From positions 4,278,001 to 4,342,000 of the forward strand of contig NC_133121.1 in assembly GCF_033568475.1 (NCBI RefSeq): 64,000 nt of DNA. The letters run 5' to 3'. The notes beneath the pieces are model-generated. The model was not told the origin of the DNA, made no database searches, and saw only the letters and a program-made list of their open reading frames with translations. Of the stretch, positions 1 through 64,000 are shown piece by piece. Source of the DNA: Henckelia pumila (lineage: Eukaryota; Streptophyta; Magnoliopsida; Lamiales; Gesneriaceae). A program made the position numbers and the translations under genes. The first letter of the stretch is position 1, and each line of letters begins with the position of its first letter.

Positions 1-116
1 TGGATACCTATGAGAATGCCAGAATTTACAAAGAAAAAACTAATAAATGGCATGATAAGCGCATTGTCTCACGTGAATTCGAGATAGGCCAAACTGTTTT
101 ATTATATAACTCACGT

Positions 117-317
117 TTGAAGCTCATGCCAGGAAAGCTACGAACGAGATGGTCAGGACCGTTTACTATCAAGCAAGTGATGCCGTATGGTACTATCGAA
201 ATTCATAGTCCTACAACAGGAGCTTTCAAAGTTAACGGGCATAGGATAAAAATTTATCGACGTGGTATAGTGGATCCAACACAGACCACCATCGACTTTC
301 AAGACCCGATAAATTAA
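117..317 (+). CDS. Integrase C-terminal tail of the Athila-like pol
   Basis: The last codons of a Ty3-type pol polyprotein. The segment LMPGKLRTRWSGPF followed by a short beta-rich stretch (YGTIEIH, FKVNGHRIKIY) is the usual C-terminal region of Athila/Tat integrases, which follows the catalytic core. The core, reverse transcriptase and gag lie left of the window. The frame is already open at base 1, so 117 is only the first methionine and not a real start. It belongs to the element fossil and is not a host gene. Confidence 0.75.
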   Translation: MKLMPGKLRTRWSGPFTIKQVMPYGTIEIHSPTTGAFKVNGHRIKIYRRGIVDPTQTTIDFQDPIN

Positions 318-503
318 AAAGGGAGGTACAGTCGGGCTATAGACTATAAATTTAGCGCTGTCTGGAAGGCAACCCAGTGTTCTTTTTTCTTATTTTCCTT
401 GGTTTTATTTATTGCTTTTTAATTAATTATTGAAGTTTTTGTGTTTCTTTTCGAAATTTTTTTGAAAAAAAAAAAAGAAAAAGAAAAAATAGTTTTTATT
501 TTT

Positions 504-583
504 CTCGCTCGAGCGAGAAGAGTTCTGACCCCGACATCATTTTGGGCTCGCTCGAGCGAGCCTCCTAGCTCGCTCGAGCGAGC
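504..583. repeat. Cluster of three 16-bp palindromes GCTCGCTCGAGCGAGC
   Basis: Copies lie at 504-517 (14 bp), 546-561 and 568-583. The same word occurs six more times in the 3' LTR of this element (8003-8085 and 11670-11755). Here the cluster sits between pol and the extra ORF. A stretch resembling a 5' leader follows, with CT-rich runs and AACCCTAAATCCC at about 652-667. It may mark an internal promoter for the downstream ORF, but that is inference. Confidence 0.7.
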
Positions 584-906
584 GGGGAGTTTACAGAATA
601 TAGTCGGGACCCCCTTTCTTCTCCCCTCATTTTTTCTTCTCTCAAATTCTTAGAACCCTAAATCCCAAAATCGCATCTAATTCGATCTCACCAATTTGCA
701 GGTTAAATTCTCCGCTTCCGTTCGCTCCTCTACTCCAGTTATACTCAATCCATTCCCCTCACCTCCGTCCGGCCCTCTCCAAGCCGAATTCCTGCACGCT
801 GTCTCTCCTCCACTCCAGGTATAATCCAAGCTTCTATACAGTCCGCAATCTCTCGCCGGATTTTGCTCAGATTACTTTGAATTCAATGGGTCCTAAAAGA
901 GCATGA

Positions 907-2075
907 TTGGATGACGCCTCTACATCTCAGCGAGCTCCGGCATCTTCATCTTCCTCGGGCATTGCCGAAAAATTCGTTAATGCCGCTGCAAAAGAAAGGT
1001 ACGACCGGGCTAAATTGAATTGCACCCCTATTCCTAAGAGGGGTGTCGAATTAACTCATAGGGATAGTGGTGTTGCGATTGATATAATGAATAGGAATTG
1101 GGAATTTTTCTGCCAACAACCAAAGGCGGCAGTTGTGCCTTTAGTTCGAGAGTTTTATGCTAATGCTGCTGAAAGAGAGGATGGTAAAGCCTTTGTTAGA
1201 GGAAAAATAATTTCTTTTGATGAACATGCTTTGAATGCTTTACTTCAAACTCCTACGGTTGATGATAGTTTTTATAAGAATTTGAAAGTCGACCCCAACT
1301 ATACTGAAATTCTGGAGCAATTGTGCTATGAAGGGGCGGCTTGGCATGACCCGGTTGCATTTTTACATTTTCCTGAAAAATATATGTTATTGGACTCATC
1401 CACCTGGTTCGCATTTGCTGCTAAACGTCTGATGCCTATATCTCACACGAGCAGTGTGAACATGGCAACTGCCATTCTGTTATATGCTTTGAGTTTGGAT
1501 TGCCCGATCAATGTCGGTAGGCTTATTCATAGTGAGATTCGTCGCTGCATCTATACACCATCTCCTCTGGGTCTTTTCTTTCCTAGCATTATTTCAGAGT
1601 TATGCATTCAAGCTGGAGTCCAGGTTCGAGCTGACGAGGAATGGCTGCAGCCACGACAGCCTATTGATGCTGCACTTGTTGCAAAGAAGAAAGCAAAGAG
1701 GAAGAAGGACTTTCCTCGGGCAGGACGCGCAAGTTCTAGTTCTGCTCCGGCACCTCCTCCATGACATCCCCGTCGTAGGCCATTCATGAGCTCACTGCTT
1801 TTGCTCACGTTCAGAATGATTTTATGGCAGCTGCGACCGCGAATTTCCAAAGGATAGATGCTCTTCTCTCTGGCCTTACCACACAAATGAGGCTCGACAC
1901 CTCATCTATTCCTGATGCTGTGCCATTCCCGCCTCCATTTCATTTTCAGTACGCTGCTCCAAACCCATCATATCAGGAGCCACCATTCCAGCACCCGCCT
2001 GCACCACAGGATGCTTCTGTTCCACAGCCTCCTCCAGAATATGAGGAGGATCCCGATGCTTTTGCACCGCAGTAG
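907..2075 (+). CDS. Extra ORF after pol of the Athila-like element (plant transposon protein type)
   Basis: A reading frame after pol, open from 907 to 1764, with a second proline-rich frame at 1824-2075. The first part has a Ser/Ala-rich N-terminus, then an alpha-helical region (AAAKERYDRAKLNCTPIPKR, then REFYANA, then FDEHALNALLQTP). It resembles the domain annotated as 'putative plant transposon protein' in Athila/Tat elements. The C-terminal part is rich in Pro and Gln and looks disordered. The position corresponds to the env-like ORF of Athila, but I see no clear signal peptide or membrane segment, so an envelope role is not supported. It is part of the fossil; the function is unknown. 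Confidence 0.6.
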
Positions 2076-2162
2076 ACCAGGGAAGTTCCTTTTTATGTTT
2101 TGTGCATTATGTTTTTAGTGTTGTCCTTTGCATTTGTTGTGTGTTTGTCAGCGTTTCTGAAG

Positions 2163-3660
2163 CATTGAGGGCAATGCTATAGATTAGTATGGGGGGTGTT
2201 TAGTTATAATGTTTCGTGTTCATTTTGTTTGCATTCATTTTATTTCGTCAGTTGCATATAGTTCGTTTACATAGCATATCATTTCGTTACTGGTGTGTTG
2301 AGTAAAGAACGAATTGGATAGCATGGCCAATGATGAGATTGTTTTTGCTCTGTTTTGAAACCGTAATCCATGTCCATCTGCCTGTCTGACCACTACGAAC
2401 TGGTGAAACCAATTAGATGAATGATCTTTGATTTACTCGGTGATTTGTACTAGAATATGAGTTTGAAAAATGCAAACCAAGAGATGATTGAGGCATCGTT
2501 GTGATTTTTGGGCCTAATTTTCTTTGAATTCATTATCTCTAGTGCCCTCTTGAGCCTTCACTTATATGAGTACGTGAGGTACATTTTCTGAAATTGTTGA
2601 TAATCATCGTTCACTGTTGATGATTGGTTGTTTCTGCACTGATTGAATTTGTATGAGTTGATGGTGAATTGAAACGTGTCTAGAACTAGTTTGAACACTC
2701 TTCGAGGCGCAATACGGGCAAAACTGTGATTAGGGATAATTTAGGCAATTTTTCTGTGAATCGTTTGAGCTTTTCAAGCTACCCATTGATACATTCTATC
2801 CCTAGTACCTTATTTGAGCTTTAATGAAATCGAATGGCACGCGTGAAAACGTGTGGTAAACCCCCATTCGTCATCTTTTTACGGACCTACATTCACTACC
2901 AACTACTAGCTTAAACACTAATTCCCACCTTAAAAGGAGTAAAATTGCATGTGTAAATGATATGTCCTCCTGCGTCTGAATTTGAAGAGTGGAATAGTGT
3001 GAAAAAAAAAAAAAAAAGGTAGAATGGATTAGAAAGGACATTTGAAAATATGTGAATCAATGGTTGGATGAGGTGATTTGAAATGAAACAAGAAAAAGGA
3101 GGTGAATAATAATGGTGTAGTCATAATTTACTCCTTGCTTTGAACTGTTATCCTTCATTTGTAGCCATAAGCCAGGCCTAACGTTACAAGCTTATTAAGT
3201 CCTCTTGACCGAGTCACAGTTGCCCAATATACTAGTGGAGAAGAGTTGTAAGAATTTTGCATATGGACTGTTGATAGACACTATTGATAAGTATGAATTT
3301 TTAATCAATACACGCACACACTATTTCTTTTTGTCTTAACCTGATTGTGAGTGTGGCGATTCCAGCTGTTTGATTCCTTGGTTACCTGTAAAAGTCCTCA
3401 TGAGATAGAAAGTGTGGATGGGATTTATATGAAGGTACTTTGAAACATGAGTTGAAGAGATTATAAGTTTATGCGGTGATCCAGTTTATTTATAAACTTT
3501 TACGAGTTAGTAGGTTTGATGTGATTGGATTGGATTTGAGTTGTTTTTGAAAAAAAAAAAAAATTATTGCTGAGGCCATTGCTCCATAGTATTTCTTGAT
3601 TCTTGATTGTGTGTTTGTTTAGTCTTGCTCGAGGGCGAGCAAAGTTTAAGTATGGGGGAG
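2163..3660 (+). other. Non-coding 3' internal region with two polypurine-like tracts
   Basis: No gene is visible. The stretch lies between the extra ORF and the 3' LTR and is bounded by two similar motifs: ATTGAGGGCAATGC then AGTATGGGGGGTG (2165-2199), and GCTCGAGGGCGAGC then AAGTATGGGGGAG (3627-3660). The second is the expected polypurine tract for plus-strand priming just before the LTR. The first looks like an additional internal tract. Two poly-A runs occur at about 3003-3017 and 3550-3562. Confidence 0.6.
3648..3660 (+). promoter_or_regulatory. Polypurine tract before the 3' LTR
   Basis: AAGTATGGGGGAG directly precedes the inferred start of the 3' LTR at about 3661. Tracts of this form are typical of Athila/Tat elements and prime plus-strand DNA synthesis. 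Confidence 0.6.
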
Positions 3661-3769
3661 TTTTAGCTATGTTTCATATGCATATTTTTACTGTTAGTTT
3701 TGCATGCATTCATATGTTTTTGTGGTTGTTTTAGTTAGTTTTAGCATCTTTAATTCATTTATTTGCATA

Positions 3770-3980
3770 CACTAGTAGAATTTCGGCATAATACTTCGCT
3801 ATTTTTTACTTCGGTGATCACTATTGCCGAAGTAATACATAGTTATTTACTGCGGTTATAAAATTAACGAAGTAAAATGCATTTTAGACTTCATCAATTA
3901 AAAAAACGGGCTTCACTTAGATTTTTAAGTGATGATGAAGTAAAAAGGTTAAAATAAAATTTTTAATTTGTACAAGGTGA
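3770..3980 (+). repeat. Left subterminal repeat array of CACTA element 1
   Basis: Repeated GAAGTAA / TTACTTCGG units in both orientations follow the terminal inverted repeat. They are similar to the right end of CACTA element 2 read on the other strand. Confidence 0.75.
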
Positions 3981-5430
3981 AGTAATAGGTTATTTTTCCA
4001 GCGTCGTCTCCCCCTCTCTCAATCTCTCCAAGTGCAAATATATTTAGGGCTTCTTCATTCGTCTCCCTCCTTTCTTTGTTTCGTTCCAGCTTGCTCCCAG
4101 CATATACACATTTAAGCATGTATGGATATATGATGCATCGGAGTTTCTGAAGATGTTGAAGGTTCGGATATGGTTTCCGCAGCTATCGAATCCTCCGACC
4201 GGATGCTCTCACTTTTGAATCGAGTAGTTTCACCGGTTCGTATGAATTTTCGATCTTTCAAATTCCTGTGCCCTATTACTTAATCCCGTATTGTTTCTCT
4301 CCATGTGTAAATCTGAGAAATTTCATCGCCTTCGGGGATTGTTGCTTGTGTTATAGTCGGTGGATGTCGATCACTTTGCAGTTTAGGGCTTGAGGTACTT
4401 GATATTTTCATTTGATTCGTGGTTTTTCTTTTATTCAGTTAATTTTTTTAGTTCTTCAGGGGCCTAATTGTTTGTGTAATTCCTGTTTTTTGGTGATTTG
4501 GTTTGGGTAATTCTAGCATACGAAACATCTGAGGAGTTAGGACCGTTTTGAATTAACAAAACTGGTTCATCTATCTATTTGAACGAATATGTTTGGAACA
4601 TAGGTACAAACAACGTAAACAGATATTAAATTTAGGCACTTTTGATTGAAGACGTATCACTTGGAAAAGCTTAATGTTTCAAGCTTGTTATGTATACTGA
4701 TAAAAGCTTATAATAATCTTATACCGATAAGAAAAATCAGAAATTCGTCTCGAACTCATATTTACATGCATGTTTTGTGAAATTTTTATGCTGACAGTGG
4801 CAAATATTCTGTTTCTTGAGTCACCGGCTGGTTTTGGCTTCTACGCATTTCAAAAAATCCCCATAAAAATCGCTTTAAACTCTCCAACTCACTCCCTCTG
4901 GTACACTTTAATGACAAAGCAAAACCTAGTTTTCTTTCAATTTCTACGTAACGTTGTTTATTACTGGGGAAACTAATTGCATTTTCATCATAACATTAGC
5001 TTCTTGATTTTCGTTTCTAGGCTAAGTTATTTGTGAATGTGAATGAATCTTCTGCTATATCGACGTTGTTATTACTGGGGAACTGTTTGCATTTTTCATC
5101 ATAACGTTAGCTTCTTGATTTTCGTTTCTGGGCTGAGTTATTTGTGAATTTGAATGAATCTTCTGCTATATCAAATGATTTATTTAGAATGCTGTTATTT
5201 CTGAGGCACAAGTTATTTAGTTGCTTGATTTCGGTGGCCAAGCACTTCAGATTTTTCCTATTCCACAAAATTATACCGCATTGCTGCATTGTCCTTTGGT
5301 GAACATTGATTTACGATGTTATTTTAACTGGCTGAGAGTTGAAACATGATCTGGTCTAGTTTACAAAGTGTTGGATGTTTTTTTGTTTACTGTTTCACTT
5401 ATTGTTCTAGGTTTTTAGTTCTACTGAGTA
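3981..5430 (+). other. CACTA element 1 interior: leader-like sequence upstream of the AGO6 fragment
   Basis: CT-rich sequence at about 4006-4090 resembles a 5' UTR. A short open stretch (about 4145-4235, reading VSEDVEGSDMVSAA and onward) ends near a GT site and could be part of a further captured exon I do not recognise. A partly repeated block occurs twice (about 4950-5045 and 5064-5160, sharing GTTATTACTGGGGAACT and CATAACGTTAGCTTCTTGAT). Nothing else is recognisable. Confidence 0.45.
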
Positions 5431-7014
5431 ATGGAATCGCCTGCTTTACCACCAAATGCAAATTTACAAGAAGCAGCACTACCTAAGAGGTGTATAATTG
5501 ACCGAACTGGATTTGGTACATCCGGACGACCCATCTCTTTGCTCGCAAATCACTTCAAAGTCTCACTCAGATGTCCAAATGAAATATTTTATCAGTACAG
5601 TGTAAAATATATTACCATGCTATTTTTTCCAAGTATAGTAATGAGCATACAAGTGAATCATTAGATGGTCCATTTTTAATGCAGGTTTCTATTAGTTCTG
5701 AGGATAATGGAATGGTTGACAGCAAAGGAATTGGGAGGAAGATCGCTGAAAAACTTTACCAAACATACTCTTCTGAATTTGCTGGAAAGAAATTTGCTTA
5801 TGATGGGGAAAAATGTCTATACACAATGGGGCCATTGCCGCAGAACACGTTGGAACTTACAGTGATTCTCGAGGAATTTATTGCCAAGCAATAACGTCCA
5901 TCATTGACCTTTATTTACTTGTTTTTGTGCTTCTTTTTTCCTGGTAAATGCTGCCTGAGTCCATTGCATAGTCCTAGGAGCCCTTCTGATTATGGAGATG
6001 GAAGTGGCTCTGGGAAAAGATCAAAGCACTCTCTGCAGTCGAAAGTTTTTAAATTAGAGATAAGTTATGCTGCAAAAATACCCTTGAAGTCCATTTCTCA
6101 TGTCGTTCAAGGAGCCGAAGCAGAAAATGTGCAAGATGGTCTGAGGGTCCTTGATGTCATATTGAGACAGAAAGCAGCTAATAAGTATACCAAGAATACC
6201 TTTTTGATAGCATATAAGCATTTTTTCTATCATCTTGTACATAAAAAATGGATATTGGCGTAGAGGCTTCCTTTTAGTTCGGCAATAGTTCTTTCATGAT
6301 GATCTTGAAACCGCGACCTGTTGTGGATTTCCTGCTTGCTAACCAAAATTTGAAGGATCATAGCAATATTGACTGGGACAAAGTAAATGGTTCTTAACTA
6401 TTTGCAGTCGCTTTCTATGACCATTATTTCAGTTATGTTTGTCATGATTGTGAGTCTGGAGCACAGGCCAAGAGGATGCTCAAGAATCTGAGGGTTAAGG
6501 CCAGACATATCAACAGGGAGTTCAAAATTATAGGTTTGAGTGAGAAACCATGCAATTAGCAGTTGTGAGTAAATACGTATCTTGCAGTGTTTTGCCTTCA
6601 TTCCTTCCTGTAAGACGTCTAATGGTGGTTATCTTTTCAGTTTTTCATTGGAAGTGAAAAATGGTGGTACTGCTAGAGATGATGGTGGGATTTTGGAGAT
6701 CACTATTTTTCACTACTTTGTGAAACATCGTGGTCAAGAACTAACATTTTCGGCATACATTCCATGCCTTGATGTTGGAAAACCAAAACGACCAAACTAT
6801 TTGCCTTTGGAGGTATATAATTTTTTGGTAATTGTCTTATGAACTCTACTGCAACTTTCTTTCTAAAATTTCTTTATGTATCTTTTTTCAATTAAAGCTA
6901 TGTTCTCTAGTCTCTCTTCAAAGATACAAGAAGGCGTTGTCAGGAATGCAGAGAGAATCCTTAGTTGAACAATCAAGGCAGAAACCTCCAGAGAGAATTC
7001 GAGTTGTCACTAAT
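5431..7014 (+). pseudogene. AGO6-like: AGO6-type Argonaute gene fragment captured by CACTA element 1
   Basis: Exon blocks with splice sites can be read at 5431-5601, from 5685 (to about 5894), about 5970-6190, 6264-6382, 6467-6564, 6641-6812 and 6898-7014. They cover the Argonaute N domain, linker 1, PAZ and the start of linker 2. Telling segments are MVDSKGIGRK, YTMGPLPQN, LEISYAAKIPLKS, RVLDVILRQ, FKIIGLSEKPCN, CLDVGKPKRPNYLPLE and SLVEQSRQKPPERI. The wording fits AGO6 better than AGO4 or AGO9. AGO6 loads 24-nt siRNAs in RNA-directed DNA methylation. The copy is not functional: MID and PIWI are absent, the block before PVVDFLLANQN lacks a conserved stretch of a few dozen residues with a change of frame, the frame closes with TAA at about 5892, and in-frame TAG codons occur in the 6264 and 6467 exons. 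Introns are retained, so the capture was from genomic DNA. Confidence 0.85.
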
Positions 7015-7188
7015 GTAAATTATCTACCCAGTGAACTCTTTCCCTTCCATCTCTTATGTTGTGGTTTCACTTCTTGATTGAATCTTGTAGGCTGTTAGAA
7101 ACTATCAGTATGAATCTTTCTCAAATCATTGCATTCTAAGTTTGTTGCAAGTATCTGATAAAGGATATATGTCTCTGGATTGATTCAG

Positions 7189-7260
7189 GCTTGGAGGCAT
7201 TGGCATGAGAGAACACCTGCAAATATGATAGATCCTATATTGAAGGATGGATTAATGTAT
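7189..7260 (+). pseudogene. Receptor-like kinase exon fragment (CRK/S-domain type) in CACTA element 1
   Basis: After an acceptor-like TTGATTCAG, the sequence reads AWRHWHERTPANMIDPILKD. This matches the kinase-domain block AW.HW..G....DP.L found late in the kinase domain of cysteine-rich and S-domain receptor-like kinases. The block usually begins an exon there, which fits the acceptor seen. Only about 24 codons are present, and the sequence then passes into the subterminal repeat region. It lies on the same strand as the AGO6 fragment about 175 bp upstream and comes from an unrelated gene, so the element is a chimera of at least two host loci. Confidence 0.65.
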
Positions 7261-7489
7261 AGTTTTTTTCCCCAGTGTTTATAGAGTTAGAATTTGATTA
7301 TTTTTTATAGACGCACTTTTAGTTTTGTGGAAATATTTGTGGATACATGCATATTTTTGGGTTATTTTGGTGGATATACTTGTGAATTTATGGATGTTCG
7401 TTGTTTTGAGATGAATAATTTATGAACCTTATTAGTCTATTTTAAGTTTCAAAAATATATTTATATTGTGTAATTATTGTATCTAAATT

Positions 7490-7936
7490 TTAATGTAGTG
7501 GAACAGCAATTTCACTAATTGACGAAGCAAAATAATGTCTTTTACTTTGTCAATTAGTGAAATTGCCGAAGTACAAGACTTTCTTCTACTTCGTCAATTA
7601 CTATCATTGCCGAAGTATAAGCATATTTTTTATTTCGGCAATTTCATTAATCGACGAAGTACAAGCATATCTTTTACTTCGGCAATTTCATTAATTAACG
7701 AAGTAAAAGAAAGTAATTAACGAAGTAAAAAATATGTTTTTACTTCGGCATCGGCCCAATCCTGAACCGATTTTGGCTCCATGAACCGACCAAAGACTTC
7801 GGTAATTTCAGGGCTACGACTTCGGTTATAACACGAAGTAAAACGGTATCTATTACTTCACGTGACACTACTTCGGTAATTATCTATCTACGACTTCAGT
7901 TAATAACCGAAGTCTTTTGCGACTTTTCTACTAGTG
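7490..7936 (+). repeat. Right subterminal repeat array of CACTA element 1
   Basis: A dense run of CTTCGGCAATTTCATTAA / GACGAAGTA units in both orientations ends in the inverted terminal repeat. The last 170 bp match, on the opposite strand, the left 170 bp of CACTA element 2, including the CCGAAGTCTTTGGTCGGTTC block. Confidence 0.8.
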
Positions 7937-8838
7937 ATAATACTCCTCTTGGTCTGTTTTGAAGGAAAACTTGGCATTATTTAGATTTTTGGACAGAAGG
8001 TTGCTCGCTCGAGCGAGCTCATGGTTGCAAGTTTGTTCCAGAAGGTTGCTCGCTCGAGCGAGAGGCTATGCCCGCTCGAGCGAGCTAGACGGGGAAAAAA
8101 GCACTAGTAGAATTTTTGTCTTTTACTTCGCATATTAACTGAAGTCATAGATAGATAAGTACCGAAGTAGATGCACGTGAAGTAATAGGGTACTGTTTTA
8201 CTTCGTTTAATAACCGAAGTCTTAGGTAGAAAATTACCGAAGTCTTTGGTCGGTTCACGGAGTCAAAACCGGTTCAAGATTGGACCGTTTCCGAAGTAAA
8301 AGAATGTCTTTTACTTCAGCAACTTCATTATTTGACGAAGTAATAGCATATATATGACTTCAGCATTTAAATTGAATGATGAGGTAATTGTTATATTTAA
8401 CTTCACATGTTATGTATTGTAGTGAAGTAAAATCATGAATTTTACTTCAGCGGATTCATTAAGTGACGAAGTAATATAATATATATGACTTCGGAATTTA
8501 CATCGATTGATGAAGTAATAACAAAAAATATATATATATATATATGAAAATTAAAATACACTATTTGGATTCATTAATTATCCATTAAAAAACTAAGAAC
8601 ATCCGTATATTTACCAATCCACAATTATGCATCCACGAATCCATGACTATAACCCAAAAAAGTATGTATCCACAATTATTTTCACAAAACTAAAAGTGTT
8701 CTAACAAGTATATTCAATAATCCACAAAAACAAAACAAAGATTTATCTCAATGTGCACGACCAATTTAGGCACCTCAACCAAACATTACTTTACTTCAGG
8801 ACTATAAAACACTTTACAAGACGCCAAGTATTGTCCAT

Positions 8839-9348
8839 TTATATACCTAAGAATACAGTCGAGGGCCTCCCTGTCCTTGACTTGAATTCTGGATGAAACT
8901 TAACCCCCACATAAAACGGATGGTTTGCAAACTCCATATTCTGCATAAATAAGTCGATGGAAAGCAAAATGAAAATTATAAATCCAAGGCAACTTCAGGG
9001 GTGCAAACTAAAGAAAATCAGTAAAGGTACTTAGGAAATAAAGTTTTACTTGGCAGTTCTTGATCCATGGAACTAACTAATCCGAACAGCTAGTGCAAGA
9101 GAAAATGATAGAACGATAGGCACTTTGCAAGAATCAACCTCCATTCGCTTTCCAGTTTCATGCCTTCCTACGAATTTCAAGCCAGATTCTTCTAAAATAC
9201 CAACCATATCTGGATTCACCTGTAACGATCAATACAAAAAATATTCAAGTAAAATGTCAATAAAATAGTTTAGTTTTCCAAATTTTCTCATCAACTAACC
9301 TCATATATGTGCCGATGTCGTTCATCCACATGCTCTGAATTATGGTAG
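8839..9348 (-). pseudogene. CTP synthase 3' exons captured by CACTA element 2
   Basis: Three exons on the minus strand with good acceptors: 9300-9348 (YHNSEHVDERHRHIYE), 9139-9219 (VNPDMVGILEESGLKFVG, then GKRMEV) and 8839-8940 (FANHPFYVGVKFHPEFKS, RTGRPSTVFLG, stop at 8839-8841). They are the C-terminal glutamine amidotransferase part of CTP synthase, which makes CTP from UTP and glutamine in pyrimidine synthesis. FHPEF includes the catalytic-triad His and Glu. The synthase domain and the cysteine elbow are missing, so this is a fragment. The frame across the three exons is open and conservation is high, which suggests a fairly recent capture. The middle exon's donor (GTTGAT) is weak. Confidence 0.85.
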
Positions 9349-10599
9349 CTGCAGAAAAGCAAATACAATTAGAAAGTTTTAAAAAGAATGATTATACAGC
9401 AATCAAAATGTTTCCAATAGCCATTTGCATTCTCTTGAACACTCCATCAGCTGAGATTTCTGAGTACTGATATCTGAATCAGGAGACCAAAGTTCCACTT
9501 GTATGATCCAATTACCCCATTACTAGTCAAAATGAGATCATTTCGACGGGATCTCCATTATTGGATTTCTATTAGAACCGGGAAAAATTAAGATAGACAC
9601 AAACATATAAATTGGATATATAAAGATAAAGAAAACTACCAACCTTAGCCCATGGAAGCTTATCGCCTGAACAACCACGAGGGAAGTAGATAGATGTTGA
9701 TAAGTTATAAAAATGAAAACAAAGAAATTTCTACTACAGATGATGGAAAAAAAATGTTCCTCTTATTAGAGGGAAAAAAGGTGAATATGAAAGCAGGTAA
9801 ACAACGCAAGGTTACGAGATGTAATTATATTAATATATGTATGCATCCGATGTTTGTTTGCTAATTGTGTACTTGCCTGTTAAGGGCAGAGTCAGGAGAC
9901 TTGTACATCCTCTCTCAAGTATTAGCAGTAAAGAGAATAATGTTTTACTAACATCACAAGTAAGTAAATGGCAAGGATTGACAGATGAGCAAAATACCAT
10001 ATTCTACTGGATATAGTGATAGCTAAACACAACAATATAATAGATTTTAAAAATAGTGTGTGGAATCAACTACACCAACAATAAATGCCCTTTTCCCTGA
10101 ATAAATTCTAATATATTATATGTATGCTTCCCTGTATGGAATCAATTTTACATCAATCACAGTAGTGGGTGCCTTTTGGATTTTGCAGCGCTTATTCTAT
10201 GCAGAGGGGAAAGCGTGCAACAGTAATTATGAGCACCATAAATAAAATAGCGTGGAGATTTGAAAATTATTAGATTTTCAAATATTCAAATTGTTTTATA
10301 TATAATAAAAAGTAATATTTTTAAATAAAAAATAATATTTTCATGGATATCTAAATAAAAGATCCAAACTCACAAGAGTTTTTGTGATAATATATAATTC
10401 TTTTAACATGTATAAAGAGAGAATTCTTGTTTGGATAAAATGATACTTGCTCAAAATAAACATGTTTTTAACTATATAATTTTGAATAGAACCATTTATA
10501 AAAAAAATGGGTATAAACATCAGGAAACTTATCATGTGTATAGTTTACACGACTTTCTTCCGAGGAGATGGCAAGAGTCTTATGGCATAGACTTCGAAA

Positions 10600-11079
10600 C
10601 TCTCTGTGGTATACCCATCTCGGTCAGCTACAACCATTTGAAATATCCTAACCCGAATTGGTCTAATCAGACTCCGACTCCATGTTGCACATAGCCTTCG
10701 ACCCTCTCGGCCTCTGATATAAGAAAACAATATTCAATGATTTACACAAAGTAACGCGTGAAGAGAAATGATCAAAGGGATGAAAGTAACGGGTACCCAA
10801 GAATGGAGTACCTTCTTGGAAACTTTGTTCTCTCGGACTTCATATCTTTCTAGGGTTAAATCGCATAACCATGCACCTGGACTTACAAGCTGTCAAGTGA
10901 AGTTTTACAAGCCCAACATTAACTGAATAAATAGAATAAGAAATTTCCTTGACTAAATAAGAAATAAGAAAAATTACCCATTCTTTGGCAAGATCGAGTC
11001 CGAAAAGCCTACGGTAGTGAACGGTGTACTTGAGGCTACCGTGGCTGAAATATGTCGGAAAAGCCAAGGAAAGTGGCAT
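10600..11079 (-). pseudogene. Unidentified captured exons in CACTA element 2
   Basis: Two or three exon-like blocks on the minus strand. One begins with ATG at 11079 (MPLSLAFPTYFSHGS, then VHYRRLFGLDLAKEW) and runs to a GTAATTTT donor at about 10976. The next starts after TTGACAG at about 10895 and reads LVSPGAWLCDLTLERYEVRE to a GT at about 10811. A third starts after TATATCAG at about 10717 and reads RPRGSKAMCNMESESD before a stop. I do not recognise the family. The leader upstream (11080-11340) is CT-rich like a 5' UTR. These may be the 5' exons of a second captured gene placed upstream of the CTP synthase tail. Confidence 0.35.
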
Positions 11080-12698
11080 AAATCTCTCTAAAACTCAAAT
11101 ACAAGCAACCTACAACCATAAAACACCAAATCGATCGGGAAACGGCCGGAAAATGCAACTAATTCCGACAACCGAAATGAGAAATCGAGAATTTTCATAT
11201 GGAATGGGTATCGAGAGATAGATTGCATCGAGATCTTACCAAATATGTAGTCAAATGAATGTTTCCGTCAAAGAGGAGGAGGTGGAAGGCTGGAGATTCA
11301 ATTCGCGGTGCTTGGGCTGAAGAAGAAAGGGGATCGCGTTTTTTTTTCTTCAAAGATAAATGTTAGATAATAGAAAAGTGTGAGGAAATAAAAATCTAAG
11401 GTATCGGTTATTCGTTTTTACTTCATCAGTTATAATTATAAATTTTATTTTTTAATTTTTTACTTCATCAAAACTAATATACCGAAGTAATATGTTTTCA
11501 AAAATTATTAGTGAAGCTCGCGTTTTTTAAATTCTGAAGTAAAATATAATTTTTTACTTCGCCAATGTTATTACCGAAGTTGATTGTTTCATATTACTTC
11601 GTCAATAATAATTGCTGAAGTAATAGGTGGCGAAGTAAAAAGCCAAAATTCTACTAGTGAAGGATTCTGCCCGCTCGAGCGAGCCAGGTTGGAAAATTTA
11701 TCTCCCGGACAGAGAACTGCTCGCTCGAGCGAGACCCTATGCTCGCTCGAGCGAAAATCGCGCACAGAGTTTTTAAAAACGGAAAGTCTTACTCGGGAAG
11801 GATGCCAAATTTTGAAGATCCTTGGGCATATAAATATGATTCTTATCAGCAGAATAAGGGTTGGAGATCAGATTTGAAGGCAAGAGGCGGCTATCACCAT
11901 CAACTCGATTCTTCTTCTTCTTTTATTTTATTTTTGGATTTGATTATTGATGTTTAGAGTAAAAAACTTTTGTTCTTAAATTATGTTGAACGTTGAGTAG
12001 TTTCTTTCTTTCGATCAAGGCCACGTGATTGGGCCAGACAGTTCATGTAAAAACTTGATTTGTTTATTTGAGATTTTCAGACTTGATTGAGTTTATTGAT
12101 TATCAAATTTATCTTTGTCTTACAAATTTCCTGGCCAGTTGTTTGTTTGCTCGTTAATTGATTCCAAGTCGACAGAGGAGGTATCGAATTCGATCACTTT
12201 GATTTTCAACATAGTGTAAAACTGACTAGAAATAGAATTCGGTTTCAGTATGCGGTTTAGGTGTTTACTGAATTTTCACAGTGATTTATGCATTCAAATT
12301 TGATTAGAATTACGAAAGATTAGTTCATCAATATTTGAATAGGTTTGATTATTCTAGAAATAGTCCTTCGAACAAATTAGGAAAATTTCCGTGAATTAAA
12401 ATTAAGTCTGATATCTTAGATCAACTGCTTGTTGCATGAATTGTCTGGTACCTACGTGACCCTTGATCGAACTTTTCCAAAATTTTAAGTAATCCAAAGT
12501 TTTCCAGCTGCGTTTTAATTAAATTGATTTTTATTGAAATTTTAATATTTAGTCTAAAATCTGAAATCATTATTTTTTAATTAGTCTAGATTAAGTAGAA
12601 ATAAATATATTTTGGTAATCATACTTTTACAGTCCATGTGGGTTCGACATCCGAACTTTTGTCCACTTTATTATAATTTAACCTGGTTCGCTTGCCAG

Positions 12699-13689
12699 TA
12701 GAATTTATTCATATCGAAATAGCCGGTCATTTGGTATCTTATGTGTTTCATACATTTGATAAAGAACATATTATTCATTATTTTCAAAGCATGAAATTTA
12801 AGAGAGTTCTATTGTAAAAAAAAACATATAAAGTTAATATGATATTTATTGTACAATTTTTTAAATCTATTGAATTCGGCCCCTCTGATCGAAAATTTTG
12901 GGTAAGACAATGCGCGCCCATATTAAGTTAATAACTACTCAACACGTACTGTAATCAACTTCTCAAAATTATTGGTTTATTTGTTTGATATATGTACCAT
13001 TAATTGTTATAATATTATAATATATATGATTGTAATATTTACAATTTTTCAGAATGAAGTCTCAGCTTCTTCTTATAAATTATTTTTAGAAAAAATATTT
13101 AATTCATATTAAAAATACTCATCGGACTTATGGATTAGGTATATGATCCAAATGGATTTATATTTGAATCGAATTGTATACGTACAACTTACAAGCGAGT
13201 TTTTCTATGATCATAACGTGGATTACTAATAAGGGCAAATTATTTAAAACTCCTCATTACCAAACTTCTCTTTAACTTAACTCCCTACCCACCATTTTCT
13301 TTGTTTCCACTCCCTAATGGTCCCCATTTTTGAATATTTTTGAATTAACAATTAATTAAAATTAATCCTTTGTACGTGGCTTTGTTATACCTATCAAACC
13401 AGTCCCGGCCATGCAAGACTATCGGTTATGCAAGGTTTCCAGCCGATATACTCTAGATTAGGGTCCAACATGCTTCCGTAAGATAAATTAAATTCAAATA
13501 TCTCTTTGACCATAATGTCGTCGGGTCATACCTGCCGAGTTTTACGAAGTGCTCCTCACACTCCAACCACGCAGTCGCAACAGATGGTTTCTGCACAAGC
13601 TCCTTCAACGACACCCAGCACAGCCTTAATTCGTTTTCTACCTTAAGGCGTATGGTATATAAATTTAATTATAAAATACGAGCATGAAA
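12699..13689. other. Gene-free stretch between the Athila-like element and the pararetrovirus
   Basis: AT-rich sequence with no convincing gene. On the minus strand at about 13500-13630 a short open stretch reads SLKELVQKPSVATAW and CEEHFVKLGRYD. It could be an exon relic, but I cannot name it. Confidence 0.4.
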
Positions 13690-13900
13690 AAAAAGAGACT
13701 TTAAAGAAATTATTCAGAAATAATATTATTACATAAATCAACTCCTTTGAAGAGGAGAAGACAACTTGTTTAGCTACTCATAGTAGCCTTGTTCTTGAAA
13801 TACATAAAGAAAACTTAATACAATAGAAAGAGAAATATTACAACAATTTATTTGTAAGAAAATTGAAGGGAATGATCGATGTCTTCAGCTTCCTCAAATG

Positions 13901-13913
13901 CCTGTATTTATAG
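13901..13913 (-). promoter_or_regulatory. TATA box of the pararetroviral pregenomic promoter
   Basis: CTATAAATACAGG on the minus strand lies downstream of the last viral ORF. A leader-like stretch containing TTTCTTACAAATAAATTG follows. This is the position of the 35S-type promoter that makes the genome-length RNA in this family. Confidence 0.6.
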
Positions 13914-13982
13914 CTGTAGTTCCACTCGTTTCACCGAGAAACTTCAGGGAATCTTACAGCTGTCTTGTATTTCTTTATGTCA

Positions 13983-14067
13983 TTATTGATGGCATCTTTT
14001 ACTAGTGGACGAGGCAGCTGTCTTGAATTTTTTATGCCATTATTGATGGCATCTTTTACTAGTGGAG
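13983..14067 (-). repeat. Duplicated promoter block in the pararetrovirus
   Basis: The block CATTATTGATGGCATCTTTT followed by ACTAGTGGA occurs at 13983-14011 and 14039-14067, 56 bp apart, about 70-170 bp upstream of the TATA box in viral orientation. Duplicated enhancer blocks are common in caulimovirid promoters. Confidence 0.65.
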
Positions 14068-14119
14068 GAATCGCATGCCTGCCACTTTCTTTTGGCTTTA
14101 TTCTCCTCACATGTCTGCT

Positions 14120-15430
14120 TTATTGTTGTCGGGGCATCTTTTGCTTTTGAAGTAGACCCCTGTGAAAACGCATCTTTGGTGGTCCTTGTCCACCTTTGCT
14201 TGTCTCGGAAAAATCCTTTCGATCCGTTCGGGGTCTAAAGGTTTTTCCAAATTTTGGCTCCTTCTGATTTGGGCATTCCGGGCAGATATTCTCTGACCAT
14301 CGTTCAATATGAGCCATGTTACAAAATTTTCGGCGAGTTTCTTTACTCCCCGGCAGCTTGTTGTTCCACAAAAGATTTCTCTTCTTTTCGAAGAGTTCCT
14401 CCGCAAATGCTGTAGTTTTTCCAGTCATTGTGTTCAACAGGAACGATCCGTTCACAGAATTCTGATAAAATTTGAATGGAAACTTGACTTTGTCCATCTC
14501 AGTAAGACAGACCCAAATACCCCATGCCCTTCTGGTTGAGATCTCATTTTCCCCGAAAGTGGACATCAAGGGTATTTCTTCAGTTTTAGGATCCTTGATA
14601 AATTTATGACTGTTTATATCAGGTCTCCTCAGCTTGATAAAATGAAAGGGTTCGTGTGATACTTTCACTGTTGGTTCTGGAGCTGCACTGAAAAAATATA
14701 ACTCAAGCATATCTCCTCTGGATAAATGATCATTATTTGCCCATGTTTCTTGGACTGCTTCCTGAATCCATTTTGGTAACTGTGATATCTCCAGAAAGCT
14801 TGGTGACGTTGTATAAACTGAGGTCAAAGCCCCAAATTCATACCAGAGTTTTACATCTTTAGGATTGACATTGTTTTTTAGCTAAACCCTTGGATATATT
14901 CCTGCAACATCAACCCTGCAAGTGTTCGGGTTGATTTCATTCCTTGTATTCAATTTCTCCAACTTCTGTTGATAAACCTGGAATGGAAAAATAATAGATG
15001 GATTAGTATCAATCTTAGATTTGCCCTTGTCGGTGTTGGGCCTAAGATTGATCTCTTCCTCTTTTACCCCAGAGGCGGAGGGTTGACTTGATGAGTTATC
15101 CTCATCAATTGTTGCTTCATCCAGATCATCAAAGGCTGATGATAGATTAGCGCTTGTTTCTTGAGTTTTAGATTCCTCAACATCTTGTTTCACAACCGGT
15201 GGTTGTATTTCTTGTTCTTGTAAAACCAATGGTTTTAGTATATCTTGTTTATGAGAAACCAGTGGTTTCTCTGTAGCCTTCACAATTGGCCCTTGAATAG
15301 CAGCCCATAGTTGTGTTTGAGCTTGCATACATCCTGTAATTCGATTGGATACTTTGATCCGATCAGCTTGTTGTAACCTGCCGGCCATTTCAGCATTAAT
15401 GGCTAACTGGTTGAACTCGTTTTGAAGCAA
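14120..15430 (-). pseudogene. Transactivator-like ORFs of the pararetrovirus
   Basis: Two open frames (15430-14882 and 14827-14120) follow the polymerase gene, where Caulimoviridae encode the inclusion-body/transactivator protein. The first has a helical N-terminus (NEFNQLAINAEMAGRLQQAD) and an acidic, Ser-rich middle. The second has VYTTSPSFLEISQLPKWIQE, FHFIKLRRPDI and a Cys pair (CPECPNQKE). In the living family this protein lets ribosomes reinitiate on the polycistronic RNA. Assignment rests mostly on position. Confidence 0.55.
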
Positions 15431-15710
15431 CCCAAGGTGTTCCCTGAGATGCCTCTACATTTTCAGGATGGAATCCACGTCAATACCTTCCATCTCTTGT
15501 TAAAAAAATCTGCAAGAATATTTTCATGAGATTTAATAATAACAATATCAAAAATATAATTTTGACATAATGCTTGCCATCTTAATAACCTAACTTTCTC
15601 AGGTTTAGATTCAATCTTATTCTTTAGGAAAGCTTTTACCTGGGTGTTATCAACCTTCAGAGTGAATTTTTTAGCAAGTAAAAATAATGGCCATTTTTCA
15701 AAAGCCTTTT

Positions 15711-18045
15711 TTACCGCATAAAATTCCTAGCCTTCTCGTTGATATGCCATCTAATGGCCTCAGATTCTGAAAAAATACCGCTACAGTATCTGCATGGTAT
15801 TTCCCCATCTGGAGTGATTTTGGTAAGGACTGCTGCCCACCAATCGTCGCTGGCATCCGTAAATAATACCATATCATCTTCATCTACGGGTATAGCCATT
15901 TTTGGGAGATTCTTACATATCTTTTTTAATTGGTTTACCCCTTTAGTATGGTCATCGGTCCATATAAACCTAGCATCCTTTTTTAACAAAGGACTGAACA
16001 CCTTTCTGTACATTACTAGATTGTTAATGAACATTCCTGCAAAATTAACTACTCCAAGAAAACTCTGGAGTTGTTTTACATCATTGAGTTTATCTGGAAA
16101 ATTTTTTACCTTTTCCACAATATGGGGTTGTAGAATTATTTCAGTTTCATCAATCTCAATACCGAGGAATTCAATTTTTCTTGTTGCTATGACTGCTTTC
16201 TTTTCAGATAACACCAGTCCTTCTTGTTTACAAATTTTAGAGAAAATCTCTAAGTGTTTAATGTGTTCGTTTATATTTTTTGATGCTATAAGAATATCAT
16301 CAATATAAACAAACATAAAGTTGAAATAATCTTTAAAAAGGTTATCCATCTTTCTTTGAAATATCTGGGGTGCATTAGCCAATCTCATAGGCATAACTTC
16401 CCAAATATAGTGTCCTTGTGGAGTAGAGAAGACTGTGAATTTTTTACTTCCTTCTTCCATTTGAATCTGGTAAAATCCAGACTTACAATCAAATTTTGAG
16501 AACACTTTAGCATTTCGTACACAACTAATTAGGTGTTCTCTACTTGGTATGAAGTACCCATCAAAGTCCAAGATTTTATTAATACCTTGGTAGTTGATAA
16601 CTAACGTGGGTTTCCCTATTTTTATTTCACCATGATTTTTGACTAGAAATCCTGGGCTGCTATATGGTGAAACTCTTTCTTTGATTAGACCAAGGTCCAA
16701 ATGTTCCTTGATAATTATTCTCATATCCCTTTGATCTGTTATGTTCATCGGGATAGGCTTATATCTGACGAATTCATACTCTTTGCCTTCCTTTAGAGTA
16801 AGGCTGACTTTGAGTTGATTTCTATCCCACCATGCCAAAGGATGCTCGTTGTAACTTTCCTTGAGCCTCTTTTTGACATCTTCAAGGGATACCTTATTCT
16901 CTAACTCTATATCTCTGTGATTTAGAGTTACCTTGAGAAGCTCCATATCATCCGTTTGGAGTTCTTGTTCTGTTGTTATTTTCAACATGGTTTCTCCAAA
17001 CCTTCTTGGATCTTTTATTTTTGGGTGAAAAAGTTGTCCTTTATCACCACGCTGGCTGCGAAATATTATCGGCAATTGTCGATAAAAAGCAACCTTGAGT
17101 CTTTGAATGATAATTTTATGATCACAAATTGTAGTGAACATAAGTCTTCTTGACTCATTGTCTTGTGTGTACTTTTTAAACATTTGTAAGAAGTTATTTC
17201 CTAACAGGATATCAGCTCCTGTATCATGGAAATAAATTGGTGGTGTCTTTACCTTGTACCAAAGTGTCTGACATGCTCCTCCCATAAGGATCTCTGCTTG
17301 TTTTATTCATTTGCAAAGAATTAAAATTCTTCGAGAGAAATCTCGTCCAGCAATTTTTGGCAATTCTTCTTCACATTCTTCAGGGAAGACTCCTCTTTTT
17401 GTTGTACAAATTCTTGCTCTGAATCAATATAAGCTGCAAAGTATTCAGCCTTATATTGTTCATACAACATTCCTATCGGAATGTATATGGAGAAAGGACT
17501 TGTTGTCATTTTTTAAAGGGATTACTAAATGGCCCTGCCATTTTTAACAGACTGTGTTGCAACTCAGTAATCCGATTAAGACTATTCACCTTTAGTCTTT
17601 CTAAAGCTTCAGAAGGTAGAGTATGGTTAATCCTTTCTACCTCTTCAATGCGTTCTAGTAAATCATGTTCATGACTTACTAATTTCAACAGTTTCTTCTT
17701 CTTCTGTTTATAAACAGAGTTTTCGAATCTAATTAAGGGATTGTCCCTTATCCAATTCTCTTGGTTTTCCATCTTGCAGAATTTTTATTGAATCCTCCAA
17801 GTCTTCTCTTTTTCCATGAACTCTATTCCTTTTTCAAGGCGTTTCCATGGTTTATGGTTTTCCAGAAATTCTAGGCCAAGAATGAGCTGATCCATTTCTT
17901 TTCCTGGAATTCCACAGATTTGAACTTCCAATTCTCCAATATTTATCACTCCTTGGTAAGTTCCTTTTTCTTGTTGTTTCAAATAGTAAATCGAGTTACA
18001 AGGGAACTGATTCCGATGGCTTGTAATTTCGAATACTATTTTCAC
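15711..18045 (-). pseudogene. Protease, reverse transcriptase and RNase H region of the pararetrovirus
   Basis: The large frame 17285-15711 has an aspartic-protease tail (HDTGADILLGNNFL), reverse transcriptase motifs (FSKFDCKSGFYQIQMEEGS, MPMRLANAPQIFQ, FVYIDDILIAS, LSEKKAVIATRKIEFLG, FLGVVNFAGMFI) and the start of RNase H (LFTDASDDWWAAVL). Shorter frames at 18045-17321 precede it and carry the region upstream of the protease (for example LILGLEFLENHKPW). The wording is of the Caulimoviridae type and not Ty3. It is one block of a broken viral copy. Confidence 0.8.
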
Positions 18046-18132
18046 TTCTTTCCATCCTTCTGAAGATCTAAGTTTTCCTATTATAGAAAACTCCTTTTCT
18101 TCTGATGGAATTTCTTGAATAGGAGATTTGTC

Positions 18133-19101
18133 TCATCTCCTACTTGTCATTCGGTCTCCTTGGAACGATAACCTTCGGGGTTCTATTTTAAGATCTCTGT
18201 ATAGAACAAGTTTGTCTTGAATTTGAATGTCTGTTTCCTGAATTAAAGAAAACTCAATTCTTTCCGGGTATATTGCATGAGCAACTTTTCCAAATATCTC
18301 TGAAATTTCAATGAACTCATTTCTAATAAATAATTCAGAATGATGAGTATTAGAAAGAGCATATGAAATTTGATATGTAATAGAATATGGTCTATTACCT
18401 TCCTTCATTAGTCTTTTTTCCTTGAAGTTTTGATGTAACGTCAAGGCTCGACTAAAATCTCTATCAGCTAAATTGTAGGCTATTCTTGGATAAATAACTC
18501 CCACAATTTTTCCTGCGCACAAATTTCTCGAGATAGTTCCTAGAACCGCATCTTGTATATTCCCCATCCTTTTATCGCATACTACGATGTCTATGGGTGA
18601 ATCTATTCCTTTTTTAAAAGTAGCTTTGATCATAATCTGGATTGCTCCAATATGAATCCAAGACATTGTCTTTGCTACTTCTGCTTTTAATTTCTGTAAT
18701 TCCTCTTGAATTTCTTCAAAGGGAATTAATTGCATCTCAATTTGATTACTGGTTAATTCCATAGGAATCGCCATTTCCCTTCTGGATACCTTATAAATCA
18801 AATTATGTCTTCTTTGTCTTAGCCTTAGGTTTCCTAAGACTCTTTCAACTTGTCCTGCCGAAAATCCTTGGTACTTCTGTAATGTTGGATTTTCTCTCAT
18901 AATCTTTTGGACCATATTATGAGATATCGTGGTTTGACTAAAGAACCCAGCCAAACTTTCATGTGTTTCATGTAGAAACACCTCCTCTTTACTCTGATTC
19001 TGATTCTGATTCTGATTCTGATTCTGATTCATCCTCAGAAACTTCTTGACTAAATAATATCTCTTCTTCGTATATGCTTTCATCTGAGGGGATATCCTCA
19101 A
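18133..19101 (-). pseudogene. Movement protein of the pararetrovirus
   Basis: A 30K-superfamily type movement protein. The core includes IHIGAIQIMIKATFKKGID, the block PIDIVVCDKRM, and GKIVGVIYPRIAYNLADRDF followed by SITYQISYALSNTHHSELF. In living caulimoviruses this protein forms tubules through plasmodesmata. The N-terminus is rich in Asn-Gln repeats and overlaps the end of the coat protein frame, where the same DNA encodes a Ser-Glu run. The open length is about 320 codons. Confidence 0.7.
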
Positions 19102-20407
19102 ATTGATATACTTGGACTAGATCTTGAAAGAAAACCGCATCATCCATATTTGGTGTTGCTTCAAAGAGTTTGACTCCTTTTTTCTCATTTTCTGGACAAT
19201 TTGTAGATATATGTCCTCTTGCTCCATATGTCCAGCAGTTGCAATCCTTAAAACTTTCACTTGCTCTTGTATGAGTTCTTCTGAAAGTTCTTCTTGATGG
19301 TGTTCTTCCCCTGCTTTGTGATGAGCTTGTTACTGGGGATGTTCTTGTAGGTCCACTTTTTTTTCCTGATCTATAAGATCTGGCCTTTTGTTTGGACCAA
19401 AATGTTCTTGGTTTCCAAGAACTTCTCATTCTTTTATTATAGGGATTATTTCTGAATTTATTCCTTTTAAATCCCTGTGATCTATTTTCAATGATCGTTG
19501 GAAGATCATTTTCTCTACAACATAAAGGTGTACGTTTGTCTATACCCCTTATTTTCTTGTAGTTCTTCTGTAATGCTGTCATATGACACCATTCTGCCAA
19601 TTTTCCTTTCAAAAAGGATGCGCGTCTTGCCAATGTATCAAGATGACCTGGAACGTATTCTTTAATCAGCATTTCTCTCCAGGGACTTGGCATTTTTGCG
19701 AAAAATAGCTGAATAGCTACATTTTCCTCGACTCCTGAATTCCATCTGTATTTAGTGAATAACATAATGTATTCATCAACTAAACAGATATCATGTAACT
19801 CGAGGCTATACAGAGCTTGAGTATATCTTCTCTTTTTCTCTGTATCTTGATTATTGAAATAGTCTACCCCTATGAATTGAGCTTTAAATAGGGTGGTCAT
19901 TCTTTCTCCAATCTCGCTGAGGGATTCTCCTGCTAAGATTGATTCCTTCGTATCTGGCATAGTCATCTCCCATGCAATCTTGACTGATCCCATTAGACTC
20001 ATTTCTAGAAGTTTAATGAATCTTTCTTTATTGAGATCTAATGTTCCTGCTGCAATTCTCATAGCTGACGTCCAATCATCTATAAGATCTTCTCTGTTTT
20101 TGAAGTCCAAAACATCAAGGTTTAACATAACCCCGTAAGGATGTATTGGATCTAAAACAGTTTTTCCGTAAGGAGTTTGATGGAGTGGGATTTTACTCCT
20201 TCTTGATCTGGTTCCTGCTGGATGTGAATTTTCTCCAACCTGGAACTCACTATGTGGTTCTTCTGTTTTAACCACATATCTTGGGGAATTCCCTATGGGT
20301 TGTTCACCCTCAAGGGAATTCATTTTTAGATCTACTACTTTGAGATTCGCAAAAGAATCCGCAATATCTTGTAGATCCTCGAGATTTAATCTTTCTAAAG
20401 TACTCAT
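18989..20407 (-). pseudogene. Coat protein of the pararetrovirus
   Basis: A gag-like coat protein of about 470 codons. It has an acidic N-terminus, a helical capsid domain (LIDDWTSAMRIAAGTLDLN, RYTQALYSLELHDICLVDEY, KMPSPWREMLI), a very basic Arg/Lys/Ser-rich stretch, then a CCHC-type zinc finger region (CNCWTYGARGHISTNC) and an acidic C-terminus (SEDESESES). This layout is diagnostic for Caulimoviridae. The start overlaps the stop of the upstream coiled-coil ORF. Confidence 0.8.
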
Positions 20408-20778
20408 CAGATAGTGGTTTTCTCTGATACTGATTTTATAAGATTAATCATCATTTCATCATCAGTTAAAGGTTTTTGAACCATTTTGGATTTACCTTTC
20501 TGATGTAACAAAGGTTCGGTACCAAACGAGAGTGGTAACCTTCCTCCTGTATTACCTTTTCTAGGACCAGAAGTGTGTTCTAGATTTATGATTTTATTTT
20601 GAAGATCCTTTAGAGTCCCAAGAATTTCTTCTTGTTTCTTAAGAATTTCTTCAATTTGCCGAGGTATTTCATACAACTGATTGCTGTAATATTGTACCGT
20701 CTTTTGAATTTCTCTAAGATCTCCGGAGAGTTTAGAGGAATCTGGGGTAATCTCTAAAAATTTAGAGTTAGAAATCAT
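20407..20778 (-). pseudogene. Small coiled-coil ORF of the pararetrovirus
   Basis: An ORF of 123 codons with a heptad-rich helix (LREIQKTVQYYSNQLYEIPR, QIEEILKKQEEILGTLKDLQ) and a basic, Pro/Gly-containing tail. It resembles the virion-associated, coiled-coil proteins of Caulimoviridae. It is the first ORF after the primer site. A second, partial copy of this ORF occurs at 27376-27642. Confidence 0.6.
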
Positions 20779-20988
20779 CTTTCTTTATCTCTTCAAAATT
20801 GAGAGTATTAATCACAACCTGTCGTAAGTAATCTATTGTGAACAGATTAACTTATTTATAGGATTTCATATAAATAAAATCCTCTTGATTCAAACCTTCG
20901 TTTGAAGTCATATTTTGTAAAAATCTTCTCCTCAACAAAGAAAAGCATGAATTAACGAATAATATTACGTCTGAATAATTAACCTAAA

Positions 20989-21000
20989 GCTCTGATACCA
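20989..21000 (-). promoter_or_regulatory. Met-tRNA primer binding site of the pararetrovirus
   Basis: TGGTATCAGAGC on the minus strand is complementary to the 3' end of plant initiator Met-tRNA and marks position 1 of caulimovirid genomes. It lies about 210 bp upstream of the first viral ORF. Confidence 0.85.
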
Positions 21001-21210
21001 TTTTTGACCCAAATTCGTTGTACCATGCTTAAGCACGAAATCTACAGATTTTAGCATAAAGTCTTTAGATTTTGAGCATAAAAAATCATAAATCCAGTAC
21101 AAAAATTAAACAATTTAAATATTCAAGTTTGGTGGTCCTAGGGAGCTATTGCAAAGAATCTTATGGGTAGAGAGCTATGGTAAAGTCAAGTTTACCAATT
21201 TGGGGATTTA

Positions 21211-21583
21211 TCACCAATTTGCTCTACTAATAATAACTTGTGGGTTAAAAAAAATAACAAAGTAATAATGACTTTTACATGCATGGATTGCCCACGTAGA
21301 AATTTTACAACAAAATGAATTTACATCCACAATCAAAGCCTCGTATTTATAATTAAGGAATATCTTACAAAAGAACAATATTTGAATGTCACGTTTATTA
21401 ACTGAATTAATTAATAATGACTTATTTCAGAGGAATAAAATTGCGTTCCACCATTTTATGCTACCATGCAATATAATATAATATTGCTATAATTAATGGC
21501 TTTTTTTTAATCTTCATTTTCCGACAAATAAATACTATATATGAAAATAAATAAATATATTTGGGTAATATGAAATATTCTAA
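21211..21583. other. Gene-free AT-rich stretch upstream of PDLP
   Basis: AT-rich sequence between the viral leader and the MITE in the PDLP promoter. Nothing recognisable. Confidence 0.4.
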
Positions 21584-21760
21584 GAGCCCGTTTGGATTTT
21601 GTAGAGATTTTTTAAAATAAGTGCTTTTAAAAGCTACAATTTTTTGCTTTTAAAAAAGCTTTAATTTTGACTTAAAAAAGTGTTTAACCAAACACCTTGT
21701 TAACTAAAAAGCACTAAAAAAAATGTTTTTTTGGCCTAGCTTTTGAAACCAAACGGGGCC
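21584..21760. mobile_element. Tourist-like MITE in the PDLP promoter
   Basis: The ends are GAGCCCGTTTGGATTTT and its approximate inverse GAAACCAAACGGGGCC, with an AT-rich interior containing paired GCTTTTAAAAGC-type runs. It is of the same family as the element at 42693-43071, which has a clear TTA duplication. The flanks here are TAA and AAA, so the duplication is not clean. It ends about 120 bp upstream of the PDLP start codon. Confidence 0.65.
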
Positions 21761-21882
21761 AAAAAGGCCAATTTCTGCTTAAATAAATACACTCTCATAG
21801 AAGCAGCCATTTCAATCGCATATTACACAAACGTTCGTTCCCTCAAATTCTTCTCACACACAATCAGAGTTCGTACGTATTC

Positions 21883-23132
21883 ATGGATAAAATCGAAGCT
21901 CTCCAAATTCTTGGACTCTTCCATGTCTTCTTCATCTTCCCCGCACATTCGTCTCTGGACGCGTTCCTCTACGGCGGGTGCTCACAGATAAAATATGCAC
22001 CCAACTCCCCCTACCAATCAAATGTCAATTCACTCCTCACCTCCCTCGTGAATTCAGCCACTTACTCTTCCTACAACAAGTACACTATAATGGGCTCCAG
22101 CTCACAAGACGTAGTTTACGGGCTCTACCAATGCCGGGCCGATTTAGCCATGCCGGACTGCGCCACCTGCGTGGCTCGAGCCGTGACCAAGCTCGGCCCG
22201 CTCTGCCCCCAGACATGCGGCGGCGCCATACAGCTGGAAGGCTGCTTCGTCAAGTACGACAACGCTTCGTTCATCGGGGTGGAGGACAAATCGGTGGCGA
22301 TGAAGAAGTGCGGGCCGTCGGATGGTTACAGCTCCGATGAGATGAGCCACCGCGACGCCATGCTGGCGAGCTTGAACGGGGCCGGAGGCGCGTACAGGGT
22401 CGGGGGGTCCGAGGACGTCCAAGGGGTGGCGCAATGCGTGGGAGACTTGACCGCCGGGCAGTGCAAGGACTGCCTCTCGGAGGCGATACGGCGGCTGAAG
22501 GCGGAGTGCGGCGGCGCTGTGTTTGGGGATATGTTCTTGGCCAAGTGTTATGCGAGGTATTCCACCAGTGGTGCCCAGATATACGCAAATCAGCATCATG
22601 GTATAAATAAAATTTTCCCAACTTGAAATATATTTCTAGTGTAATTAAAGTATACACTTTGAAATGGAAAAATTGAAATAATTATATTGTTAACATATTG
22701 TTTTCATTAAATTCAATTACAGAGTCATCTGATCACAGCGAGTCGGAGAAGACATTTGCTATCATTATCGGATTATTGGCCGCAGTCGCCTTGCTCATCA
22801 TCTTTCTCACCTTCTTGAGAAGGTTGTCCCGTGGAAAAGGTGAAACTTTATTTTATTTATATTATTTACAAAAACTCCAATCAAATGATATCACAAATCA
22901 ATTTTAGAAAACACCATGGAAATATTATTTTTTATTTTAGACAAGAGTCATGTCGATGGACCGTCTAATCATGAATATAAATCCATTAAATTATTTGATC
23001 GAGACTACTCTTATTTATTAATTTTTAGCTTATAAAATTCAATCATCCCTTTTAAATTATTAGAAATGTCAAGATTTGTGTAATTTTATTGTATCTAATG
23101 TTTGGTTTACATTTCGTTTTGCAGGTAAATAA
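21883..23132 (+). CDS. PDLP: Plasmodesmata-located protein (two DUF26/Gnk2 domains, one TM)
   Basis: Three exons: 21883-22600, 22723-22839 and 23125-23132, joining in phase to 280 residues. Layout: signal peptide (about 1-24), two DUF26 domains each with the C-x8-C-x2-C signature (CRADLAMPDCATC and CVGDLTAGQCKDC), then a transmembrane helix (AIIIGLLAAVALLIIFLTFL) and a short basic tail ending RGKGK. This is the PDLP architecture, with no kinase. Segments such as LEGCFVKYDNASFIGVEDK place it near PDLP2/PDLP3. PDLPs sit in the plasma membrane at plasmodesmata, promote callose deposition, limit cell-to-cell movement and can bind viral movement-protein tubules. The last exon codes only the final two and a half codons, as in relatives. 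A TATA-like AAATAAATA lies about 100 bp upstream. The exon bases are GC-rich compared with the surroundings. Confidence 0.9.
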
Positions 23133-23824
23133 GATAACAAATAGGGCGCAAAATTTTCACGCATTTGGGTGAATGACCATACCATGTTCACTCTGAATAT
23201 TCGACGTAGATTTGCTTTATGGCGAAACCCTTTTTGCCTTTTTTTTTAAAAAAATAAAATAAAATAAAAGTATTCATAGTGGACATCAACTTGGCTTTCA
23301 ATCTTTTTCAAAAACCACTTTTGATCTTTGTCTTTATTAGTATTATTAAGTTTCTTTTATAAAAATCAAGTTAAAAAGAGAAGTGAAATGGAAGGTATTA
23401 AGATTCCAACTCTTTCTCGACTTGTAGAAGTTGTGTTGTTTTTGTGAAGAACGAATACGTTTTCGCCCCTTGTTCTACTTTATTTTAATTAAAATGCACT
23501 TAGATATTTCTTGATTATTGTAATATAGTTTAAACTTATTTATAATAGTAATTTAATTTTGTTGTTGAAATACTTATATATATATTGAATTTTTTTTTGG
23601 GATATTGGAAACGGAACCTGATATGCACGCAAGCACACATATATCAACTAAGGTTTTATTTCCTATTTGATTGGTAAATCGACCAATTTACGCATACTTT
23701 ATACATAGATTCTAATACATAAGAACAAACTTGAAGTAACGACATATTCCAAAAAAAAAAAATCAAGAAACACAACACAAAAATGCAAAAAAAAAAAAAA
23801 TCAATCATATTTCAAACATTACAT
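23133..23824. other. PDLP 3' flank, no gene seen
   Basis: The PDLP 3' UTR followed by AT-rich sequence with poly-A runs (about 23751-23761 and 23788-23800). No gene seen. Confidence 0.4.
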
Positions 23825-24629
23825 TGTTAGGAATCAATCAGAACAAACTTGATATTCCGATAACGTTAACAGACAAACACAACACACAATGCAACTCAAG
23901 AACACAATATCAGAATACGGATAAAATTCAAAACATGCAGATCAATCACCAACTCACACGAAAGCGAATAAACGACACAAGTATTTATGTGATTCAGCAA
24001 AGAATTTGTCTACGTCCACGGGAGAACAACACAACACTTTTATTAATCACGAACAGAATAAATCCAAGTTCAAACTCGAGCTTATTACAAAACCAGATCA
24101 GACAACTCTAACGATAGATACAGACACAATTCAAGCTTTAAATCATTGAATCTTCCCGTCACAATCTACGTCTCAGTTCTCTCCTCTGAATTCTCTCTTT
24201 TTTTCTCTCTCAAATATTTTCTGGAGGTTGAATAATTTGATTTTCTGTTATGTTTGTTACGACTGCTTCTATCTGCTTATATAGAGAAAACACACCGAAT
24301 TTTTTCTTGGGCTTTTAGGTTTTGGCTCAATCTTAAAGTCAGCATGATCCAACCCGATAAGTCTTCTCACATCAGTTTGATATGCTCTCGTACTTCGATC
24401 TGCCTTCAAGCTTACAGCTTCACGGACAATCCATCTGACTTATAACCAAGTCTCAGCACTCGAGCAATCGATCTGCCTAAACTCATCCAAATAACTCATC
24501 TGACCACCACCTTCGATCTGATCTCAGTATTCGATCTGATCATGAACTCATCTGTTCACTAAGCTCATCTGATCTCTAATCTTTGATCCGATCTTTTCCC
24601 ATTCAATCTGACAAAAGCACACTTCAACA
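23825..24629. repeat. Solo LTR (805 bp) with 5-bp target duplication
   Basis: It starts TGTTAGGAATCA and ends ACTTCAACA, with the short inverted ends TGTT/AACA. The 5-bp direct duplication TACAT flanks it exactly (23820-23824 and 24630-24634). No internal retroelement sequence is attached, so this is a solo LTR left by recombination between the two LTRs. The interior has GTCTACGTCCACGGGAG and repeated ATCTGAT / GATCTG words. Orientation is not decided. A Ty1/copia origin is likely from the style of the ends but is not proven. Confidence 0.8.
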
Positions 24630-24839
24630 TACATATTAATACTTAAGTAGGAAGAATTCATGACAAAGAAAAAAAATTAAAGGAGAAAGTTTTAGAAAAA
24701 GGCTTGAATCCTTAAAGTGGTCACCATTAATGCCAACTTTTATTGCATCACTTTTGCCCATTACTCGAATACACACGAGTCTCATCAAGTAATAATTTTA
24801 TTATTTCGAAAATTATTGAAAATGATAGTTATCTTAAAC

Positions 24840-25440
24840 ATACACGTGGGTAGGCTTTAGCTGCAAATTTATAAAATTAATTCCAAAATCAAAACTCAAT
24901 TAATGTTAGCTTATCAAAATGCTAGTGCTTGTACCGGAAAAATATAAATAAAAACAAAAATGCGAGTATTAAATAATAAGACATAAATTATAAAACAAAG
25001 TTGTGCAAAGATAAAGTAACTTATAAAAGTGTCTTGAAAGAAGGGATTTGAGAATTAGATGAATGTTTTTTTAAGAATGGTAAGAAGAATTTAAAAAAAT
25101 TCATCTGTATGTTCTTGTATAGAATTGTCTTTGTGTACCTATCTAAGGTTCTTTCGTCTTTTAATTAACGTTTAATTTATGTAAGGACTCAGACTTATTT
25201 ACTCCAAAACCCAAAGAATCATATCATCTTCAAAACATAGGTAGTGTTTGAGATTGCTTAAAACAACATAAATAATTTCTAAAACGATGATCATGTATTA
25301 ATGCAAAGTATAATTTAAATTTCCTCAAGTTTAGTTGATTACTTATAATTCATTGAATATCAAAATTTTAAATTTGAGACAAATTTTGGTCTGAGATAAA
25401 AAAAAAAAAAACTGTAAACTTTTGATCATGTCCAATGAGA
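24840..25440. repeat. Segmental duplicate A of the glutathione transferase flank
   Basis: Sequence from ACACGTGGGTAGG through TTAACGTTTAATTTATGTAA and TTGATCATGTCCAATG reappears at 32210-32740 with the same order and many small differences. In both places it lies downstream (minus-strand sense) of a tau glutathione transferase copy, so it records an old tandem duplication of that gene with its 3' flank. Confidence 0.7.
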
Positions 25441-25690
25441 TCGGTCGATGCTACCCCATTCGGATAGTGCCCGAATGGGGTATGAACGATGATTTGATCT
25501 GCAATGATAATTCGGACAGTTCGATCTGGCTTCAGGGCCCATCATCGACCGAGCCGTCCAATGACATGCCATAAACCGAGGCAGTACGGATATGCTAGCT
25601 TGTAAACGGCCCCATAATCAAGATTCTAGATCCACCCGTGTCGAGAATTGGTCATGGCTAGCCACACCTTATTAAGCTAGCCATTGAAAT
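25441..25690. other. GC-richer stretch with a short hairpin, 3' of the torn GST copy
   Basis: It contains a hairpin (CCCCATTCGG, then CCGAATGGGG, at about 25456-25481) and the sequence ATGCCATAAACCGAGGCAGT, which is shared with about 32838-32860. It may include a small inserted element; its limits are unclear. Confidence 0.4.
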
Positions 25691-25706
25691 AAGTTTTGAA
25701 ATAATT

Positions 25707-27088
25707 TCATTCAATTCCATGCATCTTTCTGAGCATCCCCACGAACTCACAAACTTTGTTGCGGATTATTTGACTGAACTTTGACAACACTGTCCCTTTT
25801 CTTACATTTCTCGATCCAAGGTCCAATCTTCCGACACTCATCTTCAATCTTGACATTGCCGGCTCCAAGGGGAGGCGGGTGAGGGGCCTCAATTTTTTTT
25901 TAATTTTTTTTAAGTATTATTTTTTATATTTAAAATATTATGTGAGCATCATTTCTTTAGTAAAAAAAATATTTTTTCCTATTTAAACAAAAAAGTATTT
26001 TTCATTAAATTGATCAACTCATATGAGTTAGGTTATTCAAATTAGGTCAATCATCTTTCATCTATTTATTAAATGGGATTTATTTTTGTCTATTTTTGTA
26101 CTACGGTTGATTTTTTTAATTGATTTAATTGTTGATATCAATATACTAAAATATTTTAATTTGCTTATTCGACAATGATAATGATTTTTACTTAATTAGA
26201 TTATAATTATTTTTTGTTTATGTTACTATTTAAATTATAATATATATTTTTTGTCGGATTTGTTGTGACAAATATATATTATTTATGTTTTCTTAGTTTG
26301 TAGATTCTTATTCTATTTGTATTATGCATTAATTCATCTATGACTCACGATATTTGAATATTCATTGAGTTTTTTTTAGTTTTAGTTGTATTTTTTATAT
26401 TTCGATTCAATTATTTATGTAATTATTTTTGGTTATAAAAATTTAAAAATTTTGATTTTTAGATTATAAAGTACAACTTGCGAATTTGTGGCACCGTGGT
26501 AGAATAATTACCAATGGCACGATGTGCGCCTAAGTGCGAAAATACAGTGCAAACTTTCTTATGCCGAAACCTAAATGTTAAGTCAGCAACACTTTCAAAT
26601 GCCACTTCTTCCCGTCGCATCCGTTTTCAGGACGATCTAGTCACAGTTTTTCACTTCTCAGTGAGTGATAAATTTGTCCCCGGGACTACGTTTTGTATCA
26701 ATATTTAATTATAAAAATTATATAAGCACTATTCCTTGAATAAATGCCTAGGACCTCTAATTAATATTCAGGAAACGACCCTGATTATCTTGAATTCACC
26801 ATAGTTCTCATGATAGGGATCAATCCATGTAGTCAGCATGAGGAGCACGACGCCTACGAACCCGTATTCATCTCTGCCGAAATAGTCCTTTCCCGCATTG
26901 CTCCATTTAGATTCTTCAAAATGTGAATGAACTTTTTCTTAGCACCCCCAAGTTCTTCTCCGTTGCTTTTCCATATTGAGCTCCCACCATAAAAAACCTA
27001 TGGATATTATAAATAAAAAAAATGTTAATTCTGTGTTACATTTCAACATTTTAAAACACAAAATGGAATAATTAAAGAATGTTCATAT
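25707..27088 (-). pseudogene. Tau glutathione transferase pseudogene, exon 2 split by an insertion
   Basis: Minus-strand remnants of the second exon of a tau GST: 26792-26990 (start of the exon and preceding intron, matching about 34900-35120) and 25707-25851 (the C-terminal part, matching 34766-34905, ending in the same MHGIE). A 935-bp insert (25852-26786) separates them, with ATCTT on both sides. Further decay is plain: a different reading near the join, and part of the middle missing compared with the intact gene at 34766-35595. The intron is cut at about 27088 by unrelated sequence. Exon 1 is gone from here, but its first codons and promoter survive at 31990-32165. Confidence 0.8.
25852..26786. 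mobile_element. Insertion of unknown type inside the GST pseudogene
   Basis: A 935-bp AT-rich insert that interrupts the GST exon, flanked by ATCTT (25847-25851 and 26787-26791), most simply a 5-bp target duplication. The left part starts GACATTGCCGGCTCCAAGGG and is followed by T-rich sequence. I see no coding capacity and no clear terminal inverted repeat. The superfamily is unknown. Confidence 0.5.
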
Positions 27089-27439
27089 ACACAGAGCCGT
27101 ATCTGTGATCAATAGGCCTGAGGCGGTATATGAAAAGTGGGCCCTCTTGTTACGGCAAATAACTGTAAAATTTAATTCGCGAATGACATATACATTAAAA
27201 AATATATAAATATACCATAAACAATATATTACGTCAACGAAAAATCAAAAAAAATATTTGAAAAATATATAAATACTATCCTCTACGGTTTATAGTGAAA
27301 ATATTTATCAAATCTGTATAATCCAATTATCGGATCATTTCTTTCTCAATTGACAACATAGCTAGCACATTTACTCTATCCTGCGACATTGTTGACCGAA
27401 GATAATTCTTGATTAACTTCAACTTTGAGAAGCTTTTTT
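27089..27439. other. Short gene-free stretch between GST relic and viral fragment
   Basis: AT-rich. The words CTGAGGCGGTATATGAAAAG and GGGCCCTCTTG at about 27118-27155 look like the edge of an inserted element, but it cannot be delimited. Confidence 0.35.
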
Positions 27440-28075
27440 TGCTGTAAATTTAGGATTTTTGTTTGGAGATCCTTTAAAGTTTCAAGAATCTCTTCTTGTC
27501 TTTTAAGAATTTCTTCGATTTGTCGAGGTATTTCATACAATTGACTGCTGTAATATTGTATCATTTTTTGAATTTCTCTAAGATCTCCGGAGAGCTCAAA
27601 AAAGTCTGGGATAATTTCTAGAAATTGGGAGTTAGAAATCATATTTCTTAATCTTTCAGAGCTCCGTTACTTAAAACATGTTGTAAAGAACTTATTTTAG
27701 CTAGATTCGTTTGTTCATAGAATTTCATATATGAAATTCATCTTGTTCAAACTTTCGTTTGAATTCATGTTTTGTTGAAAATCTTCTCCTCAACAAAGAA
27801 AATAAGATTTAACGAATACTATAATGTCTGAATAATTAACCTAAGATTCTGATATCATTTTTTAGGATAATTTTTTGTACCATGAATAAGCATAAAATCC
27901 TAAGATTTAAGTATTAAATTCCTTATAACTATAAGTATAGAACCTCAAGATTTGAGCACAAATTAACACATATTGAGTACAAGAATTAAACATCAAGTTT
28001 GTGGTCCTAGGGAGTAAATACAAAGAATCTAAAGGGTGGGGAGTTGGACCAAGAAAGGTTTGGGTTTGAGAATTT
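27440..28075 (-). mobile_element. Second endogenous pararetrovirus fragment (leader and first ORF)
   Basis: The minus-strand sequence matches the 20.6-21.2 kb region of the full copy: part of the coiled-coil ORF (27642 leftwards, IPRQIEEILKRQEEILETLK), the segment TTTTGTTGAGGAGAAGATTT, the primer-site region, and the upstream leader with CTCCCTAGGACCAC. It is a short, broken piece of a related but not identical virus. The rest of the genome is absent. Confidence 0.75.
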
Positions 28076-28206
28076 ATTTATAATTGACTCTTTATTTATT
28101 GGTATAACCTAATCGACTCGATTATTTTTTACAAAGATGGATCAAAGTCAAACTGAATTAACCTTTCAAAAGAAATTTATGAGAAAAACTTATAAAAAAT
28201 CTATAT

Positions 28207-28324
28207 AAAATAATATTAGTTAATAACGTTAAAATCTATATCAAAAATAATATTATTTGGGATCCAAAATAATATTAGTTAATAACGTTAAAATCTATAG
28301 CAAAAATAAAATTATTTTAAATAA
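28207..28324. repeat. Tandem duplication, 59-bp unit
   Basis: Two adjacent copies start AAAATAATATTAGTTAATAA at 28207 and 28266 and differ at only a few bases. AT-rich; no function evident. Confidence 0.7.
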
Positions 28325-28359
28325 TCGAGTACTTCTGTTTTTAAAATAAAACAGAAACT

Positions 28360-29036
28360 TAGGGGTGTCAAAAATCAACCCAACCCGTCAACCCGATACG
28401 ATTCAACCCGAAAAATATCAGGTTCGGGTTGGAGGTTTTTGGGTTCGGGTTGAATCGGGTTGACCCAAAAGCCAACCCGAAAAAATTATTCGGGTTCGCG
28501 TTGGGTCGGGTTGGGTTCGGGTTAACCCGAGTTGACCCGAATATTTTTATTATTTCTTTTTTATATATATAATTAAGAAAGATTTGTTACAATTTCATAT
28601 GTTGGTTATTTGAAAAATATTTATTTTATATTGATATAATATATTTTTTTGATTTAATGTTTATTTTGTACAATTTTGATTTTTTAAAATAATATTTTTA
28701 TTTTTTGTAGTAAATAAACTTTAAATTTTTTACAACTAAACTTTCAAATTTAAATTATATATAAGCTTAGATTTTGTTATCATATAATTAAATATAATAA
28801 TATTATTATTATTTTGTGTTTTGAATTTTTATTTAATTATTTTGCAAAAAAAATAAAAGATAATAATAAAAAATCGGGTTGTTCGGGTTGAGCGGGTTGG
28901 TTCGAGTTATACGGGTTCGTGTTCGGGTTGAACATTTTTCGGGTTGGTTCGGGTTCGGGTCGAGTTCGGGTTGAGGACTTTTTAAATATTTTTTTTTTCA
29001 ACCCGATCCGACCCACCCGAATTGACAGTACCCCTA
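28360..29036. mobile_element. hAT-type non-autonomous element with GGTTCGGGTT repeats
   Basis: The ends are TAGGGGTGTCAA and TTGACAGTACCCCTA, nearly inverted. Both subterminal regions are built of CGGGTTGGGTT / AACCCGAACC repeats in opposite orientation, with an AT-rich core. The flanks CAGAAACT and AAAAAACT suggest an imperfect 8-bp duplication. This matches the common plant hAT family beginning TAGGGGTGNCAA. No transposase. Confidence 0.65.
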
Positions 29037-29460
29037 AAAAACTCTACCAATTTAAATGAAAATTTTGAAAACTAAAACCAAATAGTGATTCGGTTGGTTA
29101 ATTCGATTTAATCGGGCCCGAACCTGGGCCGAAACCAGTCATGGGCAGGTCAGTTAATTAAGGGTTGATAAAATACCAACCTGAACTGGACCCGGTCCAT
29201 GGCGTGTAGTCCCGAGCTACAACCACTACGAGTCTCTTAAAATATACGAAACTGCCTTTGGTGTCGGTCTGTGTTTTGACAAGTACAAATAATGTCTGGA
29301 AGTTGCCAACTACCGGATGTTATCGCGTGGCAACCACCTAGGAATAAAGCACTATCAAGGTAGATGGATCATGTTGCTTTAATTCACCTAATTCAATGCA
29401 ATTTCGAGCAACACAAATAAGCCCAAAGCTTATAATGAAGATTATTAAGTTTTTTGGCCA
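29037..29460. other. Upstream region of the phi GST gene
   Basis: No gene seen. The stretch is moderately GC-rich at 29100-29240, possibly a piece of an older insertion, then becomes the GST promoter. Confidence 0.35.
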
Positions 29461-29462
29461 CT

Positions 29463-29471
29463 ATATAAGCT
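29463..29471 (+). promoter_or_regulatory. TATA box of the phi GST gene
   Basis: TATATAAGC lies about 80 bp upstream of the start codon at 29549, a normal spacing for a short 5' UTR. Confidence 0.55.
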
Positions 29472-29548
29472 AAAGGATTTATTTGTCGAGGAAGCCATTT
29501 ATTATATCTTTTAACACAATACATAGTTTTGTTTTTACATTGAGAGAA

Positions 29549-30793
29549 ATGGTGGTTAAAGTATATGGTCCGGCCGATGCAGCTTGCCCACAGAGGGTCT
29601 TAGCCTGCCTTTTCGAGTTAGGGCTCAAGTTCGAGCTCGTACCCATTGATCTCCCATCCGGAGAGCAGAAAAGACCTGAATTTCTACTCAGACAGGTTTC
29701 TTTTTAAAACTATATATATATACTTGCTTATTGATGAATAATATTGAAGATATATTCTAGATAAAATATTACCTAGGGGACAAATTAAATATATATCTTG
29801 AGTAATATTTCTTGCTTTTCGACAGCCCTTTGGACAAGTCCCTGCTATAGAGGATGGCGATTTCAAACTTTTCGGTAATCAACACAATGGAGCCATATTC
29901 ATTCAGGGAATTTTTTTTTTCAATCCCTTTTATATTTGTTTATTTGTAATTTTGATCATCGCGTGTTATAAAATTTCAGTTTTAGTACATTATTTTTGTG
30001 TGTTTTTTTTTTTTGACAATTTTGGTATTTTTAATGATCAGACATCGTGGAACTAATGCTGTACTGATGTGACGTTGATGTATATAGTGTCACGACCAGC
30101 ACTCCAAACATAAAAATACTAGAATATTTGCCAAAAAAAAATATTGAAGGACTAAAACTGAAATTCCATAATATAGATGATCAAAATTGCAAAACGAACA
30201 AACTTAGAGGACAAAAAATGCGGCTTTCACATTCATTTATGCATACATATATATAGTCATATATATATATTGAATCATGCATGCATGGTTTTAAATATAT
30301 TTATATGTTGTTTGGAAAAATATTGACTGAATTTTCTCATGCACATATGTCAGAATCCAGGGCCATAATCAGGTACTACGCAGCAAAATATCAAGGCATA
30401 ACAGGTCTTGTGGGAAACAATTTGGAAGAGAGAGCTCTAGTGGAGCAATGGATGGAGGTGGAAAGCCACAACTACAACCCATTAATTTACGCTATGGTCC
30501 TCGAGGTCATCGTGGCCCCGCGAATGGGCCGGGCCCCAGACACGGAGTTGGTACGCGACCGCGAGGGCAAATTGGGAAAAGTGCTGAACATTTACGAGGA
30601 GAGGTTGTCGAAAACCAAGTACCTCGCCGGAGACCGGTTCACGTTGGCCGATCTTACTCACTTGCCTAATACGAGGTTCTTGATGAATGAAGGTTTCGAG
30701 CATTTGATCAAAGATAGGAAAAATGTGTGCAATTGGTGGGTCGACATCTCGGGCCGTCCGGCTTGGAAGAAAGTGATGCTGCTTCAAAATTGA
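29549..30793 (+). CDS. GSTF: Phi-class glutathione transferase, AN9/TT19 (anthocyanin carrier) type
   Basis: Three exons: 29549-29695, 29826-29874 and 30354-30793, in phase, 211 residues, normal for phi GSTs. The N-terminal thioredoxin-like domain has QPFGQVPAIEDGDFKLFESR (glutathione site) and ends at YYAAKY. The helical domain includes LEERALVEQWMEVESHNYN, KYLAGDRFTLADLTHLPN and the tail ISGRPAWKKVMLLQN. The start MVVKVYG and the ACPQRV block match the petunia AN9 and Arabidopsis TT19/GSTF12 clade, which carries anthocyanins to the vacuole as a ligandin. Around the usual catalytic serine this protein reads PADAACP, with no Ser or Thr, so conjugating activity may be weak. It lies between the torn tau GST copy and a LINE. 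A pigment-transport role is inference from clade features. Confidence 0.88.
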
Positions 30794-30854
30794 AATTAAA
30801 TAAAACCAAATTAATAACATATATGTTGTTTGGCATTTTATAATGAATTTCTTT

Positions 30855-31907
30855 TGAGTAGTCTTTCAATACAAGATCATTCAGCCAAAAAAAAAAATTT
30901 CCCGGGTCCCAAACAAATTGGGATAGGGAAGAAATAACAAAAGAGGCGATCGCATGAGCAACCATGTTAGCCGATCTTCGAACATGTGAAATAGTGATCA
31001 TAGAATGCTGAGACGTCAATAACTGTCGAATGTCAGCCGCAATAGCACCTATATAACTGAAATCCTCCTTCAATCGAGTGACTGCTTGCACCGCTAGGAG
31101 AGAGTCCGATGTGATTTGGTGAAACTGAATACCATATTCCTGGGTAATCTGAAAGCCACCCAAAATTGCCTGAAGTTCGGCCAGTGTGACAGATTGTGGC
31201 CTCTCTAATCTCCTACCAAAAGTCAATACGGGACAACCTACATGGTCCCTAATAACCCCACCAAAGGCATAGCTGTTGGTTCTCTCATTGTATGCCGCAT
31301 CAACATCCATACGTAGACAATTAACCGGTGGAGCAATCCACTTCTCCTCAGATTTGCAAATTAAACCTCGCTCTCATTGCCAAATTTGAGAGCCACCCGA
31401 GCAGAAAGAAAATCACCTAGAAGACTTTCACTCCAATCCACATTCAACACGGCCGAGAACCCCTTCGATTTATGCACCACACACAGCCTCTCACACCAAG
31501 TGGCCCAAGATCTCATAACAAAAACCTCGAAATCCAGCCTGCTTAATGAGTCTTTCATCCATAAGAATATATCAAAGATCTCCAGATGCCACATCTGCTT
31601 CAAAATGACCCAAAACCGGGTACCCTTCCACCATGACTTGACCACGACACAAAAGAATAAAGCGTGGGCTGTGGAGTCACAACTCGAGCAACAAAGTGGG
31701 CACGTTCCAGCCACAGGGACATGGTGAGATAAAAGGTTCTGCGATGTTGGGATATCCTAACTCTGCGGCCTTGCATCCATCCCGAACCGAGTATTTGCCT
31801 TTAGAGTCGAACATCCAAATCCGGAGATCCTCTTGTTGAGTATGCGACAGTGGAATGGCCATAATGTTTTGAGCTATGTGAAGAGGAAAAATTTGTTGGA
31901 TCTTCCC
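30855..31907 (-). mobile_element. 5'-truncated LINE (plant L1 type) with 16-bp target duplication
   Basis: The minus strand carries the 3' end of a plant L1-like LINE. A zinc-finger reverse transcriptase tail comes first (about 31860-31370: LRIWMFDSKGKYSVRDGCKA, then CPLCCSSCDSTAHALFFC). An RNase H-like domain follows (about 31310-30860: VDAAYNERTNSYAFGGVIRD, AELQAILGGF, SDSLLAVQAV, HVRRSANMVAHAIA). The reverse transcriptase and endonuclease are missing. A 16-bp duplication TATAATGAATTTCTTT flanks it (30839-30854 and 31908-31923), typical of target-primed insertion. No long poly-A tail; the 3' end runs into an A-rich target. The zinc-finger and RNase H frames are not continuous. It lies just past the phi GST 3' UTR. 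Confidence 0.85.
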
Positions 31908-31989
31908 TATAATGAATTTCTTTATCAATTGTGCACATACGCATTTTTTTGGTCTTGTCTTTAGTTTTAATTTAAGCTTTTTGGAAAAC

Positions 31990-32165
31990 AACTTTTTGGG
32001 CTTTTACAGTTTTACAATTGGGATCAAAGAGAACAAGATCATCTTTTGACATCTTAATCAAATTTTTTATTGCTTGATTTGATTTTGTGCACGTACCTGT
32101 TTCTAGTACCAAGATTGTGTTGTTTATATAGGGGATCGAGTGTAATGTGCATGCATGCATATTTG
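31990..32165 (-). pseudogene. Exon 1 start and promoter relic of a tau GST copy
   Basis: It matches 35560-35715: the start codon region ([10 protein letters not shown] on the minus strand from 32053), the 5' UTR, the TATA-containing TGTTTATATAGGGGATCGAG and the upstream CATATTTGAAAATCCAATG. Only about ten codons of exon 1 remain before unrelated sequence begins near 32025. It is the 5' end of the same torn gene whose second exon is at 25707-27088. About 5 kb of insertions and the phi GST gene now lie between. Confidence 0.75.
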
Positions 32166-32209
32166 AAAATCCAATGTGGCCATGTGGGTGGGTGTAAATT
32201 TATAAACAT

Positions 32210-32740
32210 ACACGTGGGTAGGTGTAAATTTATAAAATTAATTCCAAAATCAAAAACTCAATTATTAATGTTAGCTTATCAACATGCCAGCGCTTAGGGG
32301 TGGTTTTTCGGTATACCTTATTATAAATATTGGTATGAAAAAAATTCATACCGATATCGATAGTAAAATTTCAAAACTTTGGTACGAAAAAAATCTATAT
32401 TGATACCGTATAGATACCAAATAAAATTCGGTATACCCTTGTGTAACTATCTATTGTTCTTTTATCTTTAACGTTTAATTTATGTAAGGAGTCAGACTCA
32501 TTTAAATCCATAAACCCAAGAAATCATATCATCTTTAGAAATTAGCCAGTGTTTAAAATTGCTTAGAACAATATATATAATTTCTAAAACTATGTTAATG
32601 CAAAAAATAATTTAAATTTTCTTCAAGATTAGTTGATGACTTATAATTCATCTAATATCAAAATTTTAAATTTAGGACGAGATTTCGGGTTCGAGCGAAA
32701 AACAAAAAAAGTTGTAACCTTTTGGTCATGACCAATGCAG
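32210..32740. repeat. Segmental duplicate B of the GST flank
   Basis: Partner of 24840-25440. It contains an inserted or replaced block at about 32294-32437 beginning AGGGGTGGTTTTTCGGTATA and ending TTCGGTATACCC, which looks like a hAT-type MITE. Copy A has different sequence there. Confidence 0.65.
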
Positions 32741-33841
32741 GTGCTTCGATGCTACCGTGGGGTAATATTCCACATGATTTTTGACCAATCTTTATCTTAC
32801 ACCCTACAGAAGAAGTGGGTCGAATTACCCGTCGAATGCCATGCCATAAACTAAGGCAGTACGGATATGCTATTGGTGCCAAACTGGACTCCAATCTTTA
32901 TAGGCTGTCTTTTATGGGCTTCAATACGCTATTAGAAGACAAATGGATTCAACATTTATCTATTTGGGTTTTCCTAAATTTGGTATTTATGAATGAGCTC
33001 ATGAAAAAGTTAAATGGGCCAGAGAATTTTTAACATAGAGATTTTTCTCTCCATCTTTACTATTTTAACAATAGATCAATATTTAAAATGAAATTGATAT
33101 AAATTAAATTTTAAAAATTATACCTTCTATCATGAAAGTATACAAATAAGTTACCCTTAAAATTACTTAAAAATAAAAATGTTCACTTATCGGAATTTCA
33201 AAATAAAATTTATATATTAAAATATAATTTAATACTATATTAAATTTGGAGAGCACTAGTAGAATAAATTTTATTATAAGTTCCTCAAATTTATATAAAA
33301 TGTAGATATACAACATTTGGTATGAAATATAAAGATTGTAACTGACTACACATTTTTGTTTCATCCGATGTTGGTCTCAATTTTTACAAAATATTATAAC
33401 TATAAATCATTATATTATCCACATATATTGATTTATCTTTCATGTATTAATTATACATATTTCATTATCATGTATCACGATTCACGAGTCAAATTAAATA
33501 ATATAATCAATCATAATATATAATAAAATCAGAGGAGAACATTTGGTCCGTTAGTTTATTTATTTATTTTTTGGTATAACCTAACTGACTCAATTATTTT
33601 TTTACAAAGATGGATCAAAATCAAACTGAATTATCCTTTCAGGAAGCCGCAATGCCGAGGACTCGGCCCAATACCCTCTTTTTTTGGGCCGCAACTCAAA
33701 CTTGATTGGTTGGACTTATAAAAGTCATTTTTTTCAAAACAAAATAAAATAAAATTGAAACAAGTCATTTAGTTACATTTATAAAACTGATGGGAAAAAA
33801 AATAAAAAATTAATGTCTACTGACTAGTACTTGGTATTAAT
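32741..33841. other. Gene-free flank downstream of the tau GST gene
   Basis: AT-rich. A block at about 33575-33640 (TTGGTATAACCTAACTGACT, then ACAAAGATGGATCAAAATCA) also occurs at 28110-28160, so both GST units carry it or it is a dispersed repeat. No gene seen. Confidence 0.45.
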
Positions 33842-34322
33842 TAGGGATGTAAACGAGTCGAGCCGAGCTTTTGAATGTTCGAGCTCGGTTATTTTATAAA
33901 CGAGCCGAGCCCTAGCTTATTTAACGAGCCTAAACGAGCTTAATATATTTAAACTATAAATTTAAATATTTATTAAATTAATTAAAAACTAAATTATATA
34001 TTTGAAAAAAATATAATATTATTATTAAAATTTGTAATTTTATCCTAATAAATTAATTTTTATAGATTTTTCAATATTTTTCATAAGTAAAGTGTAAATT
34101 TATAAATTAAATATCAATACTATTATTTTTTCGTCTAAAGATGACTTACGAGCTTGTTAACGAGCCTGTTAACGAGTATGTTCACGAGCTAACGAGCCGA
34201 ATATTGTAAAGCTCGAGCTTGGTTCATTTGTCTTAACGAGCCTCATTAAACGAGCTCGAACGAGCTTTTAACGAGCCGAAACCCGAACTGTTCGCGAACT
34301 GTTCGTCTCATTTACATCCCTA
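33842..34322. mobile_element. hAT-type non-autonomous element (481 bp)
   Basis: The ends TAGGGATGTAAACGAG and CTCATTTACATCCCTA are near-perfect inverted repeats. Subterminal arrays of CGAGCCGAGC / GCTCGAACGAGC words surround an AT-rich core. The 8-bp flanks GTATTAAT (33834-33841) and ATATTAAT (34323-34330) differ at one base, as expected of a hAT duplication. No transposase. Confidence 0.8.
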
Positions 34323-34523
34323 ATATTAATCTTGTCAATCATCAAATACTTCTTTTGGGAGCTAAATGGAGCTTCATTATTTAAAACCAATATATAGTCA
34401 AAATATTTATTCTGAACAAAATTATATACATATATATGTATTAATTTATTATTATTTTTTTGAAAAAAGCCTAAAGAGATCGGTTTTCAAGTCGAACATT
34501 ATTTATTGATTGGACAAAGATTA

Positions 34524-34525
<2 letters not shown>

Positions 34526-34558
<33 letters not shown>
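34526..34558. repeat. (AAT)n microsatellite
   Basis: About eleven AAT units, followed by a poly-A run at about 34670-34686. It accounts for the poly-Asn and poly-Leu reading frames here. Confidence 0.9.
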
Positions 34559-34559
<1 letters not shown>

Positions 34560-34765
34560 CCAACAACTAAGTTTCGATCCTTTTTCTTCTTCAAATTACA
34601 ACACAAACACGAGATGAAAATGATTATTCTCAAATGCATACCATATTCTTTTATTCGCAAACCATGCCAAAAAAAAAAAAAAAAAAAGTAAACCAGAAAT
34701 TGGCCATCAACCGTGGCTAGCCACACCTTATTAATCTAGCCATTGAAATAAGTTTTGAAATAATT

Positions 34766-36325
<1,560 letters not shown>

Positions 36326-39300
36326 TCATATGTTGATCGGTTCCCTGATTTTGACATATACACAGATATGAAGGTAGTGCTCAGGGTTTATCAAATTGTT
36401 TGCTATCCAGACAAATGGAATTTCCAGTTTTGGCTCTATTCCCTGAATCCGGACAAGCTTGATCTCAGCATTGTCAGATAGGCGCCCTGCACGTTCATTT
36501 GATACTTCTGCAGTATCTTCAGGACTTCTTGAGCTACTTGCTTCTTCTGATCCATGCTCTTCTCCAACCTCTTCTACAAGTGGATTTGCATCAATTGAGG
36601 ATTTCTCTGCAAAGAACTCGGGTAACAGAGCTTTTACCGCATCATACAAGGTGAAGCAATTTCCTGCAATATGAGGAATGTATAAATGTTTTTACACGGG
36701 AGCGCCACTAGATCATGTAATAATTTGTTTGAATGTACAATGCTGGAAGGGAAAAGTCCCACGAAGCTCAGCTAATTTCAACTACAGGTAAAAGGATATA
36801 TATTCGGTGTAATCTGCCCATCTTGCTACCCCACCCCACCAGCTGAACATTCTAAATACATAAACATAAGCGATATGATTTGGGATTTCGGCAGGAGAGT
36901 AATATCAATGAAGCAATTTTTAAAATTTTATGGCAGAATGATATTAGTGGTTCTCCTATTCAGAGGTTCGGCAAGTATTGACAAACATCAGAAGGTGGAT
37001 ATGATTTACCCTGAGTATTAAACTTGGTGGTGGCTAAGTTTCTTCTATTTGAAATTCTAAAATTTAGCAACCCAAAAGAAACACATGTTGCCCCAACTTT
37101 TTTATTTTTGGACTACACTGATTGAGGCGCAAAAGCTCACAGACTAGCAAGACTCAAGTTCCATAACGTGTGCAACAATAAATAGGTAACAAAAATTTTG
37201 TTAGATCCACGGTTGATGTAATTAATTATATAACAAATGGAACGACGTCATCCTCACCATAAATCTCCACAGGATGGTTTATGTAAGAAATTTTGTCCCA
37301 GCTATCAACAACAGGAGAATCTTCCAAATCATCAATATCTTCAACAATACTCCGAAGGTACAAACGAACTGGAATTCTACCTGATGAGAGAAACCAAACA
37401 TAAAACTGATTAAATAGAAAGATAAATGCATGCAACATTCTTCCTACTTGATAACAATGTTGAAGTAACCATTCCGGAGCAAAAAAATCAATCCAAGGGT
37501 CTAAGGAAACTAAAACTAAAACTGGCATTGGCAATGTCACCACTGCTTGCACTTCTAAATGCCGATCAAGTAATCTTTTAATTGTAAAACCAAGATTTGG
37601 GGAAAAAGACATCCATCAAGATTAAGTGAACTGAAAGAGCAGGAAGAACACCCAAAAAAAACAAAGGAAAAACATCCACCAAGATACGAGCCATTTGACA
37701 CAAAATATCTACAGAGATTTATGAAATGAATATCTATCTGTACATGACAGAATTATAACTACTGAACGTCTAACCTGCCCTGGTTGGTGCAATAGCATTA
37801 GAGTCATTAATGCCTTGAAAAGCTTTTGAACCGGAAGAACTCAATTTGAAAGAAAAGTCATCTCCAGCTACGTGATCAAGTTTAAGTTTGGACGAAACAC
37901 CGCGGTAAACTTCCATCTGGCCTGATGAATAACATTATTTAAATTTACACTTTTATCCATGGTTTGAAAACTAAGGGCGAACATAAAAATATCAGAAAGC
38001 TTATCGATCAAATTTCATGTGTTATTGTAATACAACAAGGAACGTACGCACAATGTTAGTGCATAAACCAGGAAAGATAGGACCAGTAACCGCAAACTCA
38101 AGAACACAGTGACATGCACGATGAAATCATGTTTCTCACACTTACAAAATCCTTATATTTTTTTAAACAACTAGCAATTCCGATTACTATCTACAAAAAA
38201 ATACGAGGCAAAAAAATTTTTCTGATAACATTTATACACCTGAGTTGTTAAAAGAGTGCATCTTTACACCGTCAAAATGCAAGGTGGCATGTTTGTCAAT
38301 GTAAGTTGCGTCATTTATTTTAGAGTGCATCTTTACACCGTCCAACAGAAAATAAATGACGCAACTTACATTGACAAACATGCCACCTTGCATTTTGACT
38401 TACTCAATGGAAACATGAAAAATAAGGTAGCAAAATAGTCTCAAAAAAGGAAGGCGAGACCCAAGCCCATATGAGATCTCCTATTTCAGCCACAAGCCCA
38501 CAACAAGCATAAATCTGCCATATTTTCATCCCAATACCGTGATTCTTACTGAATCGAATTGGGTACTTTAGGGAATATGGCAACTCTCGTGGTGGGTTTA
38601 GGCCATGGCTAAAGCAGGAGACCCCAAATAGGCTTCGCTCTCACAAGGAACTTCTAATAATGGAAAGAACAAATATCAATTAGTAGTCATGGTGCTTGAT
38701 TTCTTTATAATCATTTCAAATAGCAATTCATAGAACAAAAAAGAAAAAAGACAGAAAATATACAGCCAAAAGGTGTATAAAAGCCTATCATTTCCTTTTC
38801 CAAAAAAAAAAAAAAAGAAGAAGAAAAAAGCCTATCATTTAAAACGAGCACATAATCTAAGAAAATTTCATACCATTTAATACAGACAGCCAAAGTTCTG
38901 CCTGATCAGATTGAGACATATTCATAATATTCTTGCAGTTGCCATTGATAATATATGCAGCCTGTGGAGAAGCTTATGCAATTAATAAGTCAGACAGGTG
39001 GCTGAACTGCTTGAGGTAAGCATTTCATCTCTTACAATTCAACCAAATAAAAAATGTAAAGTTAGTTCTTGAATTAGTATAATAAAGGATGATAGAAAAG
39101 GAGTTTATACAAGAAGGCAAGCCCAAGGTGAGAGAGACCAGCATCTTAACAAAGGAAAAACGTGAAACACGAGATGCAATCATGTCCTTCTAATTGTTTG
39201 AGGGTGAATATCTTCCTCTCTATTGCTAACGGGTGCACACACCAGAAACTTTAATCAGTAAGGTTGGACTCTGATCTTCCTCCCCACCCACACCCAAAAT

Positions 39301-40904
39301 CCGAATTTCAGTTTCAAGGTTTGCCTATGAAAGGATTATTTCTCAGCGAAGCGGGTTTCTTATCTTCTGTGAGTGGCTGAGTGCAAGTGTGCCTTAACAG
39401 CAATTAAAAGAAAAAAAAGCTACTCAACTTTGAGACCACCAATGGAAGTAAAAATAAAACAGAACAAAAATGATTTCTTTAACCTCTTTCAGTGCATTTA
39501 TAAAGCTCCACTTTACACTCTCTTCACCTTCACAAGGGATCAACAAATTCCCAGGATATCCTCTAAAATGCACCTGCAGGCAGATACAACAGCACGCTCA
39601 GTGAAAGTGGGAAATTGTTAGCTGGTTCTTTTGATTCAAGTAGCAGGGAAAGCAACAGACTGAAGTATTATAAGTACAGATCGATCAAACAAGATGAAAT
39701 ATATAAAAATAGAACTGATAGTAAATTCCCGGAGATATCTCCATAATCCCCTGGTAGAGCTAGTACAACCACAAACAACTAACGACAATGAACAGAACAA
39801 CCGATTCTCTTCCTCCATCTCCTTCTAATTACCCCTTCCCACGTGAATTCTCTAAATGGGCCTCTTGGGCTTTCTAGAATATACAAATTTGATATTGGGT
39901 TTGGTATGGTCTTCCAGGCCCCTAACAGAAATGCATAAGCAAATAATAAGTGTGCCTAGAATTCTTGGACTAGTATGTTGCTTTGACTGACTCGAGTGAT
40001 CCACAATTTAATCATTTAAGATGTAAATATGCAGGCCAAGACTCTGCCGTTGGCACTAATCTGAGGAGTTCACCTCACTATAATTTAATTTTGTTGGAAT
40101 ATGTTCTCAACAGGCAACAAGGCATCCTTTAATTGTTAAGGTTACAAGCCCAGGAACACGTAAGCACAACTGTATGTTTAAATGATACATTTTCAACCAA
40201 GCACTTGATCTACCAGGATCCTCATCAATACCTGAATGGAATGTCGAATTCAAAGAATACCTAGCAAGAAGCTTTTAGCTTAAGGGAATACACCTAGGAT
40301 GTCCTTTATACATCACATTGTACAAATTTATTGCACTTGAAGCCTTAAATAGTAAGACTGTAAGAGTGACAGTGGTTAATTCAAGTGACAGTTACCACCC
40401 TATGGTGGATTTGCATTGTAAATATGTTGCCTCATCCTATTAAGGTACTTCAAAATGAGCCAAGGAGTTAACAAATGCCAGATGCAAACTTATCAATCAA
40501 CTATTACATGCTTACACATTTCACACCTCGAGTAAAGCCATTTGTATACTACAGTTAAAACCCACTTTACAGTCAGATAATTCAAAGGTGATGGAATGAA
40601 CATTTTACTTTTGAACTGGTATAACGATGCCAGTTAAAAAGCATCCCAACATCTTATAATTTCAAAAGTAGCAACAGCCAACATGTCTCCGCTGAGTTCA
40701 ACAAAAAGTTTTTTTGGTTGGCGACACACAAAAAAATTCACATAAAGATTAAGTACTTCACAGTTTAGCAAAGAATCCACCATAAGCCAGAATTAATTTC
40801 ATACAGTTATATTCCAAGGTCTCTCCGGTTCTGCACAAAGAAGATCAAAAAGTACCCCTGTAGGTATATACCTGGAATGGGTAACAATAATACCAATCAG
40901 AATT

Positions 40905-40943
<39 letters not shown>

Positions 40944-42317
40944 TAATTTTATGGAACAATAAACATGCAAATTTTCTTAAACAAGAAGCTACAACGACAT
41001 AGAAACCCCGCAAAAACAAAATTAGAATACAGTAGCTCCGTATCATTACAATGCACCATAGTCATTAAAACCTTTGCCCCTTGAGGCTTAAAACAATGTG
41101 CCCAGGCACAAACAAGATTCAGTCAAGCACAAGCTTCAGCGTGCAACAATGGCACGAAGCATGCTTTAACTGTCCTTAAATGCAACAATAGTTAATCCAA
41201 AATAATAATTCATTTATATTTGATTATACACCAAAAAATACACCTTTTATAATTGTTCATTAATTTGCAAAGTCCATTTTCAATGCTATGAGATGGTACA
41301 ATTTTAGAGCATTTAAGTTTCATAATTTTACACGCTCGTGTGCATCATCTGCTTGTGCCTTCAGATTTCAACGGCCACAAAATACACTGATAAGAGATTA
41401 TATAAACCTCACTGATTAGAATTGTGTAAAAAAGAAGCATGAACTAAAGGAACTACAAATTCTATAATTACGTATCAGCTAAAGACACCGCCTTTGACCT
41501 CCACCACCAAGTGGAGAACATCTAGGCAGCGGTACCATGAAGAAAACCGCTGGCGTAATATCATGTCGATATCTTCAAAATTTATTGTCCAAAACAATAT
41601 TTTTTTCTGGCTCGAAAAGCGATTGAATGTTGAAAAATAAACCACCACTTTAATCCTTGATGGATTTTTATTCCCTTTCTTATAATTATAATCCTTTCTT
41701 TCATAATGGCAGCATCTGGATGGGATTCATTTGCACCTATAGATCAAGTAATGAGCATGCAAATACACACCATTTGAGCGGTAAACCTTTGTAATCGAAC
41801 CACACAGTGTCAACTCCAGGAGGAAGGGAACTGCTAAAGAAAGGCTTAATCTGCGGAACTAACAGAGGCAAGTACCCCAACCGAGAGGCCAATATCTGCA
41901 ACAAAATCCATAACACGAAAAAGTAATGATAGTAAGAAGGACAAAAGCCCATCAAAATCGAATTTTAAGCTGTTAAGTAATATCTGTCATTTAACCCAAC
42001 AGAATAAACACAAAATGAAAACCCAGCAGACAGATAGTCATTTAGTAACAAAAGCAAGCCATAAATCCCAAACCCATCTGGTAAATACATTAAAGTAAAC
42101 ACAGCTTCATTCTCCATGACATTTCGCCAACCACCAGTTTGCAATCACATATAATACTGATCGTCAAAACATAAATAGGACAAGGTACCAAAGCGGGGGA
42201 CGGAGGTGGAAGAGTGGTGACTTCAGAATCGTGGAGATGAATTTGAAGTGGAATCGCGCCTGCCCAAACATATTGCTGCGCTTCGTTTCCCGCCGCCTTG
42301 TAATCGTCTATTGTCAT
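36326..42317 (-). CDS. ATG5: Autophagy protein 5 (ATG5), 8 exons
   Basis: Exons on the minus strand: 42317-42189, 41895-41771, 40871-40805, 39573-39484, 38961-38874, 37921-37775, 37380-37258 and 36663-36326. All join in phase to 368 residues (Arabidopsis ATG5 is 337). The start is the first ATG (MTIDDYKAAGNEAQ), just before the conserved YVWAGAIPLQIHLH. ATG5 is joined to ATG12 and, with ATG16, forms the complex that lipidates ATG8 on growing autophagosomes. The layout is ubiquitin-like domain A, a helical part, then ubiquitin-like domain B. The ATG12 acceptor is the lysine of INALKEAAYIING (K136). Other anchors are FDYKGLPLKW, GVLFDLLCAEPERPWN, SVKWSFIN, RIPVRLYLRS, and EIKLVRIQGIEPKLEIPFVW. 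The linker between HPVEIY and CFTLYD is short, and residues 230-260 and the Ser/Glu-rich part of exon 8 are variable. The gene appears functional. Confidence 0.95.
38253..38399. repeat. Perfect 51-bp inverted repeat in an ATG5 intron
   Basis: Arms at 38271-38321 and 38349-38399 are exact reverse complements, separated by a 27-bp spacer. The spacer starts with a second copy of the AGAGTGCATCTTTACACCGT that also precedes the first arm (about 38252-38271). It lies in the intron between exons 5 and 6. It gives rise to a spurious 60-codon ORF. In RNA it would form a long unbroken stem. Confidence 0.9.
40903..40939. repeat. T/A homopolymer tract in an ATG5 intron
   Basis: A T run joined to about 28 A on the plus strand, i.e. 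a long T tract in the ATG5 sense strand, about 32 bp upstream of the exon 3 acceptor. It may serve as part of the pyrimidine tract and is likely length-variable. Confidence 0.7.
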
Positions 42318-42692
42318 CAGTTCTAGATCAACGAACAAAGCTTCTGGCTTGAGTTATTACTCCACCGGCGCTTCCGTGCAGTCTCCACTCCGATTCCGAA
42401 GCCGTGAGACCGCTAAAATATTTTCCTTTATTTTTTTGGGGAGAATTGAATTGTTTAAACACTTTTACTTTGTCAAAATATATTTTTTCTTAAATAAAAT
42501 TTATGGGATATTGTAAATTTAAAAATAAAATTAAAAAATTCATTGAAGCATAAAATTTTTTTCTCTAAAGATACTTGTATGTAAAAAATACATATACTAT
42601 TATCTGATTTTATCATAGTCACCAATTCTATATATCTTAACGGGATTTTTGTTTTGTAGATACGTTTTTTTTAGGCTGGTTAATCAAATTTA

Positions 42693-43071
42693 GAGTCCGT
42701 TTGGATTTCATAAACTTTTTTTTAAAAAGAGTAACACTTCTGTGAGACGGTCTCGTTCGTGAGACGGGTTAATCCTACCCATATTTACAATAATAAGTAA
42801 TACTTTTGGCATAAATTGTAATACTTTTTAATTGATAACCCATACAAGAGACCCGTCTCATAAAAATGACCCTTGAGACCGTCTCATAGGAGTTTTTGCC
42901 TTTTAAAAAAAAATTTTAAAAACCTTTAATTTTTAATTTTTTTAAAAATCTCTAAATTTAAAAAAAAATGTTTTAAAGCACTTAAATGACCATCTAAACA
43001 TTTTATAAACTAAAAAGCTTTTTTTTAAAAAAAAGTGATTTCTGATCGGGCTTTTGATATCAAACGGGGCC
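42693..43071. mobile_element. Tourist-like (PIF/Harbinger) MITE with a nested insertion
   Basis: The ends are GAGTCCGTTTGGATTTC and GATATCAAACGGGGCC, with the 3-bp duplication TTA at 42690-42692 and 43072-43074. The family is the same as the MITE in the PDLP promoter. Its interior is opened by a second element at about 42733-42897. It lies about 380 bp upstream of the ATG5 start. Confidence 0.75.
42733..42897. mobile_element. Small inverted-repeat element nested in the MITE
   Basis: The ends are AACACTTCTGTGAGACGGTC and GACCGTCTCATAGGAGTTTTT, inverted over about 20 bp, with internal repeats of GAGACGGGTT / ACCCGTCTC. This GAGACGGTCTC-ended MITE family is widespread in eudicots. No clear target duplication seen. 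Confidence 0.65.
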
Positions 43072-43074
43072 TTA

Positions 43075-44254
43075 ATGAGAAATAATACTTTTAATATAAA
43101 ATTATATTTTTTTTGTATTCATCTACTTACAAATTATGTATACTAGCAATTATGCACACGCGATGCGTGTGTTATATATAGTATACAAATATCAATATCA
43201 AAATAAAAATGAATGTAATTTAGATGAGTTATTTTGAATTGATAATATACATAGAGAAAGTTAGCTTAGAATAAAATGAGGTGAGAATAATTTTAGAAAT
43301 GAGAAATAAAATTTATTATATAAGACGATGAGAAATGCAAGACGGTTGGAAAAAAAAATTAAGAAATTGCAAGGTGGGATGTGAAATGAAAAGTTGGAGG
43401 TTAATGAACCAATTGAAAAAAAAAGAAAATAATAAAGTTAGTGTTCTCAAAAATAGTTTTTATAAGTTTCTCAACTATTATAAAATAGTAGAGATAATAT
43501 AATTTTTATATCACAAACATTATCCAACAAAAGGTAATTGCAATATAAATTAATATTAAAATATTCGATAATCACTTTTATATTCTTCCTTTTTTGAGTA
43601 AATATTAGTTCTGATAATATGCATTAAACACGAATCAACAAATAAATGTGGATAACAATTACATTTTCTAAAATCAAAATGAGCTATATAAACACTTTTG
43701 TTTTTTAATTCTTGTGAATAAGCTTCATATATTTAAGTATGTGGTTAATTCAATGTGAAAATCCATTTACAAGAGGTATGAAAACATATACCAATTTCTC
43801 AACAAAAAAAAAAAAGAAAAAAAAAAAAGATCTCCCATGGGTAAATATTTATTGCATCCAAATTTGTCATTATTATTGGAATTATTACTCCGAAAAGGGG
43901 AGGAAAAAAAAAAAAGAAAAGAAACGAAAAGAAAAAGGTTAATATTAACTTCAATGGGTTGGAAAGTTTAATCCTTCATTTCATTTGGTTAAAATCAAGT
44001 TAAGCTATCTCTTTGGGATGATGACCGCTGATCTTTTGATCGAAAAGGTTGTCTGCACCTGCAAACTGCAATCAAATCCCCTAACGTAGCCGCCGTATTG
44101 ACGCAGATCACACCCCCAGAGAATTCCCTTCTGGTTTTTCTCCATTTCCCAATTGAGAACAACACTTTCATGCGTCGTTACTACGCACTAAACGGCAGCT
44201 AATTAACAAATTTGTTGTTCAGTCGCCATCGGCATACAGACCAACTACCAAGAA
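43075..44254. other. Intergenic region upstream of the SGNH gene
   Basis: AT-rich with several poly-A runs (43804-43828 and 43905-43935). Near 43150 is the near-palindrome CACACGCGATGCGTGTG, a motif seen at ends of dispersed plant repeats. No gene. The last 250 bp are probably promoter and 5' UTR. Confidence 0.4.
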
Positions 44255-44347
44255 TTGGCCTTTTACTCATTTCAATCAAATCCCAATTCGCAGAAGTTGG
44301 AGAGAAGCGCAGGAAAGTGTGTCGATCGAGCAAGCAGAGGGCGACAA

Positions 44348-45448
44348 ATGTTCGGGGCCGTCCAGTTGGGTCTATTGGCGGCCTGTGTAGTGTTGTTTGT
44401 GCCTATGGGAATGGCGGGTTGGCATTTGAGCCGTAACAAGATGCTTTTTTTTAGCTGTGCCCTCTTCATTACTCTGGCTGTCGGTGTTCATCTGATGCCT
44501 TATTTCCCTTCAATCTCCGATTTCCTCTCCCCGGCGGATATAATTTCAGCCCCAACTGGTGAGTCTTCTTTGAGTAGTGATTCGTGTCTCTTTTTCTTAC
44601 ATAGTGGTATGTATAGTGGTGATGAAGAATGTGAGAGTGGCATTGGTTGTAAAAAGAGGTCTTGGGAGTGGATTCAATCTGGTAAGGTTGCTGAATGTCA
44701 GTTTCAGAGGTTGAAGAAATTGGATGCGTCTATTTTGTTAAATGGGTCTTGGGTAGTGGTTGCTGGTGATTCTCAGGCGAGGCTAATGGTGGTTTCTTTG
44801 TTAGAATTAGTGATGGGATCCGAGGGAATGGAGAGAGTGAGGGGGGATTTGTTCAAGAGGCACAGTGATTATTCAGTGGTGGTGGATGAGATTGCTCTGA
44901 AGTTGGATTTTTTGTGGGCTCCATATGTTAGGAATTTGACTGAATTGATGATTCGTTTTAAGGGAAACAACAATTACCCGGATGTTATGGTGATGGGAGC
45001 TGGATTATGGGATATGCTTCATGTGAACAATGCATCAGATTATGGTGTTTCATTAACACAATTCAAGGATTCTTGCTTGGCACTTATGCCGGTTTCATCG
45101 GATTTGGAGGCTATGGATGGAGGGCTAAGCCAGGCTCCGTCCACCCAGCTGGTGCATTTCTTTTGGCTCGGGATTCCAACATTGATAAATTCAATGTTGA
45201 ACACAGAGGAGAAGAGGGAGAGGATGGCTGATACAATGTGTGATTTATATAATAACAAACTTATCGAAAGCGAGCTACTGCGACAATCTGGTGGGCCACT
45301 TTTGAAACTAGATATTCGATTGTTAAGTGAATTATGTGGGCCTCAATGTACAGTTGACGGAATGCATTATGATCAACTTGTATATGATGCCGCCGTTCAA
45401 ATAATGCTGCATGCATTGCTCATTGAATCTAATCAGAAGCTACAATAA
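44348..45448 (+). CDS. SGNH / PC-esterase-like membrane protein (intronless)
   Basis: A single exon of 366 codons from the ATG at 44348 (MFGAVQLGLLAACV). The frame stays open to an upstream ATG at 44255, but those 31 extra residues look like translated 5' UTR. Two hydrophobic helices (about 6-26 and 31-50) are followed by a lumenal-type domain with GDSQARL at 140-146 and DGMHYD at 337-342. A Gly-Asp-Ser motif near the start and Asp-x-x-His near the end fit the SGNH hydrolase fold of the Pmr5/Cas1p PC-esterase group. Such proteins are often Golgi acyltransferases or esterases acting on glycans. The substrate is unknown. Variable Ser-rich and Cys-containing loops lie at about 70-105. A plant ortholog family likely exists, but I cannot name it. 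Confidence 0.7.
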   Translation: MFGAVQLGLLAACVVLFVPMGMAGWHLSRNKMLFFSCALFITLAVGVHLMPYFPSISDFLSPADIISAPTGESSLSSDSCLFFLHSGMYSGDEECESGIGCKKRSWEWIQSGKVAECQFQRLKKLDASILLNGSWVVVAGDSQARLMVVSLLELVMGSEGMERVRGDLFKRHSDYSVVVDEIALKLDFLWAPYVRNLTELMIRFKGNNNYPDVMVMGAGLWDMLHVNNASDYGVSLTQFKDSCLALMPVSSDLEAMDGGLSQAPSTQLVHFFWLGIPTLINSMLNTEEKRERMADTMCDLYNNKLIESELLRQSGGPLLKLDIRLLSELCGPQCTVDGMHYDQLVYDAAVQIMLHALLIESNQKLQ

Positions 45449-46431
45449 TGGAATCTTGAATCCCTGTTGAACAATAGAGGAATTTTTATGGATTGCAAAT
45501 ATTTGTTGTACACTTTGGTGTTTTCAGTCTTGAATATGTCAGTCTTTCCAGTGTTCTCTTAGTTGGCACTCGACATCAGTCAAATTCTGCTGTCGCTCGC
45601 AGCAGACACGGAGGTTTTTTTTATTTTGGTTCTTTGGCACACGAAAACTGATACACGATAAGAAGCAACTTTTGCTGTTAGTCAGAGCAACTGCTAGTAC
45701 CTCACATCCAATTTTGGTGTGAACATCTATGTAATTCTGTGTTAGTATCCTAACTACACCTTTTCAACCCTGAAACAATCGTCAGGATTTTTCATTCCTG
45801 CATTAGCTATTTACATCATCTGATATACACGTAGACAAGGTTTTTTTATTTGTTTCCTTATGTTGGTTCTTAACCGAATGTTTATTTTGCTTAATAAATC
45901 CTTGATTAATTATCTTAGCTTGTTATAGTTGTAAATGTATATAATATTTTGTTACATATTCATGAGATTATCGTTATGTGTTTATCTTTTAGCTATTTTA
46001 TCTGTGCCTCGTGATTGAACTGATCTTGACTTGGTTTGAATGTTGAATGCTGCCAATTGTTCATGAACCTATTCATCTGTTACTAAATATTAAATTTATC
46101 AATTCTGTGTATGGTGGTTTACGATGAACTTGATATCATGCCCTTGTTGGCCTTGGGAGAGTTGGTATTATAAATGCATGGCTGAATTTTACTGCTTGCT
46201 GTTAGTTATAACAATGGGATTAAGATAAAGTTATAAATATCTAGAATGCTACAGGTAAGGCAGAAATGAAGTCACGAGCTAGTTCACGAACGAGCTTCTG
46301 CAAGTGAGGCCTTTAGTGGTGTCTTTTATGCTTGTGCTTGTACATTGTTTTAAGTCAATTTTTAATAACCATAATGGCGATTTCGATATCTTCCTGATTT
46401 GAGTGGAACAGATTCACTTTGCAAGTGACCT
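45449..46431. other. 3' flank of the SGNH gene
   Basis: 3' UTR and intergenic sequence; no gene seen. Confidence 0.4.
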
Positions 46432-46584
46432 GGGGAAATTCTATGCCGCCCTCCGGGGTAGTGCCCGGAGGGCAATCCAACGGCCCCGGGCCATGACACA
46501 TCACAATGATGTGATGTGCAAAATGGCCCGGGCCATTGGATCTGCCAGATCGGGCACTACCCATGGGGCGGCTAAGAATTCCCC
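46432..46584. mobile_element. 153-bp foldback MITE (hAT type) with perfect 8-bp duplication
   Basis: The ends GGGGAAATTCT and AGAATTCCCC are inverted, and the 8-bp duplication AGTGACCT is exact (46424-46431 and 46585-46592), which indicates the hAT superfamily. Nearly the whole element folds on itself: GGGTAGTGCCCG pairs with CGGGCACTACCC, ATCCAACGGCCCCGGGCCAT with ATGGCCCGGGCCATTGGAT, and ACATCACA with TGTGATGT at the tip. It is very GC-rich compared with its surroundings. Confidence 0.9.
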
Positions 46585-46592
46585 AGTGACCT

Positions 46593-48442
46593 GATCAGCT
46601 TGCGTCGAATGAGATTTGATGCACCTAGATTGATGTCCTATCACTTCATAGGAAACGTGGAAGAAGAGGTTTTAACGTATGAATGGTGTGATATGACCTT
46701 TTTGAAGTTGAAGAATGGAGCCACCTGTTGAAAGAAAAGTGTCTCTTTATATATATGCAAATAAGTGGATTTAATTGGTGTGGTGGAATGCTTGTGAACG
46801 TTGATAACCATTCAAAGGATTGTTGATGAATCATCATTACTCATTAGAGCACGAAATGCATACTGCCAAATCCACTGTTAGGAACTTCATCTGGTTTCCT
46901 CTTTATGCAAGAAACAATGAGACAATTTGATGGTTTCATTTGGCAGCCACCGTGGTGCAGTGAATTTTGATGCTTTGAAAAGCCAAGTGAAAAGAGCTAC
47001 CTGAAGTAACTTCTTTGACAATTTTAACCACTTCTGCTATTCATTCTTTTTATTCAATGGCACCCAAGTACACCGACAAGCTTGGGCAGAAAATAGTTCT
47101 TGGCTGCATGAAACTTATTGAATTTTCTATATCATAACGGAAAATGAAGGGGGTGGATTCAACTAATCCTTGCAAATGGCAAGATTTTTAGATGTCCATT
47201 GATCTAAATGTCTGCCTGTGTAATGAAAAAGGAATCAGCTTTCCATGTTCCAAGTGGTTATGAAAGAAGTAAATGAGATCAAGGACTTCCTTAACTGGTA
47301 TGAACACTGGATGCAAGAAGACTTAGCATCAAGAAAATTTGGTGCAGAAGAATTTAACCGATGAATAATCATGATATTTATTTACACTTGAGCTATATCA
47401 CCTTTATGGCAGCATATAAGACATTGATGTGCAAGTTCATGATGATGGCGGCATAAAGTCGTGTGCTTGCATTTGGGGAAAGGCCTCTTGTATCAGGGAT
47501 TGCGAGGATGAAAGGAGATGGAGTTGCACAAGTGTAGCTGATACATGGAACAAACCATTATCGACTTGGTTCGACTAAAATTTGGACTAGTGTGTTGAAG
47601 GAGAACAGAAAAGTATCCATGGATTACATTGGTGAAGGGTGAGTGCGTTGATGGCTTTTTAGAAATTTTTGGGATTCACTAATCCAATCTCTGTTTGAAA
47701 CACATCAATCATATTTATTTGATTTCTATGATTTGGATAAAGAGCATTCATGTTAGCCGATTCTGCACGAGCATTATCGAGACTCGAGTATTTTGTGGAG
47801 TTTGAAATTAGTAAATTGTTCTCTTAAACATAAAGAAGAAAATCAATCGAACAAAAATAGCAAATTCGTGGCAGTGCTATGTACATCGTGAAACAACTTT
47901 TAGTGGTTCCAGAAAGGACAATAATAAAAAAAGACTATTTCTTTTATTTAGCTTGCTATGTAGGATCGCCAAAAGTAATTCTAAACGTAACTCTTAAAAT
48001 TAGAGGCAAATGACCAATAATCAAATAAAGACCAAACCCAAAATTTAATTTTAGAAAACCCATTTATTACAAACAAAATCAAAAGAAAAAGGTACTACAG
48101 GAAGAGAGTGGGGGGGGGAACTATTACAGCACTACAATCGAGTACCATTTCAAATTGAGGTTTGGTTTGTCACTCGACGGGATTCTTTATTAAACTAAAT
48201 CTTTTACAAGACCTAGGCCAACTGCCAGATTATATAACAGGCTTTTTTTCAAAAGAAAATGCCCTATTTTTAATGCCCCTTTCCCCCGTTTTTTGACGGG
48301 GCAACCATCAGAAGGGACGTAAAGAATGAACTAGATCTCCAAGTGACAAAATGAAACGACTCAATCTCGAAGATAATGCGTGCCTGATGTTTTCCATGTA
48401 AGCCGCCAACTCAATTATTTCTGCAGATCAAGGTGCCAATGA
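46593..48442. other. Intergenic region between convergent genes
   Basis: No gene with convincing family features. A short open stretch at 47258-47360 (VMKEVNEIKDFLNWYEHW) is not recognised. The right end should hold the 3' UTR of the ABC1 kinase. Confidence 0.35.
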
Positions 48443-51400
48443 TTATGCATTTTCTTCCCGATGCCAAGCAAGTTGAATAATAAGCATAGGCTGAGTAAGA
48501 CCGCAAATTTGCTTACCTAGAAGTAACCTCAGTTGCATATATTTGACAGCTGTCTTAAATCTGTAAACAAGAAACGCAGATCCTGCAAATTGTACATTAA
48601 TATCATGAGCACAGGTGACAGGACATCCAAACACATTCAATATTCTTTTCCAAAAATGTTTAAAACAAAGTCCAAATTCGGAAGGAAATCTCGCAAAGGA
48701 AGACGGCTTCAATCATATCCGAGATAAGAGGATATCGGTTTAGTGGTTTAAACTATGTTGATATGTGATATTTTAATAATACACCAGATCACAACTGGAT
48801 CCCAGGGCACTAAGGCAGCGCTTGTAAGCGAGACTCGAGTAAATATTCTCTGATGGAAGTTACTATACACTCATCCACATATTGGAACATGGTCATCCAT
48901 CCAGGAGAATTATTTTGCCCACTTAAACGTGGTTAGTTCCTTTCCACGACCAACATGAAAAGTACAACCAATTATCACAGGAGTGTATTCATTTCCGAAA
49001 AAAGGTCCTTATTCACTTTGTTCGAGCATTCTATATCTTACAAGAAAGTAGAAAGGATTTTTCACCTGTTACAGAACTAGCATCTTGAGAGAGGCCACAT
49101 ATCGCAAATTTAGCATAAGCCAGTAATCGTATCCTTTGAGGAGCACCCAACTTGCTGACCAAAGACCTTAGTAGGCCGCTGAATATGAGGGGATAATCAA
49201 GTAAACTATAAAAAGCGCCAAACCAAACCTCAATTCCTTGTAATGTGAATTGAAGAAACAGGATTATCCTTACTCAGTTCGCAAGATGGCAAGGAAGTGA
49301 GGAGGTAATGACTCCATGAAGGAAGAAATGTCCTCCATTTTTAGAGACTTCAGCTCCTGCTTTAAATTTTTTCTCTCTTCAGGTGGCATTTGACTTCCAA
49401 GTGAAGATTTACTTTCGATCATTATCAACAAAAATCATAATTAGTTACACACTCAAAACGACATCATCAATATTTCAGTACTATTCATTTATACTGCTTA
49501 CAGGTCTCGAAGTATCCTGATTTAAATCTTCAAACTGTAAAAATTATTGGGGTGATTGTTCACATCCTAACCTACCAAAAGAGAATGTCAGTATTGTTCT
49601 ACCTTGTGTTCTCTGACCAAACCAATTTCAAAGAGATGTTAGAACCCAATTCAAATAGGTAGGAGAGATGCTGGGCTGCTGGCCATGTTTAATCGCATTG
49701 CTAATTGAGCTGGTAAGTTATTTCAAATGAATACTCGGATAGTTCTACAGCCATCCACTTATGATATTCAATTGCTGGAAATGAATTCACAAATTCTTTA
49801 ATCACCAATATTCTCTGTTTCCCTTAACTCGATTCTTCTCAATAAAATTGAAATAATTCTTTTCGGAGTGGTTGATCTCAAAAAACTTACAGGGATACAG
49901 AATCTTGAACTTAACATTACAGGAATCAAGCAATCAATCCTGTGTTGCTCTATGTGGTGCTTTCCAAAGGCAACCAGTTCTCTCCCGATTTAGAGAATGG
50001 ATGCAGCTCTGCCCTTGCTTGTTCCTTATTTTCGAAATAAAAAATATAGGGAATACTAAGGCCAGCATACACAAACTAATCTAAAACATTTTTCTGGATT
50101 AATAAAATTGGTCCATAACAATATACAGGCAGAGGAAAATTGAGTCATGCAGGTCTCTAGGAGGGTGTTTTTGACACGTTTGCTATCACAAATAATTCGG
50201 AAAGGAATTTTTTTTCAGAGAAAAAAATTGAGCCCAAGAGATTCATTCTTCTTGCATTCATAAAATGTAATGACCAGATAGATTGGCCAAGCTAAAAACA
50301 ACTACCTGTCAATGGTTCTTCCAGTAAATATGACAGGAAAGTATCTTGAGAACTTCCCAACACCAAAGGCATCACCCAGCTGCAATATTGCTTGTGAGTC
50401 CATTAAAATTAAAGCCTCCCAAAGTTTGCAATAGTTCTGTCTGAATTCTTCAGCCAATGACTTGTAGATCCCATGATCCAGAATGACTTAATTCATTTAT
50501 AAAAGCAAATAAAAACTTATCCAGTTAAAAATGAATGGTAACAAGAAGTGTCTAGAACATACCTAATGAAAAGCCATTGGGTCCATGTGGAGAAACTAAT
50601 ATGTTCCCAGGATGTGGGTCTCCATGAAGGAAACCATGGACAAATATCATCTCAGCAAACACTTCCACCAGGGCTTTTGCAACCTATATACAAGCAAAAA
50701 GAAAATAGAACGGAGAAATGTAAAATGAGGGCAAAGCTTCAAAACCATACATTGAAGCCATTAAGTTTATATACAATTCATGCATCGGCTAAATTTCCAG
50801 ATACTGAAAGCTTCAAAAACTTTTTGCATGGGAAGAAATCACATATGTACCCTATTGCAATCAGAATAGCATAAATCATAAATGATGACATCACAAGACA
50901 CAATATGTACTAATTTGCCAGCGTGCAAACCTCAAGAGGACTAATTCCTGTTTGCTTCAAAAATTCCAAGTCATCAACCTGAAAACTAAGGACTTTCAGT
51001 TAGTGTGAATGTAAGTCAAAGTTAAAAAATCAAATCACATTTTAAATGTATGTCAAACAGTCAAAAATATCAACATATTAACAAAAAATCACCTAATAAC
51101 AATGATATCAACCATTTCAATCACTTATTGGAGAATCCATTTTTATCGGATTTCACCTAGATTAACAAACGCCAACCAACAGAAACTTACCGCTCTCCCC
51201 AACTAATAATTAAAGTAAAAATGATAACGCACAGAAATTTTAAATTAATGATTGATCGTGCGAGGCACAAGCAATCATCAATCTCACATAAGAACTATGA
51301 CAGAAGAGAAATTGCAATACTAATATTGCAGGCATATAAATGGAAACAAAGAGTTAAAACATACAAAGAACAAAAAAATAATGAAAATTGGCCATCTCCA

Positions 51401-54400
51401 CAGATACACGAGTATGATTTGGTGACTGGTCATATACAATCAGCCAACAGTGCTACAATTAAGAAAATTGAGTGAACTCTGCTTTACAATCTGAAACTTT
51501 CGCAAGGGTTTGAAGAAGAACAGTTGATGGACTTATAAGAGAAACACACTTCACAGGTTTGTAGTCCCAATAAAGCACTGTCAATCGCACCTTTTGTCCT
51601 GTGCAAAACTGCATAGTCAGAACCTGGCTGCTTGTATAATCCTGGAGATATTATCATGACAATTAGCTAAAGACAGGCAAAAAACAGTATTTCAATAGTG
51701 AGAAACAAAAAATGCTGAAGAAACAACTATGTAACTAGACCAATGTGGAATAAAAGATTTAACCTACCCAATAAACACAAGGAATCTTGACCATGCTGTT
51801 GTTTTTGAAGTTTTTCGCCGCCCTTTCCGAGTTTTTAGCCTCTTGAATGAAATCTACATGGAAATAAGAAATAAAATCAACTGAAGCAAGTTCATTCTTC
51901 TTTTTGCTTTGACTTAGAGCAACATATGTCATGAATATATAATAGTGAAAAATTCATCCCAAATATTTACAAATGAAAATGCGATTGAAACATACAGAAG
52001 GCATTGCTATTTGCAGACAATAAAGCTTGGTTAACAACAAACTAAGACAGCCTGAAGTCGCTCATGTATGAAGTAGCAAGCATAAATGACCGGGGTAAGA
52101 TAAATATTAAATTAATGGCAAATGACCCGTTGAAAAATAACTGTATATATGCTAGCAGCTAGTAGAAACAAATACAAAACTTCTCCAGTATGGAATACTT
52201 GTGTGCTTTCAGGTAAGGAAGAGTAAACTTCTGTTCTTTCTTCACTTTTATGTTCCAAAGAAAGATGATTTAAATATTCACCAACAAGAATAAGACTTGG
52301 TCTGTAAAAGACAGGCCTATGGCAGCTAACTGGCCAAATAATATACCGCTCGTGAACCCTTCAGCCTGTATGATGCTATCACATGAAGAAAAATTATTTG
52401 CCACCAAAGATATCGCAGAAGGAAAACTCCACCATACGCAAAACACATTATATCTGATGAAAAAGAAAGCAAGAAAATGATTTCAACAATTGAGTTGGTC
52501 AATGCCACAAATACACCTACCTCAGCAAATAACAGTAACTTCATTCACGTCTTTGAAGGAAACTGGAAGCATTTAAGAATTTTCAATAAATTATACAGAG
52601 AAATAGACCAAAATTTTACTGCATACATTATAAATATTAATCAAGATAGCTGGTCGGTAAAACAATCAGGGTCAATTCAAACTAAATGGATTTAAAACTG
52701 TCAAAAGGAAATTTATTTATATGTTTTCAGTACACAGCATTACTGTCTAAATGAAAGAGGGACAAAAACAAGGAATCATTTGATGTTTCAGACAGCTTCT
52801 TGAGACTATCAATGCAAGCTACAAAATCATATCAGCGGTGTATAACTGCAACCATGTCGATACAACTCACCAAGTTCAAAAGCAATATTCATAGCGAATT
52901 CTGAAACCATCCAATGAAACCTGTAATCTGGATAAAGCTGGAGAGAGAAGCAACAGACAGCTTAACAGGTAAGCAGTATGGGTGTCTTGACAGTATATTT
53001 ATCGTTCATACACTCGAAGGAAACACAAAAATTTCACATGCAATAAAATTTTACAAATTCAGACAAAATAGGACCAAATGAGCCATTTAAATCTCACCCA
53101 TGCAACTGATCTTGAGAGGAAATCCATGGTAGCAAGGTCAAATTTCATCAGATATTGTAGTCCTGGATATTGGACCTGTGATTTAGAAAATATCACAAAA
53201 AACAAAGCAGGCTTTAACTAATCTCAAGTTTCCTTTTGCACTAGAACGACAGAATTGTTTGTTTTTTGGTCAACATTTGATTACATATGGTCCACATTAC
53301 TTGTTTAAAGAGTGCTGTAAGCCAACAAAAAAAGCTGGTTCGATGTTCCAAAAACAATTAAGGTTTTGATTCGCAAAAAGAGAAAGTTGATATTTGAATT
53401 CAAACAAAAACTCTAATGATGTACATGGGAATTGGGATCGATTTAAAGTATACCAAAGAATATATATATATATATATAGAAGAAATTAAGTGCCCTCAAG
53501 TGGCATTAGAACTATATTTGTTTTAAATCAAGCTGTCACCACAAAATCCACCAAAATCAGAGGAAAATAAAATTTCCTCGCAGCAAGCCATTTTCCTTAT
53601 TTTCAAATCATGGAAGAAAATTGCAGAGGGAAACAACACAAGTATAATAATGTTTCAAGGTATTGTAGTACATTATGGTAAAGAAAAAATAAAAACTTGG
53701 AACCAGGATAATTCAATGGGCAAACCTTGACTGCCACTTCTTGCAAATCTTTCAGAACGGCACGGTGAACTTGAGCAATTGAAGCAGCAGCAACTGGTTG
53801 CTCGTCGAATGAGCAGAATCTAAAATTCAAGCATCAAATAGCCAACAGGTTCAGATTCTAAGAAGCTATATTTAATAGGAATTGATACTTACAGATAATG
53901 GAATCGAGGCACACTAAGAAAGTCTGAAGTGAGAATAAAACTATTCCAGAGATTTACGATAGTAAACAATAGTGTCTCAATCTTTTAAGTTTTATGCCAA
54001 ACTATTTAGAAAGCGGAGGCATGATGCCAAAGGCACACTTTGAGCGCTTTCAAATGCATCAATGAGTACTTGCAAGTTCCTGATGGCGTACACTCTTATT
54101 ATCTCTTCAAAAAAACCAACTTAGTGTTTGTAGGAGGATCAGGCAATTGGTAGTTATTCTAAGGAATATGAATCTTAATCATTTTTGGGTAATATCGGTG
54201 GTGGCAGTGGTACAGGCACTTGGTCGTGAAACTATGCTCAAGTACCATCTGCTTCCCATTCATTTATTATATTTATGTCTATGCCCAGACAGAAAAGAAG
54301 CCGAATGAATTCAAGCCAATGTGTCTAGAAATTTACGAGAAATCCCGAATCTACTGGTGGTTGTGCGAGGATCAAAGGAGACCTAGACGTATACTGTCGT

Positions 54401-56425
54401 GGCAACGCATTATTGCATAGCAAGGAACAATGAAACTCTCCTAGTTACACGACTCAAGTAAATCAAGTCAAGTACGCAAATGTTCAAACTCAGCAAGATA
54501 ATCCAGAAGCATGGAGTATGCTTCCATCCAATTCAATTGTAGTCGTTGACAAATTGAGGAAGACAGCATATTGAAAGCAAATGCCTCTCAAATTCATACC
54601 TTGACAATACATAGTGATGAAATATATAGTCGATATATTTTCAAACTTAAATAATCGGCATTTCTATCCGGTATTATATCTCTTGTCACGTGCAAGAATC
54701 CTCAGAACTTCGAGTAATGGGATTCGGATACTGAGTGACATTATCATTTATCACAGACGATTTTCAAATAATTCATGGGTGGAAACGGAAATAGGTCACT
54801 ACTCACTAGATGACAAAGACACGACAAACTTGATAACTGAAGCCTCTTTGGAAAGTCCTTAAAACTTGAAAATGTCTAAATTTGGACCGATAAATTAGAT
54901 AACGAAGAATTACCCGTAAATTAAGAAGTGAAATCAGTAATATATTGCTGCTTGAATGAGCAGGAAGCGTGTTGTTTTAATAAGAAAGTGATTCATGTAC
55001 TGTGTTAAAGGAGACTTAACATGTATCAACTTACATCTCTGATAAATCCTTCCCCAGACTCTGGATTATAACTTCTCTGATGGCATCGAAATTACAAGGA
55101 ACTGCCTGAAGCATAATACGGCATGATAGAACATGATTACATGAATTATAACCAATCCATTAGTTACATATATAGCACAGAAATTCACTCGACAAATAAT
55201 TCCAGGGAAGATGATACGCTAAAAACCTGATCTTGTAAAACCGAAAGAGTAGATGAGTATTCTTTTGGTACTTGACGCATGGCTGCAACAAACTGACCAG
55301 CTTTGACATAGAAACCTTTGTTGGTATCACATAATTTTAATATCTTACTTGCTGACCGTTGATGAATCTGCACAAGGTCAAATGGCATAAAACTGAATAA
55401 GAAGGATGGAGATGTGATAACATCGATAAATAGTATTCAAATAACCCCTCATACATAAACTTTGACTTCAAACCCAAGTATGTTTTTGAAAACATAAAAA
55501 TAATTATAGCCTCGATTTCACCAAATTATAGCTTCTAATTTTTATTGGAATAACCCGAGTACAAGGTTATTAGCATTCGGTGAAAAGGTGAAAAACTATG
55601 GGTATCAACCAGGTTGGGCCGCCTAATATTTAGTTCTCTCTCACTTAGCATGTAAAAATGTAAAGTAAAATTGCTGGAAATTCTTAACATGGCATCAAGT
55701 AATGAAATAATAAGAGGAGAAACATGTAGTAGATTATGAATTATGATTTACTGGCTCTTCACTTCAAGCTTCATTGTGAAACTTATCTGCAATGGCATTT
55801 CATCAATATCATCTCAAACCTACACCTTTTGGAACTGTAATGTCTTACAATAGAAAAGATATAGCATCATAGAAATAAAATTAGAAAAATTAATATGAAC
55901 CTTATAAATGGTAAAAATGTAACATCAATATTTACTCCCGTCTCAGACTTGAACATTGGTGGGGTTTAACAATACTAGCAAAGACCTCTAACTGAGGGAC
56001 CATAATTGCAGCGATAGGAGATAAATAAATAAACAATTGAACGAAGGAACGAATCATGAATGCCGAACCTCGGACAACACACGCCCGTACTCATCGGAAT
56101 TTGCGGGTATGCAGCACAGAGAAAGCTTGTAATCAACCATGCACGAAGCAATCTGCAAAACAATAAGAAAAAACAGTTCAGATATGCAAACGAGGTCGAA
56201 TAAAACCGGATAAACGAAGACGAAGAGCAGTAAGGGTACGGTGAAGATGGCGCGAGAAGAGCGAACGACGCCGTTTGAGAAGTTGGAGGGGAAATCGAGG
56301 GAGTGGGTGGCAGGAAGGGTCTGCGAATGGGCGGCGCTCTGGTAGATGAGAGAGGCGACACCAGATGCGGTTATGACGTATGCTGACGTCTTCACACAGA
56401 GCCTCAACGCTCCATGCTTCGCCAT
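48443..56425 (-). CDS. ABC1/UbiB-family atypical kinase, ADCK1-like, 15 exons
   Basis: Minus-strand exons: 56425-56240, 56152-56069, 55367-55227, 55105-55035, 53819-53726, 53175-53098, 52937-52871, 51853-51768, 51641-51591, 50978-50931, 50683-50563, 50486-50306, 49411-49274, 49178-49066 and 48582-48443. All join in phase to 532 residues, about the size of ADCK1. The start is the first ATG ([16 protein letters not shown]). Hallmarks are the KxGQ motif (KAGQ, 112-115), the alanine-rich loop AAASIAQVH (171-179), lysine K192 in [24 protein letters not shown] (322-329) and the metal-binding DHG (346-348). The family acts in mitochondria or plastids on quinone and lipid homeostasis. The N-terminal segment could be a targeting peptide or membrane anchor. 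The acceptor before the 49411 exon lacks a clear pyrimidine tract, so that junction is the least certain. Confidence 0.92.
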
Positions 56426-56692
56426 CTCAAGCGCACTGGACTGGGGGGCCAAGTGGCCCGAGCGCGACCCCAAGAAAGGAAATTAATTTCTTTATTTTTT
56501 AATTAATTATATATATTATATTATTAACCGTGTTTGGGAGAGCTCACGGTTTTTTTTAATAAAATTTTAAAATTTTGTTAACAAAAAGATGAGAAGTACT
56601 TCCTATAAGTTCTTTCAAACACAACCTATATATTGTTTCTCCCAATTGGATGTGGGGTGTATTCATCAATTAGGGTAGTGTTAGATCTGTTT

Positions 56693-57424
56693 GGTTTCAT
56701 GGATGTGATGTATGATAAATTAATAGAAGTGTGGTAAAAACATGATGAAATATGGATGAGCAATAGTGCAATACATAGATATTATTAATATGAATACTAT
56801 GTTGTTTTGTATGTTTTAATTTTGTAGGATTATTGTGTTTATTACTATAGAATCTCTTAATTGTCCTCTCAAATTTATACTGATCCTCCACTAATATCAT
56901 GGGTTGAAAGGTATTTTTTATCAAGCCCACATATAATGTTATATCGGGTCATGAGATGACATTGGATTAACAAAAAAATGAAAAAAACATGGGATGAGTA
57001 AATATTTGTGGATCATCCCATTTTTATCCAATGTACCATACAGTATACTGAAATTAATTATATATAGATAAATAGTATTAAGATATCATTTGGTATCATG
57101 AATGGGATGTACGATAGATGAATAAAAACATAATGAGATGTGGATAAGCAAGACATATATATGAATAATATGTTGTTTTGTATGTTTTTTATTTTGTATG
57201 ATTATTGTGTTTATTCTCTTAATTATCAATGTCAATTTCACACAATTTCACTTATATGACACTCATCATCCACTAATATCATGAGTTGAGAGGTATTTGT
57301 CATCAAGTCTACAGCTACTATCATATCGGGCCGTGAGATATCATTGGGTTAACAAAAAATGAGATAAACATGGAATGAGTAGAAATTTGAGTCTCATCCT
57401 ACTTTCATCTTATGTACCAAACGG
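56693..57424. mobile_element. Two tandem copies of a MITE-like element
   Basis: Copies at about 56693-57052 and 57092-57424 share their full length. Both begin TTTGGTTTCATG / TTTGGTATCATG and contain ATATGTTGTTTTGTATGTTT or a close variant, CCACTAATATCATG, and ATATCGGG. Both end near TATGTACCAAACGG or a variant. The start and end are inverted (TTTGGTA, TACCAAA). The divergence of roughly 20-25 percent by eye suggests an old tandem arrangement. Superfamily not clear. Confidence 0.6.
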
Positions 57425-58166
57425 TATTAAATTAATTTTATAGGATGTTGAATAATGATGGATAAGTAATCACATGTTTTATTTTGATGATTAATTTTGT
57501 GATTGATATTATGATTAACTGACGAATTACAATTTTGCCCTTTACTTATAATATAGAATCTTATTTTTAGTATGTATTTATAAAATTAAGATTGTGATTT
57601 TTATTGAAAAATGTACATTATTAATAATCCACATGTAAATTATTTTAATTCACCAAAATTATTGAGTATAAATATTATTTATTTTTTAAAATTAAAATTA
57701 ATAAATTCAGTTTAAAAAAAAGTTTTTTCATGAATAAGGATAAAATTCAATGAAATGTATTAATCATATCTTAAATTATTAGAATTTTTATTCATATTTT
57801 TATAATTTTTAAATGAATTTTTCATATATTAAATTCAAATAAAATATATAAATATATCTTCAAGTATTTGAAATTTATATTCATGTTTTATAATTTTATT
57901 TAAATGAGGTTTTCATATATTGTTTTTGGGAAGTAAATGATATTAATGTAATATTTTTTAATTAGAAACATAATTACTTAAAATAATTATTTATCCATCA
58001 TTTATTTGTGATAAATCATCAATGTTTAAATTTTAAATTAGCTAAGTAAGAATGAACTTTATGAGTTAATATGTGCTCTAAAAAATCAAGTAAACATGAT
58101 ATTGATAAGATTATTAATATAATCATATATTTATCATAGCAAGTAAACGCAATATAGATATACAAG
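57425..58166. other. AT-rich intergenic sequence
   Basis: Very AT-rich; nothing recognisable. Confidence 0.4.
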
Positions 58167-58691
58167 TAGAGCTGTCAAACAGGCCAACCTATTGCGAGGC
58201 GGGCGAGCCCACCAAAAACACACCTTTTGGCGGGTCGAGGGCAGGCCGGCCCACCATCTCGGCGGACTGGAAATTCTCAACCCAACCCAACCCAAAGTGG
58301 GTTGCGGGTTAGGCGGACAGACCCGCGGGTTGGCTCACTACAAATAAAAATAAATAAAAATCATTATAATTAATTATAATTTTTATTTCATAAATAAATA
58401 TTAATAGAAACATATTAATAAAAATTTTAATTATTAATTTCATACGTGTAAATTTTATATAAAGTAATTAATACAAAAAAAAATTCACAACTCTTATTAA
58501 AAAATACACATATCACAATAAAATAAAATAAAATAATAATCCTCCAGGCCCGCGGGCCAACAACCCGCGCGGGTAATGGGCCTAGGCGGGTTGGCCCACC
58601 TAGGCCCACTTTTAGTTGGGTTGAACAACCCACTTAAATTGTGTGGCGGAGCGGGCCGACCCTGCAGACCGAACCCAAATTGATGGCTCTG
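58167..58691. mobile_element. hAT-type non-autonomous element (525 bp)
   Basis: The ends TAGAGCTGTCAAAC and TTGATGGCTCTG are imperfect inverted repeats. Subterminal arrays of GGCGGGTTGGC / CAACCCGC words surround an AT-rich core. The 8-bp flanks TATACAAG (58159-58166) and TATACAAT (58692-58699) differ at one base. No transposase. Confidence 0.75.
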
Positions 58692-58849
58692 TATACAATA
58701 TGTCACATCAACGGGTAATTATTGTGTCATTCATGACTTTTGATCTCCTGAGCACTTGTGTGAACATCGGTTATTGTGTCATTCACATATTAGATGTATA
58801 AGATGACACATTAACTGATGCTCACGCATGTATCCATGAGATCGAGGGA

Positions 58850-58950
58850 TGACAACGGGACGTGTCTGGGGCGAGTTTTGCTAAACCTGAGCCCATCCCG
58901 TCCAATGAACCCGAGGGATCCAATCTGGGTTAAACCCGTTGGATCCGTAA
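58850..58950. mobile_element. Fragment of another hAT-like repeat
   Basis: GGGATGACAACGGGACGTGT followed by GGGCGAG and CCCATCCCGTCC words resembles the left end of the common GGGGATGNCAACGGG family. The right end is not visible. Confidence 0.4.
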
Positions 58951-59247
58951 AAAATAAAAAATAAATTTATTACATAAAACTTTTTACAAGTTTTAAAATT
59001 AACAAAAATCATTAAATTTAATTTCAATTTTATATTGATAATATTTAAGACAAAAAAATATTATCAAATGTTAAAATTTATGAACTTGCATTTAATTAAT
59101 AATTATTAACAAAAAAATTGATAATGATATATTTTCAGATTAAAGATATCATAATAAAATAAATTTATTTCAATCCAAAATATTATAAACTCAAATGATG
59201 GATAAAATATGTCACTACCCATTGGTCAAAGACTCAAAGTGGCATCA

Positions 59248-60715
59248 TGTAGTAACCCAGAACTCATTTTAAGATAATAATATGTTAAACTTGATTAAGA
59301 GTTGGTAATTAATCAATTTCGAAGTATTATTGGACTTCGAAAGAGAATATGGGCTTTTGACTTTGGGCCGGATCGGAAGCTCCGAACCCAGATCGGAAAC
59401 TCGATCCCAGCCACTTCGGAAGCTCAGCGGAAGCACCGAGATCGGAAGCTTCGATCCTGGAACGGAAGTTCCGATCTCCAGCTGCCAGCAATGCTCGATG
59501 ACTCAGCCGCGAGTTTTGACAAGTGTTGAACGTAGAGCAAATCGGAAGCTCCGATCGCCCGATCGGACGTTCTGATCCCGACGTGTCACACATGCACGCA
59601 GTGAGCTGGATCGGAAGCTCCGATCCTGAAATCGGAAGTTTCGATCCTGGCCGGGAATTTTGCCTATAAATAGGGCTCGTTCGATTTCATTTTGAAATAC
59701 GAATTTTTGAGTTTCTTTCTTCAGTTATATAGTGTGAGATATACACTTGAGGGCCCTATCGGTTATAATAAAGGTTCTGGAATAACCAATGTGTGGTTAT
59801 AATCATCCGGGACTAGCGACTCCAAAGGGCTAACTACGGACGAAGGTATGGTCCGAGAATCTATTTAAGTTTTGGGAGTACTTATTAGCTTAGTTAAGGC
59901 TTATAGAATTTATGTAGTGATACGGTGAACTTTTGAATATAGGCTTGGAACTTAGGATCTTACTTTACTTGAACTAGCCTAGAGGTACGTACACATTGAC
60001 TGAGATTGACAGCGAGTATACATGTTTATATGTTGCATTTATTTGGCATTATTATATGGCATGATATATGATTTACCGCTTTCTATATTCATATGTCATG
60101 CGCATATACACGTTGAGCCTATACCTTGTTATACCTGACTATAGAGCCGCTCAGCTCTATACTCGATAGTTTGTCACTGAGAGTACCGCGACGGCGGGGG
60201 CATTTATGTCTGTCTACTATGGTGTACTAGACGAGTGTGGTTGCACCCAGAGGTTGATCCGTGCGGTGGCAGCACTCATGTGGCGCCGGTTCTGAGCATG
60301 ATTTTTCAGATGACCCTGTACCAGTCATCATGTTGCATGCATTATATACATATGTTTACTCATGTCTATGTACTGGGCGTTAGCGCTCACGTCCTAGTTG
60401 TTATCTTGGACACCCTATTCCATGGGGCAGGTCGCAGGATGGACGGAGCTGGTAGTTCAAGGCAGGACTAGGGAGCAGGAGCCTTGAGGATTTTATTATA
60501 CAGCAGGATTCGATATAGCTGTATAATGTTTACTGTTTAAGGTTTTTATTTGGTTATATCACTACAGATTTAAGCCTGAATTATGTTACTAAGCTGATAT
60601 ATATTTTATGGTTTTGTTTTCGCATGTTTTACTCTGTAAAGTTATTTTGCTGTATTAAGTTTAATGCATGCTATTAGTTGCCAGTTAGTAGGTGATACCA
60701 TGCAGGGTCACTACA
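59248..60715 (+). repeat. 5' LTR of the Tekay-like element
   Basis: 1,468 bp from TGTAGTAACCC to GGGTCACTACA. Upstream of its TATA box (CTATAAATAG at about 59664-59673) lies an array of GATCGGAAGCTCCGATC-type words (about 59370-59660). The 3' part (about 60050-60715) is ordinary LTR sequence with no ORF of its own. Confidence 0.8.
59370..59660. repeat. Array of near-palindromic ATCGGAAGCTCCGAT words in the Tekay-like LTR
   Basis: At least eight copies or variants of ATCGGAAGCTCCGAT occur in both orientations, ending just before the TATA box. The array is placed like the palindrome cluster in the unrelated Athila-like LTR. Confidence 0.75.
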
Positions 60716-60719
60716 TTTT

Positions 60720-60731
60720 TGGTATCAGAGC
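60720..60731 (+). promoter_or_regulatory. Met-tRNA primer binding site of the Tekay-like element
   Basis: TGGTATCAGAGC lies four bases after the LTR end ACTACA and is complementary to initiator Met-tRNA. Confidence 0.9.
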
Positions 60732-60824
60732 ATGCTTAGATTTTGGGATTAGTACTTTGGTTTTAGTTTAGTCTTGAGTAATTCTTGCGCATTTGGGATT
60801 TTAATGTGCAATTTTTTTCAGGAT

Positions 60825-61577
60825 ATGGCTGACGAGAGTCACGATAGTGTTGGCCAGGGAGGTGGTCATCATCATCATCGCCATCATCATCATGATGATC
60901 ATCATCGTCATCATGAGGGTAGACGTCGCTACTCTATCAATAAGTTCATGCAAGTGGGACCGAAACCCTTGGTGGGAGGCGAGAATCCTGAACAGGCGAG
61001 GAGTTGGATGTCTAAACTCGAGAGTACTTTTCGTGCTTTCGATTGTACCGAGGATCAGAAATTGGAAGTTCTAGAATTCGTTCTAGAGGATCGAGTAAGT
61101 TTTTGGTGGGATGTCAAAGCTGCTCAGGCACGTACTGAGAGAGGACAGGTGACTTGGGGGGATTTCTGTCGGGAGTTCCAGAAATTGTATTTTTCTTCGG
61201 CTGTTCGCCAAGCACGATCTATGAAGTTGCTTACTCTAAGGCAAGGATCAATGACTATTGATCAATATCAGCAACGATTTCTTGATCTGCTACCTTTCAG
61301 TCCTCATATTAATAAGAGTGATGCATCGAAGTATGATATCTTTCTACAAGGTTTGAACCAAGATATCTACTCACAGGTTGTCGTCTGTGATGACCCGGTA
61401 TCTTTTGAGACTTTGGTGAACCGTTGCCGTCTTGTGGAGACTAGCAACAGGCGGGCACAGTTGATGATGCCAGGACAGCCTAGTGGATCTTTTGAGCCTC
61501 GAGCTCAATCTGTTGTGCAATCTGGACCTACGTCTTCTTCTACTCCTACTACTTCATCTGGATCTCGTAGTTCATGA
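60825..61577 (+). pseudogene. gag of the Tekay-like element
   Basis: It starts MADESHDS, followed by a long His/Asp/Gly-rich stretch. The retrotransposon gag domain follows (NKFMQVGPKPLVGGENPEQA, RVSFWWDVKAAQA, FCREFQKLYFSSAVRQ, LTLRQGSMTIDQYQQRFLDL) and then a Ser/Thr/Pro-rich tail. This is the capsid part of the fossil. Confidence 0.8.
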
Positions 61578-61580
61578 GGT

Positions 61581-62234
61581 ATGTTCCGTTTTGGGAAGAA
61601 GAAGAAGAAGGAGGAGTTTTGTAGTCATTGTGGAGGGAAGCATCCTGCAGCTTCCTGTCGGAGAGCTACTGATGCTTGTTATATTTGCGGTCAGCAGGGA
61701 CATCTGTGGAGAGATTGTCCTCAGCGCATGAGTTCTGTTTGTGGATCGGGATCACAGGTTGGATCTCAAGCTTCTATTGTTTCACGTCAGCAACCAGCAC
61801 CACAGAGTTCTTCTGGTTATCGTCCCCAGACTCAATGGCTGGTGTTTGCTCTGTCTCAGGAGCAGGCTACTGAGAAAAGCGATCGCATGTTGGCAGGTAC
61901 CTTTCTGTTATGTGGTATTCCTGCACTTGTATTAATTGATACTGGAGTATCGCATTCTTTTATTTTTAGTCGCTTTGTTAAGAAACATAGATTACCTTAT
62001 GTATCATTAGATATGGATTTAGTTGTATCTACTCCGTTGGAGCAAGAGATAGTAACTAAGCGTCTAGTGATGGGGTGCCTTCTGGAGTTTGAGGGTAATG
62101 TGTTAGCAGCTAATTTGATGATATTAGCGATGGCAGATTTTGACTGTATCTTGGGGAATAGATATGCTGACTTTGTATCACGCTACTGTGGATTGTTATC
62201 AGCATCTGGTACAGTTTCATCCGGTTGTGGGTGA
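61581..62234 (+). pseudogene. Zinc knuckle and protease region of the Tekay-like element
   Basis: A basic stretch and two Cys/His knuckles (CSHCGGKHPAASC, CYICGQQGHLWRDC) are followed by an aspartic protease-like domain (ALVLIDTGVSHSFIFSRF, ADFDCILG). It continues into pol in other frames. Confidence 0.75.
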
Positions 62235-62299
62235 TAACTGGTATTTTTATGGTGAGGGTGCGCGACCTCCGATGCCACTTGTTTCGGCTCTGAAGGCAT

Positions 62300-63720
62300 G
62301 TCATGTCTTGGAGTCAGGTGGGGAGGGCTACCTCATCTATGCAGTTGAATTGTCCACGAGTAGTACGGGTATTGATCAGTTACCGGTTGTCAGCGAGTTT
62401 CCTGATGTATTCCCTGATGAGATTCCTGGTTTTCCTCCGGTGCGAGAGGTTGAATTTGGTATTGATTTATTACCAGAAACTACGCCTATATCCCCAGTGC
62501 CTTATCGTATAGCACCTTCAGAGATGAGGGAATTGAAACAACAGTTACATGATCTGCTTGATAAGGGATATATTCATCCGAGTGTTTCTCCGTGGGGAGC
62601 ACCTGTTTTGTTTGTCAAGAAGAAGGATGGATCGATGTGATTGTGTATTGATTACAGGCAGTTGAATCGTGTCACCATCAAGAATAAGTATCCTTTGTCG
62701 CGGATTGATGATCTGTTCGATCAACTACAGGGTACTTCTGTTTACTCGAAGATAGATCTGAGATTTGGATACCATCAGATGCGGGTACGAGACTCAGATA
62801 TATCTACGAATGCTTTCAGGACCAGATATGGGCATTATGAATTTTTGGTGATGCCATTTGGTTTGACGAATGCACCGGCAGTCTTTATGAATCTAATGAA
62901 TCAGATATTTCGAGAGTATCTGGATAGATTTGTCATCGTCTTCATTGATGATATTCTTGTCTATTCTCAAGACAAGGATGAGCATGCACAACATCTAAGA
63001 ATTGTTTTACAGACGTTACAAGATAAGCAGCTGTATGCGAAATTGAGCAAGTGTGAATTTTGGCTTGATCGGGTAGTGTTTCTCGGTCATGTAATTTCTA
63101 ATGAAGGGATATCTGTTGATCCTAGTAAGATAGAGGCAGTGCTGAACTGGTCTCGTCCGACGACGGTTGCTGAGATTCGTAGTTTCTTGGGTCTAGCTGG
63201 ATATTACCGTCGGTTCATCGAGAATTTTTCACAGTTGGCCAAGCCTTTGACTCAGCTTACTCGGAAAGATGTTTCCTTCATATGGTCCTCGGATTGTGAG
63301 GAGTCATTTCACGAGCTGCGTGGACGTCTTACTACTGCACCTGTGCTAGCTCTACCTTCTGGATCAAGAGGTTATGTTGTCTATACTGATGCCTCTGGTC
63401 AGGGGTTAGGATGTGTTTTGACACAGCATGGACATGTTATTGCCTAAGCTTCTGGACAGTTGAAGACGCATGAGACTAACTATCCAGTGCATGATCTCGA
63501 ATTAGCCGCCATTGTATTTGCGCTCAAGATTTGGAGGCATTATCTTTATGACGAGAAATTTGAGATATTTACGGATCATAAGAGTTTGAAGTATTTATTC
63601 ACTCAGGTGGAGTTGAATATGCGACAGAGACGCTGGATGGATCTTCTGAAGGATTATGATTGTGAAATCAAATATCATCCAGGTTCTGTTAATCTTACTG
63701 CTGATGCCTTGAGTTGGCAG
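62300..63720 (+). pseudogene. Reverse transcriptase and RNase H region of the Tekay-like element
   Basis: Reverse transcriptase motifs include [99 protein letters not shown] and [16 protein letters not shown]. Then comes RNase H ([18 protein letters not shown], and onward to about 63720). The sequence after this is the start of the link to integrase. Confidence 0.85.
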
Positions 63721-64000
63721 GTGAGACTTTCTGCACTTCAGACTAGTAAAGTATCTCATATGATTCAAGAGTGCTGTTCATTGAGTTTTACGCTCAAGCA
63801 CAAGAAAGGGAGGAATGAGATTCGTTTGTATACTATTCTATCTGAGCCAGCATTGTATTCTCGGATCAGAGATGCTCAGATATCTGATGTTAAGACTCAA
63901 CGATTGGCACGTCTAGCCAATGGAGTTAATACATCTGGATTCCATTTTCAGGCAGATGGTTTATTGTGGTTATCTAATCGAGTGGTTGTACCTAATGATG
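63721..64000 (+). mobile_element. Link region after RNase H of the Tekay-like element
   Basis: It continues the pol region towards integrase, which lies beyond the window. Part of the same fossil. Confidence 0.6.

Follow-up and report, generated by a model that had tools for sequence, protein, structure and literature searches.

A transposon that carries part of a gene for silencing transposons raises the question of whether that part serves the transposon or simply travels with it. Such a case lies in the window analyzed here, a stretch of 64,000 nucleotides of Henckelia pumila (Gesneriaceae; contig NC_133121.1, positions 4,278,001 to 4,342,000, forward strand), where a CACTA element contains a piece of AGO6, an Argonaute that normally helps silence transposons. 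We read the element, with a probability of roughly 85%, as a gesneriad non-autonomous Pack-CACTA transposon in which a decayed AGO6 piece is most likely passenger DNA doing nothing specific.

The element, referred to as element 1, spans positions 3770 to 7936 of the window on the plus strand (4,167 bp). The sequence-only reading had described a CACTA element with intact ends and a matching ATA duplication, and this description held in full: CACTAGTAGAA is found without a mismatch at 3770 to 3780 (plus strand) and at 7926 to 7936 (minus strand), and ATA flanks the element at 3767 to 3769 on the left and at 7937 to 7939 on the right, neither copy being assigned a strand. CACTA (En/Spm) elements make a target-site duplication of 3 bp, the length seen here both in element 1 (ATA/ATA) and in a neighboring element 2 (AAG/AAG). 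For the rice and maize Pack-CACTA set, the Pack-TYPE study gives 5 nt (PMC8903248). With at most one mismatch allowed, CACTAGTAGAA occurs 8 times in the window (1.61 expected), a count reached in none of 100 shuffles; the terminal bases pair at 11 of 11 positions in each of the two elements. Subterminal repeats of ATTGCCGAAGTA type (repeat family D2) lie near both ends, as in a member of the CACTA group. The left terminal and subterminal region (3770 to 3985, plus strand) resembles the reverse complement of 11418 to 11659 (repeat pairs I2, 75%, and I6, 70%), and the right subterminal region with its end (7294 to 7936, plus strand) contains a strong foldback at 7490 to 7760. Element 1 contains no open reading frame of at least 120 amino acids, its longest stop-free stretch being 122 codons, and, judged by frame length only, it is without a transposase of its own. 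A search inside the window for an empty copy of the insertion site found none. On the left flank, the frame at 907 to 1764 matches Pfam Transposase_32 ("putative plant transposon protein"), and from this frame elements 1 and 2 can be read as sitting in a retroelement.

Element 2 (8102 to 11659, minus strand) lies 165 bp from element 1 in inverted orientation, has perfect CACTAGTAGAA ends at 8102 and 11659, and belongs by its ends to the same family. Comparison of the window with itself aligned, in inverted arrangement, 3770 to 3926 with 11659 to 11501 (73% over 161 columns) and 7294 to 7913 with 8717 to 8125 (69% over 644 columns). We read the two elements as oppositely oriented, probably diverged members of a single family; same-family Pack-CACTA elements close together are also described in the Pack-TYPE study of Arabidopsis, rice, and maize (PMC8903248). 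Element 2 likewise contains no open reading frame of at least 120 amino acids (longest stop-free stretch, 92 codons). It carries a piece of a CTP synthase gene at 8847 to 9348 (minus strand, limits set by eye), corresponding to the glutamine amidotransferase end and including introns; this cargo matched Pfam GATase at 2.6e-8, and its PDB matches were CTP synthase chains, the best at 8.9e-21. Further cargo of element 2, with no gene assigned to it, lies at about 9350 to 11400. A third CACTA candidate at 33254 to 36582 was rejected: the flanks of its end-like matches are unequal (GAG and GAT), and the self-comparison gave no repeat common to it and element 1 or 2. A 56-bp tandem duplication at 13957 to 14069 contains two CACTAGTAAAA end-like sequences.

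The Argonaute piece inside element 1, a host gene piece of the kind that Pack-CACTA elements carry, runs from 5431 to 7111 on the plus strand and comprises exons 1 to 7 and the start of exon 8, with introns kept. Exon 1 (5431 to 5601) begins at the start codon and is followed by exons 2 (5685 to 5896), 3 (5978 to 6184), 4 (6264 to 6382), 5 (6467 to 6564), 6 (6641 to 6812, PAZ), and 7 (6898 to 7014), and by the first residues of exon 8 (AVRNYQY, 7091 to 7111), after which comes the breakpoint. All seven internal acceptors are AG and six of seven donors are GT, the exception being exon 2, so that the exon-intron series that had been reported from the sequence stands as eight exon pieces. Its proposed limits, 5431 to 7014, were right at the start and too short at the end, which extends to about 7111. 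The claim that the piece covers the N, linker 1, and PAZ parts was borne out for the N and PAZ parts (Pfam ArgoN, 3e-30; PAZ, 2.3e-26); linker 1 gave no Pfam match in the fragment and is mostly missing, the stretch being broken there. The piece ends upstream of the Mid and Piwi domains.

A first homolog search returned 180 matches, and among the best 120 of these the most identical proteins were Phtheirospermum argonaute 16 (74% over 44% of the query) and Striga argonaute 6 (72% over 44% of the query). Full-length relatives were taken from the best 120 of 1361 matches to a kiwifruit Argonaute, the query of a second search. In a maximum-likelihood tree of 44 sequences, where Primulina is the only gesneriad and which was built without Arabidopsis AGO6 and without any protein named AGO9, the fragment is sister to Primulina AGO16 with a support of 100. 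AGO16 is counted here as AGO6, since proteins named AGO6 (from maize, willow, and Forsythia) fall on the same side of the tree. An alignment of 368 residues gives the fragment an identity of 89.1% with AGO16 of Primulina huaijiensis and of 75.3% with the Buddleja protein; its identity to the 13 AGO4-side proteins is 44 to 56%, and the lowest AGO6-side protein stands at 52.5%. The AGO4 side was defined from the tree itself: six of its 13 proteins are named AGO4 at source (P0028, P0040, P0054, P0076, P0080, and P0090), P0035 was labelled AGO4 in this analysis, and the remaining ones carry no AGO4 name. Trees with the fragment constrained to the AGO4 side, or to a position off the AGO6 side, were rejected (p-AU of 1.8e-5 each). 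A further constraint, Lamiales without the fragment, gave a very low p that was set aside, as this constraint also groups Forsythia and Penstemon against the best tree. The sequence-only reading had named the piece AGO6-type and had proposed a phylogeny against AGO4, AGO6, and AGO9; run as AGO6 side against AGO4 side, this comparison placed the fragment on the AGO6 side. As judged from the tree, the fragment belongs to the AGO6 clade of plant Argonautes and not to that of AGO4.

Three in-frame stops interrupt the piece (TAA at 5892 in exon 2, TAG at 6286 in exon 4, and TAG at 6557 in exon 5). In exon 4, at about 6296 to 6303, 36 residues present in Primulina are absent after FFHDD, together with a change of frame; they fall within residues 202 to 250 of the Primulina protein, its Pfam match to linker 1, and make up most of linker 1. 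What stays open is an N-terminal frame of 126 residues over exons 1 and 2. A functional AGO6 would have an open frame including linker 1 and Piwi, and the stops, the linker-1 loss, and the early end leave no such frame. Substitutions tell a similar story. The fragment differs from Primulina at 40 of 368 sites. Each difference was attributed to one of the two according to which residue prevails among 25 AGO6-side proteins (longer AGO6-side rows, picked by hand): the fragment accounts for 23 and Primulina for 4 (p of 3e-4), with 13 of the 40 unassigned. At sites conserved to at least 90% in the same 25 proteins, 13 changes belong to the fragment and a single one to Primulina (binomial p of 0.0018), and the tree branch lengths are 0.116 and 0.022, respectively. 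The contrast is milder for an intact gene of the window, that of a plasmodesmata-located protein (DUF26) at 21883 to 22626, with 0.063 against 0.021 plus 0.018 (shared with a relative); this protein is 92.5% identical to that of Primulina tabacum and 84.2% to that of Dorcoceras over 240 residues (88% and 81%, respectively, by BLASTP). Judged by these identities, the host is probably a gesneriad close to Primulina. By its pattern of change, the AGO piece has evolved as a pseudogene would, and some of the decay could predate capture.

If the AGO6 piece is passenger DNA, the CACTA ends and subterminal repeats would be recognized by a CACTA transposase supplied from elsewhere, and the middle of about 3.3 kb would derive from one host gene at least, AGO6, and perhaps also from a second, taken up as genomic DNA that still has its introns; both the manner of capture and transposition by the CACTA transposase are presumed. 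The AGO6 piece would since have decayed to a pseudogene fragment, one without detectable constraint and probably without function, and any transcript would be a chimeric RNA with a short open frame at most. A spliced transcript is possible, since the start codon opens the piece and most of its splice borders are kept.

Among the alternatives, the one that survives best takes the piece as an anti-silencing cargo, whereby transcripts of the element would give rise to small RNAs matching the host AGO6, AGO6 would be lowered, and RNA-directed DNA methylation would be weakened to the benefit of the element. In rice, the CACTA-borne miR820, whose precursor stem retains similarity to an intron of DRM2, lowers OsDRM2 (PMC3459959), and in maize captured-gene elements, namely, Helitrons, Pack-MULEs, and Sireviruses, act as siRNA reservoirs (PMC13317346). 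The foldback at 7490 to 7760 is indeed strong (z of -13.6, with none of 200 shuffles equally good), and it would be included in any read-through RNA, which could be diced there. This structure stands at the right end of the element, whereas the AGO part itself has no inverted repeat of at least 25 nt with an arm in it; a further search gave two short pairs, of 18 to 21 nt and 71 to 78%, and the AGO stretch tested folds moderately better than its shuffles (z of -2.28, with 4 of 200 equally good). Rfam returned 10 weak matches, none at the gathering score and all at 7505 to 7778, outside the AGO part; among them is a MIR7993-like match at 7556 to 7690, in the subterminal foldback, at 49 bits against a gathering score of 100. 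Some annotated plant microRNAs are perhaps CACTA foldbacks like this one. With the settings of the repeat, fold, and Rfam tools used, no AGO-derived hairpin or microRNA was found, and thus no counterpart of the miR820 hairpin of host silencing-gene sequence. Like the rice element, element 1 carries sequence akin to a DNA methylation pathway gene, but in contrast to the miR820 locus (PMC3459959) this sequence consists of AGO6 exons and introns in one orientation. Moreover, the related element 2 carries CTP synthase, so that nothing special need attach to AGO6 as cargo, which suggests that its choice was incidental. Overall, we consider the anti-silencing explanation unlikely, and the broader proposal that a gesneriad CACTA lineage feeds AGO6-derived small RNAs against the host AGO6, as a second independent case after miR820 and DRM2, somewhat more unlikely.

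It is very improbable that there was no capture and that an old AGO6 pseudogene is flanked by two CACTA ends by chance. The cargo is known from a single copy, as such an origin would allow, but the ATA duplication matches at exactly both ends, and both terminal regions match those of element 2, inverted as expected. Least probable of all is expression of the piece as a short decoy peptide or chimeric exon: the start codon, most splice borders, and the 126-residue frame would permit it, and in soybean, exons of the Tgm-Express1 cargo enter transcripts by splicing (PMC1947982), but the stops at 5892, 6286, and 6557, the frame change in exon 4, and the excess of change at conserved sites argue against it, and any AGO-frame protein beyond the N-terminal 126-residue peptide, a decoy included, is excluded by the stops.

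Besides the decayed AGO6 piece, element 1 as a Pack-CACTA transposon carries further cargo. The region preceding the AGO start codon, 3990 to 5430 (plus strand), may be either the AGO6 leader or part of another captured gene. It includes a tandem duplication (4951 to 5061 and 5063 to 5172, 92%), an acceptor-like AG was noted by reading just 5' of the AGO ATG, and Pfam searches with two pieces of the region gave no match (one query was off by one residue). A possible second captured piece, AWRHWHERTPANMIDPILKDGLM, follows an acceptor-like site at 7189 to 7257 (plus strand), and we take it to resemble cysteine-rich receptor-like kinases; Pfam gave no match and PDB no credible match for it, leaving the receptor-kinase assignment unconfirmed. 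An origin elsewhere in the window was rejected, as the self-comparison gave no nucleotide match, and so was the DUF26 gene at 21883 as its source, this gene being nearest to plasmodesmata-located proteins. Pack-CACTA elements that combine pieces of several loci have been described (PMC8903248; review, PMC13317346).

Pack-CACTA and other Pack-TYPE elements share with element 1 the CACTA ends, the target-site duplication, and the host gene pieces, whereas the gesneriad host, the CACTAGTAGAA ends, and a silencing gene as the identified cargo are particular to the present case (PMC8903248). Soybean Tgm-Express1 is similarly CACTA-type and holds host gene fragments keeping exons and introns, but has five unrelated fragments and sits in a gene intron, in contrast to the one certain fragment of element 1 (PMC1947982). 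No AGO6 piece in a CACTA element was named in the titles and abstract openings of the open-licence literature searched. Element 1 provides a clear CACTA gene capture outside the usual model plants, with a cargo gene whose pathway acts to silence elements of this kind. Together with rice miR820 and DRM2, it raises the question of whether genes of the methylation pathway are captured by CACTA elements at a rate above chance, which a single AGO6 case beside a CTP synthase capture cannot settle.

Elsewhere in the window, endogenous pararetrovirus-like pieces with movement protein, coat-like, and reverse transcriptase domains lie at 15711 to 20407 (minus strand). Repeats of 86 to 94% occupy 25655 to 35715 (25655 to 25853 with 34714 to 34908, 26787 to 27091 with 34902 to 35204, and 32023 to 32176 with 35566 to 35715), and amid them a frame at 30281 to 30793 encodes a glutathione S-transferase domain. 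Ty3-type frames for gag, protease, and reverse transcriptase are present at 60774 to 63447.
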